A stretch of DNA of 64,000 bases. Origin: Sphingomonas edaphi (lineage in GTDB: Bacteria; Pseudomonadota; Alphaproteobacteria; Sphingomonadales; Sphingomonadaceae). Of this stretch, positions 1-64,000 are shown one piece after another. Location of the stretch: contig NZ_QXTF01000002.1 in the NCBI RefSeq assembly GCF_003583725.1, positions 124,001 through 188,000 of the forward strand, in the 5' to 3' direction. Numbering within the stretch: position 1 is the stretch's first letter; every line of letters starts with the position of its first letter. The position numbers and the translations under genes are program-made. A model generated the notes under the pieces. It was not told the origin of the DNA, searched no databases, and worked only from the letters and a program-made list of their open reading frames with translations.

Positions 1-2
1 CG

Positions 3-728
3 CGCCTCATTGAGTATTTGCAGCGCGAACAGCCGGACATCGCCTGCCTTCAAGAATTGAAATGCGCTGACGACGCGCTGCCGATCGGTGAGATCGAGGC
101 ACTAGGCTATCATGCGGTCTGGCATGGCCAGAAGGGCTTTAACGGTGTCGCCATCCTGGCGAAGGACGAGGCGCCGGTCCTCCGGCAGGTTGGGTTGCCG
201 GGTGACCCTCACGACACGCATAGCCGCTACATCGAGGCGGAGGCCAAGGGTCTGATTGTTGCATCGATCTACCTGCCCAACGGCAATCCGATCGGCACAG
301 AGAAGTTCGATTACAAATTGCGGTGGATGGAGCGGTTGCGCGATCGGGCCGGGACCATTCTCACGGAGGAGCGGCCCGCCGTGTTGGCGGGGGATTATAA
401 TGTCATTCCCGAAGACCGGGACACGTTCAGCCGACGGGCGATGGCAGGCGACGCGCTATTCCAGCCGGAAAGCCAGGCGGCATTCCGCCGCATCGTCCTT
501 CAGGGTTGGACCGACGCGCTGCGTGCCATCAAACCCGCGGAAGACCGGCTCTACACATTCTGGGATTATCAGGCGGGCGCCTGGGCCCGCGACGCGGGAT
601 TTCGCATCGATCACCTGCTTTGTTCGCCCCAGACCGCGGATCGCCTGCGCGGGGCGGAAGTCCACAAATGGGCGCGCGCCGAGGAAAAGGCGTCCGATCA
701 CGCGCCCGTAGCAATCGAGCTAGCCTAG
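3..728 (+). CDS. xth: Exodeoxyribonuclease III, 5' end outside window
   Basis: AP endonuclease / 3'-5' exonuclease of the ExoIII family, acting in base excision repair of chromosomal DNA. The frame is open from the first bases of the window, so the N-terminus is missing. The visible part starts just before the CLQELK motif, whose Glu binds the metal. It continues through GDYNV (Asp and Asn of the active site) and FRIDHLLC to the C-terminal SDHAP motif with the catalytic Asp-His pair. About 242 codons are present of the usual 255-265, so only a short N-terminal piece is lost. The 3' end overlaps the end of the convergent GNAT-fold gene by 9 bases. Family assignment is firm. Confidence 0.93.
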   Translation, partial: RLIEYLQREQPDIACLQELKCADDALPIGEIEALGYHAVWHGQKGFNGVAILAKDEAPVLRQVGLPGDPHDTHSRYIEAEAKGLIVASIYLPNGNPIGTEKFDYKLRWMERLRDRAGTILTEERPAVLAGDYNVIPEDRDTFSRRAMAGDALFQPESQAAFRRIVLQGWTDALRAIKPAEDRLYTFWDYQAGAWARDAGFRIDHLLCSPQTADRLRGAEVHKWARAEEKASDHAPVAIELA

Positions 729-1862
729 GTCGCGTTGGTAGATTCGGTAGACGTGGTTGACGTCGGCGCCCGGGAGCTCCGCGATCGACATCATCCCCTG
801 ATTGTCTTCCAGCACCCAACCGAATTCCCCGTGGGTCACGCAATATTTTTCTACGCAGGCACGCCGGATATGCTCGATCAGCATGAAGGCGAGCTGTCCT
901 GCAAGGCGGCCTCCCTGCACCTTTTTGGCCACCCCCATCAGGGGCACTCTCACGCGAGACGTCTTTGGATTACGCAAACGCCAGAGCAGTTTCACCCAAC
1001 CAAAGGGGAAAAGCTCTCCATTCAAGTCGCGGATCAACTCGTTGATGTCGGGAATGGTGATCATGAACGCGACCGGCTCGCCGTCATATTCGGCAATGCG
1101 AACTAGGTCCTCGTAGATGATCGGCTTCAATTTTTTGCCCGCATAAGCGATCTCGGCCTGTGTTAGCGGGACGAATCCCCAATTGTCCGACCACGCGTCG
1201 TTTAGCAGTCCCAGGATCGTCGCTGCCTCCTCGTCGAAGCGCGACTTGTCGACCGTACGGATGTTGATCCGGGGATTTTTCTCGCCGGCCTTGATCAGCC
1301 GGTCGATGACGGGGACCATTTCGATCCGGATGTCGAGCTCATAAGTGAGCAGGTCCTTTGCCTTTTCATAGCCAGCGGCCTCAATCCAGGCGCGATATGC
1401 AGGCCGGTGGTGGCCCATCATCACCATTGGGGGCTGCTGAAAACCCTTGATAAGCAGGCCCGGCTCGTCCCAGATCGAAATGGAAATCGGCCCGAGCGCG
1501 CTCGTCATTCCCCGTTCGCGGAGCCATCGCTCGGCGGTAGCGATGAGTGCCGCGGCGGCCTCGGCATCGAGCGCTTCGAACATGCCCCACTGACCCGTGC
1601 CTTTCGCCAAATGCTCTTGCACGAGGTCGTCAACCTGAGCGCTGATCCGGCCAACGACCCGGCCGCCTCGTTCCGCTAGCCATAGCGCGGCCCGGCCATG
1701 TTCGAACCACGGGTTTTTCTTGGGGTTCAGCAGGCCGTGGATCTCGTTCTTCAACGGAGGAATCCAGTAGGGATCATCCTTATAGACGGCCCAGGCGAAG
1801 TCGACGAAAGCCTTGCGGTCGGCCCTGTTTTCGACCGGCCGGATGGTCAGTGCTTCGCTCAT
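720..1862 (-). CDS. GNAT-fold N-acyltransferase, candidate bacterial ceramide synthase
   Basis: A 380-residue protein of the large GNAT-superfamily group often annotated only as N-acetyltransferase. The N-terminal part (WAVYKDDPYWIPP, then NPWFEHGRAALWLA) and a second acyltransferase-like half (GEFGWVLEDNQGM) are visible. I chose the ATG at 1862, preceded by GAAGG, over an upstream start at 1907 that adds an unconserved-looking tail. In Caulobacter the bacterial ceramide synthase (bCerS) is a GNAT-type protein encoded close to spt; here spt and acp lie 8-10 kb away in the same envelope-lipid region. That makes N-acylation of 3-ketosphinganine by an acyl donor a reasonable but unproven role. 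It is divergent from the desaturase gene. Confidence 0.7.
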   Translation of the reverse strand: MSEALTIRPVENRADRKAFVDFAWAVYKDDPYWIPPLKNEIHGLLNPKKNPWFEHGRAALWLAERGGRVVGRISAQVDDLVQEHLAKGTGQWGMFEALDAEAAAALIATAERWLRERGMTSALGPISISIWDEPGLLIKGFQQPPMVMMGHHRPAYRAWIEAAGYEKAKDLLTYELDIRIEMVPVIDRLIKAGEKNPRINIRTVDKSRFDEEAATILGLLNDAWSDNWGFVPLTQAEIAYAGKKLKPIIYEDLVRIAEYDGEPVAFMITIPDINELIRDLNGELFPFGWVKLLWRLRNPKTSRVRVPLMGVAKKVQGGRLAGQLAFMLIEHIRRACVEKYCVTHGEFGWVLEDNQGMMSIAELPGADVNHVYRIYQRDLG

Positions 1863-1947
1863 GTCGCCTTCAGTTGCAGGCGGCAGGGCGGCGCGCAAGC
1901 CGTTCATTGTTTGGCCACGATGGTGCCACTATCTCCTGTAATCCGCG

Positions 1948-3045
1948 ATGAACATCATGACGACCGAAACGATCAGCCTGTCTAGGGACCAAGGCGCAGC
2001 CGCGAAGCGAGCGGCGGTTGCAGTGCGCGCCGACGACAAGGCGATGTTGCGCGCCGCTGCCGACCTGACGCGCGCACTCAACAAGCCCAATGCGTCGATC
2101 TATTGGGCGGACATGCTGGGTTCCGCCCTGCTTGGCTATGGCGCGTTGGCTCTGGCCATTTGGGCGACCTCGACCGGCATTCTGCTCGTCGCGGCGCTCG
2201 TCGCTGTCCTGGCCCTCTATCGCGCCGGCAGCTTCATCCATGAATTGACTCATTTGAAGCCGGGTTCGGTTCCAGGCTTCCGCTTGGCGTGGAATGCAAT
2301 CGTGGGCGTGCCGTTGCTTGTGCCGTCATTCCTGTATGAAGGCGTCCATAACCAGCATCACGCGAAGACGTATTATGGCACTGCCAACGATCCCGAATAT
2401 CTCCCATTAGCCTTGATGAAGCCGTGGACGTTGCCCGTGTTCCTGATCGCCGCGGCGCTCGCGCCTATCGGGATGTTGGTCCGCTTCGGCGTTCTCGCAC
2501 CCCTGTCGCTTTTCAACCCTCGGCTGCGCCAGATGGTCGTAGCGCGCTATTCGGGTCTCCAGATCAACCCGGTCTTCCGCCGGTCGAAGCCCCAAGGTAA
2601 ATTCGCCCGCGACTGGCTCGTGCAGGAAACTGCCGCCAGCCTGTGGGCAATTGCGCTAATCGGTATGGCTGCGACCGGCGTCATCCCGATGCGCGCCTTC
2701 CTCATAGGCATGAGCGTCGCGTCGGGCGTCATGTTCTTGAACCAGGTGCGCACCTTAGTCGCGCACCTTTGGGAAAATGACGGCGAGCCAATGAGTGTCA
2801 CCGCTCAGTATCTCGACAGCGTCAACGTACCGCCGCCGGCGACATTGCCCGCGCTATGGGCGCCTGTAGGCCTCCGCTATCATGCGCTGCATCACCTGCT
2901 GCCGGGCGTTCCCTATCATGCGCTGGGCGAGGCGCATCGTCGCTTGACCCGGGAGCTGGACGCCAGTTCTATTTATTTCAAGTCCAATCACCGCGGCCTT
3001 GCGCCGCTGGTCGGGCGGCTCGCCGCGAGCAGCTGGCGCGCCTAA
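1948..3045 (+). CDS. Membrane fatty acid desaturase family protein
   Basis: A 365-residue integral membrane di-iron desaturase or hydroxylase. The three histidine boxes are visible: HELTH (residues 98-102), HNQHH (134-138) and HALHH (312-316), the last followed by further His residues in the ending region. Hydrophobic segments fall around residues 60-90, 115-130, 160-190 and 225-260. The substrate cannot be told from sequence: phospholipid acyl chains, or the acyl or base chain of a ceramide given the neighbouring sphingolipid genes. ATG codons occur at 1948 and 1957; the first is used here. The gene ends 6 bases before the end of the convergent lptG. Confidence 0.88.
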   Translation: MNIMTTETISLSRDQGAAAKRAAVAVRADDKAMLRAAADLTRALNKPNASIYWADMLGSALLGYGALALAIWATSTGILLVAALVAVLALYRAGSFIHELTHLKPGSVPGFRLAWNAIVGVPLLVPSFLYEGVHNQHHAKTYYGTANDPEYLPLALMKPWTLPVFLIAAALAPIGMLVRFGVLAPLSLFNPRLRQMVVARYSGLQINPVFRRSKPQGKFARDWLVQETAASLWAIALIGMAATGVIPMRAFLIGMSVASGVMFLNQVRTLVAHLWENDGEPMSVTAQYLDSVNVPPPATLPALWAPVGLRYHALHHLLPGVPYHALGEAHRRLTRELDASSIYFKSNHRGLAPLVGRLAASSWRA

Positions 3046-3051
3046 GATTTT

Positions 3052-4149
3052 CTACTCCTCCTGGCGGATTAGGACGAGTTCGCCGATCAGCAAGAAGAGG
3101 AAAAACGGCGCCCATGCGGCCAGGAACGGAGGGTATGCGCCGATATTGCCGAGCGCGATGCTGAAGTTGTCGGCCACGAAATAGGCGAAGCCCAGTGCCA
3201 TTCCGATCGTCGCGCGAAGCAGCACCTTGCCGGACCGCGCCAGGCCGAATGCGGCGGTCGCCGCTAGCAGCGGCATCAGTACGGTCGACAAAGGTCCCGA
3301 CATCTTGTGCCACCAGCCGGTCCGGGCTTCTTCGGTTGGACGGCCGGCCGCTGCAAGATCGTCGATTGCCCCCCTTAGGTCGCCGAAGCTGCGTTCCGCC
3401 GGGTTGACCTTGGCAAGGGTGAAACGTGCCGGCTCGACGCCCGCAAGCGCTGTCATCTCCGGATAGCTCATGACCATGTTTGTCCGCGCGTCGTAAGTTC
3501 GGACAGTCCGAAGCTGCCAACCACCGGGCACCTGATCGGCGCGCTCGGCATCGACCACTCGCGCCATGGCCCCATTTTCGCGTTCGTAAATTGTTACCCC
3601 GCGAAGCTTGGTGGTCGAGCCATTCCCCCCGACAAACCTCGCCTTCACCAGATCATCGCCATCACGGATCCAGACGTTGGACAGCACGCCGCTTTCAGGA
3701 GGAATGGGCTTGTAGTCCGCGTCGCTCCACGCATCGAGCGTCCGGATCGACTGGATGACGACGGTTTCGTTGAAGACGAACAAGAGCGCGGCGACGCCTA
3801 AGCTGGCGGCGATCATCGGCGCCAGAATCTGGTGCGCCGACAAGCCAGCCGCTTTCATGGAGATGACTTCACTATGCTGATTGAGACCGGTGAACGCGAT
3901 CAGCGCACCCAGCAGCACCGAAAAGGGTAAGAAGCGGGAAATGAGCTGGGGCACCCGGAGGGTGACATATTGCCACAGCTCCGCTTCCCCATTGCCGGGT
4001 ATCTTCAGGATCTTGCTCGATTCCCCCAGCAGGTCGAGCATCATCAGCACCATCACCAGGGCAATCAGGACCGCGAGGCTGCGCGTGAGGAACAACTTCG
4101 CCGCATAGAGCGCCAGCCGGCGCGACGGCATAAAATCAAGGTTGATCAT
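3052..4149 (-). CDS. lptG: Lipid export ABC permease LptG
   Basis: A 365-residue YjgP/YjgQ family permease. LptF and LptG normally pair with the LptB ATPase to extract lipopolysaccharide from the inner membrane. The start at MINLDFMPSRRLALY follows from the 4-base ATGA overlap with lptF; the longer open frame upstream lies inside lptF and is not real. N-terminal membrane segments (residues about 15-110) are followed by a periplasmic beta-jellyroll region (about 135-265) and three C-terminal membrane segments ending near LLIGELVLIRQEE. Sphingomonads are known for replacing LPS with glycosphingolipids, so the cargo here may be a sphingolipid; that is inference. Confidence 0.92.
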   Translation of the reverse strand: MINLDFMPSRRLALYAAKLFLTRSLAVLIALVMVLMMLDLLGESSKILKIPGNGEAELWQYVTLRVPQLISRFLPFSVLLGALIAFTGLNQHSEVISMKAAGLSAHQILAPMIAASLGVAALLFVFNETVVIQSIRTLDAWSDADYKPIPPESGVLSNVWIRDGDDLVKARFVGGNGSTTKLRGVTIYERENGAMARVVDAERADQVPGGWQLRTVRTYDARTNMVMSYPEMTALAGVEPARFTLAKVNPAERSFGDLRGAIDDLAAAGRPTEEARTGWWHKMSGPLSTVLMPLLAATAAFGLARSGKVLLRATIGMALGFAYFVADNFSIALGNIGAYPPFLAAWAPFFLFLLIGELVLIRQEE

Positions 4150-5354
4150 GCGGCCGCTTCCACCCGCTCGTAGCGTTTTCTCGGCATTAGGCGTCGCGCC
4201 ATCTTGCCGATCTTGGCGAATGCCGCTTCCAGCGCGCCGATAGGCTGGCCACCCGGGCGATGGGCAATGACGTGATACATCCAGAAGATTAGCGCGACGA
4301 ACCCGATGAACGGAAGCCACAGCGCCAGTTCGGGAACGAGCCGGCCCTGGGTGCCAGCCCCTTCTGCATATTGGTTAATCTTGTGATAGGTCACGACCAT
4401 CACGATCCCGACGAATATTCCCAGCGACGAGTGGCTTCGCTTCGGCGGCACCGCGAGGGCGACGGCCAACAGCGGCAACATCAGCATCATCACCACTTCG
4501 ACCAAGCGGAAGTGCAAGTTAGCCCGTGACGCCAAGCTTTCTTCCTGATCCACCTTCGCGTCGCCGTAGGCTCGGTCATACACCTCGGGCAGCGTCAATT
4601 CTTTCTGCTCGTTTCCTCGTCCTCGGAAGGGATCGATAGCTGGCAGGTTGATCGGCAGGTCATAACTTTCGAAGGACAAGGTGCGCGGGCTCGCAAAGTC
4701 TTCGCCTTCCTGCACGAGCCGACCGCGCTTCAGCCGGAAGATGATCGTGTCGGGGTCATCGGTCGCTAGGAACTGGCCTTCGGACGCGGTGGCGGCGATG
4801 CGCATGCCTGACTTGTCATCGAGTGCGGTAAAGATCCCCAACAGGCGCGTACCATTGTCTTCGCTCCGGTCGATCCGCAGCGTCATGCGCTTTCCGAAGT
4901 CGTTGAACTCGCCGACCTTGATCGCCGCGCCGAGGGAACCAGATTTCAGGTCGAAACGCAGACCTTCATAGCGGTAGCGGGCATAAGGATCGACCCAGCC
5001 CACGATGGCGACATTGACCAGCATCAGGACGATTGCGAACGCATAAGGCACGCGAAGCAGGCGCCCATAGCCGACGCCGATTCCCCGCAGCGCATCCAGT
5101 TCCGACGACAAGGCAAGTTTGCGGAAAGCCAGCAGGATTCCAAGCAGTAGACCGATAGGGATGCCGAGGGAAAAATATTCGGGAAGCAGGTTAGCGAGCA
5201 TCCGCCAAACGACGCTGACCGGTCCCCCTGCGGTGATAACGAAGTCGAACAACCGCAACATCTTGTCGAGGACCAAGAGCATAGCCGCAAGGATCAACGT
5301 CCCGGCGAGCGGGACGGCGATGTTCCTGGCAAGATAGCGGTCGACCAACGCCAC
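4146..5354 (-). CDS. lptF: Lipid export ABC permease LptF
   Basis: A 402-residue YjgP/YjgQ family permease, partner of the downstream lptG. I place the start at the GTG at 5354 (MALVDRYLARN...), preceded by AAAAGG; the longer frame reaching 5444 runs into the promoter region and looks non-coding. The order is typical: first membrane segments with the LDKMLRLFDFV and SLGIPIGLLLGILLAFRKL stretches, a periplasmic jellyroll, then three C-terminal helices and a basic tail (RRLMPRKRYERVEAAA). It is translationally coupled to lptG by ATGA. No ABC ATPase gene lies beside it, as is usual for lptFG. Confidence 0.92.
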   Translation of the reverse strand: MALVDRYLARNIAVPLAGTLILAAMLLVLDKMLRLFDFVITAGGPVSVVWRMLANLLPEYFSLGIPIGLLLGILLAFRKLALSSELDALRGIGVGYGRLLRVPYAFAIVLMLVNVAIVGWVDPYARYRYEGLRFDLKSGSLGAAIKVGEFNDFGKRMTLRIDRSEDNGTRLLGIFTALDDKSGMRIAATASEGQFLATDDPDTIIFRLKRGRLVQEGEDFASPRTLSFESYDLPINLPAIDPFRGRGNEQKELTLPEVYDRAYGDAKVDQEESLASRANLHFRLVEVVMMLMLPLLAVALAVPPKRSHSSLGIFVGIVMVVTYHKINQYAEGAGTQGRLVPELALWLPFIGFVALIFWMYHVIAHRPGGQPIGALEAAFAKIGKMARRLMPRKRYERVEAAA

Positions 5355-5508
5355 GGCTCTGCACCTTTTCGTCCATTGTGCACCATGATTTGGCCGCAAA
5401 GGAAGCCGACATGGAACATGGCGCCAAGGTCCGGCCGATTCCATGAAAGGGGGGAACGGCCACGATCGGGGCGCTGACGGTGCCTATAGCGAAGTGATCG
5501 ACAAAATC

Positions 5509-6000
5509 ATGTCCATTTCTTTTTGCCCCCTTTCGATAGCCGCGGCTGTAACCGCAGGTTTGGCGATGGTCGCACCCGCGTACGCTGCACAGACCAACTG
5601 CGCCGCCGGGAAGCCGGGGGTTCTGGTTCATGTGGCTGGCCTCAAGCAGGCGCGCGGCCAGCTTAAGATCTCGCTGTATGGTTCCGACCGCGATCGCTGG
5701 CTGGCGAAGAAGGGCCGCATCAGTCGCATGAAGATTCCGGTGACCGGACGGTCGATGGACGTCTGCATGCCCGTTCCGGCGCCTGGCCGTTACGCAGTGG
5801 CGGTTCATCATGATTTCAATCTTAACGGTGAGCGTGACCGTCACGATGGTGGCGGCTTCTCACGCAATCCGAGGGTCAGTCTGTTTAATCCCAAGCCCTC
5901 GTTCGAAAAGGCGGCTTTCAATGTCGGCACCGGTCCAGCCCGCGTCGGCGTGACGTTGCTCTACATCAAGGGCCTCAGCGTAGGTCCGGCGGAGGGTTGA
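5509..6000 (+). CDS. DUF2141 domain secreted protein
   Basis: A 163-residue predicted exported protein. The start at 5509 gives a clean signal peptide (MSISFCPLSIAAAVTAGLAM...AYAAQ); an ATG 66 bases upstream would bury it. The mature part has the DUF2141 pattern, including LKISLYGSDRDRWL, GRYAVAVHHDFNLNGE and GFSRNP. The fold is probably a small beta-sandwich and the molecular function is unknown. It is coupled by TGATG to the lipid kinase that follows. As I recall, the Caulobacter ceramide phosphoglycerate genes form a similar three-gene set beside spt, so a role in periplasmic or outer-membrane sphingolipid handling is possible. Confidence 0.85.
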   Translation: MSISFCPLSIAAAVTAGLAMVAPAYAAQTNCAAGKPGVLVHVAGLKQARGQLKISLYGSDRDRWLAKKGRISRMKIPVTGRSMDVCMPVPAPGRYAVAVHHDFNLNGERDRHDGGGFSRNPRVSLFNPKPSFEKAAFNVGTGPARVGVTLLYIKGLSVGPAEG

Positions 6001-6974
6001 TGGCGAGGCCGCGGATCGCCCTGCTCAGCAATCCGAAGTCGACGGGTAACGTCGCTCAGTTGCCGCGCATTCGCGCCTTTTGCGCGGAGCATCCCGACAT
6101 TTTCCACTACGAAGTCGAACGCGCGGACCAGATTGGCGACGCGATGAAGACGATCGCCCGCATCCAGCCTTGCGTGCTGGCGATAAATGGCGGTGATGGG
6201 ACGGTGCAGGCGGCACTGACCGAATTGCATAATGGTGGACATTTTGCCGATGGCGCGCCGCCGGTTGCCGTGTTGCCCAGCGGAAAGACCAACCTCATCG
6301 CGCTCGATCTGGGTGCGCAGGGAGACCCGATCGCGGCCCTCGAGAAGTTGCTGGAGCTGGCGAAAGCAGACCTGTCGCCGCACATCGTCGCGCGCGAGCT
6401 AATTTCGCTCTCGGGCGGCGAAACCGCCATGACCCCGGTGATTGGTATGTTTCTTGGCGGAGCTGGGCTGGCGGATGTCATGCTCTACTGCCGTGACCGG
6501 ATATACCCGCTCGGCCTGCCCAACAGCGTCAGCCATTTCATCACGGCCGTCGCGGTAGTTCTTCGCCAAGTCTTTCGGCTTCGCGCCAGCTTCTTGCCGC
6601 CCGAACCTGCACCGCTCAGCGTCAGCGTCCGCCGCGAAGGCGCGATCACCGGGCGCTTCGCCTTCCTGTTCGTGACGACGCTGGAAAAGCTGCTGTTGTC
6701 GAGCGAGCTTGGCTCGGCCGGCAAGGGACCATTGAAGTTCGTCGCGGTCGAACAACGGCCTGTGTCGATGCTTCGTGCCTTCGCAGCTAGCCTTGCCGGC
6801 AAGCTGGGCCGCACCAAGCTTGCCGGAGTGCATGTCGAGGAAGCAGACGAAATTGCAATCGAGGGCGAGTCGAGCCAAGTCATTCTGGACGGAGAAACCT
6901 TCCGCGCCGGGGTCGGCAAGCCGATCCTGCTTCGCCCGGCGCAGCCGCTTTCGTTCATTCGTATTGCCGCTTAG
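6000..6974 (+). CDS. Diacylglycerol kinase-type lipid kinase, possible ceramide kinase
   Basis: A 324-residue YegS/DGK-family lipid kinase. The N-terminal nucleotide-binding domain has NPKSTGN (residues 11-17) and GGDGT (64-68), followed by PVAVLPSGKTNLIA, where GTxN is replaced by GKTN. The C-terminal beta-sandwich ends with VILDGETFRAG. The ATG at 6000 overlaps the upstream stop as TGATG; the preceding TTG is less likely. Family knowledge allows phosphorylation of diacylglycerol, of sphingoid bases or of ceramide. Its position between a DUF2141 gene and a nucleotidyltransferase-like gene, near spt and acp, favours ceramide. Confidence 0.85.
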   Translation: MARPRIALLSNPKSTGNVAQLPRIRAFCAEHPDIFHYEVERADQIGDAMKTIARIQPCVLAINGGDGTVQAALTELHNGGHFADGAPPVAVLPSGKTNLIALDLGAQGDPIAALEKLLELAKADLSPHIVARELISLSGGETAMTPVIGMFLGGAGLADVMLYCRDRIYPLGLPNSVSHFITAVAVVLRQVFRLRASFLPPEPAPLSVSVRREGAITGRFAFLFVTTLEKLLLSSELGSAGKGPLKFVAVEQRPVSMLRAFAASLAGKLGRTKLAGVHVEEADEIAIEGESSQVILDGETFRAGVGKPILLRPAQPLSFIRIAA

Positions 6975-6983
6975 CCATCGGCC

Positions 6984-7847
6984 ATGGCATCGGATCTGCG
7001 TGATCTCATCGAGGCGGAGTTGTCGCAACCGGTGGACCCGCGCGTCGCCGACATGGCGGCGGCTATCGCGGAACGGCACGGGGCGGCCAGCCGGGCAGTC
7101 CTGTTTTACGGCAGCTGCCTGCGTGAGAAACAGCTCGATGGGCTGATGCTTGATTTCTACCTGATCGTTTCCGACTATCACGCCGCCTATAAAAAGCGCT
7201 GGTTGGCTCGGGCGAATGCGCTCATTCCTCCCAATGTCTTCCCGTTTCAACACGGGAATCTCGGCGCGAAATATGCGGTGCTCAGCGAAGCCGATTTTCG
7301 CCGCCTTAACGGCCCGGAAACCCGTAATGTTTCCGTCTGGGCACGTTTCGCGCAGCCGTCACGACTAGTCTGGACCGCGAACACGGCGTCACGGAAGGCA
7401 GCCATCGATTCCGTGGCTCGCGCTGCGCCGACCCTGCTGGCGGCTGCGGGCCGCGTCCAAGGCGAGCTCCCGCTTGACTGGTGGCGGCGGGCGTTCGGGC
7501 TGACCTATTCCGCTGAACTCCGCGCGGAACGGAAGGGCCGAAGTGAGTCTGTCGTGGACGCTGACGCGGAACGCTATTCACGATTCAGCGGCCCGGTTAT
7601 CGCGTCGATCGAGCCCGGTGCGACCCGTGGACAATGGAGACGGCGACGCCTGGAAGGCAAGGCCTTGTCGATCGTCCGCCTTGCCAAGGCGAGCGCGACC
7701 TACGCGGGCGGCGCCGAATATATCGCGTGGAAGATCAATCGACACGCTGGAACGGACATCGAGTTGAAGCCATGGCAGAAGCGGCATCCGCTTCTAGCAG
7801 CGATTAGCCTGCTGCCGCGGCTCCTCCGATCGGGCGCGATTCGCTAG
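6984..7847 (+). CDS. Tam41-like nucleotidyltransferase-fold protein
   Basis: A 287-residue protein with no signal peptide or membrane segment. Residues 41-60 read FYGSCLREKQLDGLMLDFYL, a nucleotidyltransferase-type Gly-Ser motif followed by an acidic residue (D57). The later stretch NLGAKYAVLSEADF resembles the Tam41/Mmp37 phosphatidate cytidylyltransferase pattern, with PSRLVW where that family has its GRL.KP segment. It follows the lipid kinase by 9 bases and is probably co-transcribed. A step that uses the kinase product with a nucleotide would fit. The assignment rests on motif resemblance only and needs profile comparison. Its 3' end overlaps the convergent kinase gene by 44 bases. Confidence 0.6.
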   Translation: MASDLRDLIEAELSQPVDPRVADMAAAIAERHGAASRAVLFYGSCLREKQLDGLMLDFYLIVSDYHAAYKKRWLARANALIPPNVFPFQHGNLGAKYAVLSEADFRRLNGPETRNVSVWARFAQPSRLVWTANTASRKAAIDSVARAAPTLLAAAGRVQGELPLDWWRRAFGLTYSAELRAERKGRSESVVDADAERYSRFSGPVIASIEPGATRGQWRRRRLEGKALSIVRLAKASATYAGGAEYIAWKINRHAGTDIELKPWQKRHPLLAAISLLPRLLRSGAIR

Positions 7848-9804
7848 GGTTGCGTGCCAGTGCGGTTGCAACCGCCGCGGCCAAAGTGCTGACCGTGAAG
7901 GGCTTGCGAAGCAAGTCATAGCCGATGAGATCGTCGCCTTCGCCCTCGCCTACATATCCGGTGACGAACAGAACCGCGATGTCGTGGCGCCGCGACTTGA
8001 TTTCCCGCACCATCTCGGGCCCGGTCATCTCCGGCATGATGACGTCGGAGATGACGAGATCGAACTCCATGCTGTCGAACAGGGCGAGTGCCTCCGAACC
8101 GCTAGCGCAAGCGATCGGCTCGTAACCTAGGTCTTCCAATGCGCCGACCGTGGCGGTTCGGACGCGCGGGTCGTCTTCGACCAGCAGAATGCGGGCGCCG
8201 GGCACCATTAATTCCTCATCGCTCTTCGCCTGCATCGCGGGATGGGTCCGAACGTTGCTCGCGGCGGCTTCGGTGCGTGGTAAGTAGATCGACACGGTCG
8301 TTCCTTGGCCGACCACGCTTTCTATTCCGACTTCGCCGCCTGACTGATGCGCGAAACCGAAAATCTGCGACAGGCCAAGGCCGGTCCCTTTACCGACTTC
8401 TTTGGTTGTGAAGAACGGTTCGAAGGCGCGCTCCTTGACCTCGGGGGTCATGCCGCATCCGGTATCGACTACGTCGATGCACAAATATTCCCCGGCGCGA
8501 ATATCGCCGACCTGGTTGGCGGTCATTTTTAGGTTGCGGCTACGAATCGTCAGCGTGCCCGTGCCGTCCATTGCATCCCGCGCATTCACCGCCAGGTTGA
8601 GGATGGCGTTTTCTAACTGGTGCGGGTCGACAAATACCGGCCAGCCGTCGTTTGCCAATTCAGTCCGGACCGTGATCCGTTCGCCCAACGTGCGATCAAG
8701 CAGCTCGCTCATCCCCCCGACCAGCTTCGCGCTATCGAGCCGTTCGGGCAGCAGCGGCTCGGACCGTGCGAAGGAGAGCAGTCGGCGGGTCAGCGCCGCT
8801 GCGCGCGTCGCGCCTTCCATCGCATTCGTCAGGTGGGTCATTACCTCGCGGCGGGGTCCGTTCAGGCGGCGGCGGGCTAAGTCGATGCCGCCAACCACGA
8901 CGGCCAACATATTGTTAAAGTCGTGCGCGATGCCGCCGGTTAGCTGCCCGACCGCTTCCATCTTCTGAACCTGACGAAGCTGGGCTTCGGCGGCCTGCCG
9001 CTCCTCGGCTTCGAGCTTGAGAGCCTGATTGGCTTGCCAAAGTTCCTGCGTGCGGTCGCGCACTGCCGCTTCAAGCTGCTGCGCGCGCTCCGCTTCGCTT
9101 TCGGCCTCTCGCCGTGACGCTGCATTCTGGCGAAGCGCTTGGACTGCCACGACACCCATAAAAATCGCGAACAGACCGACGATAACGCCCAGCCAAGATA
9201 GGTAGTCGGTGAGCCGGTCCGCTTCGGCGGAGAAGAACTGCGTTTCCTTGATCTTCGCGGACAGGGCGTCCCGCTCCGCCGTCGCAATTTCGCTCAGCTT
9301 GGCGCGAAGCTTGGTGCCGACATCATCCTTTTGCCCGGCCTCGGGTAGGGAGATCGAGTAATAATAATTGATGCCGTAGTTTTTCTGCTTTGAAACGACA
9401 TAGCGCGCGACGTTGCTGAATTGCTGGCCGCGTTGATCGAACAGCCTGCGGAGTTCGGTAACGCGTAGGCTCTGGTCGGAATTTGCTGAGACCGACTTTT
9501 CAAGTTGCCGAAGTTGCTGTTCCGCGAGCCGCCATTGCCCGTAGTAGCGGCTGCCCGTCTTCCGTTGCTCGTCGAGCGCATAGCGGCCCAGTGCGGCCTC
9601 CGCCCGCGCGATGCTGGCGTCCATGGTGCGGGTGAGCAGGGTCACGTCATAGGCATGACGTTCTGCATCCAGCGCCTTGTCGCGTGCACTGTTGGTGAAG
9701 GCGACGAGTACGACCATACCCAGCAGAACCAGGGTCGCAAAAAGGCCAACGGCCGCGGCACCGCCCCGGCGCCAGTCGAAGCTTCGGTCTTCCCCCGCCG
9801 TCAT
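7804..9804 (-). CDS. Hybrid sensor histidine kinase with C-terminal receiver
   Basis: A 666-residue membrane kinase. Membrane segments at about residues 17-37 and 202-224 enclose a helical periplasmic sensor region of roughly 165 residues (CHASE3-like in layout). A coiled coil (235-285) and the phospho-acceptor H294 in GGIAHDFNNML follow. The HATPase part shows NLAVNARDAM, DTGCGM and GKGTGLGLS. The receiver domain begins near ARILLVEDDPRVR and contains LVISDVIMPEM with the acceptor Asp. This H-box type is typical of alphaproteobacterial HisKA kinases that lack a paired response regulator. The signal is unknown. No paired regulator gene is adjacent. Confidence 0.92.
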   Translation of the reverse strand: MTAGEDRSFDWRRGGAAAVGLFATLVLLGMVVLVAFTNSARDKALDAERHAYDVTLLTRTMDASIARAEAALGRYALDEQRKTGSRYYGQWRLAEQQLRQLEKSVSANSDQSLRVTELRRLFDQRGQQFSNVARYVVSKQKNYGINYYYSISLPEAGQKDDVGTKLRAKLSEIATAERDALSAKIKETQFFSAEADRLTDYLSWLGVIVGLFAIFMGVVAVQALRQNAASRREAESEAERAQQLEAAVRDRTQELWQANQALKLEAEERQAAEAQLRQVQKMEAVGQLTGGIAHDFNNMLAVVVGGIDLARRRLNGPRREVMTHLTNAMEGATRAAALTRRLLSFARSEPLLPERLDSAKLVGGMSELLDRTLGERITVRTELANDGWPVFVDPHQLENAILNLAVNARDAMDGTGTLTIRSRNLKMTANQVGDIRAGEYLCIDVVDTGCGMTPEVKERAFEPFFTTKEVGKGTGLGLSQIFGFAHQSGGEVGIESVVGQGTTVSIYLPRTEAAASNVRTHPAMQAKSDEELMVPGARILLVEDDPRVRTATVGALEDLGYEPIACASGSEALALFDSMEFDLVISDVIMPEMTGPEMVREIKSRRHDIAVLFVTGYVGEGEGDDLIGYDLLRKPFTVSTLAAAVATALARNPSESRPIGGAAAAG

Positions 9805-9849
9805 GACGCCAGTCTAGACCCCCGATTCGGCCAGCGAAACCCTAAAAAC

Positions 9850-11052
9850 CTACTGAATGACGCCCGTCTTGCGGCCCGCCGCCTCAAACATGCCGAGTAT
9901 CTCGTCGACCTGTTCGCTTGAATGCTCGGCACAGAGAGAACAACGCAGTAGAGTCATGTTAGCGGGCGTCGCAGGCGGACGGGCGAGGTTCACGTAAAGG
10001 CCCTCGTTCAGCAGCGCTTCCCACATCGCCGCGCCCTTCTCTAGGTTGGGCATGATAACCGCGATAATTGCCGATTGCGGCTCGTCCGTTCCCAGCGTGA
10101 AGCCCAGCGACTTCAATGCGCCGTGCAGCTTCTTGCTGTTTTCCCACAGGTGGTCGCGTTTCGCCTTGCTATGCATCAGTTTGCGGATGGATGTCGCCGC
10201 GGTAGCGACGACGCTAGGCGGCAGCGACGCGGTAAAGACATAGGGCCGGCAAACCAGCCGGAGAATTTCGAATTTCGGATGGTTGGAAACGCAGAAGCCG
10301 CCGACCGTGCCGACCGACTTGGAGAAGGTGCCGATGATGAAGTCGACATCGTCGATCACGCCCTGCGCTTCAACCACGCCGCGTCCATTTTCGCCAATGA
10401 ATCCCATCGAATGGGCCTCGTCGACCAGCACCATGGCGCCATGCGCTTTCGAGACCGCCACCATTTCCTTGAGCGGCGCAATGTCGCCCAGCATCGAATA
10501 AACGCCTTCCAGCACGACCAGCTTGCCGGCCCCTTCGGGAAGGCGCTTCAGACGCTTTTCCAGCGCTTCGATATCGTTGTGACGGAACGGAACGATCTGC
10601 GCGTTACCGAGGGCGCAGCCGTCATAGATCGAAGCATGGCTGTCGATGTCGAGGATGATGTAGTCATCCTTGCCTGCCATGGTGGAAATGATGCCGAGGT
10701 TTGCCTGGTAGCCCGTCGAAAACACCATGGCATGATCCATGGCGTAGAAGTCCTTCAGCGCCTCTTCCACTGCCTTATGCCCGACGTAAGTGCCGTTGAG
10801 GACCCGGCTGCCCGTGGTGCCGGACCCGAACTTGTCGAGCGCGTCCTTGCCCGCGGCAATGACATCCGGATCGAACGTCATCCCCATGTAATTATAGGTG
10901 CCCAGCAGGATCGTCTTGCGCCCATTGCAGATAGCGACCGTAGGCGAAACAACCTCTTCCATCACCAAGTTGAAAGGATCGGTGACGCCGGTCGACAGCA
11001 GCTGTTCGCGCGTCTGAATCAGCGGGTCGAACTTGGAAAAGAGATCGGTCAA
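9850..11052 (-). CDS. spt: Serine palmitoyltransferase
   Basis: PLP-dependent alpha-oxoamine synthase (400 residues) that condenses L-serine with a long acyl thioester to 3-ketosphinganine, the first step of sphingolipid synthesis, in the cytoplasm. Visible active-site residues are K245 in GTFSKSVG (Schiff base), H139 in DIDSHAS (ring stacking), and D211 and H214 in VDEAHSMG. Length and sequence agree with the soluble homodimeric sphingomonad enzyme rather than with KBL or BioF. It lies 3 bases after the acyl carrier protein gene, so the acyl donor is likely an acyl-ACP. Together they form a two-gene operon. Confidence 0.93.
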   Translation of the reverse strand: MTDLFSKFDPLIQTREQLLSTGVTDPFNLVMEEVVSPTVAICNGRKTILLGTYNYMGMTFDPDVIAAGKDALDKFGSGTTGSRVLNGTYVGHKAVEEALKDFYAMDHAMVFSTGYQANLGIISTMAGKDDYIILDIDSHASIYDGCALGNAQIVPFRHNDIEALEKRLKRLPEGAGKLVVLEGVYSMLGDIAPLKEMVAVSKAHGAMVLVDEAHSMGFIGENGRGVVEAQGVIDDVDFIIGTFSKSVGTVGGFCVSNHPKFEILRLVCRPYVFTASLPPSVVATAATSIRKLMHSKAKRDHLWENSKKLHGALKSLGFTLGTDEPQSAIIAVIMPNLEKGAAMWEALLNEGLYVNLARPPATPANMTLLRCSLCAEHSSEQVDEILGMFEAAGRKTGVIQ

Positions 11053-11055
11053 AGG

Positions 11056-11301
11056 TCAGGCCGCCTTCAGCTTGTCCACCGCGTCGACCAGCTGGCCGAC
11101 ATTCTCGATCTCCGCCTGCTGGTTCATGGTGATGAGGATATCGAATTCGTCTTCGACATTGGCGACGAAGTCGAGGACGGTGAGGCTATCCCACTCCAGG
11201 TCCTGCGCGAAACGGGTGTCGTCGGCGATCGCGATACCCTTTTTGTTGAAGGGCTCGATCAGGGCCTTCACCCTGGCGTCTGTGTCGGCTCGGTCGGTCA
11301 T
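11056..11301 (-). CDS. Acyl carrier protein linked to sphingolipid synthesis
   Basis: An 81-residue acyl carrier protein. The phosphopantetheine site is S39 in EWDSLTVLDF. The start at 11301 gives the normal ACP length; a longer open frame upstream overlaps the DUF2147 gene and is discarded. The sequence differs from the housekeeping AcpP (which has the DSLD pattern and a more acidic helix II). It is immediately upstream of spt with a 3-base gap, matching the specialised AcpR next to spt in Caulobacter. Its likely job is to present the long acyl chain to serine palmitoyltransferase. Confidence 0.92.
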   Translation of the reverse strand: MTDRADTDARVKALIEPFNKKGIAIADDTRFAQDLEWDSLTVLDFVANVEDEFDILITMNQQAEIENVGQLVDAVDKLKAA

Positions 11302-11372
11302 GGCTCGCGTCCTAATCGGGGGCTTGCGCTTAAGCAACGAAATCGGGCGGGAAAGAGGCGGGAACGTGCCGC

Positions 11373-11762
11373 CTATTGCGGATCGGTCCTTGTCCAGAGT
11401 TGCGACTTGCACAGCATGCGCCCGATGGCGCAGCCGGTTACTTTGAGCCGGTCCGCGCCTACTAACCGGATCTCCGCCTTGGAACGGTGGTTCAGGTCGG
11501 GGATGAACAGGCGTCCCCTCCAGCGACCATTCCCTTTGTTTGTGAAGCCGCTGAGCAGTTGCTTCCCAATGAGTCCCGACGTGCCTCCGTCCAGCGCGTC
11601 GGCCTTCGCCTTGTCGGACGCCCACTGGACATGACCGCACAGGGCGTTGCCGCAACTAGCGATCAAGATGACAACCGTGCCCGACGGATTGCGCCAATGA
11701 CCCTCGACATCGTTCGTCGGCACTGGCTGGACGGTGAGCAACGCTGCAAGGAGCGGGATCAT
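11373..11762 (-). CDS. DUF2147 domain secreted protein
   Basis: A 129-residue protein with a short hydrophobic N-terminus (MIPLLAALLTVQPV) that may act as a signal peptide. A DUF2147 core follows: VEGHWRNPSGTVVILI, ALCGHVQWA, the GRWRGRLFIPD strand and the C-terminal LKVTGCAIGRMLCKSQLWTR, with four cysteines that could form disulfides. DUF2147 proteins are small predicted periplasmic beta-barrels of unknown function. It sits 71 bases upstream of acp on the same strand and could be in the same transcript. Confidence 0.85.
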   Translation of the reverse strand: MIPLLAALLTVQPVPTNDVEGHWRNPSGTVVILIASCGNALCGHVQWASDKAKADALDGGTSGLIGKQLLSGFTNKGNGRWRGRLFIPDLNHRSKAEIRLVGADRLKVTGCAIGRMLCKSQLWTRTDPQ

Positions 11763-11811
11763 GGATGAACGCTAACAAGCAACCGCTCGCGCGCCAAATC
11801 GATATTCGGCT

Positions 11812-12048
11812 TTAGCCAGCGGCACTTCGGCGAATGGTAGGGGTAGCGCGGCAGCGCTCGTTAAGTTCGTCGTAAGCCATCATCGGCCGCCCACGTGAGT
11901 CTTCGAGGGCATCAAGCTGAAAGCGGCGATCGCCCTGAACCTGAGAGCCGTAGGAAATGGCATCGTCGATCGACGGGAATTCGACGAAGTCGTTTTCACC
12001 TTGGCGCGGACCAGCGAGCAAGAGCAGTACAAGCCGGACTGGCTGCAA
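11812..12048 (-). CDS. Small hypothetical protein
   Basis: A 78-residue frame starting at TTG (12048) with a strong GGGAGG ribosome site 7-8 bases upstream, which is the main reason for calling it. The N-terminus is hydrophobic (VRLVLLLLAG), followed by DFVEFPSIDDAISYGSQ and FQLDALEDSRGRPMMAYDELNERC. The last part looks like an exchangeable domain in which a displayed residue or trait is read against a default value, but I do not recognise a named family. It lies between the DUF2147 gene and the divergent DUF6356-like gene. Confidence 0.5.
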   Translation of the reverse strand: MQPVRLVLLLLAGPRQGENDFVEFPSIDDAISYGSQVQGDRRFQLDALEDSRGRPMMAYDELNERCRATPTIRRSAAG

Positions 12049-12241
12049 CGCTTACCCTCCCATTTTGCAGACCATTTGGCCTCATCCGCAATTTGTCATC
12101 AATCGAGTCCTCTAGCAATCGGCCTGTCATTTCGATGCCGGATCGTCGCTTTGCCGCAACAATCACGTCTTCCGTCACCCCGAACCACTCCGCACTTGAC
12201 CGACAGTGGGTCCTTTGTCCGACTTCCCGGAGTCGAACGTG

Positions 12242-12637
12242 ATGATCGCACGGTCACGGGCCCATCTTGCTGATGCCGGAGAGCCATATTTCGAGCATCT
12301 ACGCTTTGCCACGACCGTTGGCCTGATGGCGCTGGCGGCAGGGCTGGCCTGCTTGGTGCACGCACTAATCCCCGCGCTTTGCCAGCGAACGGCGAGCCGA
12401 ACGATCGGCCTACTAGGTGTGCTGGTTGTTGACAGGCGCCGCCTGAAGGAGGTCGGACGCCGATCGAGCGAGGCGATCGCCTTCGCGTTTCTGGTCCTCA
12501 TGGGTTCGGCGATGGCGATCTTCTTCGCGGCTTCGCCCGCACCAGTCACGCTCCAGCTTTTTTACGGAACACTGGCCTTCAGTCTGCCGGTCACGCTGCT
12601 GCTCAGTAATAGCGAATTGGAGTCGGAAACGGCCTGA
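12242..12637 (+). CDS. DUF6356-like membrane protein with extra C-terminal helices
   Basis: A 131-residue protein. The first 70 residues match the DUF6356 pattern: HLADAGEPYFEHLRFA, then a helix in GLMALAAGLACLVHALIPAL and CQRTASRTI. DUF6356 proteins normally stop soon after this. Here the frame continues through a basic linker (VDRRRLKEVGRRSSE) into two more membrane segments (AIAFAFLVLMGSAMAIFFAA and LFYGTLAFSLPVTLLL). The ATG at 12242 has a GGAG about 10 bases upstream. Function unknown; likely inner membrane. The next gene on the same strand is the DUF5706-type protein 66 bases downstream. Confidence 0.7.
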   Translation: MIARSRAHLADAGEPYFEHLRFATTVGLMALAAGLACLVHALIPALCQRTASRTIGLLGVLVVDRRRLKEVGRRSSEAIAFAFLVLMGSAMAIFFAASPAPVTLQLFYGTLAFSLPVTLLLSNSELESETA

Positions 12638-12703
12638 CATCCCGCAGGGCTTGCCTTCGCATCCAAACCGCTGTTGCATAGCTCAACTTGCGAGGGGGTA
12701 GCG

Positions 12704-13282
12704 ATGAACGAGGCCGAACAGCCGGTTCCGATCAGCCAAGAAGAGCGGCGGATGCTTCGCCCCGGCCATCCCGACTATGAGTTTCCCAAAGAGGTGCACA
12801 ACCTTCTGGTCGCGGCCAACTCGACCAACATTACTTTATCGGGCATGGCAGATACGAAGGCATCGATCCTGATGGGCGCGAGCTTTGTGGTCTTCTCGAT
12901 GTCGATTGGCGATCTTGCCGAAGGCAAGGCTAGCCTTCCACTTCTCGTCCTGACGTTGTTCTCCTTCGTGGCGACCGTGTTCGGCGTGCTGACCGTCCGG
13001 CCGACCCGAATGCCTGTCACTAAGACGCCGATCCCCGCTGACAAGGTGAATATCCTTTTCTTTGGCAGTTACACCAACGCCGACCGCGAGGAATTCGTCG
13101 ACGAGATGATTAAGGTGCTATCCTCGGAGGAGGAGGTCTATCGCCGCATGACGCGCGATCTCTACGACCATGGCAGGGTTCTCCGCGACGACAAGTTCAG
13201 TTGGCTCTACTGGAGCTTTACCTTGTTCCTGGTCGGCATGGTGGCCACGGCGATCGCGGTCATCTGGCAACTGGTCAAATAG
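12704..13282 (+). CDS. Pycsar-effector-type (DUF5706) membrane protein, no cyclase partner seen
   Basis: A 192-residue protein with the DUF5706 / Pycsar effector arrangement. A helix with HNLLVAANSTNITLSGMADTK leads into membrane segment 1 (ASILMGASFVVFSMSIG). Segment 2 (LPLLVLTLFSFVATVFGVLTV), a cytoplasmic region with NILFFGSYTNADREEF, and a C-terminal segment 3 (FTLFLVGMVATAIAVIW) follow. The ATG at 12704 has GAGGGGG 7 bases upstream. In Pycsar defence the PycTM effector is gated by cCMP or cUMP made by an adjacent pyrimidine cyclase; no cyclase is encoded nearby here. Stand-alone members of this family exist and may have a housekeeping role. Confidence 0.8.
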   Translation: MNEAEQPVPISQEERRMLRPGHPDYEFPKEVHNLLVAANSTNITLSGMADTKASILMGASFVVFSMSIGDLAEGKASLPLLVLTLFSFVATVFGVLTVRPTRMPVTKTPIPADKVNILFFGSYTNADREEFVDEMIKVLSSEEEVYRRMTRDLYDHGRVLRDDKFSWLYWSFTLFLVGMVATAIAVIWQLVK

Positions 13283-13290
13283 CCCGGACG

Positions 13291-14208
13291 TTATAGCCAG
13301 CCGTGCTGTCGGTACCACCTGGCGGTGTCGGCAAGTCCTTGCTGTGTATCGATTTGCGGCGTCCAGAGTTCGGCGGGGGCGCCTCGCGCGGGATGGACTG
13401 CCCAGTCCGGATGACAGAAATAATTGACCCGATCCGGTGTCAGCTTAGCCCTCTCGCCGCGAACCATGCGGTCCAGCGCAGCGCCCGCCCGCAGAAACGC
13501 GCGCGGCGTGGACAGCGTAACGACTTTCCTGCCGACCGCTCGACCAAGCGCTTTCCCGAACTCATGATGGGTCCAACCGCCCTCGCGCGCGTCGTCTGGC
13601 TCAACCAACGCAGGGCCAGGGGTGGCTGGAGCAGCGAGCGCCAACAGAAGGCGTGACAGGTCGTCGACGTGGACTACCGACAGGCGACCACCCGGCGGTA
13701 ACAGGACGAGGCCTCGGTTTGCCATCCGGAAAAGTTCGAGCGTCTCGCGGTCGCCCGGCCCGTAGACGGCCGGTGGTCGGACGATAGCCGACGACAGCGG
13801 CGCTGCTTCGACTAGCTCTTCTGATCGCGCCTTGCTCGCTCCGTAAAGTGACAGCCCGGGTTCGCGCGCGGCCAGGGAGCTGACATGAACGAAGCGACTG
13901 ACGCCAACACGCTTGGCCGCGTCCAACATCCGCTGAGTTCCCGCGACGTTGCCAGCCTCGAAACCGGGCGCATCCTGGGCGTTAATCACGCCCGCCACGT
14001 GTATGACAGCATCGACGCCCTCCGCGAGCCTGTCCAGGCCGGCTTGGTCTTCCAACGATCCCGCGATCCATTCGACGCCATCCCGGTCCGAATGTGGGCG
14101 CCGGGTTAGTGCCCGAACGGCATGACCGCTTTGAAGGGCGAGATCGATCAGGCGACTGCCGACGAAGCCGGTGCCTCCCGTGATCGCCAGTTTCAGAGGG
14201 GCGACCAA
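13291..14208 (-). CDS. NAD-dependent epimerase/dehydratase (extended SDR)
   Basis: A 305-residue extended or atypical short-chain dehydrogenase. The N-terminal Rossmann motif TGGTGFVGSRL is followed by the HVAGV segment, VSSLAA (catalytic Ser region), YGASK (Tyr-Lys pair) and RPPAVYGPGD. The start is a TTG at 14208 (GGAAG upstream) inside the obgE 3' end; the overlap is 16 bases, so translation is probably coupled. The substrate is unknown. In Caulobacter the ceramide reductase CerR belongs to this superfamily and is encoded beside spt and acp; here the gene is about 2 kb from acp, so that is a candidate role only. Confidence 0.85.
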   Translation of the reverse strand: MVAPLKLAITGGTGFVGSRLIDLALQSGHAVRALTRRPHSDRDGVEWIAGSLEDQAGLDRLAEGVDAVIHVAGVINAQDAPGFEAGNVAGTQRMLDAAKRVGVSRFVHVSSLAAREPGLSLYGASKARSEELVEAAPLSSAIVRPPAVYGPGDRETLELFRMANRGLVLLPPGGRLSVVHVDDLSRLLLALAAPATPGPALVEPDDAREGGWTHHEFGKALGRAVGRKVVTLSTPRAFLRAGAALDRMVRGERAKLTPDRVNYFCHPDWAVHPARGAPAELWTPQIDTQQGLADTARWYRQHGWL

Positions 14209-15233
14209 GGCTTTTCTTCCGCCACGTCGGCGGCTTCGGACGCGCCCGGCCCAAGCTTTTCGAGAAAAGCGTCAAGTACCGGCTCGATGCCGATCCCGCC
14301 TGCAGCACTCATCGGGAACACCTTGGCCCCGCTCGCTTCGGCCAGTTCGGCGGACAGCGCGTCGATAAGTTCGTCGTCGAGCGTATCGATCTTGTTGAGC
14401 GCGACGATTACCGGTTTGTCCGCCAAGCCTTCGCCATAGGCATCGAGTTCATCCCGGACGATTCGATAGCTGGTCGCGACGTCCTCGTCATTGGCATCGA
14501 CGAGGTGCAGCAGCACCTTGCACCGCTCGATGTGGCCAAGGAAGCGGTCGCCGATGCCCGCGCCTTCAGCCGCGCCTTCGATCAGGCCGGGGATGTCGGC
14601 AACGACGAATTCTCGGCCACGATGGCTGACCACTCCAAGCTGCGGACGAAGTGTCGTGAACGCATAGGCGCCGACCTTTGCCTGCGCGTTGGTCACCGCA
14701 TTGATGAAGGTCGACTTGCCCGCGTTCGGAAGGCCAACAAGCCCGACGTCCGCGAGTAGCTTCAAACGGAGCCAGACCCACATTTCCTCGCCCGGCCAGC
14801 CCGTTCCATGCTGGCGCGGCGCCCGGTTGGTCGAAGTCTTGTAACTGGCATTGCCGCGTCCACCGTCACCGCCTTTGAGGAAATGGATGCGCTGACCTTC
14901 CTTCGTAAAGTCGGCAAGCACGGTGCGTTCTTCGTCGTCGGCAAGGATCTGCGTCCCGACCGGGACCTTGATCACGAGATCCTTGCCGCCGGCGCCAGTC
15001 ATGTTGCTGCCCGAACCGCCCTTGCCGCGCGGCGCACGGAAATGCTGCGTGTAGCGGAAATCGATCAGCGTATTGAGGCCGGGCACGGCCTCAAAAATAA
15101 TATCGCCCCCCTTGCCGCCTTCGCCGCCGTCGGGACCACCATACTCAATGAACTTTTCGCGCCGGAAGCTGACGGCGCCAGGGCCGCCCGCGCCCGAGCG
15201 AATAAAAATTTTTGCCTGGTCAAGAAAATGCAT
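14193..15233 (-). CDS. obgE: GTPase ObgE/CgtA
   Basis: A 346-residue essential GTPase that acts in 50S ribosome assembly and stress signalling. The Gly-rich Obg fold is at residues 1-158 (AGGPGAVSFRREKF, GGDGGRGNASYKTS). The G domain follows, with P-loop GLPNAGKST, DIPGL (G3), NKID (G4) and a C-terminal SAAGG (G5). The usual order rplU-rpmA-...-obgE is loosely kept: rpmA lies 2.3 kb away on the same strand, separated by a TetR gene, a hydrolase gene and a GNAT gene. It overlaps the SDR gene that follows it. Confidence 0.96.
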   Translation of the reverse strand: MHFLDQAKIFIRSGAGGPGAVSFRREKFIEYGGPDGGEGGKGGDIIFEAVPGLNTLIDFRYTQHFRAPRGKGGSGSNMTGAGGKDLVIKVPVGTQILADDEERTVLADFTKEGQRIHFLKGGDGGRGNASYKTSTNRAPRQHGTGWPGEEMWVWLRLKLLADVGLVGLPNAGKSTFINAVTNAQAKVGAYAFTTLRPQLGVVSHRGREFVVADIPGLIEGAAEGAGIGDRFLGHIERCKVLLHLVDANDEDVATSYRIVRDELDAYGEGLADKPVIVALNKIDTLDDELIDALSAELAEASGAKVFPMSAAGGIGIEPVLDAFLEKLGPGASEAADVAEEKPWSPL

Positions 15234-15283
15234 GGCCGCGCCTTTAACGACAATTGTGGCGTTTGCGTAGCGCGGTCTGCCAG

Positions 15284-15883
15284 TTAGCCGAGCGGCGGTC
15301 CCTCATCGCCGGCGATTCCCTTGATCAGGCCGACGGCATCGTCGCGGACCGCGGCACGCGGGAGGCCTGTCGCTGCGGCAATCTCGCTGCCGGCAAGGCT
15401 GTCGCCGATCGCCAACAAGACAAGGCCAAGCGTGACGCGATCCATCGGGCGCGTGTCGCCCGCATCGCGGAAGCCTTCAAGGATCGATTGGATCGTGTCT
15501 GCGACGGGCTTCAACGCCTCGCGCTGGCGGGTAAGGGCGATCCAGCCGATCAGCTCACCGGCCCGCTGCTCGGCGAAGGCGTCGAACATCGCGTCGACTA
15601 CGTCGCGCTCGCTCGCTTCGCCTCGGCGGCGCCGACCGATTGCTTCATTGATTGAATCGGAGACTTTTTGCGCAATATCTTCGGCAAGGGCACGGTGGAG
15701 ACCTGCTACCGAGCCGAAGTGATGCAACAGATTGGCGTGGGTGCGCCCAATCCTTGCACCGACTGCTTTTAACGTGACGGCCGCCACGCCCTCTTCGCGT
15801 AGCAGCGCTCGCGCTGCGGCTACGGCGGCAGCGCGGCTCTCTTCAGGCGAAAGGCGTTTACGATTCTGCAATGTTATTGACAT
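15284..15883 (-). CDS. TetR-family transcriptional regulator
   Basis: A 199-residue TetR regulator. The N-terminal helix-turn-helix spans about residues 16-62 (ALLREEGVAAVTLKAVGARIGRT HANLLHHFGS read in pieces). The ligand domain is helical, ending EGPPLG. It is divergent from the PF10118 hydrolase gene; a perfect TGACAT/ATGTCA palindrome overlaps its start codon and probably is its operator, giving repression of both genes. The inducer is unknown, but TetR regulators next to this hydrolase family often answer to fatty acyl or lipid-like ligands. Confidence 0.9.
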   Translation of the reverse strand: MSITLQNRKRLSPEESRAAAVAAARALLREEGVAAVTLKAVGARIGRTHANLLHHFGSVAGLHRALAEDIAQKVSDSINEAIGRRRRGEASERDVVDAMFDAFAEQRAGELIGWIALTRQREALKPVADTIQSILEGFRDAGDTRPMDRVTLGLVLLAIGDSLAGSEIAAATGLPRAAVRDDAVGLIKGIAGDEGPPLG

Positions 15884-15891
15884 TTATGTCA
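15878..15891. promoter_or_regulatory. Candidate TetR operator palindrome
   Basis: TGACAT, two central T, ATGTCA: perfect 6-base arms. It overlaps the TetR start codon at 15881-15883 and lies 43 bases before the likely hydrolase start at 15934. A TTGACA that could act as a -35 box for the hydrolase gene overlaps the left arm, though no convincing -10 follows. Autoregulation plus control of the divergent gene is the simplest reading. Confidence 0.6.
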
Positions 15892-15933
15892 GCAATGACG
15901 AAGTTGGAATTCCCAGCTGCTTGGAGTGGTTTG

Positions 15934-16803
15934 ATGAACGCCGCAAGTGTGACTCCTTCCGACCTGACCATCACTCCGCGTGACCGCCGCTTCGTGGACA
16001 AGGTACGACCAGCCCGCTGGTGGAACGGCGGCGATCCTGTAGCGACCGCGCTGTACAATGCGCTGTCGGCAACCTTTCCCAAGGGCGAGGCATTCTTCGT
16101 CGAGAGCGTCCGCGACTTCCGTCACGATGCTCCGCCCAAGCTGTCGGATGAGATCAAGGCGTTCACAACTCAGGAAGTCATTCACAGCCGCGAGCATGCG
16201 GCCTTCAACAGGGCCGCTCTAGACGCCGGCTATCGGCTCCAGTCGCTCGAGGATCGGGTCGAATGGCGGCTTGGCCTAGTCAGGAACCGTCCGCCGATCG
16301 CTTCGCTCGCCGCGACAATGGCTCTGGAGCATTTTACTGCGATTCTGGCGCATGAGTTGCTGGCTGATCCCCGCCACCTTGCCGATGCCGAACCCGAGGC
16401 AGCGGCACTTTGGCGCTGGCACGCAACCGAGGAAATCGAGCACAAGGGCGTCGCCTACGATACTTGGCTTCATGCGACGCGGCAGTGGCCGCGCGGCAAA
16501 CGCTGGAAGGTCAAGGCAAAGGTGATGATGCTGGTTACCCGCAATTTCCTCGTTGATCGCACCAGGGGAGCGCTCGAACTTCTCCGGCAGGACGGCATCA
16601 CGGGCCCCCGGGCATGGGCGCGGCTGGTGTGGTTCATGTGGGTGCGGCCCGGCATGATGCGGAAGATCTTCAGTGCTTGGGCGGCGTTCTTTCTTCCTGG
16701 TTTCCACCCGTGGAACGAGGACGATCGCCACCTGATCCGCGATTACGAGGCGGGAGAGGATTCCGCCTTCGGCAGCGCGAAGAAGGTAAGGCGGGCGGCC
16801 TGA
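15934..16803 (+). CDS. Predicted metal-dependent hydrolase (PF10118 family)
   Basis: A 289-residue protein of the uncharacterised metal-dependent hydrolase family. Conserved-looking acid and histidine motifs are visible: FTTQEVIHSREHAAFN, ALEHFTAILAHELL and WHATEEIEHKGVAYD, consistent with a ferritin-like di-metal helical bundle. The start at ATG 15934 (MNAASVTPSD) has GGAG 8-9 bases upstream; earlier ATGs at 15886 and 15895 lie in the operator region and lack a ribosome site. The hydrolase activity is a family label, not demonstrated. Expression is probably controlled by the divergent TetR gene. A GGCGGC/GCCGCC hairpin sits at the convergent end with the GNAT gene. Confidence 0.85.
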   Translation: MNAASVTPSDLTITPRDRRFVDKVRPARWWNGGDPVATALYNALSATFPKGEAFFVESVRDFRHDAPPKLSDEIKAFTTQEVIHSREHAAFNRAALDAGYRLQSLEDRVEWRLGLVRNRPPIASLAATMALEHFTAILAHELLADPRHLADAEPEAAALWRWHATEEIEHKGVAYDTWLHATRQWPRGKRWKVKAKVMMLVTRNFLVDRTRGALELLRQDGITGPRAWARLVWFMWVRPGMMRKIFSAWAAFFLPGFHPWNEDDRHLIRDYEAGEDSAFGSAKKVRRAA

Positions 16804-16804
16804 A

Positions 16805-17341
16805 TTATGCCGCCAGCGCCTCTTCCCGTTCCACCAGCGACAAGCGGTAGAGCTTCGCGATCGCATCGCCGCCCCGCGCGCAGCTGTAGCGTGCTGCGCT
16901 AAGGCCGGTCGGCACGAATCCCAGCTTTTCGAGCACGCGGCCCGATGCCGGATTATCGACAAAGTGCGACGCCTCCAGCCGCGGCAGTTTGAGGGTGCGC
17001 GCGATGTCGATCAGTGCGCGCGATGCCTCGGTCGCGAATCCCTTGCCCCAGTGCGGACGGGCAATCCAGTAGCCCATCTCGACTGAGCCAGATGGCCGGC
17101 GCCCCAGCCCGCAGGAGCCGACGATTCGTGGTTCACCATCGGTCCTTTCGGTGATCAGGAAACTCGGCATTACGGGATCGCGCGGCGCAGCAAGGAACGC
17201 CTCCGCATCTGCCAGCGCGTAGGGCCACGGGGCGGTCGCCAAGTTGCGCACGACCTGCTCGTCGGCAATCGCACGGGCCAGCGCAGGCGCATCTTCTGCC
17301 CAGCCGGGTCTCAATAACAGGCGTTCGGTTCGAGCGAACAT
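16805..17341 (-). CDS. GNAT family N-acetyltransferase
   Basis: A 178-residue RimJ-type acetyltransferase. The N-terminal FARTERLLLRPG strand, SVEMGYWIARPHWGKGFATEA (acetyl-CoA pyrophosphate-binding region) and NPASGRVLEKLGF are characteristic of the family that modifies ribosomal-protein N-termini or small molecules. The ATG at 17341 is preceded by GGAGAAGGA; a GTG two codons upstream is less likely. The substrate cannot be inferred. It is separated from the rplU-rpmA operon by a strong terminator, so it has its own promoter. Confidence 0.9.
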   Translation of the reverse strand: MFARTERLLLRPGWAEDAPALARAIADEQVVRNLATAPWPYALADAEAFLAAPRDPVMPSFLITERTDGEPRIVGSCGLGRRPSGSVEMGYWIARPHWGKGFATEASRALIDIARTLKLPRLEASHFVDNPASGRVLEKLGFVPTGLSAARYSCARGGDAIAKLYRLSLVEREEALAA

Positions 17342-17416
17342 TGCCACATCCTTCTCCTCTCGAACTGCCCGCTACGGCAGCTCTGTTTCAGTTTCGGGAG
17401 AAGAATGAGACGCAAC

Positions 17417-17455
17417 AAAAAAGGGAGGAGAGGGGGCTTCCCTCTTCTCCCTTTT
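17417..17455 (-). terminator. Intrinsic terminator after rpmA
   Basis: On the minus strand a GGGAGAAGAGGG / CCCTCTCCTCCC stem with one internal mismatch and a 5-base loop is followed by six T. It lies about 70 bases after the rpmA stop and ends the rplU-rpmA transcript. On the plus strand the stem is followed only by TTTT, so it may also work weakly in the other direction. Confidence 0.8.
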
Positions 17456-17523
17456 CGAGTCCTTTTTCGGGTCTCGTCTGGGGCGCCCCCTCCCGGGAGC
17501 GGCCCTTTATCGACCGATCCCGC

Positions 17524-17796
17524 TTATTCCGCCGCCTCCGGCATAATGGCTTCGACGTGGACGTATTTGCGACCAAGCTTGCCATCGCGGAAAGCGACGC
17601 GACCGTCGGTGAGTGCAAAAAGCGTATGATCTTTGCCCAGGCCAACGTTGTTGCCCGGGTACCAGCGAGTGCCGCGCTGACGCACGATGATGTTGCCGCC
17701 GCGAACCGCTTCGCCGCCGAACTTCTTCACGCCGAGGCGCTTCGATTCTGAATCACGGCCGTTACGCGACGAGCCGCCTGCTTTTTTATGTGCCAT
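17524..17796 (-). CDS. rpmA: 50S ribosomal protein L27
   Basis: A 90-residue L27. The N-terminus [20 protein letters not shown] reaches toward the peptidyl-transferase centre, and [19 protein letters not shown] and DHTLFAL follow. It begins with Ala-His-Lys-Lys directly after Met, so no N-terminal cleavage motif of the Firmicutes type is present. The gene starts 3 bases after rplU ends and is followed by an intrinsic terminator. Confidence 0.98.
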
Positions 17797-17799
17797 GAC

Positions 17800-18276
17800 T
17801 TACTTCTTCTCGGTCTTCTTGGCGGCCGGAGCGGCCTTCTTGGCTGCCGCCTTAGCAGGTGCAGCATCCTTTGTCGACTTGGCTTCTGCCTTAGGCGCGG
17901 CCTCCTTCGGCGCTGCTGCCTTCGCAGGTGCGGCATCGCCCTTTTCGGCCTTGGCTTCCGTCTTCTTCTCGGCCTTCTTGCCGCCGATGCTCACGATCTC
18001 GAGAATCGTGTGCTGCTGGCGATGGCCCTTCTTGCGGCGGTAGTTGTGCCGCCGGCGCTTCTTGAAGACGGTGACCTTTTCACCCTTCGCTTGGGCGACG
18101 ATCTTCGCCGCGACGGTCAGGCCCGACGTGGACTTCAAGTCCGAACCTTCGCCCGCGAGCAGGACATCGGTCAGGTCGATGCTGTCGCCGGCTTCACCAG
18201 CCAGCTTTTCAACGACGATCTTGTCTCCGGGGGCAACGCGATACTGCTTGCCACCCGTGCGCACGATAGCGAACAT
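17800..18276 (-). CDS. rplU: 50S ribosomal protein L21 with long Ala/Lys tail
   Basis: A 158-residue L21. The core ([14 protein letters not shown] ... [23 protein letters not shown]) is complete in about the first 102 residues. The remaining 56 residues are low-complexity Ala, Lys, Pro and Glu ([16 protein letters not shown] and similar), not part of the usual fold and probably disordered on the ribosome surface. The start is fixed by the conserved MFAIV, preceded by AGAGG. It is the first gene of rplU-rpmA. Roughly 155 bases separate it from hspQ. Confidence 0.97.
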
Positions 18277-18431
18277 GGGCCTCTTCACTTTCCGTAACAA
18301 TTGACCGCGCAAGGATGAGCGCCGCGTGGCACAAGCCCCGCGCGGGAAAGCGTGCCGCCTATGGGGTGGGGGTGATTCTGTCAACCGGTGAAGCGCGCGA
18401 AAATGCGGCATCTGGGGTTGGATTGATCGGT

Positions 18432-18788
18432 CTAGTGCCGATGTTCCGGCTTCAGCTTGTAGCGTTGGCCGTCGAAGCTTTCGAATAGGGTGCCGATGGC
18501 AGGATGGTCGATGGGCTCGCCCTCCTCGTCCTGAACGAGGTTCTGCTGACTGACATAGGCGACGTAGCTCGTCTCGGCATTTTCGGCGAGAAGGTGGTAG
18601 AAAGGCTGGTCCTTCGACGGACGCATGCCCTCGGGAATCGCCTCATACCACTCCTCGCTGTTAGCAAAGACGGGATCGACGTCGAAAATCACGCCGCGGA
18701 AGTCGAGCAGTCGGTGGCGCACCATGTCGCCAATGCCATAGCGGGCATGGGGAATCGGGCTCGAATGGGACGTGGACGGGGTGTTCAT
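18432..18788 (-). CDS. hspQ: Heat shock protein HspQ
   Basis: A 118-residue HspQ/YccV protein (hemimethylated DNA-binding domain). The core [50 protein letters not shown] and the C-terminal YKLKPEHRH are typical. The start at 18788 ([10 protein letters not shown]) is preferred to an upstream start at 18827. In enterobacteria HspQ affects DnaA stability and acts as a Lon specificity enhancer; that role is not shown for sphingomonads. It is transcribed alone, opposite to the tRNA-Ser gene. Confidence 0.93.
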
Positions 18789-18914
18789 GGCCTCAATGTA
18801 ATGCCGCCGGTTCGGGAGGCAAGCCAAACGGGCTTTGCAATGGGCCGAACCGCTGCTAGAGGCCGCCCCCGACCGATGCCGGCCTCAGCGCCGGACAGCA
18901 TCATCCTGTCATGC

Positions 18915-19004
<90 letters not shown>

Positions 19005-19065
19005 CGACACCCAGACACGACCGCGACTGCAAAAGCGTCACTCGGCCTCGGACGAAAGAGTCTGG

Positions 19066-19090
19066 GGAACGAGCAGGATTCGCCTTCGTT
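19066..19090 (+). promoter_or_regulatory. Candidate EcfG general-stress promoter
   Basis: GGAAC, 16 bases, CGTT: a perfect match to the general stress response sigma factor EcfG promoter of sphingomonads. The -10 element is 67 bases upstream of the ATG of the small disordered protein, so that gene is predicted to be part of the stress regulon controlled through the PhyR-NepR switch. Confidence 0.65.
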
Positions 19091-19156
19091 TTGTTGTTGC
19101 GACCGATGTGTGTTCCAGCGCGACCTGTTCGCAAATTGCCATCGCGGAGACCGAAA

Positions 19157-19381
19157 ATGACGAATTCAGATGACCGGCCCTACACCCCGGGCAGCCTGCC
19201 ACCCCAGCCCGTCGAGGATCGGCCGAATGTCGGAACGGCGAAACCTAGCCAATATCCAAACCGGCACGAGGGTAGCGTCGCCGATGCTGAAAAGGAGAAT
19301 GAGCGGCTCAATCCCGGTGACAGCCGTCCCCCTGCGGTAGATCGCCCAAATGCTGGCCGACCCGATCCGACAGAACGATAA
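19157..19381 (+). CDS. Small disordered hydrophilic protein, likely stress-induced
   Basis: A 74-residue protein rich in Pro, Asn, Asp, Glu and Arg (YTPGSLPPQPVEDRPNVG, then EKENERLNPGDSRPP and DRPNAGRPDPTER), with a repeated DRPNxG element. No hydrophobic core is seen, so it is likely intrinsically disordered. The ATG at 19157 has GGAG about 8 bases upstream. The promoter upstream has the EcfG consensus, and small hydrophilic proteins of this kind are often general-stress genes. No family is recognised. Confidence 0.7.
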   Translation: MTNSDDRPYTPGSLPPQPVEDRPNVGTAKPSQYPNRHEGSVADAEKENERLNPGDSRPPAVDRPNAGRPDPTER

Positions 19382-19438
19382 GCCCAGGTTCCCGCCCGCG
19401 GCGTGTGAAGTATCACCCAAGCGCGTCGCGCCCGGCCA

Positions 19439-20032
19439 TTAAGCCGCCCAGAAGCCGGCCTTGTTGACGTCCTTGGTTAGCTGAGCGTTTTGATCATCGG
19501 ACAGCTTTGCACGCAGAGCCGGGAAAATTTCTTTCTCTTCCTCTTCCGCGTGAAGCGCCACGGCGTCGCGGAAGGCGCGAACTGTTTCAATCCACATGGG
19601 GTCGGCGGCGTCCATCTTCATCAGGCGGTAGAGAAATTCCTTAACCGCGCCATGGTCGTTTTCGAGATGCTCGGCGAAGCCTTGCTGGCCGTTCTCGCGC
19701 AGCTGGGCATAAACGACATGCTCCTCGGCATAGGCATGTTTATCGAGCGCATGGGAAATCTGTGTCAGCAGCATCTTGCGCGTCCGGATGTTATCCTCGT
19801 CCGTCGCCAGCATTCTATCGAACAGCGCCATTACCGCCTCATGTTCAGCGGCCAATGCCTCGTCCCACTCGCCCGTCGACGCACTCAGGCCTTGCACCGC
19901 CAGTTTTCGGCCGAGGTTGCCGGCGATGGCGAGCGCGGCACCAGCGGCTGCGGCTGCCACTAAGCTTCCACCGGTGCCCCATTTGAAAATTCCGGCATTG
20001 CTGTCGGAGCGAGTTTTCGCACGGGTTGCCAT
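19439..20032 (-). CDS. Hemerythrin-domain membrane protein
   Basis: A 197-residue protein. An N-terminal membrane segment (about residues 20-45, SLVAAAAAGAALAIAGNLG) is followed by a four-helix hemerythrin domain with the HHE-type residues in EHEAVMALFD, HAYAEEHVVYAQL, HLENDHGAVKEFL and LHAEEEEKEIFPAL. The di-iron ligand His and Glu are present, so it may bind oxygen, nitric oxide or peroxide. A GGAAC-N17-AGTT element 33 bases upstream of the start resembles a weaker EcfG promoter. Function in stress or gas sensing is inferred only from the domain. Confidence 0.88.
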   Translation of the reverse strand: MATRAKTRSDSNAGIFKWGTGGSLVAAAAAGAALAIAGNLGRKLAVQGLSASTGEWDEALAAEHEAVMALFDRMLATDEDNIRTRKMLLTQISHALDKHAYAEEHVVYAQLRENGQQGFAEHLENDHGAVKEFLYRLMKMDAADPMWIETVRAFRDAVALHAEEEEKEIFPALRAKLSDDQNAQLTKDVNKAGFWAA

Positions 20033-20064
20033 GTTGCTCTCCTCTTAACACTATACAGCGTCCG

Positions 20065-20090
20065 AACTCGGAGGAGGGGGCGGGCGTTCC
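20065..20090 (-). promoter_or_regulatory. Weak EcfG-like promoter before hemerythrin gene
   Basis: On the minus strand GGAAC, 17 bases, AGTT: the -35 matches the general-stress consensus and the -10 departs at its first base. It ends 33 bases before the start codon of the hemerythrin protein. It is weaker than the match at 19066. Confidence 0.4.
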
Positions 20091-20104
20091 TACAGTTTCT
20101 CCGC

Positions 20105-20150
20105 CGAACCGATCGGCGCGAGAGCTATCGAGGGCGCGGCGATCGGTTCG
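20105..20150 (-). repeat. Long inverted repeat after the SLC45-type transporter
   Basis: Arms CGAACCGATCG and CGATCGGTTCG are perfect 11-base complements separated by 24 bases. They begin 7 bases after the stop codon of the transporter gene (transcribed leftwards). No T-run follows, so this is not a classical intrinsic terminator; it may protect the 3' end of the transcript or act with Rho. Confidence 0.55.
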
Positions 20151-20156
20151 CTTGCC

Positions 20157-21686
20157 TCAGGCGGCAGCAGTATCTCCTTCTGGCTTGCTATCCTCACCGA
20201 CCCGCATCATCGCCAGAGCTGCTATCACCAGCGTCCCCGCCGCGAATGCCATCGTGTAAATCGGTTCGGTCGGGAAGAACGCCTTCATGATTGAGCCCAT
20301 GACAGTCGCAACAAGCAGCTGCGGCACCACTACGAAAACGTTGAACAGGCCCATGTAGATACCGAGCTTTGCCTGCGGCAGGTTCGATGCGAGGATGGCG
20401 TAGGGCATGGCGAGGATCGAGGCCCACGCGATGCCGATGCCGATCTCTGCGATCAGCAGGTACTGCGCGTCCCTGAACAGGAAGAAGCTGGCGAAGCCCG
20501 CCGCCCCACACAACAACCCAACCATATGCGTCCGCGCCTTGCCGATCTGCCGGGCGAGCAGCGGCAGTAGGGTAAGGGCGGCAATCGCGGCAACGCCGTT
20601 ATAGACGGCGAACAACACGCCAACCCAGTTGCCAGCCTCCTGATAGGCGGAGCTTTCTGCATCGGCCGAACCGAAGAAATACTGCGCCACCACTGGCGTC
20701 GTGTTGATCCACATGATGAACAGTGCGGACCAACTGAAGAACTGGACGATAGCCAGCTTCTTCATGATGGAGGGCATTCCGGAAAAGTCGCCGACGATAC
20801 TCGACAGCATATTCGCCGAATTGCCACCGCGGGCCATGCTGATGGCCAAGGCCGACGCCAGGCCGTAGGCGACCAGCAGGCCGCCGAGCAAATAGACTTC
20901 CTTCTCAAGTCCAAACTGCAATACGGCCAGCACAACTAAGGCGCCGGCAACGATCCAAGCCAGACTTGCGCCGAACCCTCGCGACGCGAGCGCGCGGAGG
21001 GTTGACGAGCCACCCTCGTCTGGCTCTTCGCCATAGGCGCGTAGTTGGTCGGCGCTATACTCGTCGGTTGCGATGACGGTCCAAAGCACGGCCAGGAAAA
21101 GGGCAATGCCGCCGAACCAGAAGCTGTAGCGGACGGTATCGGGGATAACGCCGGCAGCGGCCTCGTTCGAAACGCCCCAATAATCGAGCAACCAGGGGAA
21201 AATGGATCCTACGACTGCGCCTGCGCCGATGAATGCCGTCTGCACGGCATATCCCGCCGTGTGCTGGTCTTTCCGAAGCATGTCTCCGACGAAAGCGCGA
21301 AACGGCTCCATCGAAATGTTCAGGCTGGCATCGAGCAGCCACAGCAATACGGCGGCGAACAGCAGGACCTCGGCCATCGGCATCAGGAATAGCGAAAGGG
21401 CCGCGAGGATCGCGCCCGCGAGAAAATAGGGCCGACGCCGGCCGAGCCGGCCAAGCCAGGTACGGTCGCTCATGAATCCGACGATCGGCTGAACCAGAAG
21501 ACCAGTCAGCGGCGCCGCGATCCAGAGGGCGGGAAGGTCGTCCAATGACGAGCCCAGCGTCTGAAAGATCCGGCTCATGTTCGAATTCTGGAGCGCAAAC
21601 CCGATCTGGATTCCGAAAAAGCCGAACGAAATGTTCCACAGGCCCGCCCACGACTGGCGGGGTTTGCCGGCTTCGCCCAACGTCAT
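20157..21686 (-). CDS. SLC45/GPH-type MFS sugar transporter (MalY-like)
   Basis: A 509-residue, 12-segment major facilitator. The N-terminal part FGFFGIQIGFALQNSNMSRIFQTLG and the loop LVQPIVGFMSDRTWLGRLGRRRPYF are typical of the SLC45-like group that imports sucrose, maltose or maltodextrin with protons. In Caulobacter-type systems the homologue MalY works with a maltodextrin TonB receptor. It is divergent from the FucP-type transporter, and the shared upstream region carries a LacI-type palindrome. The neighbouring receptor and glycosidases support a maltose or maltodextrin substrate. Confidence 0.85.
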   Translation of the reverse strand: MTLGEAGKPRQSWAGLWNISFGFFGIQIGFALQNSNMSRIFQTLGSSLDDLPALWIAAPLTGLLVQPIVGFMSDRTWLGRLGRRRPYFLAGAILAALSLFLMPMAEVLLFAAVLLWLLDASLNISMEPFRAFVGDMLRKDQHTAGYAVQTAFIGAGAVVGSIFPWLLDYWGVSNEAAAGVIPDTVRYSFWFGGIALFLAVLWTVIATDEYSADQLRAYGEEPDEGGSSTLRALASRGFGASLAWIVAGALVVLAVLQFGLEKEVYLLGGLLVAYGLASALAISMARGGNSANMLSSIVGDFSGMPSIMKKLAIVQFFSWSALFIMWINTTPVVAQYFFGSADAESSAYQEAGNWVGVLFAVYNGVAAIAALTLLPLLARQIGKARTHMVGLLCGAAGFASFFLFRDAQYLLIAEIGIGIAWASILAMPYAILASNLPQAKLGIYMGLFNVFVVVPQLLVATVMGSIMKAFFPTEPIYTMAFAAGTLVIAALAMMRVGEDSKPEGDTAAA

Positions 21687-21761
21687 TCTCCCCTTGAAAC
21701 CGGGTCATTGCGCCCGGTTGTTCCCGACGCTGGCAGAGCAGGAGCGGCAACACAACGTCCG

Positions 21762-21775
21762 TGCATTCGTATGCA
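21762..21775. promoter_or_regulatory. Candidate LacI operator between the two transporters
   Basis: TGCATTCGTATGCA: arms match in 6 of 7 positions around a central CG, as expected for a LacI-family operator. It lies in the divergent region between the two transporter genes, 76-89 bases before the SLC45-type start and 74-87 before the FucP-type start. It shares ATTCGTATGCA with a site before zwf and CGTATG with one before the TonB receptor. Confidence 0.6.
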
Positions 21776-21848
21776 TCGATGCGGGGGGTGACGGGCCGCA
21801 CGCGACCCGATAGCCCTTTGCGCAAATATAAGGGGAGGATTGGGGAAA

Positions 21849-23150
21849 ATGGTGATTGCTACGCAGCCGACCGAGGGCGAGGCCAACTCCACCCCGCTTG
21901 ACCTGCCGGAAGGTGGGGTCGACGCGCCCCACCTGCGCTATTTTGTCATGGCGCTGTTTTTCATCTTCGGCGGCATCACCTCGCTCAACGACGTGATCAT
22001 TCCCAAGCTGAAGGAGCTTTTCACGCTCAATTACACCCAAGCGATGCTGGTACAATTCTGCTTCTTCACTGCATATTTGGTCATCGGTATTCCGGGCGCG
22101 CAGCTCGTCAAAAAAATCGGCTACATGCGGGGGGCGGTGGCGGGTCTACTGACGATGATGGTCGGGTGCCTGCTGTTCATTCCTGCCTCAAAGACTGCGA
22201 CCTACGGTCTATTCCTCTTCGCGCTGTTCATCCTCGCCAGTGGGGTGGTGGTCGTCCAAGTCGTAGCAAACCCGCTGATCAGCCTGCTCGGGCCACAAAA
22301 GACGGTGCACAGCCGACTGACCTTCGCACAGGCATTCAACAGCCTCGGTACAACGATCTTCCCGCGCGTTGGCGCGACACTCATCCTCGGTAGCCTTGCC
22401 GGCGTGACTGCCGCCGAACTGTCGGGCGCCGAACTCGACGCTTACCGTACCGCCGAAACGCAGATGATCGTCAACACGTACGTCGGGTTGGCGATCGCGC
22501 TTGCTGTGATCGCCGGCATCGTCTTCCTCTTCCGCAATTCGCTGAAAGGCGAACGGCATGATCATGGCTCGCCGCTCGCCGGCTTCTCGCTGCTCAAGCG
22601 ACCCCGCTTTGGCTTCGGCGCGATGTGCATCTTCCTGTACGTCGGCGCGGAAGTCGCGATCGGCTCGCTGATCGTCAATTACCTCATGCAGTCGCACGTT
22701 CTCGCCCTGGCCGATGCGGAGGCCGGTAAATACATTATGTATTATTGGGGAGGTGCGATGGTCGGCCGCTTCATCGGTTCTTACTTCCTGCGCATCCTTA
22801 GCCCGGGAAAGATCCTGGCGTTCGTCGCGGCCGGCGCAATTGCACTTATCCTGGTCTCCGCCAACACGACCGGAACCGTGTCAGCCTATAGCCTGCTGGC
22901 AATTGGCCTAATGAACTCGATCATGTTTCCGACCATTTTTAGCCTCGCCTGCGAAAAGCTCGGCCCGCGCGCGGCCGACGGCTCAGGGATCATCAACATT
23001 GCCATTTTCGGCGGTGCGGTCGTTCCGTTGCTGACGGGCATGTTGGCCGATGTGTCGGGCAGCCTCGCGACCGCGCTGCTGCTGCCGGCGGTTTGTTATT
23101 TGGTGATCGCCGCCTTCGGCATCTACGCCCGGCGACCCGCGGCCTCCTAG
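21849..23150 (+). CDS. FucP-family sugar:proton symporter
   Basis: A 433-residue MFS transporter of the FucP / GluP glucose-galactose group. The first half shows GGITSLNDVIIPKLKELF, LVIGIPGAQLVKKIGYMRG and NPLISLLGPQKTVHSRLTFAQAFNSLG, which contains the Asn and Gln sugar-binding residues of this family. The second half shows GAEVAIGSLIVNYL and YYWGGAMVGRFIGS. It probably brings glucose released by the periplasmic glucosidases into the cytoplasm. The start at ATG 21849 sits next to purine-rich GGGGAAA. Its 3' end overlaps the lacI-type gene by 4 bases. Confidence 0.9.
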   Translation: MVIATQPTEGEANSTPLDLPEGGVDAPHLRYFVMALFFIFGGITSLNDVIIPKLKELFTLNYTQAMLVQFCFFTAYLVIGIPGAQLVKKIGYMRGAVAGLLTMMVGCLLFIPASKTATYGLFLFALFILASGVVVVQVVANPLISLLGPQKTVHSRLTFAQAFNSLGTTIFPRVGATLILGSLAGVTAAELSGAELDAYRTAETQMIVNTYVGLAIALAVIAGIVFLFRNSLKGERHDHGSPLAGFSLLKRPRFGFGAMCIFLYVGAEVAIGSLIVNYLMQSHVLALADAEAGKYIMYYWGGAMVGRFIGSYFLRILSPGKILAFVAAGAIALILVSANTTGTVSAYSLLAIGLMNSIMFPTIFSLACEKLGPRAADGSGIINIAIFGGAVVPLLTGMLADVSGSLATALLLPAVCYLVIAAFGIYARRPAAS

Positions 23151-24166
23151 CTGGAGCCGCGAACGATGAGCCGGACCGGCAGCAGCACGCTGTCCGGTCC
23201 GCGCTCCTCGATCTTCGATACCAGCGTCTCGACCAGCGTCTCGCCGGCCAGGATCGCGTCCTGCGCAATGGTGGTCAGAGCCGGCTCCGCCATCCTCGCT
23301 GCGGCAAGGTTGTCGAACCCAACGATCGAAACGTCGCACGGGGTGTTTAGCCCGGCATGGTGAAGCACATGCATCGCGCCGATCGCGACCAGGTCACTAG
23401 TGGCGAAAATCGCGTCGAACGCCACGCCTGAACCCAGCAGTGTCTCCGCCGCCTCGCGTCCAGCTTCCTCCGTGGGGATGGCGTCGAACTGCAGCCGCGC
23501 GTCATGGGTCACGCCTGCTTCGTCGAGCGCGCGTCGGAAGCCCTTCCACCGCTCGACGAATTCCGGCGCCGCGTCGCTAACCGTTCCAAGGAAAGCGATC
23601 GATTTGCGACCCCGTTCGATCAGATGTTTTCCGGCCAGGTATCCGCCCTGCTCATTGTCAGACCCGACAGTCGTGCCGATCTCACCGTCGGTTGCGGCGC
23701 CCCAACGGACGAAATGCGTACCCTGCCGGACCAATTGCTCCAGCCGCGGTCGCGCCGCGACATAATCGCCATAACCAAGCAGCAGGATGCCGTCGGCCTT
23801 CCGGCTGTCCTCATAGTCGACGTGCCAGTCGCCCGACAGTTGCTGCAAGCTGATCAAGAGGTCGTACCCGCGGCTGGCGCAGGCCCGCGTTAGAGATCCC
23901 ACCATCGACAGGTAGAAAGGATTGATCAACGTATCGTCCGGCGTCGGGTCTTCAAAGAAGAGAAGAGCGATGGTGCGCGAATGGCGCCTGCGCAGGCCCG
24001 ATGCATTCTTGTCGACCGTATAGTTGAGCTTGCGGGCGGCATCGAGCACGCGATTCCGCGTTTCCTCACTGACGGATGGATTGCCCGACAGGGCGCGGCT
24101 GACCGTCGGTTGGGATACCCCGGCAAGCGCAGCAATATCGAAGGATGTGGGTCGGCGCGTGGTCAT
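23147..24166 (-). CDS. LacI-family transcriptional repressor
   Basis: A 339-residue LacI-type regulator. The N-terminal helix-turn-helix and hinge are at residues 8-55 (FDIAALAGVSQPTVSRALSG, then RNRVLDAARKLNY). A periplasmic-binding-like effector domain follows (LINPFYLSMVGSL, GILLLGYGD, RKSIAFLG, AFDAIFATSDLVAIG, VSIVGFDN). The start at 24166 removes an upstream stretch without domain sense. It sits in a maltodextrin locus, divergent from the TonB receptor, and is the likely reader of the CGTATG-centred palindromes before the transporters, the receptor and zwf. The effector may be maltose or an Entner-Doudoroff intermediate. Confidence 0.9.
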   Translation of the reverse strand: MTTRRPTSFDIAALAGVSQPTVSRALSGNPSVSEETRNRVLDAARKLNYTVDKNASGLRRRHSRTIALLFFEDPTPDDTLINPFYLSMVGSLTRACASRGYDLLISLQQLSGDWHVDYEDSRKADGILLLGYGDYVAARPRLEQLVRQGTHFVRWGAATDGEIGTTVGSDNEQGGYLAGKHLIERGRKSIAFLGTVSDAAPEFVERWKGFRRALDEAGVTHDARLQFDAIPTEEAGREAAETLLGSGVAFDAIFATSDLVAIGAMHVLHHAGLNTPCDVSIVGFDNLAAARMAEPALTTIAQDAILAGETLVETLVSKIEERGPDSVLLPVRLIVRGSS

Positions 24167-24231
24167 TTCAGGCGTCGAGAATCCGTTGCAACTTCGCCAC
24201 GGCAGCGCGGCTAACGCCTTCGTAGGACAGG

Positions 24232-24245
24232 TGAATACGTATGTA
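24232..24245. promoter_or_regulatory. Candidate LacI operator before the TonB receptor
   Basis: TGAATACGTATGTA: arms match in 5 of 7 positions around a central CG, with a perfect inner ATACGTAT. It lies between the divergent lacI-type gene (start at 24166) and the receptor gene (start at 24367), so it could control both. Confidence 0.55.
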
Positions 24246-24366
24246 TAGCGTCCCGCACTGGCTGACTCCCGCGTCACTCCGCTGCAAAGGCTATGTCGTC
24301 GATCCGAAACAATCGGACGGGTGCGCCAAAGCGCGCGCCAACCTTTCGGGAGGGAATAGGGGTCTT

Positions 24367-27201
24367 ATGAAAAATTTCGCGCGCTCTCTTTATGCGACGA
24401 CGGCCAGCCCCGTCGCGCTTGGCCTTGCGCTGTCGCTGATCGCCACGTCTCCGGCACACGCACAGGACGCCGCAGCCGACACAACCACCGCGGCCGAAAA
24501 AGCCCAGGCTGCGCAGGAAGCCGCCGCCTCGGCGCAGGATGCAGCCGCTGCCGCGCAGCAAGCCGCCGCCGCTGCTCAGAACGCGGCCGGCGAAGACATT
24601 GTGGTCACCGGCATCCGGGCATCGATCAACAGCTCCGTCGCGCAAAAGCGGAACAATACATCGATCGTCGAAGTGATCTCGGCCGAAGACATCGGCAAGC
24701 TGCCTGACCTCTCGATTGCGGAGTCGTTGTCGCGCCTGCCGGGCCTTGCAACGCAGCGCCTCGACGGCCGCGCCAACGTCGTCTCGATCCGCGGCCTCGC
24801 TCCCGACTTCACGACCACGTTGCTGAACGGTCGTGAGCAGGTCAGCGCCAACAACAACCGTGGCGTCGAACTCGATCAGTATCCGTCGGAACTGCTCAAC
24901 GGCGCCGTTGTCTACAAGACGCCCGACGCCAGCCTGATCGGCCAGGCGCTGGGCGGCACCATCGACATGCAGACCGTCCGTCCGCTGGCCCATGGCAAGC
25001 GCACCGTCGCCGTTGGCATTCGCGGCGAGGTGAACGACCTCGGCAAGCTCAACCCGGACATTTCGAACAAGGGCTATCGGTTCAACATCTCCTACATTGA
25101 CCAAAATGCGGACGGCACGCTCGGCTGGGCGATCGGCTATGCCCGGATGAAGTCGCCCACGGCCGAAGAGCGTTTCAATGCATGGGGTTATCCGGGTGGT
25201 CCGGACGGCAACCTGATCATCGGCGGCGCTAAGCCCTATGTGAAGTCGAACGAGCTTAACCGCGACGGCCTCATGGGCGTCCTCGAGTTCCAGCCGAGCG
25301 ACCGGGTGCACACGACAATCGACGGCTATTGGTCGCGCTTCAAGGATGACCAGCGCCTGCGCGGCATCGAATTTCCGCTCGCCTGGGGCAATTCTACCCT
25401 GCTTCCCGGCTACACTGCGGAGGACGGCCTGGTCACCTCGGGAACCTGGTCGGGCACCGAGGCGGTCATGCGCAACGACGTTGTACATCGCACGTCGAAC
25501 ATTTTTGCAGCTGGCTGGAACACCAAGTTCATGGCGACCGAGCGCCTAACGCTCGAAGCCGACCTTGGTTATTCGAAGCTCAAAAAGACCGAGGAAAATC
25601 TTGAAATCTATCTAGGCACGGGGCGTGGCCAGAATGTCGGCGACCGTGAGACGGCGCTGGGTTTCGAAATGCGCAACAACGGCGGGATCATCTTCAACCC
25701 GTCGCTCGACTATGCTGATCCGAACCTGTTCGTGATTACTGATCCGCAGGGTTGGAACAGCTGCGGCGGCGCGGTGCCGAACTGCCAGGACGGCTTCGTC
25801 AATACGCCGAAGATTCGCGACCAACTGGCCTCGCTGCGCCTGCAAGCGACGCAGGAACTCGACGGCTTCATCAAGAGTGTGCGGGTCGGCGCCAACTACT
25901 CCAGCCGCAAGAAGTCGCTGGATGATCGCGGCTTTGTCTTGACGAGCGAAAACTACCCGGCCGACACGCCGGTCCCGTCCGACTATTTGTATGACCCGGT
26001 GTCGCTCGACTTCATCGGCATTCCCGGCATGGTGTCGTTCGACAGCTGGGAATATTACAAGGACGGCAACTACACGCTGACTGACGAAGCGGACTGGACG
26101 CCCGGCCGAATCTTCAACGATTACACCGTCCGTGAAAAGGTGCTGACCGGCTTCGTCCAGGCGAATTTCGATCAGGACCTCGGCCAGGTTCCAGTACGCG
26201 GCAATGTCGGCCTGCAGATCGTTCACACGGACCAGGAAGGGTCCAGCTTCTACGCACAGGTCGTTGGCGGCCAAACGGAATCGACGCCCGTCACCGATGG
26301 CGACAAGTATACCGAATTCCTTCCCAGCCTGAACGTGACGGCTGAGCTTGCTCAGGGAACCTTCCTGCGCTTCGGCGCAGCCCGCATGCTGGCGCGCGCC
26401 CGTATGGACCAGCTGCGTCCGGGTGGTGGCGTCAACTTCGACTCGTCGAGGCGCAACAACACCGACATCAATGCCTCTCCTTGGTCGCTTGACCTCGGCA
26501 ATGCAAAGCTGCGGCCGCTAATGGCAAAGACCTTCGACATCGCGTTCGAGAAGTATTTCGGGAAGGGTGGCTACGTCTCAGTCGGCGGATTCTACAAGCG
26601 TCTCGAAAATTGGATCTATCGTCAGTCGACCGAGTTCGACTTTACCGAGTTCGAAGTGCCCGACGGCGGCACGGTCGCGACGCGTCTGGGCCTTGCCAAC
26701 CAGTGGCAGAATGGGCGCGCCGGCAAGGTTTATGGCTTCGAGGCTTCGGCGTCGCTTCCCTTCTCGACCTTCACCCCGGCGCTTGATGGCTTCGGCGTGC
26801 TGGCCAGCGGCTCCTACACCAAGAGCCGGGTGCGCGAAGGTGGTGCGGACCCGATCTCGATGCCTGGCCTGTCGCGGTGGGTCGCAAACGGAACGGCCTA
26901 TTACGAAAAGAACGGCTTCCAGGTTCGCGCATCGGCACGATATCGGTCGAAGTTCCTGGCGGAGGTTTCGGGCCTGAGCCTGGCGCGGGACCGCGTCATG
27001 GCGAAGAGTGAGGTCATCCTAGACGCGCAGGTTGGTTATACGTTTGAAAGCGGGCCGCTGACGGGTCTGGGTGTCCTGCTCCAAGGCAGCAACCTCACCA
27101 ACGAACCGTTCGTGACCTATTACAACGACGATCCGCGCCAGATTCGCGACTACCAGAACTACGGTCGCAACTTTATGGCCGGCGTTACCTACAGGTTCTA
27201 A
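24367..27201 (+). CDS. TonB-dependent receptor for maltodextrin-type sugars
   Basis: A 944-residue outer-membrane receptor. The signal peptide covers about residues 1-33 (to AHA), then comes an unusual Ala/Gln-rich helical stretch (about 35-75, with AAEKAQAAQEAAASAQ repeats) before the TonB-box region (DIVVTG). The plug contains VVSIRGLAPDFTTTLLNGR and IGQALGGTIDMQTVRPL. The rest is a 22-strand barrel ending in the aromatic YGRNFMAGVTYRF. The start at 24367 has GGGAGGG-like and AGGGG sequence upstream. The context (LacI, transporters, GH13, GH97) indicates maltodextrin import, like Caulobacter MalA. An intrinsic terminator follows. Confidence 0.9.
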   Translation: MKNFARSLYATTASPVALGLALSLIATSPAHAQDAAADTTTAAEKAQAAQEAAASAQDAAAAAQQAAAAAQNAAGEDIVVTGIRASINSSVAQKRNNTSIVEVISAEDIGKLPDLSIAESLSRLPGLATQRLDGRANVVSIRGLAPDFTTTLLNGREQVSANNNRGVELDQYPSELLNGAVVYKTPDASLIGQALGGTIDMQTVRPLAHGKRTVAVGIRGEVNDLGKLNPDISNKGYRFNISYIDQNADGTLGWAIGYARMKSPTAEERFNAWGYPGGPDGNLIIGGAKPYVKSNELNRDGLMGVLEFQPSDRVHTTIDGYWSRFKDDQRLRGIEFPLAWGNSTLLPGYTAEDGLVTSGTWSGTEAVMRNDVVHRTSNIFAAGWNTKFMATERLTLEADLGYSKLKKTEENLEIYLGTGRGQNVGDRETALGFEMRNNGGIIFNPSLDYADPNLFVITDPQGWNSCGGAVPNCQDGFVNTPKIRDQLASLRLQATQELDGFIKSVRVGANYSSRKKSLDDRGFVLTSENYPADTPVPSDYLYDPVSLDFIGIPGMVSFDSWEYYKDGNYTLTDEADWTPGRIFNDYTVREKVLTGFVQANFDQDLGQVPVRGNVGLQIVHTDQEGSSFYAQVVGGQTESTPVTDGDKYTEFLPSLNVTAELAQGTFLRFGAARMLARARMDQLRPGGGVNFDSSRRNNTDINASPWSLDLGNAKLRPLMAKTFDIAFEKYFGKGGYVSVGGFYKRLENWIYRQSTEFDFTEFEVPDGGTVATRLGLANQWQNGRAGKVYGFEASASLPFSTFTPALDGFGVLASGSYTKSRVREGGADPISMPGLSRWVANGTAYYEKNGFQVRASARYRSKFLAEVSGLSLARDRVMAKSEVILDAQVGYTFESGPLTGLGVLLQGSNLTNEPFVTYYNDDPRQIRDYQNYGRNFMAGVTYRF

Positions 27202-27207
27202 TGACGG

Positions 27208-27243
27208 TGGCGGGTCCGAGGATGTCGGACCCGCCATTTTTTT
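27208..27243 (+). terminator. Intrinsic terminator after the TonB receptor gene
   Basis: An 11-base perfect stem TGGCGGGTCCG / CGGACCCGCCA with a 7-base loop, followed by seven T. It begins 7 bases after the receptor stop codon. It should separate high receptor expression from the lower expression of the downstream enzymes. Confidence 0.92.
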
Positions 27244-27302
27244 CATTGGAAGCTCTGGGATTGTGGCTTCGGTCGCCATGATAGTCGGAGGGGATAGCGA
27301 TC

Positions 27303-28820
27303 GTGACGGATAGTCGCATTCGCGACGTCGTGATTGTCGGCGGCGGAACGGCGGGCTGGATGGCCGCTTCGGCCTTGTCGAGCGTCCTGGGCGAGCAACT
27401 TAATATCCGCCTCATCGAGAGTGACGAGATCGGCATCGTCGGTGTCGGCGAAGCGACGATCCCGGCGATCCGCCTGTTCAACGGCCTGGTCGGCATCAAC
27501 GAAGACGAATTCGTTGCGGCCACTCAGGGCAGTTTCAAGTTGGGGATCGAATTCCAGAATTGGGGCAAGCCCGGCGACAGCTACATGCACGCCTTCGGTA
27601 TGGTCGGCCAAAGCCTGGGCCTTGTAGAATTCTGGCAATATTGGCTGCGCGGCCGCAATGAAGGCGTCGCCGACCGCTTCTGGGACTATTCGCTCAACGA
27701 GACCGCGGCGCGGATGAACCGGTTCGGACGCCTGCCGACTATTCCCAATAGCAATCTGGACGGCATCGCTTATGCCTTCCACTTCGACGCCGGGCTCTAT
27801 GCCCGCTTTCTGCGCCGGATTGCCGAACGCAACGGCGTGACGCGGATCGAGGGCAAGATTACCTCTGTCCAGCGCGATGGCGAGACCGGTTTCGTGTCGT
27901 CGGTCACGCTCGAAAGCGGAGAGGCCATCGGCGGCGAGTTGTTCATCGATTGCTCCGGCTTTCGTGGCTTGCTGATCGAACAGGCGCTCGAAACCGGTTA
28001 CGACGACTGGACCCACTGGCTGCCGTGCGACCGAGCCATTGCCGTGCCCAGCGAGAATGTCGGCCCGGCGCGGCCCTACACGCAATCGATCGCCCATCAG
28101 GCGGGCTGGCAATGGCGCATCCCTCTGCAGCACCGCACAGGCAACGGCCACGTCTTCTGCTCCGACTTCATCAGCGAGGACGAAGCGACCGCAACCTTGC
28201 TGTCAAACCTTGAAGGACCCGCGCTGGCGGATCCGCGATCGTTGCGCTTCGCGACGGGGATGCGCAAGCGTGGATGGAACAAGAACGTCGTGGCGCTAGG
28301 CTTGTCGTCTGGCTTCATGGAGCCGCTGGAATCGACCAGCATCCACCTGATCCAGAACGGCATCGCCAAGCTGATTTCGCATTTCCCGGACCGCGGCTTC
28401 GCCCCCGCCAACGTCGAAGCCTACAATCGCCGCGTCGCATATGATTATGAGCGGATTCGCGATTTCATCGTGCTCCATTATTACGCCAACCAGCGGGAAG
28501 AGTCGTTCTGGAAACGTTGCCGTGAAATGGCCATCCCCGACTCGCTACGGCAAAAGATTGACTTGTTCCGCGCGACCGGCCGCATTTTCCGCGAACAGGA
28601 AGAACTGTTCGTCGAAGTGGGCTGGTTTCAGGTGCTAACGGGCCAGAATATCGTCCCCAACACCTATCATCCATTGGCGGATGCCCTGACCAAGGATGAG
28701 CTTCGGCAGTTTTTCGCCGACCTGAAGACCATCATCGGCGGGACCGCCTCGCGCCTGCCTCCACACGACATTTTCATTCGCCAGTTTTGCGCAGCCGCTT
28801 CGCAGAAAGTCCCAGCATGA
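27303..28820 (+). CDS. Tryptophan-halogenase-family flavoprotein
   Basis: A 505-residue flavin-dependent halogenase family protein. GGGTAGW (residues 13-19) is the FAD motif. K79 in SFKLGIEFQNW is at the position of the catalytic Lys of PrnA-type enzymes. WQWRIP gives the WxWxIP motif, and E343 in MEPLESTS is the second catalytic residue position. So the catalytic set is intact. Genes like this recur beside TonB receptors in proteobacteria and their natural substrate is unknown. The start GTG at 27303 has GGAGGGG upstream. It overlaps the first GH13 gene by ATGA. Confidence 0.87.
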   Translation: MTDSRIRDVVIVGGGTAGWMAASALSSVLGEQLNIRLIESDEIGIVGVGEATIPAIRLFNGLVGINEDEFVAATQGSFKLGIEFQNWGKPGDSYMHAFGMVGQSLGLVEFWQYWLRGRNEGVADRFWDYSLNETAARMNRFGRLPTIPNSNLDGIAYAFHFDAGLYARFLRRIAERNGVTRIEGKITSVQRDGETGFVSSVTLESGEAIGGELFIDCSGFRGLLIEQALETGYDDWTHWLPCDRAIAVPSENVGPARPYTQSIAHQAGWQWRIPLQHRTGNGHVFCSDFISEDEATATLLSNLEGPALADPRSLRFATGMRKRGWNKNVVALGLSSGFMEPLESTSIHLIQNGIAKLISHFPDRGFAPANVEAYNRRVAYDYERIRDFIVLHYYANQREESFWKRCREMAIPDSLRQKIDLFRATGRIFREQEELFVEVGWFQVLTGQNIVPNTYHPLADALTKDELRQFFADLKTIIGGTASRLPPHDIFIRQFCAAASQKVPA

Positions 28821-30610
28821 AGAAATTGCTCACTGTCGCTGTCATGCTGATGACCGCTACCCCGGTTGCGGCAGCGGACTATCGCTCGCGCCTGCCGGAA
28901 GACGAGCTTATCTATTTCATGCTACCCGACCGGTTCGAAAATGGCGACCGCAAGAACGATCTCGGTGGGTTGAAAGGGGACCGGCTAAAGACCGGCTACG
29001 ATCCAACGCACAAGGGCTTCTATCACGGCGGCGACCTCAAGGGATTGATCAACCGCCTCGACTATCTCCAAGGCATGGGCATCACCGCCATCTGGGTGGC
29101 GCCGATCTTCAAGAACAAACCGGTGCAGGGACCGTCGGGGCAAGAGTCCGCGGCCTATCACGGCTATTGGGTGACGGACTTCACTCAGGTCGATCCGCAC
29201 CTCGGCACCAATGCTGAATTTAAGCAGTTGGTCGACGAAGCGCATCGCCGCGGCATGAAGGTCTATATGGACATCATCGCCAACCACACGGCCGACGTGA
29301 TCCAGTACAAGGGCTGCGCGATCCAGGCCTGCGGCTACCGATCGATCGCTGACTATCCCTACCAGCGGCGCGGCGGCGCGACCGGGGTGCCGATCAACGG
29401 CGGCTACAAGGGCGACCGAGACAAGTCGGTGGAAAATTTCGCGAAGCTGACCAACCCGAATTTTGCCTATGAAGTCGAAGTGCCGCCCGCTGAAAAGTCG
29501 GTGAAAGTTCCAGCTTGGCTCAACGACCCAATCTGGTACCACAACCGCGGCAATTCGGAATGGCACGGGGAAAGCACGACCTACGGCGACTTCTCCGGCC
29601 TCGATGACCTTATGACCGAAAACCCGCGCGTCGTCGCGGGGCTGATCGAGGTTTTTGGCAGCTGGATCGACCGGTTCGGCGTCGACGGATTCCGCATCGA
29701 TACCGCCAAGCATGTGAACCCTGAATTCTGGCAAGCTTTCGTCCCGGCGATCCTGCAACGGGCAAAGGCGCGCGGTATCCCGAACTTCCACATCTTCGGC
29801 GAAGTCTACCAGGACACGATGGAGCCCGGCACGCTGGCCGTCCACACCCGGGTCGACAATTATCCCGCCGTACTCGACTTCGCTTTTCGTGCGGCGGCGC
29901 TCCGCACGCTGGCCGGCGGCGACGGTACCGAGGTTTGGGAACGGCTGTTCTTCGGCGACCCGCTTTACGAAGGCGGAGCGGACAAGGCGCGCCAACTGCC
30001 GACCTTTGTCAGCAATCATGACGCGGGCCGCTTTTCTATGTTCGTGCGCCGCGCCTTCCCCAAAGCGAGCGACGAGGAAGTCCTCGACCGCGTCATGCTG
30101 TCGCATGCCATGCTGCTGACGCTGCGCGGCGTTCCGACCATCTACTCGGGTGACGAGCAGGGCTTCGTCAGCGACGAGGGCGACCAGGGCGCACGCGAGG
30201 ACATGTTCCCCAGCAAGGTAGCGATCTACAACGACAACCGCCTGCTCGGCACAGCCAATACTACGGCGATCTCCAACTTTGACACTGCCCATCCGCTCTA
30301 CCGGCTGATTGCAACGCTGGGTAAGGTCCGAGCCGAAACGCCCGCGCTCCGCCGTGGCCGCCAGTTGACCCGGGCCTCCAGCCAGAAAGCAGGACTCTTC
30401 GCCGTGTCCCGCTTCGATCCCGATACCGGAAAAGAAGTGCTGCTAGCGTTTAATACCTCGACGCAGGTGATCACCCAAAATGTCGTCGTTGAAGTAGATA
30501 GCCGGAACTTTACGGCGCTCGCTGGCCAATGCGCCCCACATGCCAGCGCGCCGGGCAGCATCCGTATCACCCTGCCGCCCCTTGGCTATGCGGTGTGTGC
30601 CGCCCGATGA
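28817..30610 (+). CDS. Secreted GH13 alpha-amylase / cyclomaltodextrinase-type enzyme
   Basis: A 597-residue glycoside hydrolase family 13 enzyme with a signal peptide (MKKLLTVAVMLMTATPVAAA). The (beta/alpha)8 motifs are visible, with D295 in FRIDTAKH (nucleophile), E329 in FGEVYQD (acid/base) and D402 in SNHDAGR (transition-state stabiliser). HGGDLKGLINRLDYL and MDIIANHT are the usual early motifs. Predicted location is the periplasm, acting on imported maltodextrins. The ATG at 28817 overlaps the halogenase stop, and the next gene again overlaps by 4 bases. Confidence 0.9.
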   Translation: MKKLLTVAVMLMTATPVAAADYRSRLPEDELIYFMLPDRFENGDRKNDLGGLKGDRLKTGYDPTHKGFYHGGDLKGLINRLDYLQGMGITAIWVAPIFKNKPVQGPSGQESAAYHGYWVTDFTQVDPHLGTNAEFKQLVDEAHRRGMKVYMDIIANHTADVIQYKGCAIQACGYRSIADYPYQRRGGATGVPINGGYKGDRDKSVENFAKLTNPNFAYEVEVPPAEKSVKVPAWLNDPIWYHNRGNSEWHGESTTYGDFSGLDDLMTENPRVVAGLIEVFGSWIDRFGVDGFRIDTAKHVNPEFWQAFVPAILQRAKARGIPNFHIFGEVYQDTMEPGTLAVHTRVDNYPAVLDFAFRAAALRTLAGGDGTEVWERLFFGDPLYEGGADKARQLPTFVSNHDAGRFSMFVRRAFPKASDEEVLDRVMLSHAMLLTLRGVPTIYSGDEQGFVSDEGDQGAREDMFPSKVAIYNDNRLLGTANTTAISNFDTAHPLYRLIATLGKVRAETPALRRGRQLTRASSQKAGLFAVSRFDPDTGKEVLLAFNTSTQVITQNVVVEVDSRNFTALAGQCAPHASAPGSIRITLPPLGYAVCAAR

Positions 30611-32229
30611 GCACCAAGTTGGCCGACCTTGGCAACGCGCGCGCTACTGCCACCCCGCCGTGGTGGAAAGGCGCGGTCATTTATCAAGTTTACCCGCGCA
30701 GCTTCGCAGACTCGAACGGCGACGGCATTGGCGATCTGAAGGGCGTCACCACGCATCTCGACTATGTCGCCAGCCTCGGCTGCGAGGGCGTGTGGATCTC
30801 GCCGTTCTTCACGTCACCGATGAAGGACTTCGGGTACGATGTCGCCGACTATTGCGGGGTCGATCCTATCTTCGGCACGCTGGACGATTTCGACGCGCTA
30901 GTGGAACGGGCCCATTTGCTCGGCCTCAAGGTAATGATCGACCAGGTCTATTCGCACAGCAGCGACGAACATCCCTGGTTTCGCGAAAGCCGCTCGTCGC
31001 GCAACAACCCAAGGTCCGACTGGTACGTCTGGGCGGACGCCAAGCCGGACGGTTCTCCGCCCAACAATTGGCAGTCTGTGTTCGGCGGTCCTTCATGGAC
31101 TTGGGACGCCCGGCGCGAGCAATATTATCATCACAGCTTCCTAAAGGAGCAGCCGCAGCTAAACCTGCACAATCGCAATGTGCAGGACGCGTTGCTGGAG
31201 GTTGCGAAGTTCTGGCTCGATCGCGGCGTCGACGGCTTCCGCCTAGACGCACTCAACTTCGCGATGCACGACCTGCAGCTGCGCGATAATCCGCCGGTCG
31301 AAAATCCGGTCAAGCGGACCCGCCCGTTCGATTTCCAACATCATTTCTACAATCAGGGCGACCCAGGCATTGTCCTATTTGTTGAGCGAATGCGGGAATT
31401 GGCTGACCGTTATCGCGTAGCGTTTACACTCGCGGAAGTCGGCGGCGAACGCGCGGGTGAGGAGATGAAACTCTACACGGCGGGAAACGCGAGACTGCAC
31501 AGCGCGTACGGGTTCGACTATCTATACGCCGAAGCACTTACTCCCGAAGTGGTCCGCGAGACGATCCGCAAATGGTCGGGCGAAGCCGGCGAGGGCTGGC
31601 CGAGCTGGGCCTTCTCTAACCATGATGCTCCCCGCTTCGCCTCGCGCTGGTGGGGCAGCGACCGGCGGGATGCCTTCGTTCGCGTCGCCCTGCTGATGCT
31701 GGTGAGCCTGCGGGGCAACGTCATCCTCTACCAAGGCGAAGAGCTTGGCCTGCCACAGGCGCATGTTCCCTTCGACGCGCTCCAGGATCCTGAGGCAATC
31801 GCCAACTGGCCACAGACGCTGGGTCGCGACGGTGCCCGCACGCCAATGCCCTGGACCGGCGGTGCGGACGGCGGGTTCGGTAGCGACAAGCCGTGGCTGC
31901 CGTTCGATCCGGCACACCTGCAGCTTAATGTCGCAGATCAGGACGGTGACCCGGAATCGATTCTCAACTGGACTCGGCAGCTGGTGGCGCTTCGCCGGCA
32001 GGAGAAGGTGCTTCGCGAAGGCGACATTCGGATTCTCGACGATGTCAGCGACCAAGTCGTGGCGTTCGAACGTCAACTGGACGACGAACGGCTTCTCTGC
32101 CTGTTCAACCTGTCGACGTCGCCAGCTGCCAATCCGGCCCCGGGCGGCTTGGTCCTGCTGAGCGTTAACGGCGCCGACCCGTCTTTTGAAATGATCCCTC
32201 CCGCTTCAGGATATATTGCCCGATGCTAG
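30607..32229 (+). CDS. GH13 alpha-glucosidase (oligo-1,6- or maltase-type)
   Basis: A 540-residue GH13 enzyme without a signal peptide. It starts MSTKLADLGN and enters the domain at WWKGAVIYQVYPRSF. Catalytic residues are D214 in FRLDALNF, E277 in TLAEVGGE and D340 in FSNHDAPR. The pattern agrees with the sphingomonad/Xanthomonas alpha-glucosidase group (GH13_23). Expected activity is release of glucose from the non-reducing ends of maltose and malto-oligosaccharides in the cytoplasm. It is coupled to both neighbours by short overlaps. Confidence 0.9.
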   Translation: MSTKLADLGNARATATPPWWKGAVIYQVYPRSFADSNGDGIGDLKGVTTHLDYVASLGCEGVWISPFFTSPMKDFGYDVADYCGVDPIFGTLDDFDALVERAHLLGLKVMIDQVYSHSSDEHPWFRESRSSRNNPRSDWYVWADAKPDGSPPNNWQSVFGGPSWTWDARREQYYHHSFLKEQPQLNLHNRNVQDALLEVAKFWLDRGVDGFRLDALNFAMHDLQLRDNPPVENPVKRTRPFDFQHHFYNQGDPGIVLFVERMRELADRYRVAFTLAEVGGERAGEEMKLYTAGNARLHSAYGFDYLYAEALTPEVVRETIRKWSGEAGEGWPSWAFSNHDAPRFASRWWGSDRRDAFVRVALLMLVSLRGNVILYQGEELGLPQAHVPFDALQDPEAIANWPQTLGRDGARTPMPWTGGADGGFGSDKPWLPFDPAHLQLNVADQDGDPESILNWTRQLVALRRQEKVLREGDIRILDDVSDQVVAFERQLDDERLLCLFNLSTSPAANPAPGGLVLLSVNGADPSFEMIPPASGYIARC

Positions 32230-34247
32230 TGCGCTTTATTGCGGCCCTGTCGCTCCTCTTCACCGCCGTCCCCGCTATGGCGGAGGCCGTTTCCGTCGAT
32301 TCTCCTGGCAAAGTCCTCAAGGTAACGCTGGACCTCAACGGAGAGGGCCGGCTGCACTATCGTGTCGACCGGCTCGGCAAGCCGGTGATCGGCGAAAGCC
32401 AGCTTGGTTTCCTCTTCACCGACCAGCCGCAGATGCTGCGCAATTTCGAGATCGTTGGCCAACGTATTCGCGAGCAGGACGATACGTGGACGACGCCGTG
32501 GGGCGAAGACCGAACGATCCGGAACCACTATCGCGAAATGATCGTCGACGTCTCGGAGAAGAGTCCGCTGAGGCGTCGCATGGTGATTGAAATTCGCGCC
32601 TATGACGACGGCATCGGGTTCCGCTACCGCCTCCCGGCCCGTGACAGCGGCAAGGCCACGAACATCGCGGAGGAACTGACGCAGTTCCGCCTGGCTCATG
32701 ATGGCAAGGCTTGGTGGGCGCCGGCGTTCGAAAGCAACCGCGAGGAATATCTCTACAATGCGACGCAGGTTAGCGGCATCGCCACCGCCCAGACCCCGCT
32801 GACCATGGTGCTGACCGACGGAACGCACGTTTCGATCCACGAAGCTGCGCTGGTGGATTATTCCGGCATGAACGTCGCCCGCGTAGAAGGCACACTGCTG
32901 AAAGCCGTGCTGACTCCGTCATCGACGGGCGCCAAGGTCAGCCGGACGGGCGAGTTCACCACGCCGTGGCGGATGGTGACGATCACGCCAGATGCGCCGT
33001 CACTCTACGCCGCGCGCAACTTGGTCCTCAACCTCAACGAAGCCAACAAGCTGGGAGATGTGAGCTGGGTGAAGCCCCGCAAATATGTCGGTATCTGGTG
33101 GGGCATGCACCTCGACACGCAAACCTGGGCATCGGGCGCCAAGCATGGCGCAACGACTGAGAACGCGCTGAAGCTGATCGACTTTGCAGCGAAGCACAAA
33201 ATTCCGGGCATGCTGATCGAAGGCTGGAATATCGGCTGGGACGGCGACTGGTTTGCAAACGGGTGGGATTTCAGCTTCACCAAGCCATATCCCGACTTCG
33301 ACATGCCGCGCATCGCCGCCTATGCCCGCAAGAAGGGTGTTCACATCATTGGCCACCACGAGACCTCCGCGAACATCGCCAACTATGAAGCTCAGCTGGG
33401 CGGCGCAATGGACTATTACCGGGCCAACGGCATTGACGCGGTCAAAACAGGTTACGTCTCCGACGCAGGCGGCGTGCAGGCACGCGGCGCTGATGGTCAG
33501 ATCGATTTCGAATGGCATGAAGGGCAGGTCATGTCGCGCCATCACCTGAAGGTCGTAACCGAGGCAGCGAAGCGTCGGATCATGGTCAACGCCCACGAAC
33601 CGATCAAGGACACGGGTTTGCGCCGGACCTATCCGAACTGGGTCAGCCGCGAAGGACAGCGCGGGATGGAGTATAACGCCTGGGGCGTGCCGAAGAACCC
33701 GCCGGTCTATGACACGGAACTGTTCTTCACGCGCATGATGGCAGGGCCAATGGACTATACGCCGGGAATCGTCAGCCTGAAGGGCCGCGGGGACACGGAC
33801 ATTCTGTCAACGCTCGCGCGGCAACTTGCTTTGTATGTCGTCATCTATTCGCCGGTGCAGATGGCCGCCGACCTTCAGGAGAACTACGAGGCGAGCCCCG
33901 TCGCCTTCGATTTCATCAAGCAGGTTCCTGTCGATTGGGACGAAACGCGCGTGCTGGACGCGACGGTCGGTGAGCATGTCGTCGTTGCGCGCAAGGAGCG
34001 GGGGCGTCCCGACTGGTATGTCGGCGGCGTAACCGATGGATCAGCGCGTAATGTGACGGTCTCGCTCGATTTCCTCGATGCGGGTAAAAGCTATAACGCC
34101 ATTATCTATCGCGACGGCCCGACAGCGGAGGCAGGCCCCAAGGGCAAGGACATGATCCGTGAATCGCGCGTCGTCCGACGCGGTGATCGCGTCGAGCTGG
34201 CGATGGCGCCGGGCGGCGGATTCGCGATTCGGTTGTCGAGGCGCTGA
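32223..34247 (+). CDS. Secreted GH97 alpha-glucosidase (SusB-like)
   Basis: A 674-residue glycoside hydrolase family 97 protein with a signal peptide (MLVRFIAALSLLFTAVPAMAEA). An N-terminal beta-sandwich is followed by a TIM barrel (YVGIWWGMHLDTQTW, IEGWNIGWDGDW, HHETSANIANYEAQL) and a C-terminal beta domain. Glutamates at 389, 459, 477 and 483 (in NYEAQ, AHEPIK, REGQRG, GMEYNAW) are the candidates for the calcium-linked inverting active site. Predicted to act in the periplasm on maltodextrin ends. The ATG lies inside the upstream gene's last codons. Confidence 0.9.
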   Translation: MLVRFIAALSLLFTAVPAMAEAVSVDSPGKVLKVTLDLNGEGRLHYRVDRLGKPVIGESQLGFLFTDQPQMLRNFEIVGQRIREQDDTWTTPWGEDRTIRNHYREMIVDVSEKSPLRRRMVIEIRAYDDGIGFRYRLPARDSGKATNIAEELTQFRLAHDGKAWWAPAFESNREEYLYNATQVSGIATAQTPLTMVLTDGTHVSIHEAALVDYSGMNVARVEGTLLKAVLTPSSTGAKVSRTGEFTTPWRMVTITPDAPSLYAARNLVLNLNEANKLGDVSWVKPRKYVGIWWGMHLDTQTWASGAKHGATTENALKLIDFAAKHKIPGMLIEGWNIGWDGDWFANGWDFSFTKPYPDFDMPRIAAYARKKGVHIIGHHETSANIANYEAQLGGAMDYYRANGIDAVKTGYVSDAGGVQARGADGQIDFEWHEGQVMSRHHLKVVTEAAKRRIMVNAHEPIKDTGLRRTYPNWVSREGQRGMEYNAWGVPKNPPVYDTELFFTRMMAGPMDYTPGIVSLKGRGDTDILSTLARQLALYVVIYSPVQMAADLQENYEASPVAFDFIKQVPVDWDETRVLDATVGEHVVVARKERGRPDWYVGGVTDGSARNVTVSLDFLDAGKSYNAIIYRDGPTAEAGPKGKDMIRESRVVRRGDRVELAMAPGGGFAIRLSRR

Positions 34248-35212
34248 TGCGCCTTGTCCGCCTGCTGGCCGGCGTGCTGGCCCTGACCCTGGCTCCGGTC
34301 GCCGCAGCGGCGGCCGAGCCGAAGCGAGTGGTGCCGGAAGTCTCCGACGGGCGCATCGTCGACCTTGGTGTGATGACCTCCCGCCATGCTGATCCGCGTC
34401 GTGTCGTCGTCTGGCTGCCGCCTCATTATTCCGCCACGGGCAACCCGTACGCGGTCCTGTACATGCATGACGGGCAAAACCTATTCGACAAGGCCACGGC
34501 CGGATACGGCATGGAATGGCAGGTTGACGAGGTTGCGTCCCGGCTCATGCGCGAGGGCAAGATGCGCCCGGCCATCGTCGTCGGCGTCTGGAACACACCA
34601 AAGCGGCTTCGCGAATATTTGCCTTCGAAGGCCTTTGACCGCCTACCACCGCAGTACATTGACCGGGTGCGCGGGCTCTATGGCGGCGAACCGTTGTCGG
34701 ACGGGTATTTGAAGTTCATTGTCACCGAATTGAAGCCCGCAATCGACCGGCGCTTCAACGTCCTTCGCGATCGCAAAAATACACTGATCATGGGTTCGTC
34801 GATGGGCGCGCTCATCTCGCTATATGCCATCAATCAATATCCGCAGGTCTTCGGCGGGGCAGGGATGGTATCCACGCACTGGCCGCTGTTCCTCGCGGAA
34901 CCGGGCAAGGATCTAACCGACGAGGAAGTGAATGTCGTGGCCTCCTCGTTTGAAGCCTACCTCCGTCCGTCGCTGGCCTCGCCCAAGACGCACCGACTCT
35001 ATTTCGATCACGGCACCGAGACGCTGGACTCGCAATACGCGGTATACCAGCAGCGCATTGACCGCATTGTCGCAGCGAAGGGCTACCGCCAAGGCAGGAA
35101 TTGGGTGACGCGCAACTTCCCGGGCCAGGAGCATAACGAGAAAAGCTGGGCCTCGCGGGTCGAAGTGCCGCTCCAGTTCCTGCTGCCTCCATTCGAGACG
35201 AGGAGCCGGTGA
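34247..35212 (+). CDS. Secreted esterase, alpha/beta hydrolase fold
   Basis: A 321-residue putative esterase (esterase D / enterochelin esterase type) with a signal peptide (MRLVRLLAGVLALTLAPVAAAAA). S185 in MGSSMGAL is the nucleophile, and Asp and His are seen in YFDHGTETLD and GQEHNEKSW. It begins on the last base of the GH97 stop (TGATG). Esterases in sugar-utilisation loci often remove acyl groups from carbohydrate, but no substrate is shown here. The gene is coupled to glk by GTGA. Confidence 0.85.
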   Translation: MRLVRLLAGVLALTLAPVAAAAAEPKRVVPEVSDGRIVDLGVMTSRHADPRRVVVWLPPHYSATGNPYAVLYMHDGQNLFDKATAGYGMEWQVDEVASRLMREGKMRPAIVVGVWNTPKRLREYLPSKAFDRLPPQYIDRVRGLYGGEPLSDGYLKFIVTELKPAIDRRFNVLRDRKNTLIMGSSMGALISLYAINQYPQVFGGAGMVSTHWPLFLAEPGKDLTDEEVNVVASSFEAYLRPSLASPKTHRLYFDHGTETLDSQYAVYQQRIDRIVAAKGYRQGRNWVTRNFPGQEHNEKSWASRVEVPLQFLLPPFETRSR

Positions 35213-36195
35213 CGTTGCGTAGCAGACGAACGATCGCCGTCGCAGATGTCGGCGGGACGCACGCCCGGTTTGCGCTGGCGGAGATAGCGAACGGACAGGT
35301 TCGGTCGCTGGGTGAGCCGGTTACGTTCAGGACCGCCGATCACGCGAGTTTTCAGATTGCGTGGCAAGAGTTCGGGCGCACGATTGGCGGCGCGTTGCCT
35401 GATGCTATCGGCATCGCTTTTGCCGGTCCCGTGGGCGGCGAGGTGTTGAAGCTCACGAACAATCCTTGGGTTATCCGCCCGGCGTTGATGCAGGAGCGGC
35501 TGGGAGTCACCGAATATAAAATCGTCAACGACTTCGGCGCTGTCGCGCATGCCGTCGCACAGCTCGGCGCAGAGTATTTTGATCATGTCTGCGGACCAGA
35601 AGGGCCGATGCCGGCGACCGGCGTTACGACCGTGGTCGGTCCCGGGACCGGGCTTGGCGTTGCACAATTGCTGCGCGCCGACGTCGGTTACCACGTCATC
35701 GAGACTGAAGGGGGCCATGTCGATTTCGCGCCTCTCGACGCGCTAGAAGACAAGATCCTGAACCATCTCCGCCGCTCATTCCGCCGTGTGTCGGTCGAAA
35801 GGATTGCAGCTGGCTCGGGATTGGCGAACATCTACAACGCCATTGCCGCCATCGAGGGCAAGGCTGTCCCCCATCGCGATGACAAGGAGCTCTGGACGGC
35901 CGGATTGGACGGATCGGACCCGCTGGCGACGGCCGCGGTCGACCGGTTTTTCCTTTCGCTTGGTGCCGTCGCTGGGGACCTCGCTCTCGCGCATGGCGCC
36001 AATGCTGTCGTTCTTGCTGGTGGCCTCGGTTATCGGTTGAAAGACCGATTCGAGACTAGCGGCTTTTCCGATCGTTTTATCGCCAAGGGTCGGTTCGAGC
36101 GGCGGATGGAGGCGATTCCGGTCAAGCTGGTCAGCCACCCGCAACCCGGCCTGTTCGGCGCTGCGGCAGCCTTCGCATCGACCTTCACCGGCTAG
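35209..36195 (+). CDS. glk: Glucokinase
   Basis: A 328-residue glucokinase of the bacterial Glk group. ADVGGTHARFALAE is the phosphate motif, NNPWVI and VNDFGAVAHAV (sugar binding and the catalytic Asp), VVGPGTGLG and ETEGGHVDFAPLD follow. It phosphorylates glucose released by the glucosidases so that it can enter the Entner-Doudoroff route. It starts at GTG 35209 (GTGA overlap with the esterase stop). A 14-base perfect palindrome lies over its stop codon (36187-36200). Confidence 0.94.
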   Translation: MTLRSRRTIAVADVGGTHARFALAEIANGQVRSLGEPVTFRTADHASFQIAWQEFGRTIGGALPDAIGIAFAGPVGGEVLKLTNNPWVIRPALMQERLGVTEYKIVNDFGAVAHAVAQLGAEYFDHVCGPEGPMPATGVTTVVGPGTGLGVAQLLRADVGYHVIETEGGHVDFAPLDALEDKILNHLRRSFRRVSVERIAAGSGLANIYNAIAAIEGKAVPHRDDKELWTAGLDGSDPLATAAVDRFFLSLGAVAGDLALAHGANAVVLAGGLGYRLKDRFETSGFSDRFIAKGRFERRMEAIPVKLVSHPQPGLFGAAAAFASTFTG

Positions 36196-36200
36196 CCGGT
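36187..36200. repeat. Palindrome over the glk stop codon
   Basis: ACCGGCTAGCCGGT, a perfect 14-base palindrome containing the glk TAG. It sits in the only real gap (about 24 bases) of the glycosidase series. The stem would have almost no loop; it might lower read-through translation or transcript stability between glk and the amylase gene. Confidence 0.4.
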
Positions 36201-36219
36201 CAACCAATAGGTGTCCAAA

Positions 36220-37584
36220 ATGAAAGCTCTTGTTGCAGTCGCGATGCTGTTGGCGTCAGTTCCGGCCGTCGCTCAGCCGGTTAGTGCGTATGCGCCCGAG
36301 AGCTTCGAAGGGGTCAAGCATCCCGACTGGTCACGCAAGGCGGTCATCTACCAGGTCAACACCCGGCAGTTCACGCCGGAGGGGACATTGAAGGCTGCAA
36401 CGGCGCAGATCCCGCGTCTAAAAGCGATGGGCGTCGATATTCTGTGGCTGATGCCGATTCATCCGATCGGGGAAAAGAACCGTAAGGGCACGCTGGGCAG
36501 CCCTTATTCGGTGCGCGATTATCGGGCGGTCAATCCGGAACTTGGCACGACGGCGGACCTAAAGGCCTTCGTCGACGCGGCGCATGCCAAAGGCATGAAG
36601 GTCATTCTCGACTGGGTCGCGAACCACACTGCCTGGGATCATCCGTGGGTCAAGCAGCACCCAGAATGGTATGAACGCGACTGGAAGGGCGCAAATGTTT
36701 CCACTCCTTGGTGGGACTGGTCCGACATCATCGATCTCGATTATTCACATGCCGGATTGCGGCGGGAAATGGCGCAGTCGATGGCATATTGGGTCCGGGA
36801 CGTCGGCGTCGATGGGTTCCGCGCTGACGTCGCTGGCTATGTCCCGCCCGACTTCTGGACAGACGTCCGCCGCGACCTCGAAGCGATAAAGCCGGTGTGG
36901 ATGCTGGGAGAGTTCAACCACCGAGACCTGCACCTGACCTCGTTCGATTCCAGCTACGGTTGGGCTTGGGCAGAAGCCGTAATGAAAATTGCAAAAGGCG
37001 AGGCCGACACGGGCGCGCTCTACGGTTTCTACAGCGAGAACCAGAGCGCATGGCCGACCGGTGCGCAGCGAATGATTTTCACGTCTAACCACGATGAGAA
37101 TGCCTGGGCAGGGACGGAGTTCGAGCGGTTCGGCCCGGCGCTGGACAATGCCTTCGCTCTGCTGTTCACGTCGGAAGGAATTCCGCTGATCTACAACGGT
37201 CAGGAAGCTGGAAATGGCAAGCGCATAAAATTCTTTGAGCGAGACCCGATAGCTTGGAAAGATCATCCCAATGGCGCGCTGATCCGGGACTGGATCACGT
37301 TCCGGAAGCAGCATCCCGCCCTCGACAACGCCCCTTGGGGCGCTCGCATGGTGCAGGTGAAAAACAGCGACGCGACGAAGGTGTTCAGCTTCGTACGGGC
37401 CAAGGCGGGCGATGCCATCTTCGTTGCGCAAAATTACAGCGCCGAACCGAAGAGCGTTACGCTGGATGAATTGCCGTACGCGGGCGATTGGACCGAAAAG
37501 GGCGGGACGGTGAAAACGCTGGCGAAAGGGAGCCGCCTTGATTTGGCGCCTTGGTCCACGCGCGTCTTTACCCGGCGCTACTGA
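36220..37584 (+). CDS. Secreted GH13 alpha-amylase
   Basis: A 454-residue GH13 enzyme with a signal peptide (MKALVAVAMLLASVPAVAQ). Catalytic residues are D203 in DGFRADVAGY, E231 in MLGEFNH and D292 in TSNHDENAW. The sequence YQVNTRQFTPEGTLKAA and LMPIHPIGEKNRKG point to the family of small alpha-amylases. The ATG at 36220 is chosen because the signal peptide follows at once; a GTG at 36211 is a weaker alternative. It is predicted periplasmic or outer-membrane associated. Confidence 0.9.
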   Translation: MKALVAVAMLLASVPAVAQPVSAYAPESFEGVKHPDWSRKAVIYQVNTRQFTPEGTLKAATAQIPRLKAMGVDILWLMPIHPIGEKNRKGTLGSPYSVRDYRAVNPELGTTADLKAFVDAAHAKGMKVILDWVANHTAWDHPWVKQHPEWYERDWKGANVSTPWWDWSDIIDLDYSHAGLRREMAQSMAYWVRDVGVDGFRADVAGYVPPDFWTDVRRDLEAIKPVWMLGEFNHRDLHLTSFDSSYGWAWAEAVMKIAKGEADTGALYGFYSENQSAWPTGAQRMIFTSNHDENAWAGTEFERFGPALDNAFALLFTSEGIPLIYNGQEAGNGKRIKFFERDPIAWKDHPNGALIRDWITFRKQHPALDNAPWGARMVQVKNSDATKVFSFVRAKAGDAIFVAQNYSAEPKSVTLDELPYAGDWTEKGGTVKTLAKGSRLDLAPWSTRVFTRRY

Positions 37585-37601
37585 CCGCCCATCGTCCGAC
37601 G

Positions 37602-38561
37602 ATGGACAGGTCCAGCATCATCGGTGAGCGGGCGCCTATTTTTTGGGGCGCCTGCCTAGCGATCACCGCCGGCGTTCTTTTGCACCTGCCGATGCTGTCG
37701 ATGGCCCGTCACATGGGGAATCGGCTTGCAGGCATGCCAATGGATGCGGGCATGTGGCTAGGAATGGCGCTCATCATCCTCGGCGTTCCTGCCGCAATTT
37801 ATGGAGCGCTACCTAGGCATCGTGCCCCACACGGATCTCACGCTCAGACCAATTTTGAAGCATCGAATGACACGCCGTTGAACCGGTGGCACGCCATTGT
37901 GCTGGCAATCCTGACGCTGGGCCTGATCATCGACGTTATGAAACCCGCGACGCTTGGGTTCGTCCTGCCGGGCATGCGGGCCGAATACGGGATCAGCAAG
38001 GCGGAGGTCGCGCTGCTGCCTCTGACGGCTCTAATTGGCACGACCGTCGGCTCACTCGTCTGGGGGTGGCTTGCCGACATTTACGGCCGCCGCGTGTCCA
38101 TCCTGCTCTCGACAATCCTGTTCGTGTCTACGTCGATCTGCGGCGCCATGCCGCTATTCGAACTCAACCTGCTCATGTGCTTCCTAATGGGATCTTCAGC
38201 AGGCGGCATGTTGCCTGTCGTTTATACGCTTCTGGCAGAGATCATGCCGCCGAGGCACCGGCCGTGGGTTTTGGTGCTAGTGGGAGGGACTGGCCTGATC
38301 GGGGGCTATCTCGCAGCGAGCGGATCCGCGCATACGTTCGAACCTACGTTCGGCTGGCGAGTGCTGTGGCTCCAAGGCTTTCCAACGGGGCTGCTGCTCC
38401 TTGCGCTTGCCCGCTTCATCCCTGAATCGCCGCGGTTCCTGGCCGAACGCCGCCGAATGGATGAATTGGCGGATATGGAGCGCAAATACGGAATCGTTGC
38501 CCGCCCAAAAGAACCGGTGCCGCCAGATGCAGCCGTCGCGCCGAGAGGCATGGTAAGTTGA
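37602..38561 (+). CDS. MFS transporter, N-terminal half (split gene)
   Basis: A 319-residue N-terminal half of a major facilitator of the metabolite:proton symporter type. Two extra N-terminal membrane segments (about residues 12-70) precede six MFS segments, with the signature GWLADIYGRRVS and RHRPWVLVLVGG. It then reaches the central loop FIPESPRFLAERRRMDELADMERKYG and stops at a TGA soon after. Complete relatives as I know them continue into six more segments; here these lie in the next, +1-shifted frame. Either two separate subunits are made or a one-base change disrupts the gene. Confidence 0.75.
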   Translation: MDRSSIIGERAPIFWGACLAITAGVLLHLPMLSMARHMGNRLAGMPMDAGMWLGMALIILGVPAAIYGALPRHRAPHGSHAQTNFEASNDTPLNRWHAIVLAILTLGLIIDVMKPATLGFVLPGMRAEYGISKAEVALLPLTALIGTTVGSLVWGWLADIYGRRVSILLSTILFVSTSICGAMPLFELNLLMCFLMGSSAGGMLPVVYTLLAEIMPPRHRPWVLVLVGGTGLIGGYLAASGSAHTFEPTFGWRVLWLQGFPTGLLLLALARFIPESPRFLAERRRMDELADMERKYGIVARPKEPVPPDAAVAPRGMVS

Positions 38562-39139
38562 CCATCGCGCTGGTCATTACAGCGCTGGCGTGGAGCTTCA
38601 TCAACTTCGGTCTATTGCTTTGGTTGCCGACCGACCTCGAGGCACGAGGTTACAGCTCCTCGCTGGCGAGCGGGATTATAGCCAGTTCGGCGCTTGTCGC
38701 CCTCCCCACGATTGTGATCGTTGCCTGGACTTACAGCCAGTTCAGTAGCAAGTGGACCTTGGTCGGGACGATCATCCTATCTCTGTTTGGGCTCGTCGGG
38801 GCAGCGTTGCCGCCTGACGTGCTGGCTTGGCCACCAATGTTGATTGCCGTGATCGCCCTGCTGATCGTCGGGACCAATGGAATGATCGCAGTGCTGTTGC
38901 CGTATTGCGCCGAAAATTACCCGCTCGGCGTTCGCGGACGCGCCACCGGTCTAATTGCCGGGGCGAGCAAGTTCGGCGGAGTCACCGTTCAAGCTTTCGC
39001 GTTAGGCGGCTTCATCCCCACGCTTGGCGGTGCCGCGCTGGCGCTCCTCGCGCCAACGCTTTTGTCCGCAGGCCTGACGTCCTGGGCCGGTCGTGAGACG
39101 AAGGGCCGCAGCCTGCGGGAATTGGAGAGCGGGACCTAG
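38558..39139 (+). CDS. MFS transporter, C-terminal half (split gene)
   Basis: A 193-residue frame carrying the six C-terminal segments of the same transporter (LVITALAWSFINFGLLLWLP, SALVALPTIVIVAWTYS, ENYPLGVRGRATGLIAGASK and LGGFIPTLGG). The first possible codon is a TTG at 38558 that overlaps the stop of the first half (TTGA), so translational coupling or a frameshift is possible. No signal peptide is needed. The gene ends 6 bases before the convergent kinase gene ends. Confidence 0.7.
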   Translation: MTIALVITALAWSFINFGLLLWLPTDLEARGYSSSLASGIIASSALVALPTIVIVAWTYSQFSSKWTLVGTIILSLFGLVGAALPPDVLAWPPMLIAVIALLIVGTNGMIAVLLPYCAENYPLGVRGRATGLIAGASKFGGVTVQAFALGGFIPTLGGAALALLAPTLLSAGLTSWAGRETKGRSLRELESGT

Positions 39140-39145
39140 TGCCTT

Positions 39146-41203
39146 CTACTGCTTCGCGACGCATCGGGCAGGATGGGCCGCAAGATCGGCCAGCTCCAGC
39201 GCATGCGCAATCGCGCGCTTCAATTGGGGCAGGGTGATCGGTTTGCGGACAACTTGGAACTGCCCTTTAAGTTCGTCTAGCGCATCGCCGTCGGCATAGC
39301 CTGTCATGAGGATGGCACCGACGCCAGGCCAGCGTTCTTTGATCGCGGAAATAGTATCGAGGCCGTTCATTCCGGGCATAGCAAAGTCTGTCAGCAATAT
39401 CTCAAGCGGTTTGGCGCCCTCGTTGACATAGCGGACCGCCGCGGTGCCGCTATCGACGTCGACAACCTTTAGGCCGATGTCGCGAAGCTGCTCACCAATG
39501 ACGGTTCGCACAGACGCGTCGTCGTCGACCAAAAGGATGCTGCGCCCGCTGATGTCCACTTCATCTTCGTCTGAGACGATTGTCTGCACAGGCGGCTTGT
39601 CGGTTGAGGGCACGTATATGTCGATCGTCGTGCCCCTGCCACTATCGCTGTAAATTTCGAACTTGCCGCCAGATTGCTGCACGAAGCCGGCCACCATGGA
39701 GAGGCCGAGCCCCGTTCCTTTCCCTGATTCCTTGGTCGTAAAAAACGGTTCGGTCACCCGATCGATGATTTCGGCGGGAATGCCAGAACCCTCGTCACTC
39801 ACCGTAATCTGAACGAACTTGGCTGGATCTTGGGAGCCGGGAATGGTCGACACGTTGAACCCGACCCGAATGGTGCCGCCGTCCGGCATGGCATCGCGGG
39901 CGTTGATGATCAGGTTAACCAGCGCGAGTTCAAGTTGGGACCGATCGACGAAAACATAGGCGTCGATTTCCGGGCACTGCCATTCGATCTGGATTCGACC
40001 GCCAAGTGTCGGTGCGACGAGTCCGGCCACCGACTGGCAAAGCTGGCGAGGATCGACGCTGACCGGCGTCAGGTCCTGCTTGCGTGCGAACGCCATCATT
40101 CGCCGGACCAATTCGGCACCTTGCTCCGCCGCGTGGCGCATCTGGTCCACGATCAGCTTGTCGCGGTCGGTCATTTCGACGCGGCGCTGGAGGAGGTGGA
40201 GACCGCCCAGAACCGACGCCAGCAGGTTGTTAAAGTCGTGCGCTACTCCGCCGGTCAACTGGCCGATCGCGTCCATCTTCTGCGCCTGGAGCAGCTGGGT
40301 CTCCAATTCCTTGCGTTCGCTGATGTCAAAAAAGGACCCGGCGAATTCAACGGCGCTTCCGTCGCGTGCGCGAAGAAGTACAGCCTGGTCGTGAAGGTGG
40401 CGATATGCGCCGTCAGCGCCCTTCCAGCGATAATGGACCGACCAGCCCTCACGCTCCAGCCGGTTGTTCATCGCGGCGATTACCCGTTCTCGATCGTCGG
40501 GGTGAATCCGGCTTTCCCAAAAATCGTCGCCCTGCTCAACATCGCCCATTTCGTAACCGGTCACGGCCGCCAGGTTGGCGCTAACGAATGAGGGCTTCCT
40601 CCGGCCCCGCTCCACGGGCTCCAGGTAGAGGACCAACGGGAGAGATGCGACGATGGCAGCCTGGCGCTGTTCGGCTAGCCGAAGTTCGCGCTCGGCGATG
40701 AGTTTCTCCGTATTGGCTTTGAAGTTCTGGTCGAGCAACGCCTTCTCGCGTCGGCTCTTCTCATCGATTTCCGCCCGCATATTGAATAGGTCGACGAACA
40801 CGCTGACCTTCGATTTCAGGATCAACGCGTCGACCGGCTTGAAGACGTAGTCTACGGCGCCCATCGCGTAACCGCGCATAAGATGCTCGGTTTCCTTATT
40901 GACCGCGGAAAGGAAGATGATGGGAATCCTGGCGGTCTGCTGACGCTCGCGAATGAATTGCGCTGTCTCGTAGCCGTCCATGCCTGGCATGAAGACGTCC
41001 AGCAGGATAACTGCGAATTCGCCGTGCAACAGGTGGCGCAACGCCTCGCGGCCTGAGGTCGCGGTGACGACATCGGCGAGATCGTCCAGCACTTCGGTTA
41101 GCGCCAGCAGGTTCCGCTCGTCGTCGTCCACGAGCAGGATCCGTGCTCGTCCCATACGGTCCGTCACGGCGAGGTCATCTACTTCGGGCTTGGCTTTGGA
41201 CAC
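39146..41203 (-). CDS. Soluble hybrid kinase REC-PAS-HisKA-HATPase-REC
   Basis: A 685-residue cytoplasmic signalling protein. The N-terminal receiver has acceptor D69 in VILLDVFMPGMDG. A short coiled coil is followed by a PAS domain (about 185-300, WESRIHPDDRERV) and a HisKA domain with GGVAHDFNNLL. The ATPase shows NLIINARDAM and GKGTGLGLSM, and a C-terminal receiver contains ILLTDFAMPGMNG. Start GTG at 41203, 3 bases after the poly-HAMP kinase stop, so both are one operon and a phosphorelay between them is likely. No membrane segments are present. Confidence 0.9.
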   Translation of the reverse strand: MSKAKPEVDDLAVTDRMGRARILLVDDDERNLLALTEVLDDLADVVTATSGREALRHLLHGEFAVILLDVFMPGMDGYETAQFIRERQQTARIPIIFLSAVNKETEHLMRGYAMGAVDYVFKPVDALILKSKVSVFVDLFNMRAEIDEKSRREKALLDQNFKANTEKLIAERELRLAEQRQAAIVASLPLVLYLEPVERGRRKPSFVSANLAAVTGYEMGDVEQGDDFWESRIHPDDRERVIAAMNNRLEREGWSVHYRWKGADGAYRHLHDQAVLLRARDGSAVEFAGSFFDISERKELETQLLQAQKMDAIGQLTGGVAHDFNNLLASVLGGLHLLQRRVEMTDRDKLIVDQMRHAAEQGAELVRRMMAFARKQDLTPVSVDPRQLCQSVAGLVAPTLGGRIQIEWQCPEIDAYVFVDRSQLELALVNLIINARDAMPDGGTIRVGFNVSTIPGSQDPAKFVQITVSDEGSGIPAEIIDRVTEPFFTTKESGKGTGLGLSMVAGFVQQSGGKFEIYSDSGRGTTIDIYVPSTDKPPVQTIVSDEDEVDISGRSILLVDDDASVRTVIGEQLRDIGLKVVDVDSGTAAVRYVNEGAKPLEILLTDFAMPGMNGLDTISAIKERWPGVGAILMTGYADGDALDELKGQFQVVRKPITLPQLKRAIAHALELADLAAHPARCVAKQ

Positions 41204-41206
41204 GCG

Positions 41207-44200
41207 TCAGGCTGCCTTGCTGACGCGTTTTGACTTGCCGCCACGCTTCCCGGTCTTCGCACGTCCGATCCACACGCGCATAAGAGCGAGCAGCAGATCA
41301 ATGTCGACCGGCTTGGCAATATAGTCGGAAGCGCCTGCGTCGAGGCATTTCTGCCGGTCGTCCTTCATCGCCTTGGCCGTAACCGCGATTAGCGGGATGT
41401 TGGCGATCTCGGGTTTGGAGCGTATTCGGCGCATTGTCTCGTAGCCGTCCATTTCAGGCATCATGATGTCGACCAGTGCGACATCCACGTCGGGCACGGT
41501 TTCCAATATAGAAATGCCTGCCGCACCGCGTTCTGCGTGCAGGACCTTCACGTCATGCGCCTCCAGAACACTCGTCAGCGAATAGATGTTACGAATGTCG
41601 TCATCGATGATGAGGATTCGAGTCCCTGCGAGCTCAGGGATTTGCTGCAATTTGGCGGTGGCTGCGCGCTTCGGTGAAGCCTTCTTCCGGCCTTTGGCAG
41701 CGCCGGCCGCGATGTCGGCGAACAGCTTGGCCAACTTTTCCTGCGCGGCGGGCTTTTCGATCACGCCGGCGGCGCCGATCGTGAGCGCGTGCGCCGCCTG
41801 TTCAGCGCCCGATATGACGTAGACCGGAATATCTGCCGTGTCGGGGTCGTGGCGCAGCAGGTCGAGCAGCACGAAGCCATCAATATCGGAGAGGCCAAGG
41901 TCCAGCGTCACCGCGCTGGGCCGCATTTTGCGTACCATGCTGACCGTGCCCGATCCTGCGGACGAAATGACGCCCTTAAGGCCCGCATCATGCCCGAGTT
42001 CGAGCAAGATCGTCGCAAAGGTGGGATCGTCCTCTACGATCAGAATGAACGGCTCATCCTTGATGTCCGCGCGGTCATCGGCGGGTGCGAAGCTAACTAG
42101 CGCGCGCTGCTCTCCCTCGACCATGTCGGCGGTGGACGATGCCGGCAGGGCCAAAGTCGCGACCGCAGGCGATTCGATCGGGATGTAGAGCGTGAACGTC
42201 GATCCCTTCCCAGGAACCGAGCTCACCTGGAGTTCTCCTCCAAGCAATCGAGCAATTTCCCGGCTGATCGACAGCCCGAGACCGGTGCCGCCATATTTAC
42301 GGCTGGTTGTTCCATCGGCCTGCTGGAAAGCCTCGAAGATCAGCTTCTGCTTGTCTTCGGGAATGCCGATGCCGGTATCGGTGACGGAGATAGAGATCGC
42401 GCTTTCCGCGTCGCGGAGAACAGGGTGGCTCTTGCTCCAGCCGCTGGACGCGGCCTTGACCTCGACGGTGACATTGCCGTGCGAGGTAAATTTGAACGCG
42501 TTGGACAGCAGGTTGAGAACGATCTGCTGCAGCCGCTTCTCGTCGGTGCGCACGGTTGCCGGCAGACTGCTGGCGAACTCGACGTCGAACTCCAGGCCCT
42601 TTTCTGACGCCAACTGGCGGAAGGTCCGCTCGACGTGCTGCTTCAGCGCGGCGAGCGGCATGTCCCCGATCTCGATCGAAACAGTTCCGGATTCGATCTT
42701 CGATAGGTCGAGGATGTCGTTGATGAGGTTGAGGAGGTCCGTGCCGGCGGAATGGATCGTCCGCGCGAACTCCATCTGTTTGGCATTGAGGTTACCCTGC
42801 TGGTTGTCTGCCAGAAGTTTGGATAGGATCAGCAGTGAATTGAGCGGGGTGCGAAGCTCGTGGCTCATATTCGCCAAGAATTCCGATTTATACTTCGAGG
42901 TCAGGGCGAGCTGTTCGGCCTTTTCCTCGACGGCGCGGCGCGCCATGTCGATTTCGAAGTTCTTCGCTTCGACCTGGCGCTTCTCATTCTCCAGCAGTTG
43001 CGCCTTTTCCTGCAGTTCCTCGTTCGTGTTGTGTAGTTCTTCCTGCTTAGTCGTTAGTTCAGTCTGGCGCGCCTGGAGTTCCTGCGTCAGTAGCTGCGAT
43101 TCCTTCAGCAATTCCTCGGTCCGCATGGTGGCGGCGATCGTGTTTAACACGATGCCTACCGTTTCCATGAGCTGTGCGAGGAAGCTGTTGTGCGTTTCGT
43201 TAAATTCTTCAAATGACGCCAGCTCGATGACCGCCTTTACTTCGTCTTCGAAAAGCGCGGGAAGGATGTTGACGTTGGCGGGGGAGGCGGTGCCGAGGCC
43301 CGACCCAATCTTAATGAAATCGCCCGGGACTTTGTTGAGCTGCATCGCCCGTTTGTTCGCCGCGGCCTGGCCGATCAGTCCCTCGCGCAATTCGAAGCTG
43401 TTTTTGAGCTCTTGCCGGTTCTCCGCTCCATAGCTTGCAACCAGGTCCAGCTTCGTCGCGCCCTCGTCTTGGTTGGCGATGTAAAACACTCCGTACTGCG
43501 CGTTCACGAGCGGCGCGAGTTCCGACATGATCAGGTTGGAAATAGTCGCGAGGTCGCGCTCGCCTTGGAGCATTCGGCTGAACCGGGCGAGATTGGTCTT
43601 GAGCCAGTCCTGCTCGGCGTTCTTCAACGTCTGGTCCTTCAGGTTGAGGATCATCTCGTTGATGTTGTCCTTCAGCGCGGCCATCTCGCCTGATGCTTCC
43701 ACCGCGATCGACCGGGTGAGGTCGCCCTTGGTCACCGCGGTCGCGACTTCAGCGATCGAGCGAACCTGGTTTGTCAGGTTCGTCGCCATCGCATTCACGT
43801 TGTCGGTAAGGTCGCGCCACAGGCCGGCTGCGCCCGGAACCCGCGCCTGCCCGCCGAGGCGTCCCTCGACGCCCACTTCGCGCGCCATGTTGGTTACCTG
43901 GTCACCGAACGTCGACAGCGTCTCGATCATCCCGTTGATCGTTTCGGCCAGCGCCGCGATTTCACCCTTCGCGTCAAATGTCAGCTTCCGCTTCAAATTG
44001 CCCTGCGCCACGGCTGTCACGACGTCGGCGATGCCGCGCACCTGGTTTGTCAGGTTGGTGGCCATGAAATTGACGTTGTCGGTAAGGTCTTTCCAGGTAC
44101 CGGCGACGCCTGGGACGTGCGCTTGCCCACCCAGCTTGCCTTCGGTGCCCACTTCGCGCGCCACGCGGGTCACTTCCGACGCAAACCCGTTGAGCTGGTC

Positions 44201-46579
44201 CACCATGGTGTTGATCGTGTTCTTGAGCGCAAGAATTTCGCCCTTCACGTCCACGGTGATCTTCTTTGAAAGGTCGCCCTTGGCCACGGCGGTCGTAACG
44301 TCGGCGATGTTGCGCACCTGGCCGGTCAGGTTGTCAGCCATCAGATTCACATTGTCGGTCAGGTCCTTCCATGTGCCGCCGACACCGCGCACCTGGGCCT
44401 GGCCGCCCAACTTGCCCTCGGTGCCCACTTCGCGGGCAACGCGCGTCACTTCGGATGCGAACGAATTCAGCTGGTCGACCATCGTGTTGATGGTGTTTTT
44501 GAGCTCGAGGATTTCACCCTTCACGTCGACGGTGATCTTCTTGGACAAGTCGCCAGACGCGACGGCGGTCGTCACTTCGGCGATGTTGCGCACCTGTCCC
44601 GTCAGATTCGCGGCCATGGCGTTCACGTTGTCGGTCAGATCTTTCCACGTGCCGCCGACGCCTTCCACCTGGGCCTGACCGCCGAGGCGCCCCTCGGTGC
44701 CCACTTCGCGGGCAACGCGCGTCACTTCGGACGCGAACGAGTTGAGCTGGTCGACCATCGTGTTGATGGTGTTTTTGAGCTCGAGGATTTCACCCTTCAC
44801 GTCGACCGTGATTTTCTTGGAAAGATCGCCGCGCGCCACGGCAGTCGTCACTTCGGCGATGTTGCGCACCTGGCCCGTCAGGTTACCGGCCATGGCGTTC
44901 ACGTTGTCGGTCAAATCCTTCCAAGTGCCGCCAACGCCTTCCACCTGGGCCTGACCGCCCAGCTTGCCTTCTGTGCCGACTTCGCGGGCCACACGGGTCA
45001 CCTCGGATGCGAAAGAGTTGAGCTGGTCCACCATGACGTTGATGGTGTCTTTCAGCTCCAAAATCTCGCCGCGCACTTCCACGGTAATTTTCTTCGACAA
45101 GTCACCGCGAGCAACAGCGGTCGTCACTTCGGCAATGTTTCGGACCTGGCCGGTCAGGTTGGCTGCCATCAGGTTCACATTGTCGGTAAGATCCGCCCAG
45201 GTGCCGGCGACGCCGGGCACCTGCGCCTGACCGCCAAGGCGGCCTTCGGTACCAACTTCGCGGGCCACGCGGGTCACTTCAGACGCAAAGCTGTTTAGCT
45301 GGTCGACCATCGTGTTGATGGTGTTCTTCAACTCTAGAATTTCGCCCTTCACGTCCACCGTGATCTTCTTCGACAAGTCGCCGGACGCGACGGCGGTCGT
45401 CACTTCAGCGATGTTACGGACCTGCCCGGTGAGGTTGTCCGCCATGAGATTCACATTGTCGGTCAAGTCCGCCCAGGTTCCGGCGACGCCGGGCACCTGC
45501 GCCTGGCCGCCGAGCTTACCTTCGGTGCCTACTTCGCGGGCAACGCGGGTCACTTCGGACGCGAACGAGTTGAGCTGGTCGACCATCGTGTTGATGGTGT
45601 TTTTGAGCTCGAGGATTTCACCCTTCACGTCGACCGTGATCTTCTTCGACAAGTCGCCAGACGCGACGGCGGTCGTGACTTCAGCGATATTGCGCACCTG
45701 ACCCGTCAGGTTCGCTGCCATCGAGTTCACATTTTCGGTAAGATCTCGCCACGTCCCGGCGACGCCTTCGACGCGCGCCTGGCCGCCGAGCTTACCTTCG
45801 GTGCCTACTTCGCGGGCAACGCGGGTCACTTCGGAGGCGAACGAGTTGAGCTGGTCGACCATCGTGTTAATGGTGTTTTTGAGCTCGAGGATTTCACCCT
45901 TCACGTCGACGGTGATTTTCTTGGACAGATCGCCCGACGCGACGGCGGTCGTCACTTCGGCGATGTTGCGCACTTGTCCCGTCAGGTTCGCAGCCATCAG
46001 GTTCACGTTGTCCGTGAGGTCTTTCCACGTCCCCGCGACGCCTTTCACGTTCGCCTGCCCGCCCAGCTTGCCTTCCGTGCCGACTTCGCGGGCCACGCGG
46101 GTCACTTCAGACGCGAAGGAGCCAAGCTGCTCGACCATCGCGTTCACGACCTTGCCGATACGCAGGAACTCGCCGCGAAGCGCGCGCCCTTCGATTTCGA
46201 CGGTCATCGATTGCGACAGGTCGCCCTTCGCGACTGCGCCGATGACGCGGGCGACCTCTGTGATCGGCTGGACCATGTCGTCGACCAGCTCGTTGACGGC
46301 GCGAAGCTTGGTTTCCCACCCGCCACTCGCCCCCCGCACCTTAGCGCGATGGCCAATCTTGCCTTCCTTGCCAACCGTAGTGGACAGCCGCTCGAATTCT
46401 TCGGTGATTTGCTGGTTAAGGCCGACGACCTCGTTGAACAGTGCGGCAATCTCGCTGTCTTCGTCGGACCCGTCTTCGGGGAGGCGGACGGTAAAGTCAC
46501 CGCGCCGCAAGCGTCGAAGTGCGGAAATCAATTGCCTGCGCGAAACGCCATACTCCGAGCGCGGGCCTTGCTTGTTCAT
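41207..46579 (-). CDS. Poly-HAMP soluble hybrid histidine kinase
   Basis: A 1790-residue cytoplasmic kinase without membrane segments. A divergent N-terminal part is followed from about residue 100 to 985 by nine similar 92-residue units (the HAMP-like [20 protein letters not shown] and the [17 protein letters not shown] helix), seven of them nearly identical. Next come a GAF-type domain (about 990-1160), a long coiled coil (1165-1230), HisKA with H1240 in [10 protein letters not shown], an ATPase domain and two receivers ([10 protein letters not shown] and [12 protein letters not shown]). HAMP arrays pass conformational signals, and fungal Nik1-type osmosensing kinases have this layout. ATG at 46579 follows AGAGG. 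Confidence 0.92.
43700..46190 (-). repeat. Tandem 276-base coding repeats (HAMP units)
   Basis: About nine tandem copies of 276 bases inside the poly-HAMP kinase gene. The same word (starting GTTGAGCTGG on the plus strand) recurs at 44741, 45569 and 45845, that is at distances of 828 and 276 bases. Units in the middle are nearly identical; the first and last are diverged. Recombination between units could change copy number in frame. Confidence 0.9.
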
Positions 46580-46634
46580 GCGCACCTCTCAACCGGCAAA
46601 AAGACGGGAGAGTACGACACACCCTCCCCGAAGG

Positions 46635-46644
46635 GGGAATTCCC
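46635..46644. repeat. Palindrome upstream of the poly-HAMP kinase
   Basis: GGGAATTCCC, a perfect 10-base palindrome 56-65 bases upstream of the kinase start codon, next to CCCC-gaa-GGGG and a second GAATTC. It lies in the 203-base gap before the divergent winged-helix gene and may be a regulator site for either gene. Confidence 0.4.
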
Positions 46645-46782
46645 GGAATTCTTATCGGTTCCATTCTTCAAACAACTTTGATGGTTGATGGCATCTTTGC
46701 CACAGCGGGTTGCCTCGCGCGTCACGGCAGCTAGAAAAGCTACCTTCGATCACTTTAAATGTGCGAGCGACAAATCCCCGGC

Positions 46783-47154
46783 ATGCCGAGCGATTCCTAC
46801 ATCAAATCTTTTATTAGCAGTAGTTTCCGCTCGGTCTGGGCTATCGACCTTATCCAGTTCCTTCATTCGGAGCCTGCGCGAACCCACTCACGCGATGAGT
46901 TGATCGATGCGCTTCGCGCGAGCGATTCCGTTGTTGGGCAATGCATGGAGTCATTGCTTGCTGCCGGGCTAATTACGCTCACCGATGAGGGGCAGGTTGG
47001 CTTGCGAACTAGCGATCCCCGGACGGCTGAAATGATCGCGGCGTCGATCGACTTTTACACTAAGAGTCCGGACAAGGTGCGGCGGATCATTGTTTCGAAT
47101 ACAGTGCCGGGAATAACCGCGTTCGCCGACGCGTTTCGTCTGCGGAAGGATTGA
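46783..47154 (+). CDS. Small winged-helix-like protein
   Basis: A 123-residue protein (131 if the ATG at 46759 is used). The sequence YIKSFISSSFRSVWAIDLIQFLHSE, THSRDELIDALRASDSVV and CMESLLAAGLITLTDEGQVGLR reads as three helices and a wing, a winged helix-turn-helix like those predicting ends of MarR or PadR-type regulators. No family is firmly recognised. It is divergent from the poly-HAMP kinase and is followed after 3 bases by the first DUF5985 gene, so it may regulate or be co-expressed with these membrane proteins. Confidence 0.65.
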   Translation: MPSDSYIKSFISSSFRSVWAIDLIQFLHSEPARTHSRDELIDALRASDSVVGQCMESLLAAGLITLTDEGQVGLRTSDPRTAEMIAASIDFYTKSPDKVRRIIVSNTVPGITAFADAFRLRKD

Positions 47155-47157
47155 ACC

Positions 47158-47436
47158 ATGGACCTTTCGTTTCCGACGGCCGTCTATCTGCTCTGTTTCT
47201 TGACCAGCCTCGCGTGCGCGGCCTTGCTAGGCCGCAGTTATCTCCGCAACAGGTCGTCGATGCTCTTGTGGAGTGCGTTGTGTTTCGCGCTCCTTGCACT
47301 GGCGAATCTGTTTGTCGTGCTCGACATGGTCGTTTTCCCAGACGTGAACTTCCGGCTGGCAAGGTTGTGGTCGTCGTTTGCCGCCGTTGCCGTGCTTCTT
47401 TTTGGATTTATCTGGGGCATGGAGGATGACCGATGA
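47158..47436 (+). CDS. DUF5985 family membrane protein (first copy)
   Basis: A 92-residue protein with three predicted membrane segments: TAVYLLCFLTSLACAALL, LLWSALCFALLALANLFVVLDMVVF and LARLWSSFAAVAVLLFGFIW. This matches the small DUF5985 family. Function unknown. It is translated with a 4-base overlap to a second member. Its position near the poly-HAMP kinase suggests it might pass a membrane signal to that soluble kinase, which is speculation. Confidence 0.75.
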   Translation: MDLSFPTAVYLLCFLTSLACAALLGRSYLRNRSSMLLWSALCFALLALANLFVVLDMVVFPDVNFRLARLWSSFAAVAVLLFGFIWGMEDDR

Positions 47437-47708
47437 CGAACGACTTCCTCGCCGGTGCGATTTCGATGGGCTATGCGATCGCGGCCCTTATGTTCCTAAA
47501 ATTCTGGCGCCGTACGCGGGAAGGCCTATTCTTGGCCTTTTCGGCGGCATTTCTCCTCCTCGGACTCAATCAGGCGCTGCTGACTTTCACCCGCGTTCCG
47601 GTGGAAGAGCGCAGCTCGCTGTATCTCATCCGGCTGGCGGCATTCATGCTGATCATCTTAGCTTTCTGGGTAAAAAATCGCCGGGCATCGATCGATAAGC
47701 GGCAATAA
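47433..47708 (+). CDS. DUF5985 family membrane protein (second copy)
   Basis: A 91-residue, three-segment membrane protein (FLAGAISMGYAIAALMFLKFW, FLAFSAAFLLLGLNQALL, LYLIRLAAFMLIILAFWV) resembling the DUF5985 group and, more distantly, its upstream neighbour. The ATG overlaps the stop of the first copy (ATGA), so both are probably made in equal amounts and could form a heteromer. Function unknown. Confidence 0.75.
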   Translation: MTNDFLAGAISMGYAIAALMFLKFWRRTREGLFLAFSAAFLLLGLNQALLTFTRVPVEERSSLYLIRLAAFMLIILAFWVKNRRASIDKRQ

Positions 47709-47718
47709 TTCGTATGCA
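47705..47718. promoter_or_regulatory. LacI-operator-like half palindrome before zwf
   Basis: ATAATTCGTATGCA: its right half GTATGCA is identical to that of the site between the transporters, and 11 bases (ATTCGTATGCA) agree in all. The left half is poor (3 of 7). It ends 51 bases before the zwf start. Shared sequence with the sugar locus suggests common control by the LacI protein. Confidence 0.45.
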
Positions 47719-47769
47719 CGACCCCTGTCGGCCTTCGCATCGGTGCGAGGAAGCGCTTAGGGTCACGCA

Positions 47770-49227
47770 ATGACAATCCAGAAAGTTTCCACCCTGTTGC
47801 TGTTTGGCGCGACAGGGGACCTGTCCCATCGCATGTTGCTGCCGTCACTGTACGGCCTCGACGTTGACGGCCTGTTGCCGGAAAAGCTGAAGATCGTCGG
47901 TACCGCGCGAAGTGAGCTCGATGACGATTCGTTTCGTGCCTCGGCAGTAGCAGCGCTACGGGAACATGTGCCGACGGATTTCTTCGATCACTCACGTGCC
48001 GATCAGTTTGCCGCGCGCCTTTCCTACGTCCAACTCGACGCAAAGGATAAGCCGGGTTTCGCAAAGCTCGCGGAGCGGATCGATCCGGCCGACGGATTGG
48101 CGATTTTCCTGTCCACGGCGCCATCGCTTTTTGAGCCGACGATTCAAGGACTGGCGTCAGCAGGGCTTGCCGGGGACGAGGTCCGCCTCGCACTAGAAAA
48201 GCCGCTCGGGTCAAATCTCGCCTCGAGCCGCGAAATCAACGATGCAGTCGCGGCGGAGTTTCCGGAGGAACGCACTTTCCGCATCGACCATTATCTGGGC
48301 AAGGAGACGGTCCAGAACCTCCTGGCGCTGCGCTTCGCCAATGTCGCGTTCGAACCGTTGTGGAATTCAGCGCACATCGATCATGTCCAAATCAGCGTTG
48401 CGGAAACTGTCGGGCTTGAGGGCCGCAGCGATTATTATGACGGTTCCGGCGCGCTGCGCGATATGGTGCAGAACCATATGCTGCAACTGCTTGCGCTTGT
48501 CGCAATGGAGCCGCCTGCCGACTTCGATGCCACGAGTATTCGCGATGAAAAGGTGAAGGTGCTTCGTTCGCTCCGTCCGATCGGCCCGGACGATGTGCCG
48601 AACCACGTTGTCACGGGACAGTTTGGTGCAGGCGCTATCGGCGACCAGCCGGTGAAGGCCTATGCCGAGGAGCTTGGCCGCACATCGCAGACTGAAACGT
48701 TCGTCGCCTTGAAGGCCCATGTCGAAAATTGGCGTTGGGCAGGCGTTCCCTTCTATCTCCGCACCGGCAAGCGGATGCCGGCGCGAAAGACGGAAATCTT
48801 TATCCAGTTCAAATGCATTCCCCATTCGATCTTCGCCAAGCGTGGCGCGAAAACGCGGCCAAACAAGCTGGTCATCTCAATCCAGCCGGAGGAAAATATC
48901 CGCCTGATGGTGATGGCCAAGACGCCCGGCCTCGATCGCGAAGGAATCCGATTGCGCGAAGTTCCATTGGACGTCGGGCTTCGCGATGCATTCGCCGATA
49001 CGCGGCGGCGGATTGCCTATGAGCGATTGTTGCTGGACTTGATCGATGGCGATCCAACGCTTTTCGTGCGTCGCGATGAGGTCGAGGCGCAGTGGCAGTG
49101 GATCGATGGCGTCCGAGCTTCCTGGGAGCAGACGGGGCTGGAACCCAAGGTCTATGGCGCTGGCAGCTGGGGACCGTCAGCGGCTATCGCGTTGACGGAG
49201 CGCGATGGGGTGCAATGGCATGACTAG
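47770..49227 (+). CDS. zwf: Glucose-6-phosphate dehydrogenase
   Basis: A 485-residue enzyme that oxidises glucose 6-phosphate to 6-phosphogluconolactone, the entry into the Entner-Doudoroff route. FGATGDLSHRMLLPSLY is the nucleotide-binding start (the usual GASGDLA motif read as GATGDLS), and RIDHYLGKETVQN carries the substrate Lys and the catalytic His region. It overlaps edd by 8 bases, giving zwf-edd-eda. An operator-like sequence upstream connects it with the maltodextrin locus. Confidence 0.96.
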   Translation: MTIQKVSTLLLFGATGDLSHRMLLPSLYGLDVDGLLPEKLKIVGTARSELDDDSFRASAVAALREHVPTDFFDHSRADQFAARLSYVQLDAKDKPGFAKLAERIDPADGLAIFLSTAPSLFEPTIQGLASAGLAGDEVRLALEKPLGSNLASSREINDAVAAEFPEERTFRIDHYLGKETVQNLLALRFANVAFEPLWNSAHIDHVQISVAETVGLEGRSDYYDGSGALRDMVQNHMLQLLALVAMEPPADFDATSIRDEKVKVLRSLRPIGPDDVPNHVVTGQFGAGAIGDQPVKAYAEELGRTSQTETFVALKAHVENWRWAGVPFYLRTGKRMPARKTEIFIQFKCIPHSIFAKRGAKTRPNKLVISIQPEENIRLMVMAKTPGLDREGIRLREVPLDVGLRDAFADTRRRIAYERLLLDLIDGDPTLFVRRDEVEAQWQWIDGVRASWEQTGLEPKVYGAGSWGPSAAIALTERDGVQWHD

Positions 49228-51034
49228 GCTCGACCCGCGCGTTGCTGCTGTCACCGATCGCGTCATTGAGCGCTCGAAGCCGCGCCGAATAAGATATCTG
49301 GAGCTGATGGCGGCGGAAGCCGATGCGGGGATCAGCCGCCCGCGTCTCTCATGCGGCAACTTCGCTCACGGCTTCGCCGCCGCCGGCGAAGACAAGGACG
49401 TCATTCGCCACATGCGCGGCCCGAATATTGGGATCGTTACAGCCTATAACGACATGCTGTCGGCGCATCAGCCCTACGGCCGCTATCCCGAGCAGATGAA
49501 GCTGTTTGCGCGCGAAGTCGGCGCTACTGCCCAAGTCGCCGGCGGGACGCCCGCAATGTGCGACGGCGTGACGCAGGGGCAGGCAGGCATGGACCTGTCG
49601 CTTTTCAGCCGCGACATCATCGCGATGTCCACGGCGGTGGCATTGAGCCATGGGATGTTCGACGGAATCGCGCTGCTGGGCATATGCGACAAGATCGTGC
49701 CCGGCCTGTTGATCGGAGCGCTTCGGTTCGGGCACCTTCCGGCGCTGCTGGTCCCCGCGGGCCCGATGCCTTCGGGGCTCGCCAACAAGGAAAAGCAGCG
49801 TGTCCGGCAGCTTTTTGCGGAGGGCAAGGTCGGCAAGGAAGAACTGCTGCAGGCCGAGGCGGCGTCCTACCACGGCGCCGGGACCTGCACCTTTTATGGT
49901 ACCGCCAACAGCAATCAAATGATGATGGAGCTGATGGGCCTCCACATACCCGGCGCGGCCTTCGTCAATCCCGGAACGCCCTTGCGCCAGGCGCTAACAC
50001 GTGCGGCGGTCCACCGTGTTGCGCAACTCGCGGCCGAAAAGCAGCGCCCACTGGCACAGGTCATCGACGAGCGCGCAATCGTCAACGCCGCGGTCGGGCT
50101 ACTGGCAACGGGCGGGTCGACCAATCATGCGATCCATATCCCGGCGATCGCTCGAGCTGCCGGCATTTCGATCGATTGGCAGGACCTAGCCGAACTGTCG
50201 GAAGCCGTCCCGCTCATCGCCCGCGTTTATCCGAACGGCTCAGGCGACGTGAACGACTTCCATCACGCGGGAGGGATGGCCTTTACCGCTCGAACATTGC
50301 TGGATGCAGGCCTGTTGCACTCCGACATCCTGACTGCGGGGGCCGACAGCTTTGACGCATTCGCAACCGCCCCGTGCCTCGATGGCGACGTTCTGGTGTG
50401 GGACAAGGTTGATCAGAGTGCCAATCTGGAAATGTTGCGCCCGACCGTCGAGCCGTTTCTGGCCGATGGCGGCATGCGTCTGGTAACCGGCAACCTCGGT
50501 CGCGCCATTTTCAAGACGAGTGCTGTGGGCCCTGACCGTTGGACGATCGAGGCGCCGTGCCGCATTTTTTCGGACCAGGACCAGGTCTTGGCTGCCTTCA
50601 AGGCCGGTGAACTCGACCGGGACGTCATCGTCGTCGTGCGCTTCCAGGGCCCGCGCGCCAACGGGATGCCTGAACTTCACAAGCTGACGCCACCGCTCGG
50701 CGTGCTGCAGGACAAGGGTTTCAACGTGGCGCTCGTCACCGATGGTCGGATGTCCGGGGCCAGTGGCAAAGTGCCTGCCGCGATCCACTGTTGCCCCGAA
50801 GCGCTCAATGGCGGCCACTTGGCTCGCCTGCGCGATGGCGACGTAATCCGGCTGTGTGGTCACGACGGCCTCCTGGAGGCCATGGATGTCGACCTTTCCA
50901 CCCGGGAGGCTGCATCGTTGCCTCCGCCACCGGTCGGGACGGGACGCGAGCTGTTCGCCTTCATGCGGCTGACCGCCGACGATGCCGAGCTGGGCGGGTC
51001 GGCGATGCTGCACGCTATGGAAGAGGTCATATGA
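49220..51034 (+). CDS. edd: Phosphogluconate dehydratase
   Basis: A 604-residue enzyme that converts 6-phosphogluconate to 2-keto-3-deoxy-6-phosphogluconate, with an iron-sulfur cluster. ILVD/Edd family motifs are visible: [25 protein letters not shown] (Cys ligand), [11 protein letters not shown] (Cys ligand), [15 protein letters not shown] (Cys ligand) and [18 protein letters not shown]. The start at ATG 49220 lies within the zwf end. It overlaps eda by ATGA. Confidence 0.96.
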
Positions 51035-51660
51035 CGGCCCAGACGATCGACCAGATCATGCGAATGGTGCCGGTGATCCCCGTTTTGGTGATGGATGGAC
51101 CGCTCGATCCGTGCGCGCTGGCGGAAACGCTCGTTGAAGCGGGGTTGCCCGTTATCGAGGTGACGCTTCGCACTCCGAATGCGCTCGACGCAATCCGCGC
51201 CATGAGTGCGGTACCGGGCGCGGTGGTAGGAGCGGGCACGGTGCTGAACAGGGAAATGCTCAATGATGCCATCGCCGCGGGTTCGCAGTTCATCGTCTCG
51301 CCCGGCCTCACCGATGCACTGGGGAAGGCAGCCATCGCATCGGGCGTGCCATATCTTCCCGGTGTCGCCAATGCAGGTGACATCATGCGCGGTCTGGATC
51401 TCGGCCTGAATCGCTTCAAGTTTTTCCCGGCGGAGGCGGCTGGCGGCCTTCCCGCGCTGAAGTCGCTGGCGAGTGTCTTTGGCCAGGCGCGCTTCTGTCC
51501 GACAGGGGGAATCACAGAGGCCAGCGCTCTACAATGGCTCGGCCATCCCTCTGTCCTATGTGTAGGCGGGAGCTGGCTCGTCCCGTCAGGCGAGGCCAGC
51601 CTTGACGCTGTTGCTTCCCGGGCCAGGGCGGCGGCAGCGTTCCACGCATCGAAGCCGTAA
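51031..51660 (+). CDS. eda: KDPG aldolase
   Basis: A 209-residue class I aldolase splitting 2-keto-3-deoxy-6-phosphogluconate to pyruvate and glyceraldehyde 3-phosphate. VIPVLVMDG, IEVTLRTPNALDAI (Glu and Arg of the active site), GAGTVLNREML, VSPGLTDAL, and the Schiff-base Lys in LNRFKFFPAEAAGG are seen, with CPTGGI at the phosphate site. It completes the zwf-edd-eda unit. Confidence 0.96.
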   Translation: MTAQTIDQIMRMVPVIPVLVMDGPLDPCALAETLVEAGLPVIEVTLRTPNALDAIRAMSAVPGAVVGAGTVLNREMLNDAIAAGSQFIVSPGLTDALGKAAIASGVPYLPGVANAGDIMRGLDLGLNRFKFFPAEAAGGLPALKSLASVFGQARFCPTGGITEASALQWLGHPSVLCVGGSWLVPSGEASLDAVASRARAAAAFHASKP

Positions 51661-51696
51661 CGAAACCTCGCGCGGCCTCGCAACGTTGGGGAGGCA

Positions 51697-52452
51697 ATGT
51701 ACCAGCCCCGACCCACCATCCGAGACCGAATCGCAACTGTTGTGCTAGTGGTTGCGATCCACCTCGGACTTGCGTTCGCGCTGATCAACCTGTCGGGTCC
51801 GGTGCGGGACAATCTGCCTAGCGAGGTCGTTGAGATATTCGACGTAACGGAACCTCCACCGCCCCCGCCAGTGGTCGAGGAAATCCCGAAACCTGAAGAG
51901 TCCAAGCCGGAACGCGAAGAGGGCGCGGCATCTCCAAAGAACATCGAGAGTAAGGCAACGCCGGTCGTCGCGCCGAAACCGCCGATTTCGCTACCCATTC
52001 CCCCGCCAATGCCGGTTTCCCAGACGCCGGGGCAGGGCAGCGAAAGCACGCAGGGCGCCTCGGACGTTGTGGGTCCTGGAACCGGCGCTGGCGGTGAGGG
52101 GACGGGCACCGGCAGCGGCGGATCGGGAAGCGGCACGGGCGGCGGCGGCGGCGGCGGTACCGGTGCGGGCGTGAAACTGGTGCGGGGTATAACGAACCGC
52201 GACTATCCGCCGGCCATCCAGCGAAGTTGGCCGCGCGGTGGCCGAGTCTTCGTCCGCGTCAGGGTGCAGCCTGATGGACGCGTTAGCCAGTGTGACGTGA
52301 TGCGCTCGTTCGGCGACAAGGCAGTCGATCAATGGACCTGCAGCTTGGTAATGAGCCGGGGCCAGTTCCGACCTGCCACGGACTCCAGTGGCAAGCCCAT
52401 CGCGGCCTGGTTCGGGTATGTGCAAAGCGATGTTGGCCGCTTCGACCGCTAG
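51697..52452 (+). CDS. Energy transducer TonB
   Basis: A 251-residue TonB-type protein. An N-terminal membrane anchor (RIATVVLVVAIHLGLAFALINL) is followed by a Pro/Glu/Lys-rich stretch (residues about 50-105), a Gly/Ser/Thr-rich spacer (about 120-155) and a C-terminal TonB domain (RDYPPAIQRSWPRGGRVFVRVRV...PDGRVSQCDV). Its place between eda and pgl may mean that it energises the sugar receptor of the maltodextrin locus, but TonB proteins can serve many receptors. The ATG has GGGGAGG 6 bases upstream. Confidence 0.85.
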   Translation: MYQPRPTIRDRIATVVLVVAIHLGLAFALINLSGPVRDNLPSEVVEIFDVTEPPPPPPVVEEIPKPEESKPEREEGAASPKNIESKATPVVAPKPPISLPIPPPMPVSQTPGQGSESTQGASDVVGPGTGAGGEGTGTGSGGSGSGTGGGGGGGTGAGVKLVRGITNRDYPPAIQRSWPRGGRVFVRVRVQPDGRVSQCDVMRSFGDKAVDQWTCSLVMSRGQFRPATDSSGKPIAAWFGYVQSDVGRFDR

Positions 52453-52503
52453 GCAAGCGCGGCGGCTTTCCCTACAGGGCCGCCATCAGCAGGAGCCGTG
52501 ACG

Positions 52504-53205
52504 ATGATCGAAGCCGAGTGGTGGGACTATGACGACGCCGACGAGATGGCGGAGGCCGTCGCCGGCGACATCGGCTTCATCATCGAAAGCGCGCTCGACG
52601 CGCGCGGAGAGGCACTGATCGCGGTCCCCGGCGGCAAGACTCCGCTGCCAATCTACGAAAAGTTGGCGCAGGCCCGTCTTAACTGGAAGAAAGTCACGAT
52701 CATCCCAACCGACGATCGGCTCGTTCCATTGAGCGATGAAAAGTCGAACGTCCGCGCCATCGCCCAGGCTTTTCTGCCGACAGGCGCCCGCGTGTTCCCG
52801 ATCACCAGCGATATCAGCGACTACAAGCTTGCCGGAAACTCGGCGAATGCGAAGCTCGCCGACCTTAAATTTCCGCTGGATCTTGCCTGGCTCGGCGTCG
52901 GCAGCGATGGCCACACTGCCTCCATCTTTCCCGGCCCCGATCTCGACGAAGCGCTTAACTCGCCCAAGGGCCGCCATGCCGTCGGCGTCATGCCGGATCC
53001 GCTTCCGCCGGAAGCGCCATTCGCCCGCGTCACGCTGACTCGCTCCGCCATCCTTTCCGCCCGGACTGTGCTGATCACTGTCACCGGAGAGGAGAAAAAG
53101 GCTTTGCTGGAACAGGCAATCGAGGACGGGCAGTCGTCGAAACTGCCGATTGGCCGTGTGCTGGCCGAAGCTGAGCAGCCGATCGACATTCACTGGGCCG
53201 CCTGA
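52504..53205 (+). CDS. pgl: 6-phosphogluconolactonase
   Basis: A 233-residue DevB-type lactonase that hydrolyses 6-phosphogluconolactone between the Zwf and Edd steps. AVPGGKTPLPIYEKL, TDDRLVPLSDEKSN, and LGVGSDGHTASIFPG contain the binding and catalytic residues (the final His in DGHTAS). The ATG at 52504 has GGAG 8 bases upstream; a GTG at 52498 is an alternative. It is separated from eda by the tonB-type gene. Confidence 0.94.
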   Translation: MIEAEWWDYDDADEMAEAVAGDIGFIIESALDARGEALIAVPGGKTPLPIYEKLAQARLNWKKVTIIPTDDRLVPLSDEKSNVRAIAQAFLPTGARVFPITSDISDYKLAGNSANAKLADLKFPLDLAWLGVGSDGHTASIFPGPDLDEALNSPKGRHAVGVMPDPLPPEAPFARVTLTRSAILSARTVLITVTGEEKKALLEQAIEDGQSSKLPIGRVLAEAEQPIDIHWAA

Positions 53206-53261
53206 TGGGAGGAGGCAAGGGCCGTCGACCTAACTAGCTTTGCTGTGCCTGCCGCTAGGCG

Positions 53262-54908
53262 TCAGCAGTGCTCAAGTGGCTTGCCGCGCGTCTCCTTCAG
53301 GAACAGTATCGTCGTGATCGCCGAAACCGCGGTGAAGGCGACTGCGTACCATAGCCCCGCGTAGATATCGCCGGTGAGCGCGACGATCGCGAAGCTCGTT
53401 ACAGGCAGGAAGCCGCCAACCCATCCGGTACCGACGTGGTAGGGCAGCGACATGGCGGTATAGCGGATACGCGTCGGGAACATCTCGACCAGCGCCGCTG
53501 CCTGCGGGCCGTAGAGGGCGGTAGCCGCCACGACAAACAGCAAGAGGATGGCGATCAGCATCGGCATGTTCGCTTGTGCGGGGTCGGCGCTGGCCGGATA
53601 GCCAGCGGCCGCCAACTCGGCGTTGATCGCATCAGAAGATTGTTTTTTGAGCGCCTTTAGCTCTGCCTCGGTCAAGCCGTCGCCGCCGGCAATTGACGCG
53701 GACTGGTTTCCGGCGATCACCCGCGTTTGGCCGTCGCCTGATGCGCGGGTCGAGTAGGCGACCCCGCGGTTCACGAGGCTGCTCTTTGCGATGTCGCAGG
53801 CGCTGGTGAACTTAGCCGTTCCAGTAGGGTCGAATTGCGCCGTACACGTCGCGAGGTCGGTTTCGACGACAACCGGCGTCGCCTGCTGCGCTGCAACCAG
53901 CGTAGGGTTTGCAGCTTTTGCAATCCAATGGGATGCAGGGAAATAGAGCGCAAGCGCGAGCAACATGCCGCCGAGCATCACCGGCTTTCGGCCAACACGG
54001 TCGCTCAGCCAGCCGAAGAAGACGTACAGCGGCGCGCTGACCACCGTCATCACGATTAGCAGCATATCCTTGGTCGCCCCGGGCAAGCCCAGCGACTTTT
54101 CCAGAAACACTTGCATGTAGAAGAAGGTGTAATACCAGACCGCGCCTTGAGCGCACATGATCGCGAAGAACGCGATCATTACGCGCTTCAGGTTCTGCCG
54201 ATCGGCGAAGGCTTCGCGCAGCGGCGCCTTTGACACTTCGCCGTCTTCGCGCAGCTTGGTGAAGTGCGGGCTCTCGCTGAGCTTCAGGCGCATCCAGACC
54301 GAGATGCCGAGCAAAATAATCGAAACTAGGAAGGGAATCCGCCAGCCCCAGCTTGCGAAGGCCTGCTCCCCGACGGCGGTTCGCGTTGCAACGATGATCA
54401 GTAGCGCCGCGAGCAGGCCGAAGGAGGCGGAAGACTGGATCCAGCCGGTTGCCGCGCCTCGCTTGTGGTCGGGGGCGTGTTCGGCGACGTAGATGGCCGC
54501 GCCTCCATACTCGCCACCAAGCGCCGTACCTTGGCAGATGCGCAAAAAGATGAGCAGGATCGGGGCGATGATGCCCGCCTGCTCATAGGTGGGCAGCAGG
54601 CCGATGAGGAACGTCGCGCCGCCCATTAGCGTAACGGTAGTCAGGAAGGTCGCCTTCCGTCCGACGCGGTCGCCCATAGCCCCGAACAGGATTGCTCCCA
54701 GCGGTCTAAAGGCAAAACCGACGGCGAACAGCGCGAGCGCCGCAACCAGCGCACCGGTCGGGTCGAGGCCTGCGAGGAAGACCTTGGCAATGATCGGCGT
54801 CAGCGATCCGAAGATGAAAAAATCATACCATTCGAACGCCGTTCCCGCCGACGAAGCGGTGACGACCTGCGCCATCGACCATGGTTTATGCGCTGCAGCT
54901 TCGGCCAT
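53262..54908 (-). CDS. MHS-family MFS transporter with a large extra loop
   Basis: A 548-residue metabolite:proton symporter of the ProP / KgtP-like MHS family. Typical motifs are GTAFEWYDFFIFGSL, GDRVGRKATFLTTV, RICQGTALGGEYGGAAIYVAEH and MFPTRIRYTAMSLPYH. A roughly 115-residue loop (about 330-445, with cysteines in LATCTAQFDP and SACDIA) lies between segments 8 and 9, which I take to be periplasmic; ordinary MHS proteins are about 430-450 residues. It follows the zinc dehydrogenase gene by 56 bases on the same strand and likely imports a substrate for those enzymes. Confidence 0.87.
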   Translation of the reverse strand: MAEAAAHKPWSMAQVVTASSAGTAFEWYDFFIFGSLTPIIAKVFLAGLDPTGALVAALALFAVGFAFRPLGAILFGAMGDRVGRKATFLTTVTLMGGATFLIGLLPTYEQAGIIAPILLIFLRICQGTALGGEYGGAAIYVAEHAPDHKRGAATGWIQSSASFGLLAALLIIVATRTAVGEQAFASWGWRIPFLVSIILLGISVWMRLKLSESPHFTKLREDGEVSKAPLREAFADRQNLKRVMIAFFAIMCAQGAVWYYTFFYMQVFLEKSLGLPGATKDMLLIVMTVVSAPLYVFFGWLSDRVGRKPVMLGGMLLALALYFPASHWIAKAANPTLVAAQQATPVVVETDLATCTAQFDPTGTAKFTSACDIAKSSLVNRGVAYSTRASGDGQTRVIAGNQSASIAGGDGLTEAELKALKKQSSDAINAELAAAGYPASADPAQANMPMLIAILLLFVVAATALYGPQAAALVEMFPTRIRYTAMSLPYHVGTGWVGGFLPVTSFAIVALTGDIYAGLWYAVAFTAVSAITTILFLKETRGKPLEHC

Positions 54909-54915
54909 TCAATCT

Positions 54916-54932
54916 CCCCTTGCGCGAAGGGG
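54916..54932 (-). promoter_or_regulatory. Hairpin that encloses the ribosome site of the MHS transporter
   Basis: On the minus strand CCCCTT, 5 bases, AAGGGG. The right arm AAGGGG is the ribosome-binding site, 7 bases before the ATG at 54908. A perfect stem of 6 bases would hide the site and could reduce or temperature-tune translation. It lies in the gap after the dehydrogenase gene. Confidence 0.5.
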
Positions 54933-54964
54933 ATAACGGGCCGCCCATCATTCGCAAGCCTGTC

Positions 54965-56014
54965 TTAGACACCTTGCTCCATGTCGATCACGAAGCGGTA
55001 GCGAACGTCGTTTTTCAGCAGCCGCTCATAGGCTTCGTTGACCTGGTCCATGCGGATCGTCTCGATGTCGGGATAGATGTCCTTAGCGGCACAGAAATCG
55101 AGCATTTCCTGCGTTTCCGGGATGCCGCCGATCGCCGAACCGCCGACTGCACGGTTCCACCAGATCAGGTTCATTCCGACGAACCCCGGCATCGGCGTTA
55201 GTGCGCCGACGATGACCATCCGGCCAGACCGGCCGAGCAACTGTAGATAGCCATCGATTTCGTGGCTTACCGGGATGGTGTTGAGGATGAAGTCGAACCG
55301 GGTGACCGCCGCCTTCATCTGCTCCGCGTCGGTGGAGATGATGAAGTCGCTTGCTCCCAGTTCCCGCGCATCCTGTCCCTTGCTCGGAGTAGTCGTGATC
55401 ATCGTCACGTCGGCCCCCATCGCGACGCCGAGTTTGACCGCCATGTGGCCAAGCCCGCCAAGCCCGACGACCGCCATCTTCGTGCCCGGCCCGACGCCAT
55501 ATTGGCGAAGCGGCGAGTAGGTGGTGATGCCCGCGCAAAGCAGGGGCGCGACACGGCTTTCGTCCATGCCGTCCGGTACCTTGCAGACGAAATGGTCGCG
55601 GACAACGATATGGTCAGTATAGCCGCCTTTGCTGACCGTCCCGTCGTGATAGTCCTTGCTGTTGTAGGTCTGGACGCAGCCCTTGCGGCAGAAAACTTCC
55701 CAGCCTTCCAGGCACTGATCGCATTCCATGCAGCTGTCGACCATGCAGCCGACCGCGACCGTTTCGCCGACGCGGTGACGGGTAACTTCGTCGCCAACTG
55801 CGGTCACCTTGCCTACGATCTCGTGGCCCGGGATTACCGGGTAGCGTGTACCGCCCCAGTCGTTGCGGCAGGTGTGAAGGTCGCTATGGCAGATGCCGGC
55901 GTAGGTAATCTTAATCGCAACGTCGTTGGGACGGAGGTCGCGCCGTTCGAACGTCATGCGCTTCAGCGGCTGGTCGGGTGCGTCGGTGCCCCAGCCCTTG
56001 GCGGTCGTCGGCAT
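54965..56014 (-). CDS. Zinc-dependent alcohol dehydrogenase (YahK/AdhC-like)
   Basis: A 349-residue medium-chain dehydrogenase of the cinnamyl-alcohol group. The catalytic zinc site is GICHSDLH...PGHEIVG, the structural zinc cysteines are CMVDSCMECDQCLEGWEVFC (pieces), and GLGGLGHMAVKLG is the NADP-binding site. Family members such as YahK reduce a wide range of aldehydes. It is the fourth gene of the transketolase operon, 12 bases after the CitE-like gene. Confidence 0.92.
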   Translation of the reverse strand: MPTTAKGWGTDAPDQPLKRMTFERRDLRPNDVAIKITYAGICHSDLHTCRNDWGGTRYPVIPGHEIVGKVTAVGDEVTRHRVGETVAVGCMVDSCMECDQCLEGWEVFCRKGCVQTYNSKDYHDGTVSKGGYTDHIVVRDHFVCKVPDGMDESRVAPLLCAGITTYSPLRQYGVGPGTKMAVVGLGGLGHMAVKLGVAMGADVTMITTTPSKGQDARELGASDFIISTDAEQMKAAVTRFDFILNTIPVSHEIDGYLQLLGRSGRMVIVGALTPMPGFVGMNLIWWNRAVGGSAIGGIPETQEMLDFCAAKDIYPDIETIRMDQVNEAYERLLKNDVRYRFVIDMEQGV

Positions 56015-56026
56015 GTCAAACCCTCC

Positions 56027-56884
56027 TTATCGCTGTCGTGATCTCGCTAGAACGGCCTGCGCTTGAACAAGATGCGGCCGGTCGACCATTTTTCCGGCTA
56101 CCGACAGCACCCCGGCCGACGGATCGGCGGCGAAGGCGTCGATGATGGCCCGGGCATGTTCCACTTCTTCCGCCGATGGAGTGAAGGCGGCGTTGATCGG
56201 TCCGACCTGGTCGGGGTGGATAGCCAGCTTTCCCGTGAAGCCTTCGGCTGCGGCAGCACGTGCTTCGGCGACCAGCCCCGCCTCGTCGCGAAAGTCGGCG
56301 AACACACCGTCGACGGGTTGGGCTTCGGCCGCAACGGCGCCGGCGAGGCAAAGCGAGCGTGCAAGCTTGTAGGTGAAGGCAAGTTCGCCGTTCGCGGTAA
56401 ATTTGGATGATGCGCCGAGCGCAGCGGACAGGTCTTCAGCACCCCAGCTCATCGCCGCAAGCGAAGACCCTGCTTCCCGGTAGGACAGCAGGCCGAACAA
56501 CGACGCCGCCGTCTCGGTTACAATGGCGTGGACGGGCAAGCAGCGCGGGGCAAGGGCAGCGCAGAAGTCGGCGACGTCGTCGCCATTTTCCGTCTTGGGC
56601 AGCACAATACCGTCGACGTCGAAGTCGTCGAGCGCGTCAAGGTCCTCCGCATGAGAAGCGCTGCCCAGCGGATTGACCCGCACCCAGCGCTGTGGGCCGC
56701 CGCCGTCGCGTGTCGGAAGCAGGCTTAGCAGTTCGCGGGCAATCGACTTTTGCGGCAGGGCTACACTGTCTTCCAGGTCGAAGATGACGGCGTCCGCGTC
56801 GGAGGCGAGCGCTTTCATTATCTTCTTGTTGCTGTCCGCGGGAACGAACAGCCAGCTTCTCGGCGGAGACGCGCCGGGGTTCAT
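56027..56884 (-). CDS. CitE-like CoA ester lyase (HpcH/HpaI fold)
   Basis: A 285-residue aldolase of the malyl-, citramalyl- or methylmalyl-CoA lyase group. [27 protein letters not shown] (the metal-binding Glu-Asp region), RVNPLGS and the IHPDQV motif are typical. It overlaps the MaoC gene by 4 bases. The pair MaoC plus CitE-like is known from mesaconyl-CoA hydratase plus malyl-CoA lyase, so conversion of a C4 or C5 CoA ester is likely. The product may feed the downstream dehydrogenase. Confidence 0.87.
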
Positions 56885-57333
56885 GTTGGCTTCTTGTGGA
56901 GCAGGGCGGAGCGTTGCATCGTGCAGACGGTCTCGCCGCGCTGGTTGATGGCGCGGTGGGCCCAGGTAACGATACCTGCCGTCGGGCGCGACGAGCTTTC
57001 ACGTACCGCCATCGCTTCGCTTTCGAAATGGAGCGTGTCGCCGATGAACACGGGCTTGGGAAACCGCACCTCGTCGAACCCGAGGTTAGCGATCAGCGTA
57101 CCCAGCGTCGTGTCGGTGACGGAAACGCCGACCACCAGGCTGAAGGTGAAGCAGCTGTTGACGAGGATCTGGCCGAACTCACTGGCCTTGGCTGCCTCGG
57201 CGTCGAGGTGCATCGGCTGCGGGTTGTGGGTCAGCGTCGAGATGAGGAGGTTGTCTGCCTCAGTCACCGTGCGGGTGATGGCGTGGGCGACGGTATCGCC
57301 AACCTGCCACTCGTCGAAATAGCGTCCGGCCAT
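56881..57333 (-). CDS. MaoC-family acyl-CoA hydratase
   Basis: A 150-residue hot-dog-fold dehydratase. [13 protein letters not shown] and [23 protein letters not shown] (catalytic Asp and His) are typical, and [14 protein letters not shown] follows. Length agrees with mesaconyl-C4-CoA or similar hydratases. It is placed 9 bases after the transketolase gene and overlaps the CitE-like gene by 4 bases, making one operon. The precise acyl-CoA substrate cannot be told from sequence. Confidence 0.88.
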
Positions 57334-57342
57334 TCGCCCTCC

Positions 57343-59655
57343 CTAGGCTGGCAGCAAAATCTCGGCAACGGCTTCCGTTACCGCGTCCCCATCCAGCCGG
57401 TAGGCGGCGTAGAGATCGGGCAGGTTCCCTGTCTGGCCGAACCGCTCCACGCCCAGCGGAGCGACGCGATTGCCGAGCACGCCACCGAGCCAGCTGAGCG
57501 AAGCGGGTGCGGCGTCGCACAGGGTGACGAGGCCCGCACCATGCGTGAGGCGCGACAACAATTGTTCGACATGGCTCGGCGCGCTTTCGCCCTGCCAGCG
57601 CTTCGCCTGCGCCGCGGTCCAGCCACGGTGGAGCAGGTCGGGCGAGGTAACGTTGAGAAGGCCGAGGCCCGGAATATCGGCGCTGAGTTCTTCCCAAGCG
57701 GAAAGCGCTTCGGGCATGATCGCACCCATCGCGACGATTGCTGCTTCGGAACTAGGACCGGGCTCGCGCAGCCAGTAGCCGCCTTGCAGCGCGCCGTCCT
57801 TCCATTCATCGCCGCCGCGTTCGACTTGGGTGATCGATCGGGTGGAAAGGCGCAGATAAGTGGACTCGCCGTCTGGGGCGTCGATCAGTCGGAATGCTTC
57901 CTGCATCATTACGGCGAGTTCGTCGGCGAAGGCCGGTTCATAATGGCGGATGCCGGGTTGGCCGAGCGCGATGAGCGGCGGGTTGATCGACTGGTGAGCG
58001 CCGCCTTCTGGCCCGAGGGTAAGGCCGGACGGGGTGGCGACCAGCAGGAAACGAGCGTCCTGGTAGCAGGCATAATTGAGGCTATCGAGGCCGCGGGCGA
58101 TGAAGGGGTCGTAGAGCGTTCCGATCGGCACCAGCCGCTGCCCGAAGAGATCGCCCGACAGGCCAAGGGCAGCCAGCATCAGGAACAGGTTGGATTCGGC
58201 GATACCCAGCTCGATATGCTGGCCCCGGTTTGTCGCCGACCATTTCTGCGCAGACGGGATCTTTGCTGCGGCGAAGACGTCCTTCATTTCGCGCCGCTTG
58301 AACAGGCCACGCTGGTTCACGAAAGCACCGAGGTTGGTGGACACGGTGACGTCAGGCGAGGTGGTGACGATGCGATCGGCCAGCGGAGCGCCCGCCTTGG
58401 CGAGGTCGAGCAGGATGCGGCCGAAGGCAGCCTGGGTCGATTGCTCGTCGCCCGCCGGGGCGGGGATCGAAGGGATTTCGATCTTGCCGAACGAGCGCTC
58501 CCGTTTGTCACGCAAAACGCGGCTGCGATCGATTAGTGCTTCCGCAGCGGCGCGCGCGTTGCCGCCAACGCCAGCAAGCGGTTCCCATTCCTCGCCCTCC
58601 GCGATGCCCATGCTGTCGCGGAGCGCATGCGCCTGCGTCGGGTTCATCAGGCCGGCGTGATTATCCTTGTGACCGGCAAAGGGCAGGCCAAAGCCCTTCA
58701 CAGTCCAAGCAATGAAGAGCGTCGGCACATCGTCCTGCGCGGCGTCGAACGCCTCCACCAGCGTGTCCATGCAATGGCCGCCGAGGTCACTCATCAGCGC
58801 GGCGAGCGCATCGTCGTCCTGAGCTTTCAAGAAGGCGTTAGCTGCCTTGCCGAGGTCGGCGTTGATGCGCGCTCGCCATGCAGCGCCGCCTTGGTAGAGC
58901 AGGGCGCTGTGATCCGCGTTTGGAAGGGTGTCGAGCCAGTCGGCCACCGCCGGATAATTCGCAAGCGCGGCGGCCAGCTTCCTGCCGTAGCGAAGCTCGA
59001 CGGTGCGCCAGCCGCAGCTCGCGAATATCTCGTCGAACCGTTCGAACATGCGGTCGGTCGAGGTCGCGTCGAGACTTTGCCGATTATAGTCGACGACCCA
59101 CCAGCAATTGCGGATGTCGTGCTTATGCGCCTCAATTAGCGCTTCGTAGATATTGCCTTCGTCCAGTTCCGCATCGCCGATCAGCGCAACGAAGCGGCCG
59201 CGCTCCTCCTCGCCCATCATGCCGTGGGCGGTGAGATAATCCTGCACCAGCGAGGCAAAGGCGGTGATGGCAACGCCGAGGCCGACCGAGCCGGTGGAGA
59301 AATCCACTGGAATGCGATCCTTGGTTCGGCTGGGATAACTTTGCATCCCGCCGAAGGCGCGAAAATTCTTGAGCTGGTCGAGCGACTGTGAGCCAAGCAG
59401 GTAATGGATAGCGTGAAGCACCGGACCGGCATGTGGCTTGACCGCGACCCTGTCGTTGGGGCCGAGCGCATGAAAATAGAGTGCGGCCATGATCGCCGTC
59501 ATCGATGCGCAGCTGGCCTGGTGCCCGCCAACCTTCAACCCGTCCCCCGACTCACGGACGTGGTTGGCGTGATGGATCGTCCAGGCGCTGAGCCAGCGCA
59601 GCCTGTCGTCGATCGTCTTCAGCGCGGCGATATCGGTCGGGGTCTTCTTCAGCAT
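57343..59655 (-). CDS. Transketolase-like ThDP enzyme, homodimeric E1 type
   Basis: A 770-residue thiamine-diphosphate enzyme. The N-terminal part GGHQASCASMTAIMAALYFHALG and the ThDP-Mg motif GDAELDEGNIYEAL...DYNRQSLD resemble AceE-type pyruvate dehydrogenase E1 rather than classical Tkt (about 660 residues). The middle has the transketolase pyrimidine-binding domain (HIELGIAESNLFLMLAAL, with the catalytic Glu) and the C-terminal domain. It is often named simply transketolase. Activity on pyruvate, another 2-oxo acid or sugar phosphates remains open. It starts the operon ending with the MHS transporter. Confidence 0.85.
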   Translation of the reverse strand: MLKKTPTDIAALKTIDDRLRWLSAWTIHHANHVRESGDGLKVGGHQASCASMTAIMAALYFHALGPNDRVAVKPHAGPVLHAIHYLLGSQSLDQLKNFRAFGGMQSYPSRTKDRIPVDFSTGSVGLGVAITAFASLVQDYLTAHGMMGEEERGRFVALIGDAELDEGNIYEALIEAHKHDIRNCWWVVDYNRQSLDATSTDRMFERFDEIFASCGWRTVELRYGRKLAAALANYPAVADWLDTLPNADHSALLYQGGAAWRARINADLGKAANAFLKAQDDDALAALMSDLGGHCMDTLVEAFDAAQDDVPTLFIAWTVKGFGLPFAGHKDNHAGLMNPTQAHALRDSMGIAEGEEWEPLAGVGGNARAAAEALIDRSRVLRDKRERSFGKIEIPSIPAPAGDEQSTQAAFGRILLDLAKAGAPLADRIVTTSPDVTVSTNLGAFVNQRGLFKRREMKDVFAAAKIPSAQKWSATNRGQHIELGIAESNLFLMLAALGLSGDLFGQRLVPIGTLYDPFIARGLDSLNYACYQDARFLLVATPSGLTLGPEGGAHQSINPPLIALGQPGIRHYEPAFADELAVMMQEAFRLIDAPDGESTYLRLSTRSITQVERGGDEWKDGALQGGYWLREPGPSSEAAIVAMGAIMPEALSAWEELSADIPGLGLLNVTSPDLLHRGWTAAQAKRWQGESAPSHVEQLLSRLTHGAGLVTLCDAAPASLSWLGGVLGNRVAPLGVERFGQTGNLPDLYAAYRLDGDAVTEAVAEILLPA

Positions 59656-59916
59656 TATACGCCCCTAGCGCCTGTTCGCCTGTTCGGAAACCGGTGTCCC
59701 GAGGCGATGTCCGGAAAGTAACACCGAGGGGAGTTGCCACGCGAAGTTCGCAATGAAAGTGTGCGGTAAACTTCGTCTCCTGCAGACGTTAGAATTAGTA
59801 TCGAATTGCTGGCGTAATTCAAAGAGTGAACGGACGCACGGCGTAGTCGCAATCGGCAGGACAGCAATTTTCTAATGTCCGAGAAGGGTCGTTGCGGAAA
59901 TCGTCAGCAAGCAGTT
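59656..59916. other. Intergenic region, no gene found
   Basis: A 261-base gap that is more AT-rich than its surroundings. It probably contains the promoter of the transketolase operon (starting at 59655, minus strand). A CGGTGT / ACACCG pair with about 22 bases between is the only structure I noticed. No open frame with a ribosome site is convincing. Confidence 0.6.
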
Positions 59917-61089
59917 TTAGGCGTCGGGCAGTCCTGAAAAGCGGTCGATGGCGTCGAAGATGGCGGAAATGCCGGCTCGCTCCGTTTCGGTCAGTTCGGG
60001 GCGCCAGATGTCGAATAGCAGGATGATACGCGTTTCGTTGCTTTCGTTCTTTGCTTCATGTTCGATGCTGTCGTCAAAGATCAGCATTCGCCCCGCTTCC
60101 ACATGGCGCGTTTCGTTGCCGACGCGCAGCCAGCAGCCTTCGGGAACGATCAGCGGCAGGTGGCAGATCAGGCGGCTGTTAAGCATGCCGTGATGCGGCG
60201 GGATGTGCGCGCCGGGGCGAAGTAGGGAGAAGAGGACGGACGGGGTGCGGGTCCCAATGCGGCTGACAGGCACTTTCGATAGCGCCTCCATCGTTCGCGG
60301 GCAGCGTCGGGCGTTCTCCTCGACGAGTTGCCCGTCCTTCCACAAATAGAGCGCGCTCCAACTCGGGTCGTCGAGCAGGCCAGCGAAGTTCCGGCGGGGG
60401 CGGTTTTCCTCCGCCTCCACATAGGGGCGGAAGGGGACGTCCTCCTTAATCAGCGTGAGCAGTTCATCGCGGATCTCGTCTGCCGCAGCCTCGAGGCCTT
60501 CGACCCAATCGAACTCCTCCCGCTCGAAAAACTGCCGTTCGGGCAGGTAGGGGAGATAGAGTACGCTGGGCTGCTGCGGATAAACCTGCCGCTTTCCCTG
60601 GAGCATATCGACGGCGTGGGTGAGACGGGTGCCCCCATCTCGGTCGAGCGATGTGATCGCGGACTGGATGGCGTTACCGAATTCGCGGGCCTGACCGTCG
60701 ATATAGGCCTGCGCGCTGCGAAGCTCTGCCGCAATATCGGGAGGCACCGGGCCGGCGGTTCGCGCCCGAGCCAGTGCCCGCTGGAAGAAGCTGGCGGTGG
60801 CTCGCGGATCCTCGTTGCGCCGGTGGCAGTCGGCGCGAAGCAGTAGCCCGCTTAGATTGTCCGGATCGGCGGCGAGCAGAGCGTCGATCGCCTGACCTTC
60901 CGCCTCGATATCATTGTCCAGTTTGCAGGCGCGGATTAGCATCAGCCGCATCGGCGTCGTCGCGAAGCCGGAGTCGATCAGCGACGAGAAGTGGTGGCGG
61001 GCGGCCTTGCCGTCCCCGCGTTCCAACGCGGCAACCCCATCGCGCGCTACCTGTTCGGCGGCGGAGCGATCGATTGCCGGACTGGCCAT
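59917..61089 (-). CDS. TPR plus aspartyl/asparaginyl beta-hydroxylase domain protein
   Basis: A 390-residue protein. The N-terminal half (about 1-150) is a set of helical TPR-like repeats (AALERGDGKAARHHFSSLI, ALLAADPDNLSGLLLRADCHRR). The C-terminal part is an Asp/Asn hydroxylase or LpxO-like 2-oxoglutarate dioxygenase domain: SVLFSLLRPGAHIPPHHGMLNSRLICHLPLI with iron-binding His, and MLIFDDSIEHEAKNES with the second His. It may hydroxylate a protein or lipid-linked acyl chain. Its first codon overlaps the HxlR stop (TGATG), so both share an operon. Confidence 0.88.
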   Translation of the reverse strand: MASPAIDRSAAEQVARDGVAALERGDGKAARHHFSSLIDSGFATTPMRLMLIRACKLDNDIEAEGQAIDALLAADPDNLSGLLLRADCHRRNEDPRATASFFQRALARARTAGPVPPDIAAELRSAQAYIDGQAREFGNAIQSAITSLDRDGGTRLTHAVDMLQGKRQVYPQQPSVLYLPYLPERQFFEREEFDWVEGLEAAADEIRDELLTLIKEDVPFRPYVEAEENRPRRNFAGLLDDPSWSALYLWKDGQLVEENARRCPRTMEALSKVPVSRIGTRTPSVLFSLLRPGAHIPPHHGMLNSRLICHLPLIVPEGCWLRVGNETRHVEAGRMLIFDDSIEHEAKNESNETRIILLFDIWRPELTETERAGISAIFDAIDRFSGLPDA

Positions 61090-61511
61090 CAGGCGGCGTC
61101 CTCCCGCTCGTCGAAGCGCCGCTGGGCGGAGCGGATGCAGTCGATGTGTTTGATCGCCCAGTCGCCCAGCGCCTTCACCGGTTCGCGAAGGGAGCGGCCA
61201 AGCTCGGTCAATTCGTAGTCCACGCGTGGGGGAATGGTCGGGGTGACCGTGCGGCTAACCATCCCGTCGCGCTCAAGCCCGCGAAGCGACAGGGTCAGCA
61301 TCCGCTGCGAAATGCCGTCGATGGCGCGTTTCAGCTCCGAAAAGCGCTTCGACCCGTCCGAAAGAGTCATGACGATCATCATGCTCCACTTGTCCCCCAC
61401 CCGGTTGAGCACCGGCGCCACGTTGCGGCATCCCGCGGTCTGAAGGCAAGGCCCCGCGGTCACATCCTTGTGCCCAGGCGACAAAATTGTGCTGTCTTGA
61501 AGCTGTTCCAT
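61089..61511 (-). CDS. HxlR-family transcriptional regulator
   Basis: A 140-residue winged-helix regulator. The N-terminal part contains CLQTAGCRNVAPVLNRVGDKWSMMIV, with a Cys near the helix that is usual for redox-responding HxlR/HypR proteins. FSELKRAIDGISQRMLTLSLRGLERDGMV is the recognition and wing region. It is divergent from the azoreductase gene and precedes the hydroxylase gene. A GTTAC/GTAAC inverted repeat in the gap is a likely operator. Confidence 0.9.
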   Translation of the reverse strand: MEQLQDSTILSPGHKDVTAGPCLQTAGCRNVAPVLNRVGDKWSMMIVMTLSDGSKRFSELKRAIDGISQRMLTLSLRGLERDGMVSRTVTPTIPPRVDYELTELGRSLREPVKALGDWAIKHIDCIRSAQRRFDEREDAA

Positions 61512-61516
61512 AGGAG

Positions 61517-61539
61517 GTTACTTAAAGCGTCTCGGTAAC
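61517..61539. promoter_or_regulatory. Candidate HxlR operator in the divergent gap
   Basis: GTTAC, 13 bases, GTAAC: perfect 5-base arms within the 51-base region between hxlR-type and azoreductase genes. HxlR regulators commonly bind such repeats. The position would allow control of both genes. Confidence 0.55.
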
Positions 61540-61562
61540 AAATCAATACCAAGGACATTATC

Positions 61563-62105
61563 ATGACCATCCTGAAGATCGACAGCAGCATAACCGGCGA
61601 AAACAGCGTCAGCCGCCAGCTGACCGCCGCCAGCGTGGAACAGCTTTTGAAAAGGCGCCCCGATACGCGGGTTGTCGAGCGTGATCTGGTCGCGTCGCCG
61701 CTGTCGCACCTTACACTGGGCGGGGCGGGCGACGAGGATATCCTTGAGGAATTTCTAGCAGCCGACACAATTGTACTGGGCGCGCCGATGTATAATTTCA
61801 CGATCCCCACGCAGCTGAAGGCGTGGATCGATCGCATCGCGGTGGCGGGCAAGACGTTTCGATATACGGATGCGGGCCCGGAGGGGCTAGCCGGCGGTCG
61901 GCGGGTGGTCATCGCCATTTCGCGCGGGGGCTTCTACACTCCCGACAATGCCTATGAGCATGTCGAAAGCTATTTGAAGAGCCTGTTCAACTTCATCGGC
62001 ATCGAGCCGGAATTCGTCCGCGCCGACGGTGTGAACTACGGCCCCGACAAACGCGACGCCGGAATCGCTAATGGATTGGCCGAAGTGGAGAAGCTGGCCG
62101 CCTAG
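61563..62105 (+). CDS. azoR: FMN-dependent NADH-azoreductase
   Basis: A 180-residue flavodoxin-fold NAD(P)H quinone or azo reductase. ILKIDSSITGENSVSRQL is the FMN phosphate loop, VLGAPMYNFTIPTQLKAWIDRI the flavin-binding region, and AISRGGFY the end of the site. It is shorter than E. coli AzoR (about 200 residues). It is divergent from an HxlR regulator, as typical for quinone- or electrophile-stress systems. The ATG has AAGGA 10 bases upstream. Confidence 0.9.
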   Translation: MTILKIDSSITGENSVSRQLTAASVEQLLKRRPDTRVVERDLVASPLSHLTLGGAGDEDILEEFLAADTIVLGAPMYNFTIPTQLKAWIDRIAVAGKTFRYTDAGPEGLAGGRRVVIAISRGGFYTPDNAYEHVESYLKSLFNFIGIEPEFVRADGVNYGPDKRDAGIANGLAEVEKLAA

Positions 62106-62956
62106 GCAAAGGCAGCGGTGCGGCTGGCGACGCGGTCGCGGACCGCAAGCCAGCCGACCGCAATGCCGAAACCGATCACATGGCTTGGCCCCGCGCCGGC
62201 CAGCGGCATGGGGAAGGCCATGAAGACGGCGGCGAGGGCCGAAACGCCGAAATAGGTGGCGAGCGAGGCGCCGGCCGGATCGTGACGGCTGAGCAGGGCC
62301 CCCAGCATCAGCCCAATGGTCAGCGTGTGAAGCGACATCGCCGGAGCACCGCTCAGGAGCGCGATTTCCACCGTACCCTCGACGAAGGCGACGGGCGGCG
62401 GAGTTGCGAAACCCGCGACAATCAGGCCGAGCACGGCGAGGATCATGGCCCCCGCGGCAACAGCGATCCGGCGCTGCGACCATCCGCGAACAGAGCGATT
62501 GCTGGTTACTGCCATCAGCGCCGCGATTCCCGCGGCGAGTGCGACGGACGTTGCGCCGTCGGGCTGTGCCGCGATCAGGGCGACCGGCAGCAAGACTAGC
62601 GCACGCCAATGACGGCCTTCGCGGCTCGCGGCGATGGCGAGCAGGAGCGGTGCGAGGATCAGCGCGGGCTGGACGTGCACCGGCCCAATCGGAAGCCAGC
62701 GCTTCACACCCTCTATCTCGATTCCGACAATCAGCGCGGCGGCCAGCAAGACGGTTGCGAGCCCGAAGAGCACTTCCGCGCCGTAGCGGCGGTGCGCGGC
62801 ATGGTGCGCCGCCCAGCCGACCAGCAGGCCAAGCAGGAAGGACGCGACGTTCCGGCTGGCCATGCCGGGCAGCGCGCCGACGTCCCACAGGAATGCTGCG
62901 CCAGCCAGGATGGCCAATGAGCCGAGGGCCAGCGGTGCAGCGCCGGCCGGACGCAT
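62102..62956 (-). CDS. Shortened SEDS (FtsW/RodA)-like membrane protein
   Basis: A 284-residue polytopic membrane protein with about eight segments. Residues 83-105 (GVKRWLPIGPVHVQPALI) match the conserved GxxRWL...QPSE loop of FtsW/RodA glycosyltransferases. LLPVALIAAQPDGATS (123-137) matches the QPDLGT motif, and FPMPLAGAGPSHVIGF (248-263) resembles PLPFISYGGSSL. The region that would hold the fourth periplasmic loop and the segments around it is missing (normal length 370-420). Glycan polymerase activity is therefore doubtful. It begins on the last base of the E2 stop (TAATG). Confidence 0.6.
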   Translation of the reverse strand: MRPAGAAPLALGSLAILAGAAFLWDVGALPGMASRNVASFLLGLLVGWAAHHAAHRRYGAEVLFGLATVLLAAALIVGIEIEGVKRWLPIGPVHVQPALILAPLLLAIAASREGRHWRALVLLPVALIAAQPDGATSVALAAGIAALMAVTSNRSVRGWSQRRIAVAAGAMILAVLGLIVAGFATPPPVAFVEGTVEIALLSGAPAMSLHTLTIGLMLGALLSRHDPAGASLATYFGVSALAAVFMAFPMPLAGAGPSHVIGFGIAVGWLAVRDRVASRTAAFA

Positions 62957-64000
62957 TAGGCGCTGAGCAGCCGGATCGGGTTTTCGATGTAGGTCTTCAG
63001 CGTCTGAAGGAAGCTAGCCGCGTCCCAGCCGTCGACCACGCGATGATCGCAGGAGAGCGACAGGTTCATCACCTTACGCGCCTCAAGCTCTCCGTCGACG
63101 ATGACCGGGATTTCCTGCATCTTATTGACCGCGACGGTCGCGACCTGCGGCGGGGCGATCACCGGCGTCGAGGCGATGCCACCCATCGGGCCAAGTGAGG
63201 AAATGGTAAAGGTCGGGCCGGACAGTTCCTCGCGGCTGGCCTTGCCAGTCCGCGCGGCCTCGCTGAGGCGGAGCACTTCGCTCGCCAATTGCCACACGCT
63301 CATCCCCTGCGCGTTGCGGATTACGGGAACCATCAGGCCGCCGTCGGTCTGGGTCGCAACACCCATGTGCACCGCACCGTGACGGGTGACGACATTGGCC
63401 TCGTCGTCATACGTCGCGTTGATCATCGGCCACTCCGCCATCGCCTTGGACAGGGCGGTGATCAGGAAGGGCAGGATGGTCAGTTTCGGGTTCGAGCCAC
63501 GGTCGCGGTTCATCATCGCCCGCGCATCTTCAAGGTCAGTGACGTCGAACTGCTCGACCAGCGCGAAGTGCGGGATACGGCGCTTAGCCTCCTGCATATT
63601 TTCGGCGATCTTGCGGCGCAAGCCGACGACCTTGATCGTCTCGTCTGCGCGTGGGCTCGATCCGCGGCCCGACACGCTGCCTCCATTGTAGAGCAGGTAG
63701 GCATCGAGGTCGGCGTGGCGGATGCGGTCCGCGGTGGTTTGGACCTGCGCCAAGTCGATGCCGAGGTCGCGAGCGCGCTGCCGGACGGCGGGAGAGGCGA
63801 GAACCTTCGCGCCATGCGACGCGGCGGCGGGCGCGACCTTCGGTTCGGGCTTGGGCTCGGTTTTGGGCAGCTCGGTGGCTAGGACCGGCATCGCCTCTTC
63901 TTGTGACTGGGTTGGCACTTCGGAGCCGTCTGCCAGCGGCTGTTCGGCTTCGCTTCCAGCAGCAGGTTCGGAAGCGGCTGCTCCGCCCTCGGTTTCGATT
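62956..64000 (-). CDS. 2-oxoacid dehydrogenase E2 acyltransferase, 5' end outside window
   Basis: The C-terminal 347 codons of a dihydrolipoamide acyltransferase. The frame is open to the window edge (IETEGGAAASEPAAG...), so the lipoyl domain lies outside. A Pro/Ala/Glu linker leads to the E1/E3-binding domain (LASPAVRQRARDLGIDL, ADRIRHADLDAYL) and the catalytic domain (VGLRRKIAENM, LSCDHRVVDGWDAASFL with the catalytic His and Asp). It resembles the branched-chain or pyruvate E2. The transketolase-type gene 3.3 kb away is a possible E1 relative but not adjacent. Confidence 0.92.
   Translation of the reverse strand, partial: IETEGGAAASEPAAGSEAEQPLADGSEVPTQSQEEAMPVLATELPKTEPKPEPKVAPAAASHGAKVLASPAVRQRARDLGIDLAQVQTTADRIRHADLDAYLLYNGGSVSGRGSSPRADETIKVVGLRRKIAENMQEAKRRIPHFALVEQFDVTDLEDARAMMNRDRGSNPKLTILPFLITALSKAMAEWPMINATYDDEANVVTRHGAVHMGVATQTDGGLMVPVIRNAQGMSVWQLASEVLRLSEAARTGKASREELSGPTFTISSLGPMGGIASTPVIAPPQVATVAVNKMQEIPVIVDGELEARKVMNLSLSCDHRVVDGWDAASFLQTLKTYIENPIRLLSA

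Follow-up and report, generated by a model that had tools for sequence, protein, structure and literature searches.

A sphingolipid-linked LptF-LptG pair in Sphingomonas edaphi as the probable permease of an Lpt bridge carrying a ceramide-based lipid

Introduction

The closest described counterpart of the locus studied here is found in Caulobacter crescentus, where LptC2, LptF2 and LptG2 (CC_1168, CC_1156 and CC_1155), second versions of LptC, LptF and LptG, are encoded in the sphingolipid cluster CC_1152-1168 (PMC11324152). In that 2024 report these proteins are proposed, without test, to transport phosphosphingolipids, and the route of bacterial sphingolipids to the outer membrane is stated to be unknown. 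The same report describes ceramide kinase activity for CC_1160 and a requirement for both CC_1160 and CC_1161 in the formation of ceramide phosphoglycerate (CPG), the enzyme function of CC_1161 being still to be clarified, and mentions that S. wittichii and Z. mobilis have orthologs of the cluster genes, scattered over the genome. In the LPS exporter LptB2FGC-A-D of E. coli and Shigella, LptF R292 and LptG R301 are described as nucleotide-contacting arginines, and LptG K34, K62, R133 and R136 as meeting the lipid A 1-phosphate in Shigella (PMC6744409). Lpt orthologs are also reported for Borrelia burgdorferi, a diderm that lacks LPS and for which a glycolipid cargo was suggested by modelling (PMC10353723), although this lineage is unrelated to Sphingomonadales. 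S. paucimobilis, in turn, has been reported to lack LPS (cited in PMC10094684).

Here, a window of 64,000 nucleotides from Sphingomonas edaphi was analysed. It resembles the Caulobacter cluster in that lptF and lptG lie beside genes assigned by position as cerS, ceramide kinase, CC_1161 and spt (PMC11324152). However, Caulobacter has LPS and carries this pair as a second one, whereas the sphingolipid-type pair is the only pair in S. edaphi, in which one LptC above the cut-off was found. With the exporter of E. coli and Shigella the system shares the permease family, the nucleotide-contacting arginines and the bridge components; it differs in that the cargo there is LPS and in that LptG K34 and K62 are not kept in Sphingomonadales.

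The lptF-lptG pair and its gene neighbourhood

Both permease genes are encoded on the reverse strand. The lptG gene (3052-4149) matched PF03739 (E 4.5e-73) and TIGR04408 (289.5 bits, cut-off 240), and lptF (4146-5354, GTG start) matched PF03739 (E 3.6e-59) and fell just under its NCBIfam equivalog cut-off (226.9 against 230 bits). The stop of lptF and the start of lptG share the letters ATGA, an overlap read in the sequence that places the lptG start at 4149; in the Pfam scan this ORF was taken as 3052-4158. The PF03739 matches were full-length in the two ORFs (246.7 and 201 bits against a gathering cut-off of 27.9, covering profile positions 2-352 and 1-351 of 353), and both reading frames are intact in the window. 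LptF R292 was kept in 56 of 57 Sphingomonadales rows, the other one having a gap, and LptG R301 in 57 of 57. As these arginines are kept and the pN/pS of LptF and LptG against three relatives was 0.19-0.47, the pair is under selection. It is the single LptF/G pair of the 2.37 Mb, 99.99% complete genome.

The placement of lptF and lptG among sphingolipid genes, already proposed in a sequence-only reading of the window, held up. A serine palmitoyltransferase gene (SPT; 9850-11052, reverse strand) was recognised by NF047603 (819.9 bits, cut-off 670), and an acyl carrier protein gene (acp; 11056-11460, reverse; PF00550, E 2.1e-7) lies beside it. On the other side of the pair, a gene for a protein of the fatty acid desaturase/hydroxylase family (1948-3045, forward; PF00487, E 8e-27) is preceded by a candidate ceramide synthase gene of the CC_1154 type (CerS; 720-1907, reverse; 395 aa), which matched neither a Pfam nor an NCBIfam model and takes its name from its position among the cluster genes. 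A candidate CerR, an SDR/epimerase (13291-14208, reverse; PF01370, E 9.1e-25), lies beyond acp. The gene order cerS-lptG-lptF-...-kinase-CC_1161-spt-acp-cerR parallels that of the Caulobacter genes CC_1154-1164 as numbered in PMC11324152, and position in the cluster is the basis on which the names CerS, ceramide kinase, CC_1161-type and CerR were transferred.

The three genes that follow lptF on the forward strand had been read as a lipid-kinase trio. One of them does encode a lipid kinase with a DAGK domain (6000-6974; PF00781, E 8e-13), a candidate ceramide kinase of the CC_1160 type; the other two encode a DUF2141 protein (5512-6000; PF09912, E 5e-21) and a protein with a predicted nucleotidyltransferase fold, the candidate CC_1161-type protein CpgX (6984-7847, 287 aa). 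CpgX was recognised neither by Pfam nor by a PDB sequence profile, and it was a fold search with an AlphaFold2 model (pLDDT 90.2) that gave matches. In the PDB, ranks 1-5 were CDP-DAG synthases of the mitochondrial Tam41 kind (best 7ecd, E 2.7e-7, TM 0.47, rmsd 7.4); next came a nucleotidyltransferase-like protein and then aminoglycoside nucleotidyltransferases. The motif YGS and the aspartate D57 were invariant in 29 sequences, and F58 and Y59 were nearly so. The Tam41-like fold of the model suggests that CpgX may act in a CDP-ceramide step on the way from ceramide 1-phosphate to ceramide phosphoglycerate.

A hybrid histidine kinase (7804-9804, reverse), read by eye from the translation, is encoded between cpgX and spt and overlaps the end of cpgX. 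A close match to this kinase was present in 14 of the fetched LptF/G loci.

LPS pathway and Lpt bridge

The genome of S. edaphi was searched for lpxC and for lptB, lptC, lptA and lptD, as the sequence-only reading had called for, and these checks came out in favour of that reading. LpxC gave no match in this genome nor in any of the 197 genomes of the order, and the same search matched E. coli, Caulobacter, Synechococcus and Bacteroides, four of its 14 controls. In organisms that make LPS, lpxD, lpxA and lpxB lie by fabZ. The fabZ locus of S. edaphi reads cdsA-dxr-rseP-bamA-ompH-fabZ, followed on the opposite strand by FecCD/ABC transporter genes, and none of lpxD, lpxA and lpxB was among the ten ORFs scanned there. 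Judged from LpxC and the fabZ locus, the lipid A pathway that an LPS cargo of the Lpt system would require appears to be missing.

In contrast, LptB, LptC, LptA and LptD are all encoded. LptC, the LptA domain and LptD passed their Pfam cut-offs and LptB its NCBIfam cut-off (365.6 against 240), whereas LptA (58.6 against 71.7) and LptD (67.5 against 683) missed theirs in NCBIfam. The genes lptC, lptA and lptB lie together beside rpoN, and lptD (C1:296487) lies within pepA-lptD-surA-pdxA-rsmA. Across the order, LptD was present in 197 of 197 genomes and LptF/G in 195, with two LptF/G matches in 179 genomes, three in 12, four in three, five in one and none in two. Sphingomonadales thus seem to have lost LPS while keeping the LPS-export machine. 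Sphingolipid makers are not alone in having LptF/G but no LpxC: PF03739 matched 7 of the 14 controls, among them Thermus, Deinobacterium and Thermotoga, all without an LpxC match.

Linkage to sphingolipid genes across Sphingomonadales

From the 197 genomes, 60 LptF/G neighbourhoods, one per genome, were taken from a score-ranked match list and so as to span the families f1-f7 except f2. At least one of CerS, SPT, DAGK and CpgX was present in 60 of 60 loci. CerS was found in 55, DAGK in 38, the desaturase in 36, SPT in 34 and CpgX in 32; the stretches were 13-19 kb each, and some absences of partner genes are therefore due to lack of room. Wherever CerS was present (55 of 55 loci) it lay on the strand of lptG, with a median gap of 1484 bp. 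Among the best 80 of 151 named relatives, CerS or DAGK was on the locus in all 80 (CerS in 61, DAGK in the other 19), and all 80 LptF and 80 LptG scored higher with the sphingolipid-type profile. Most of these relatives belong to Sphingomonas, Sphingobium or Sphingomicrobium; the rest are a small number of other sphingomonad genera and MAGs titled Sphingomonadales or more loosely. The linkage of lptFG with sphingolipid genes is not a matter of chance, and the synteny that the sequence-only reading had asked about in LPS-less sphingomonads is kept across the order.

Two loci with extra LptF/G copies, L080 and L082, stand outside the 60-locus count and had none of CerS, SPT, DAGK and CpgX. In G002 (L080), two single extra LptF genes of the sphingolipid type lie near DUF2141 genes. 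G053 (L082) carries a second full sphingolipid-type pair, the LptF of which groups with that of the LpxC-positive genome G274, hinting at transfer.

Two permease types in Alphaproteobacteria

The class was sampled with 143 genomes, of which three belong to Sphingomonadales. LpxC was matched in 120, CerS (profile, E 1e-20) in 25 and LptF/G in 137. In the cross-table of these genes, for which the Fisher tests ignore the relatedness of the genomes, seven of the eight genomes positive for both LpxC and CerS had four LptF/G matches, i.e. two pairs, and G215 had two. LpxC-positive genomes negative for CerS (n = 112) mostly had two matches (103 genomes); four were found in one (G208), three in three, one in four and none in one. 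Sixteen of the 17 LpxC-negative, CerS-positive genomes had two matches (one pair) and G236 had none, and four of the six genomes negative for both had no LptF/G, with two matches each in G233 and G282.

In the seven CerS-positive genomes with four matches, one pair lay beside sphingolipid genes and the other did not. The stretches of eleven LpxC-positive, CerS-negative one-pair genomes held no CerS, SPT, DAGK, CpgX or CerR, and one weak acp match occurred in L101. CerS was on the stretch in all nine LpxC-negative genomes fetched outside the order. The pairs of four more LpxC-negative genomes (G244, G313, G319 and G321, this status being assigned by elimination for the last three) also typed as sphingolipid-linked. 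Three of them have CerS on the stretch that bears the pair; in G319 it lies about 24 kb off, and SPT, DAGK and CpgX are near the pair. In all, the pair was of the sphingolipid type in 13 of 13 LpxC-negative, CerS-positive genomes outside the order that have an LptF/G pair. Of the two matches in G215 (LpxC-positive, CerS-positive), the one fetched was of the LPS type. The family codes f21 and f62 each include one sampled LpxC-positive and one LpxC-negative member. The window pair belongs to a separate, sphingolipid-linked LptF/G type, which is found by sphingolipid genes also in LPS-making Alphaproteobacteria; both types occur together in seven of the eight sampled genomes that have LpxC as well as CerS.

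Some genomes depart from this pattern and count against the proposed link, namely G215, G236, and G233 and G282 with their two matches in the absence of both LpxC and CerS. G236 (L245, C1:1498000-1517000), a one-contig genome of 5.4 Mb that is LpxC-negative, lacks an LptF/G match although CerS, SPT, ACP and CerR are present, whereas G313 of its family carries the pair. In G208, which is LpxC-positive and CerS-negative, a very divergent LptF/G-like pair lies near an SPT-like gene (L064, C2:490000-509000).

LptF and LptG trees and the place beside lptD

In a quick joint tree of LptF and LptG (112 rows; the 201-aa LptF match of L064 was left out of the trees, and L081 had lptG without lptF on the stretch), the 19 LptF rows of the LPS type and the 37 of the sphingolipid type were each recovered at 99. 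LPS-type LptG (19 rows) was likewise recovered at 99, with the sphingolipid-type LptG outside it and unresolved as one rooted clade. A more careful tree of LptF alone (56 rows) split the 19 LPS-type from the 37 sphingolipid-type rows at 100/100 and in 100% of 200 bootstrap trees. LptF of the window, here termed LptF2, falls on the sphingolipid-linked side, and by this split and the cerS/spt linkage the window pair groups with the sphingolipid-linked pairs of the two-pair genomes. A constraint placing Sphingomonadales together with LPS-type LptF was rejected (p-AU 0.0013), the groups for this test having been named after the joint tree had been seen. On the sphingolipid-type LptF rows the LpxC state requires at least four changes, or three without L070, L080 and L082, counted on the gene tree and not on a species tree; if whole lineages did swap LPS for sphingolipid, as in the broader model given below, the swap would thus probably have happened more than once.

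The two types also differ in their surroundings. LPS-type loci read pepA-lptF-lptG-lptD-surA, with lptD after lptG in 17 of 19 (the others being L068 and L078) and PepA on the stretch in 18 of 19 (all but L076); L065, L073 and L100 have it at a distance of several kb from lptF. In 21 of 21 lptD loci of the order (L043 from S. edaphi itself, and L143-L162), pepA and lptD were adjacent and no LptF/G was on the stretch; surA followed in 20. The window pair lies neither in a pepA-lptF-lptG-lptD-surA operon nor in the LPS-type clade. Most simply read, the empty place marks the loss of the LPS-type permease from within its operon, with the outer-membrane translocon retained. A stranded LPS permease, the reading considered first, was rejected on the LptF tree and this empty place, and the earlier proposal of an LPS permease given a new cargo gives way to that of a distinct, sphingolipid-linked type.

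L068 (G253) and L078 (G306), where lptD does not adjoin the LPS-type lptG, both come from two-pair genomes.

Residues considered as cargo marks

LptG K34 and K62 were absent from 57 of 57 Sphingomonadales rows, and the position of R133 was basic in at least 22 and that of R136 in 10 of the 57. However, K34, R133 and R136 were also absent from 19 of 19 LPS-type alphaproteobacterial rows, and the 1-phosphate contact residues were rejected as a cargo mark, failing to separate LPS-type from sphingolipid-type alphaproteobacterial LptG. LptF position 30 was likewise set aside as suggestive only. It was K or R in 73 of 73 sphingolipid-type rows (57 from the order, 9 LpxC-minus and 7 linked) against 1 of 19 LPS-type rows; it is N or Q in three extra copies of the order and K in the LPS exporter of E. 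coli and Shigella.

Cargo of the bridge

LPS has seemingly been lost, its export machine is kept, and a different permease lies beside sphingolipid genes; sphingolipids are therefore very probably what the machine now brings to the surface. Linkage, co-occurrence and the lack of LpxC lead us to infer that lptF-lptG encode the permease in the inner membrane for an Lpt bridge whose cargo is not LPS but an anionic, ceramide-based lipid, a reading to which we assign a probability of about 80%. Gene content, permease type, synteny and the empty place beside lptD are direct observations, whereas the loss of a permease from that place, the assembly of the complex and the direction of transport are, like the cargo, inferred. 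Ancestors would have had two permeases, an LPS-type LptF1G1 in the pepA-lptF-lptG-lptD-surA operon and a sphingolipid-type LptF2G2 in the ceramide cluster. In Sphingomonadales, lpxC and LptF1G1 would have been lost and LptD, LptA, LptC and LptB kept, and LptF2G2 alone would now serve them.

The ceramide-based glycolipid proposed as cargo by the sequence-only reading stands in so far as a ceramide-based lipid is the best reading; nothing singles out a glycosphingolipid, and the neighbours resemble the CPG set. A cargo that is specifically ceramide phosphoglycerate, a phosphosphingolipid, with glycosphingolipids taking another route to the surface, is conceivable but rather doubtful. The lipid kinase and the candidate CC_1161-type gene beside lptF speak for it, as CC_1160 and CC_1161 are reported to be needed for CPG in Caulobacter (PMC11324152), and by this analogy the neighbours may point at least partly to CPG as cargo. 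However, DAGK (38 of 60) and CpgX (32 of 60) are less constant in the order loci than CerS (55 of 60), some stretches lacking room, which makes ceramide synthesis itself the steadiest partner of lptFG. Moreover, sphingomonads are known for glycuronosyl-ceramide.

It is unlikely that LptF2G2 and the rest of Lpt move some other amphiphile (a glycerolipid, a lipoprotein or a polysaccharide-lipid) beside ceramide genes that are neighbours by history only. Such a cargo would agree with the LptF/G-family genes of the LpxC-less controls and with the Lpt orthologs of LPS-less Borrelia, where the glycolipid cargo is only modelled (PMC10353723). On the other hand, two pairs track CerS among LpxC-positive genomes (7 of 8 against 1 of 112), and all 13 LpxC-negative, CerS-positive, pair-bearing genomes outside the order have the sphingolipid type. 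An unrecognised lipid A, made by an LpxC-independent route and carried by Lpt, is highly improbable: the genome-wide search for the lipid A pathway covered LpxC alone, which leaves room for such a route, but LpxC was absent from 197 of 197 genomes in a search that did match Caulobacter and three other controls, neither lpxD, lpxA nor lpxB was among the genes scanned by fabZ, an LPS-type LptFG is missing, and S. paucimobilis is reported to lack LPS (cited in PMC10094684). That the Lpt genes are relics decaying after the loss of LPS is the least credible reading, with no point found in its favour and with LptD in 197 and LptF/G in 195 of 197 genomes, intact frames in the window and the pN/pS of 0.19-0.47 against it.

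Beyond the ceramide-based cargo preferred here, LptF/G may act as a cargo adaptor on a bridge that is otherwise blind to its cargo, each surface lipid of Alphaproteobacteria having its own LptF/G type while LptB, LptC, LptA and LptD are shared, and whole lineages may have exchanged LPS for sphingolipid through the loss of lpx and LptF1G1, with LptD left in place; for this broader model we see the chances as even. Transport of sphingolipids by Lpt would mean that the selectivity of the bridge lies in LptF/G and that Lpt inhibitors could act on LPS-less bacteria. An order without LpxC that typically has one permease pair and one LptD is a clean place to test sphingolipid transport to the outer membrane. 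In the open-access literature, the search of which had preprints and subscription papers outside its scope, no report was found of LptD being kept after the loss of LpxC throughout Sphingomonadales, or of the loss of LPS-type LptFG, and priority for the order-wide permease swap is uncertain.

Other genes of the window

A starch/maltose utilisation cluster (20157-38561) comprises MFS transporters, a LacI-type regulator, a TonB receptor, a halogenase-like protein, alpha-amylases and GH97, the names before 30529 having been read by eye from translations. Further along, on the reverse strand (41207-46585), a hybrid histidine kinase of 1792 aa with several HAMP domains and two receiver domains is encoded.
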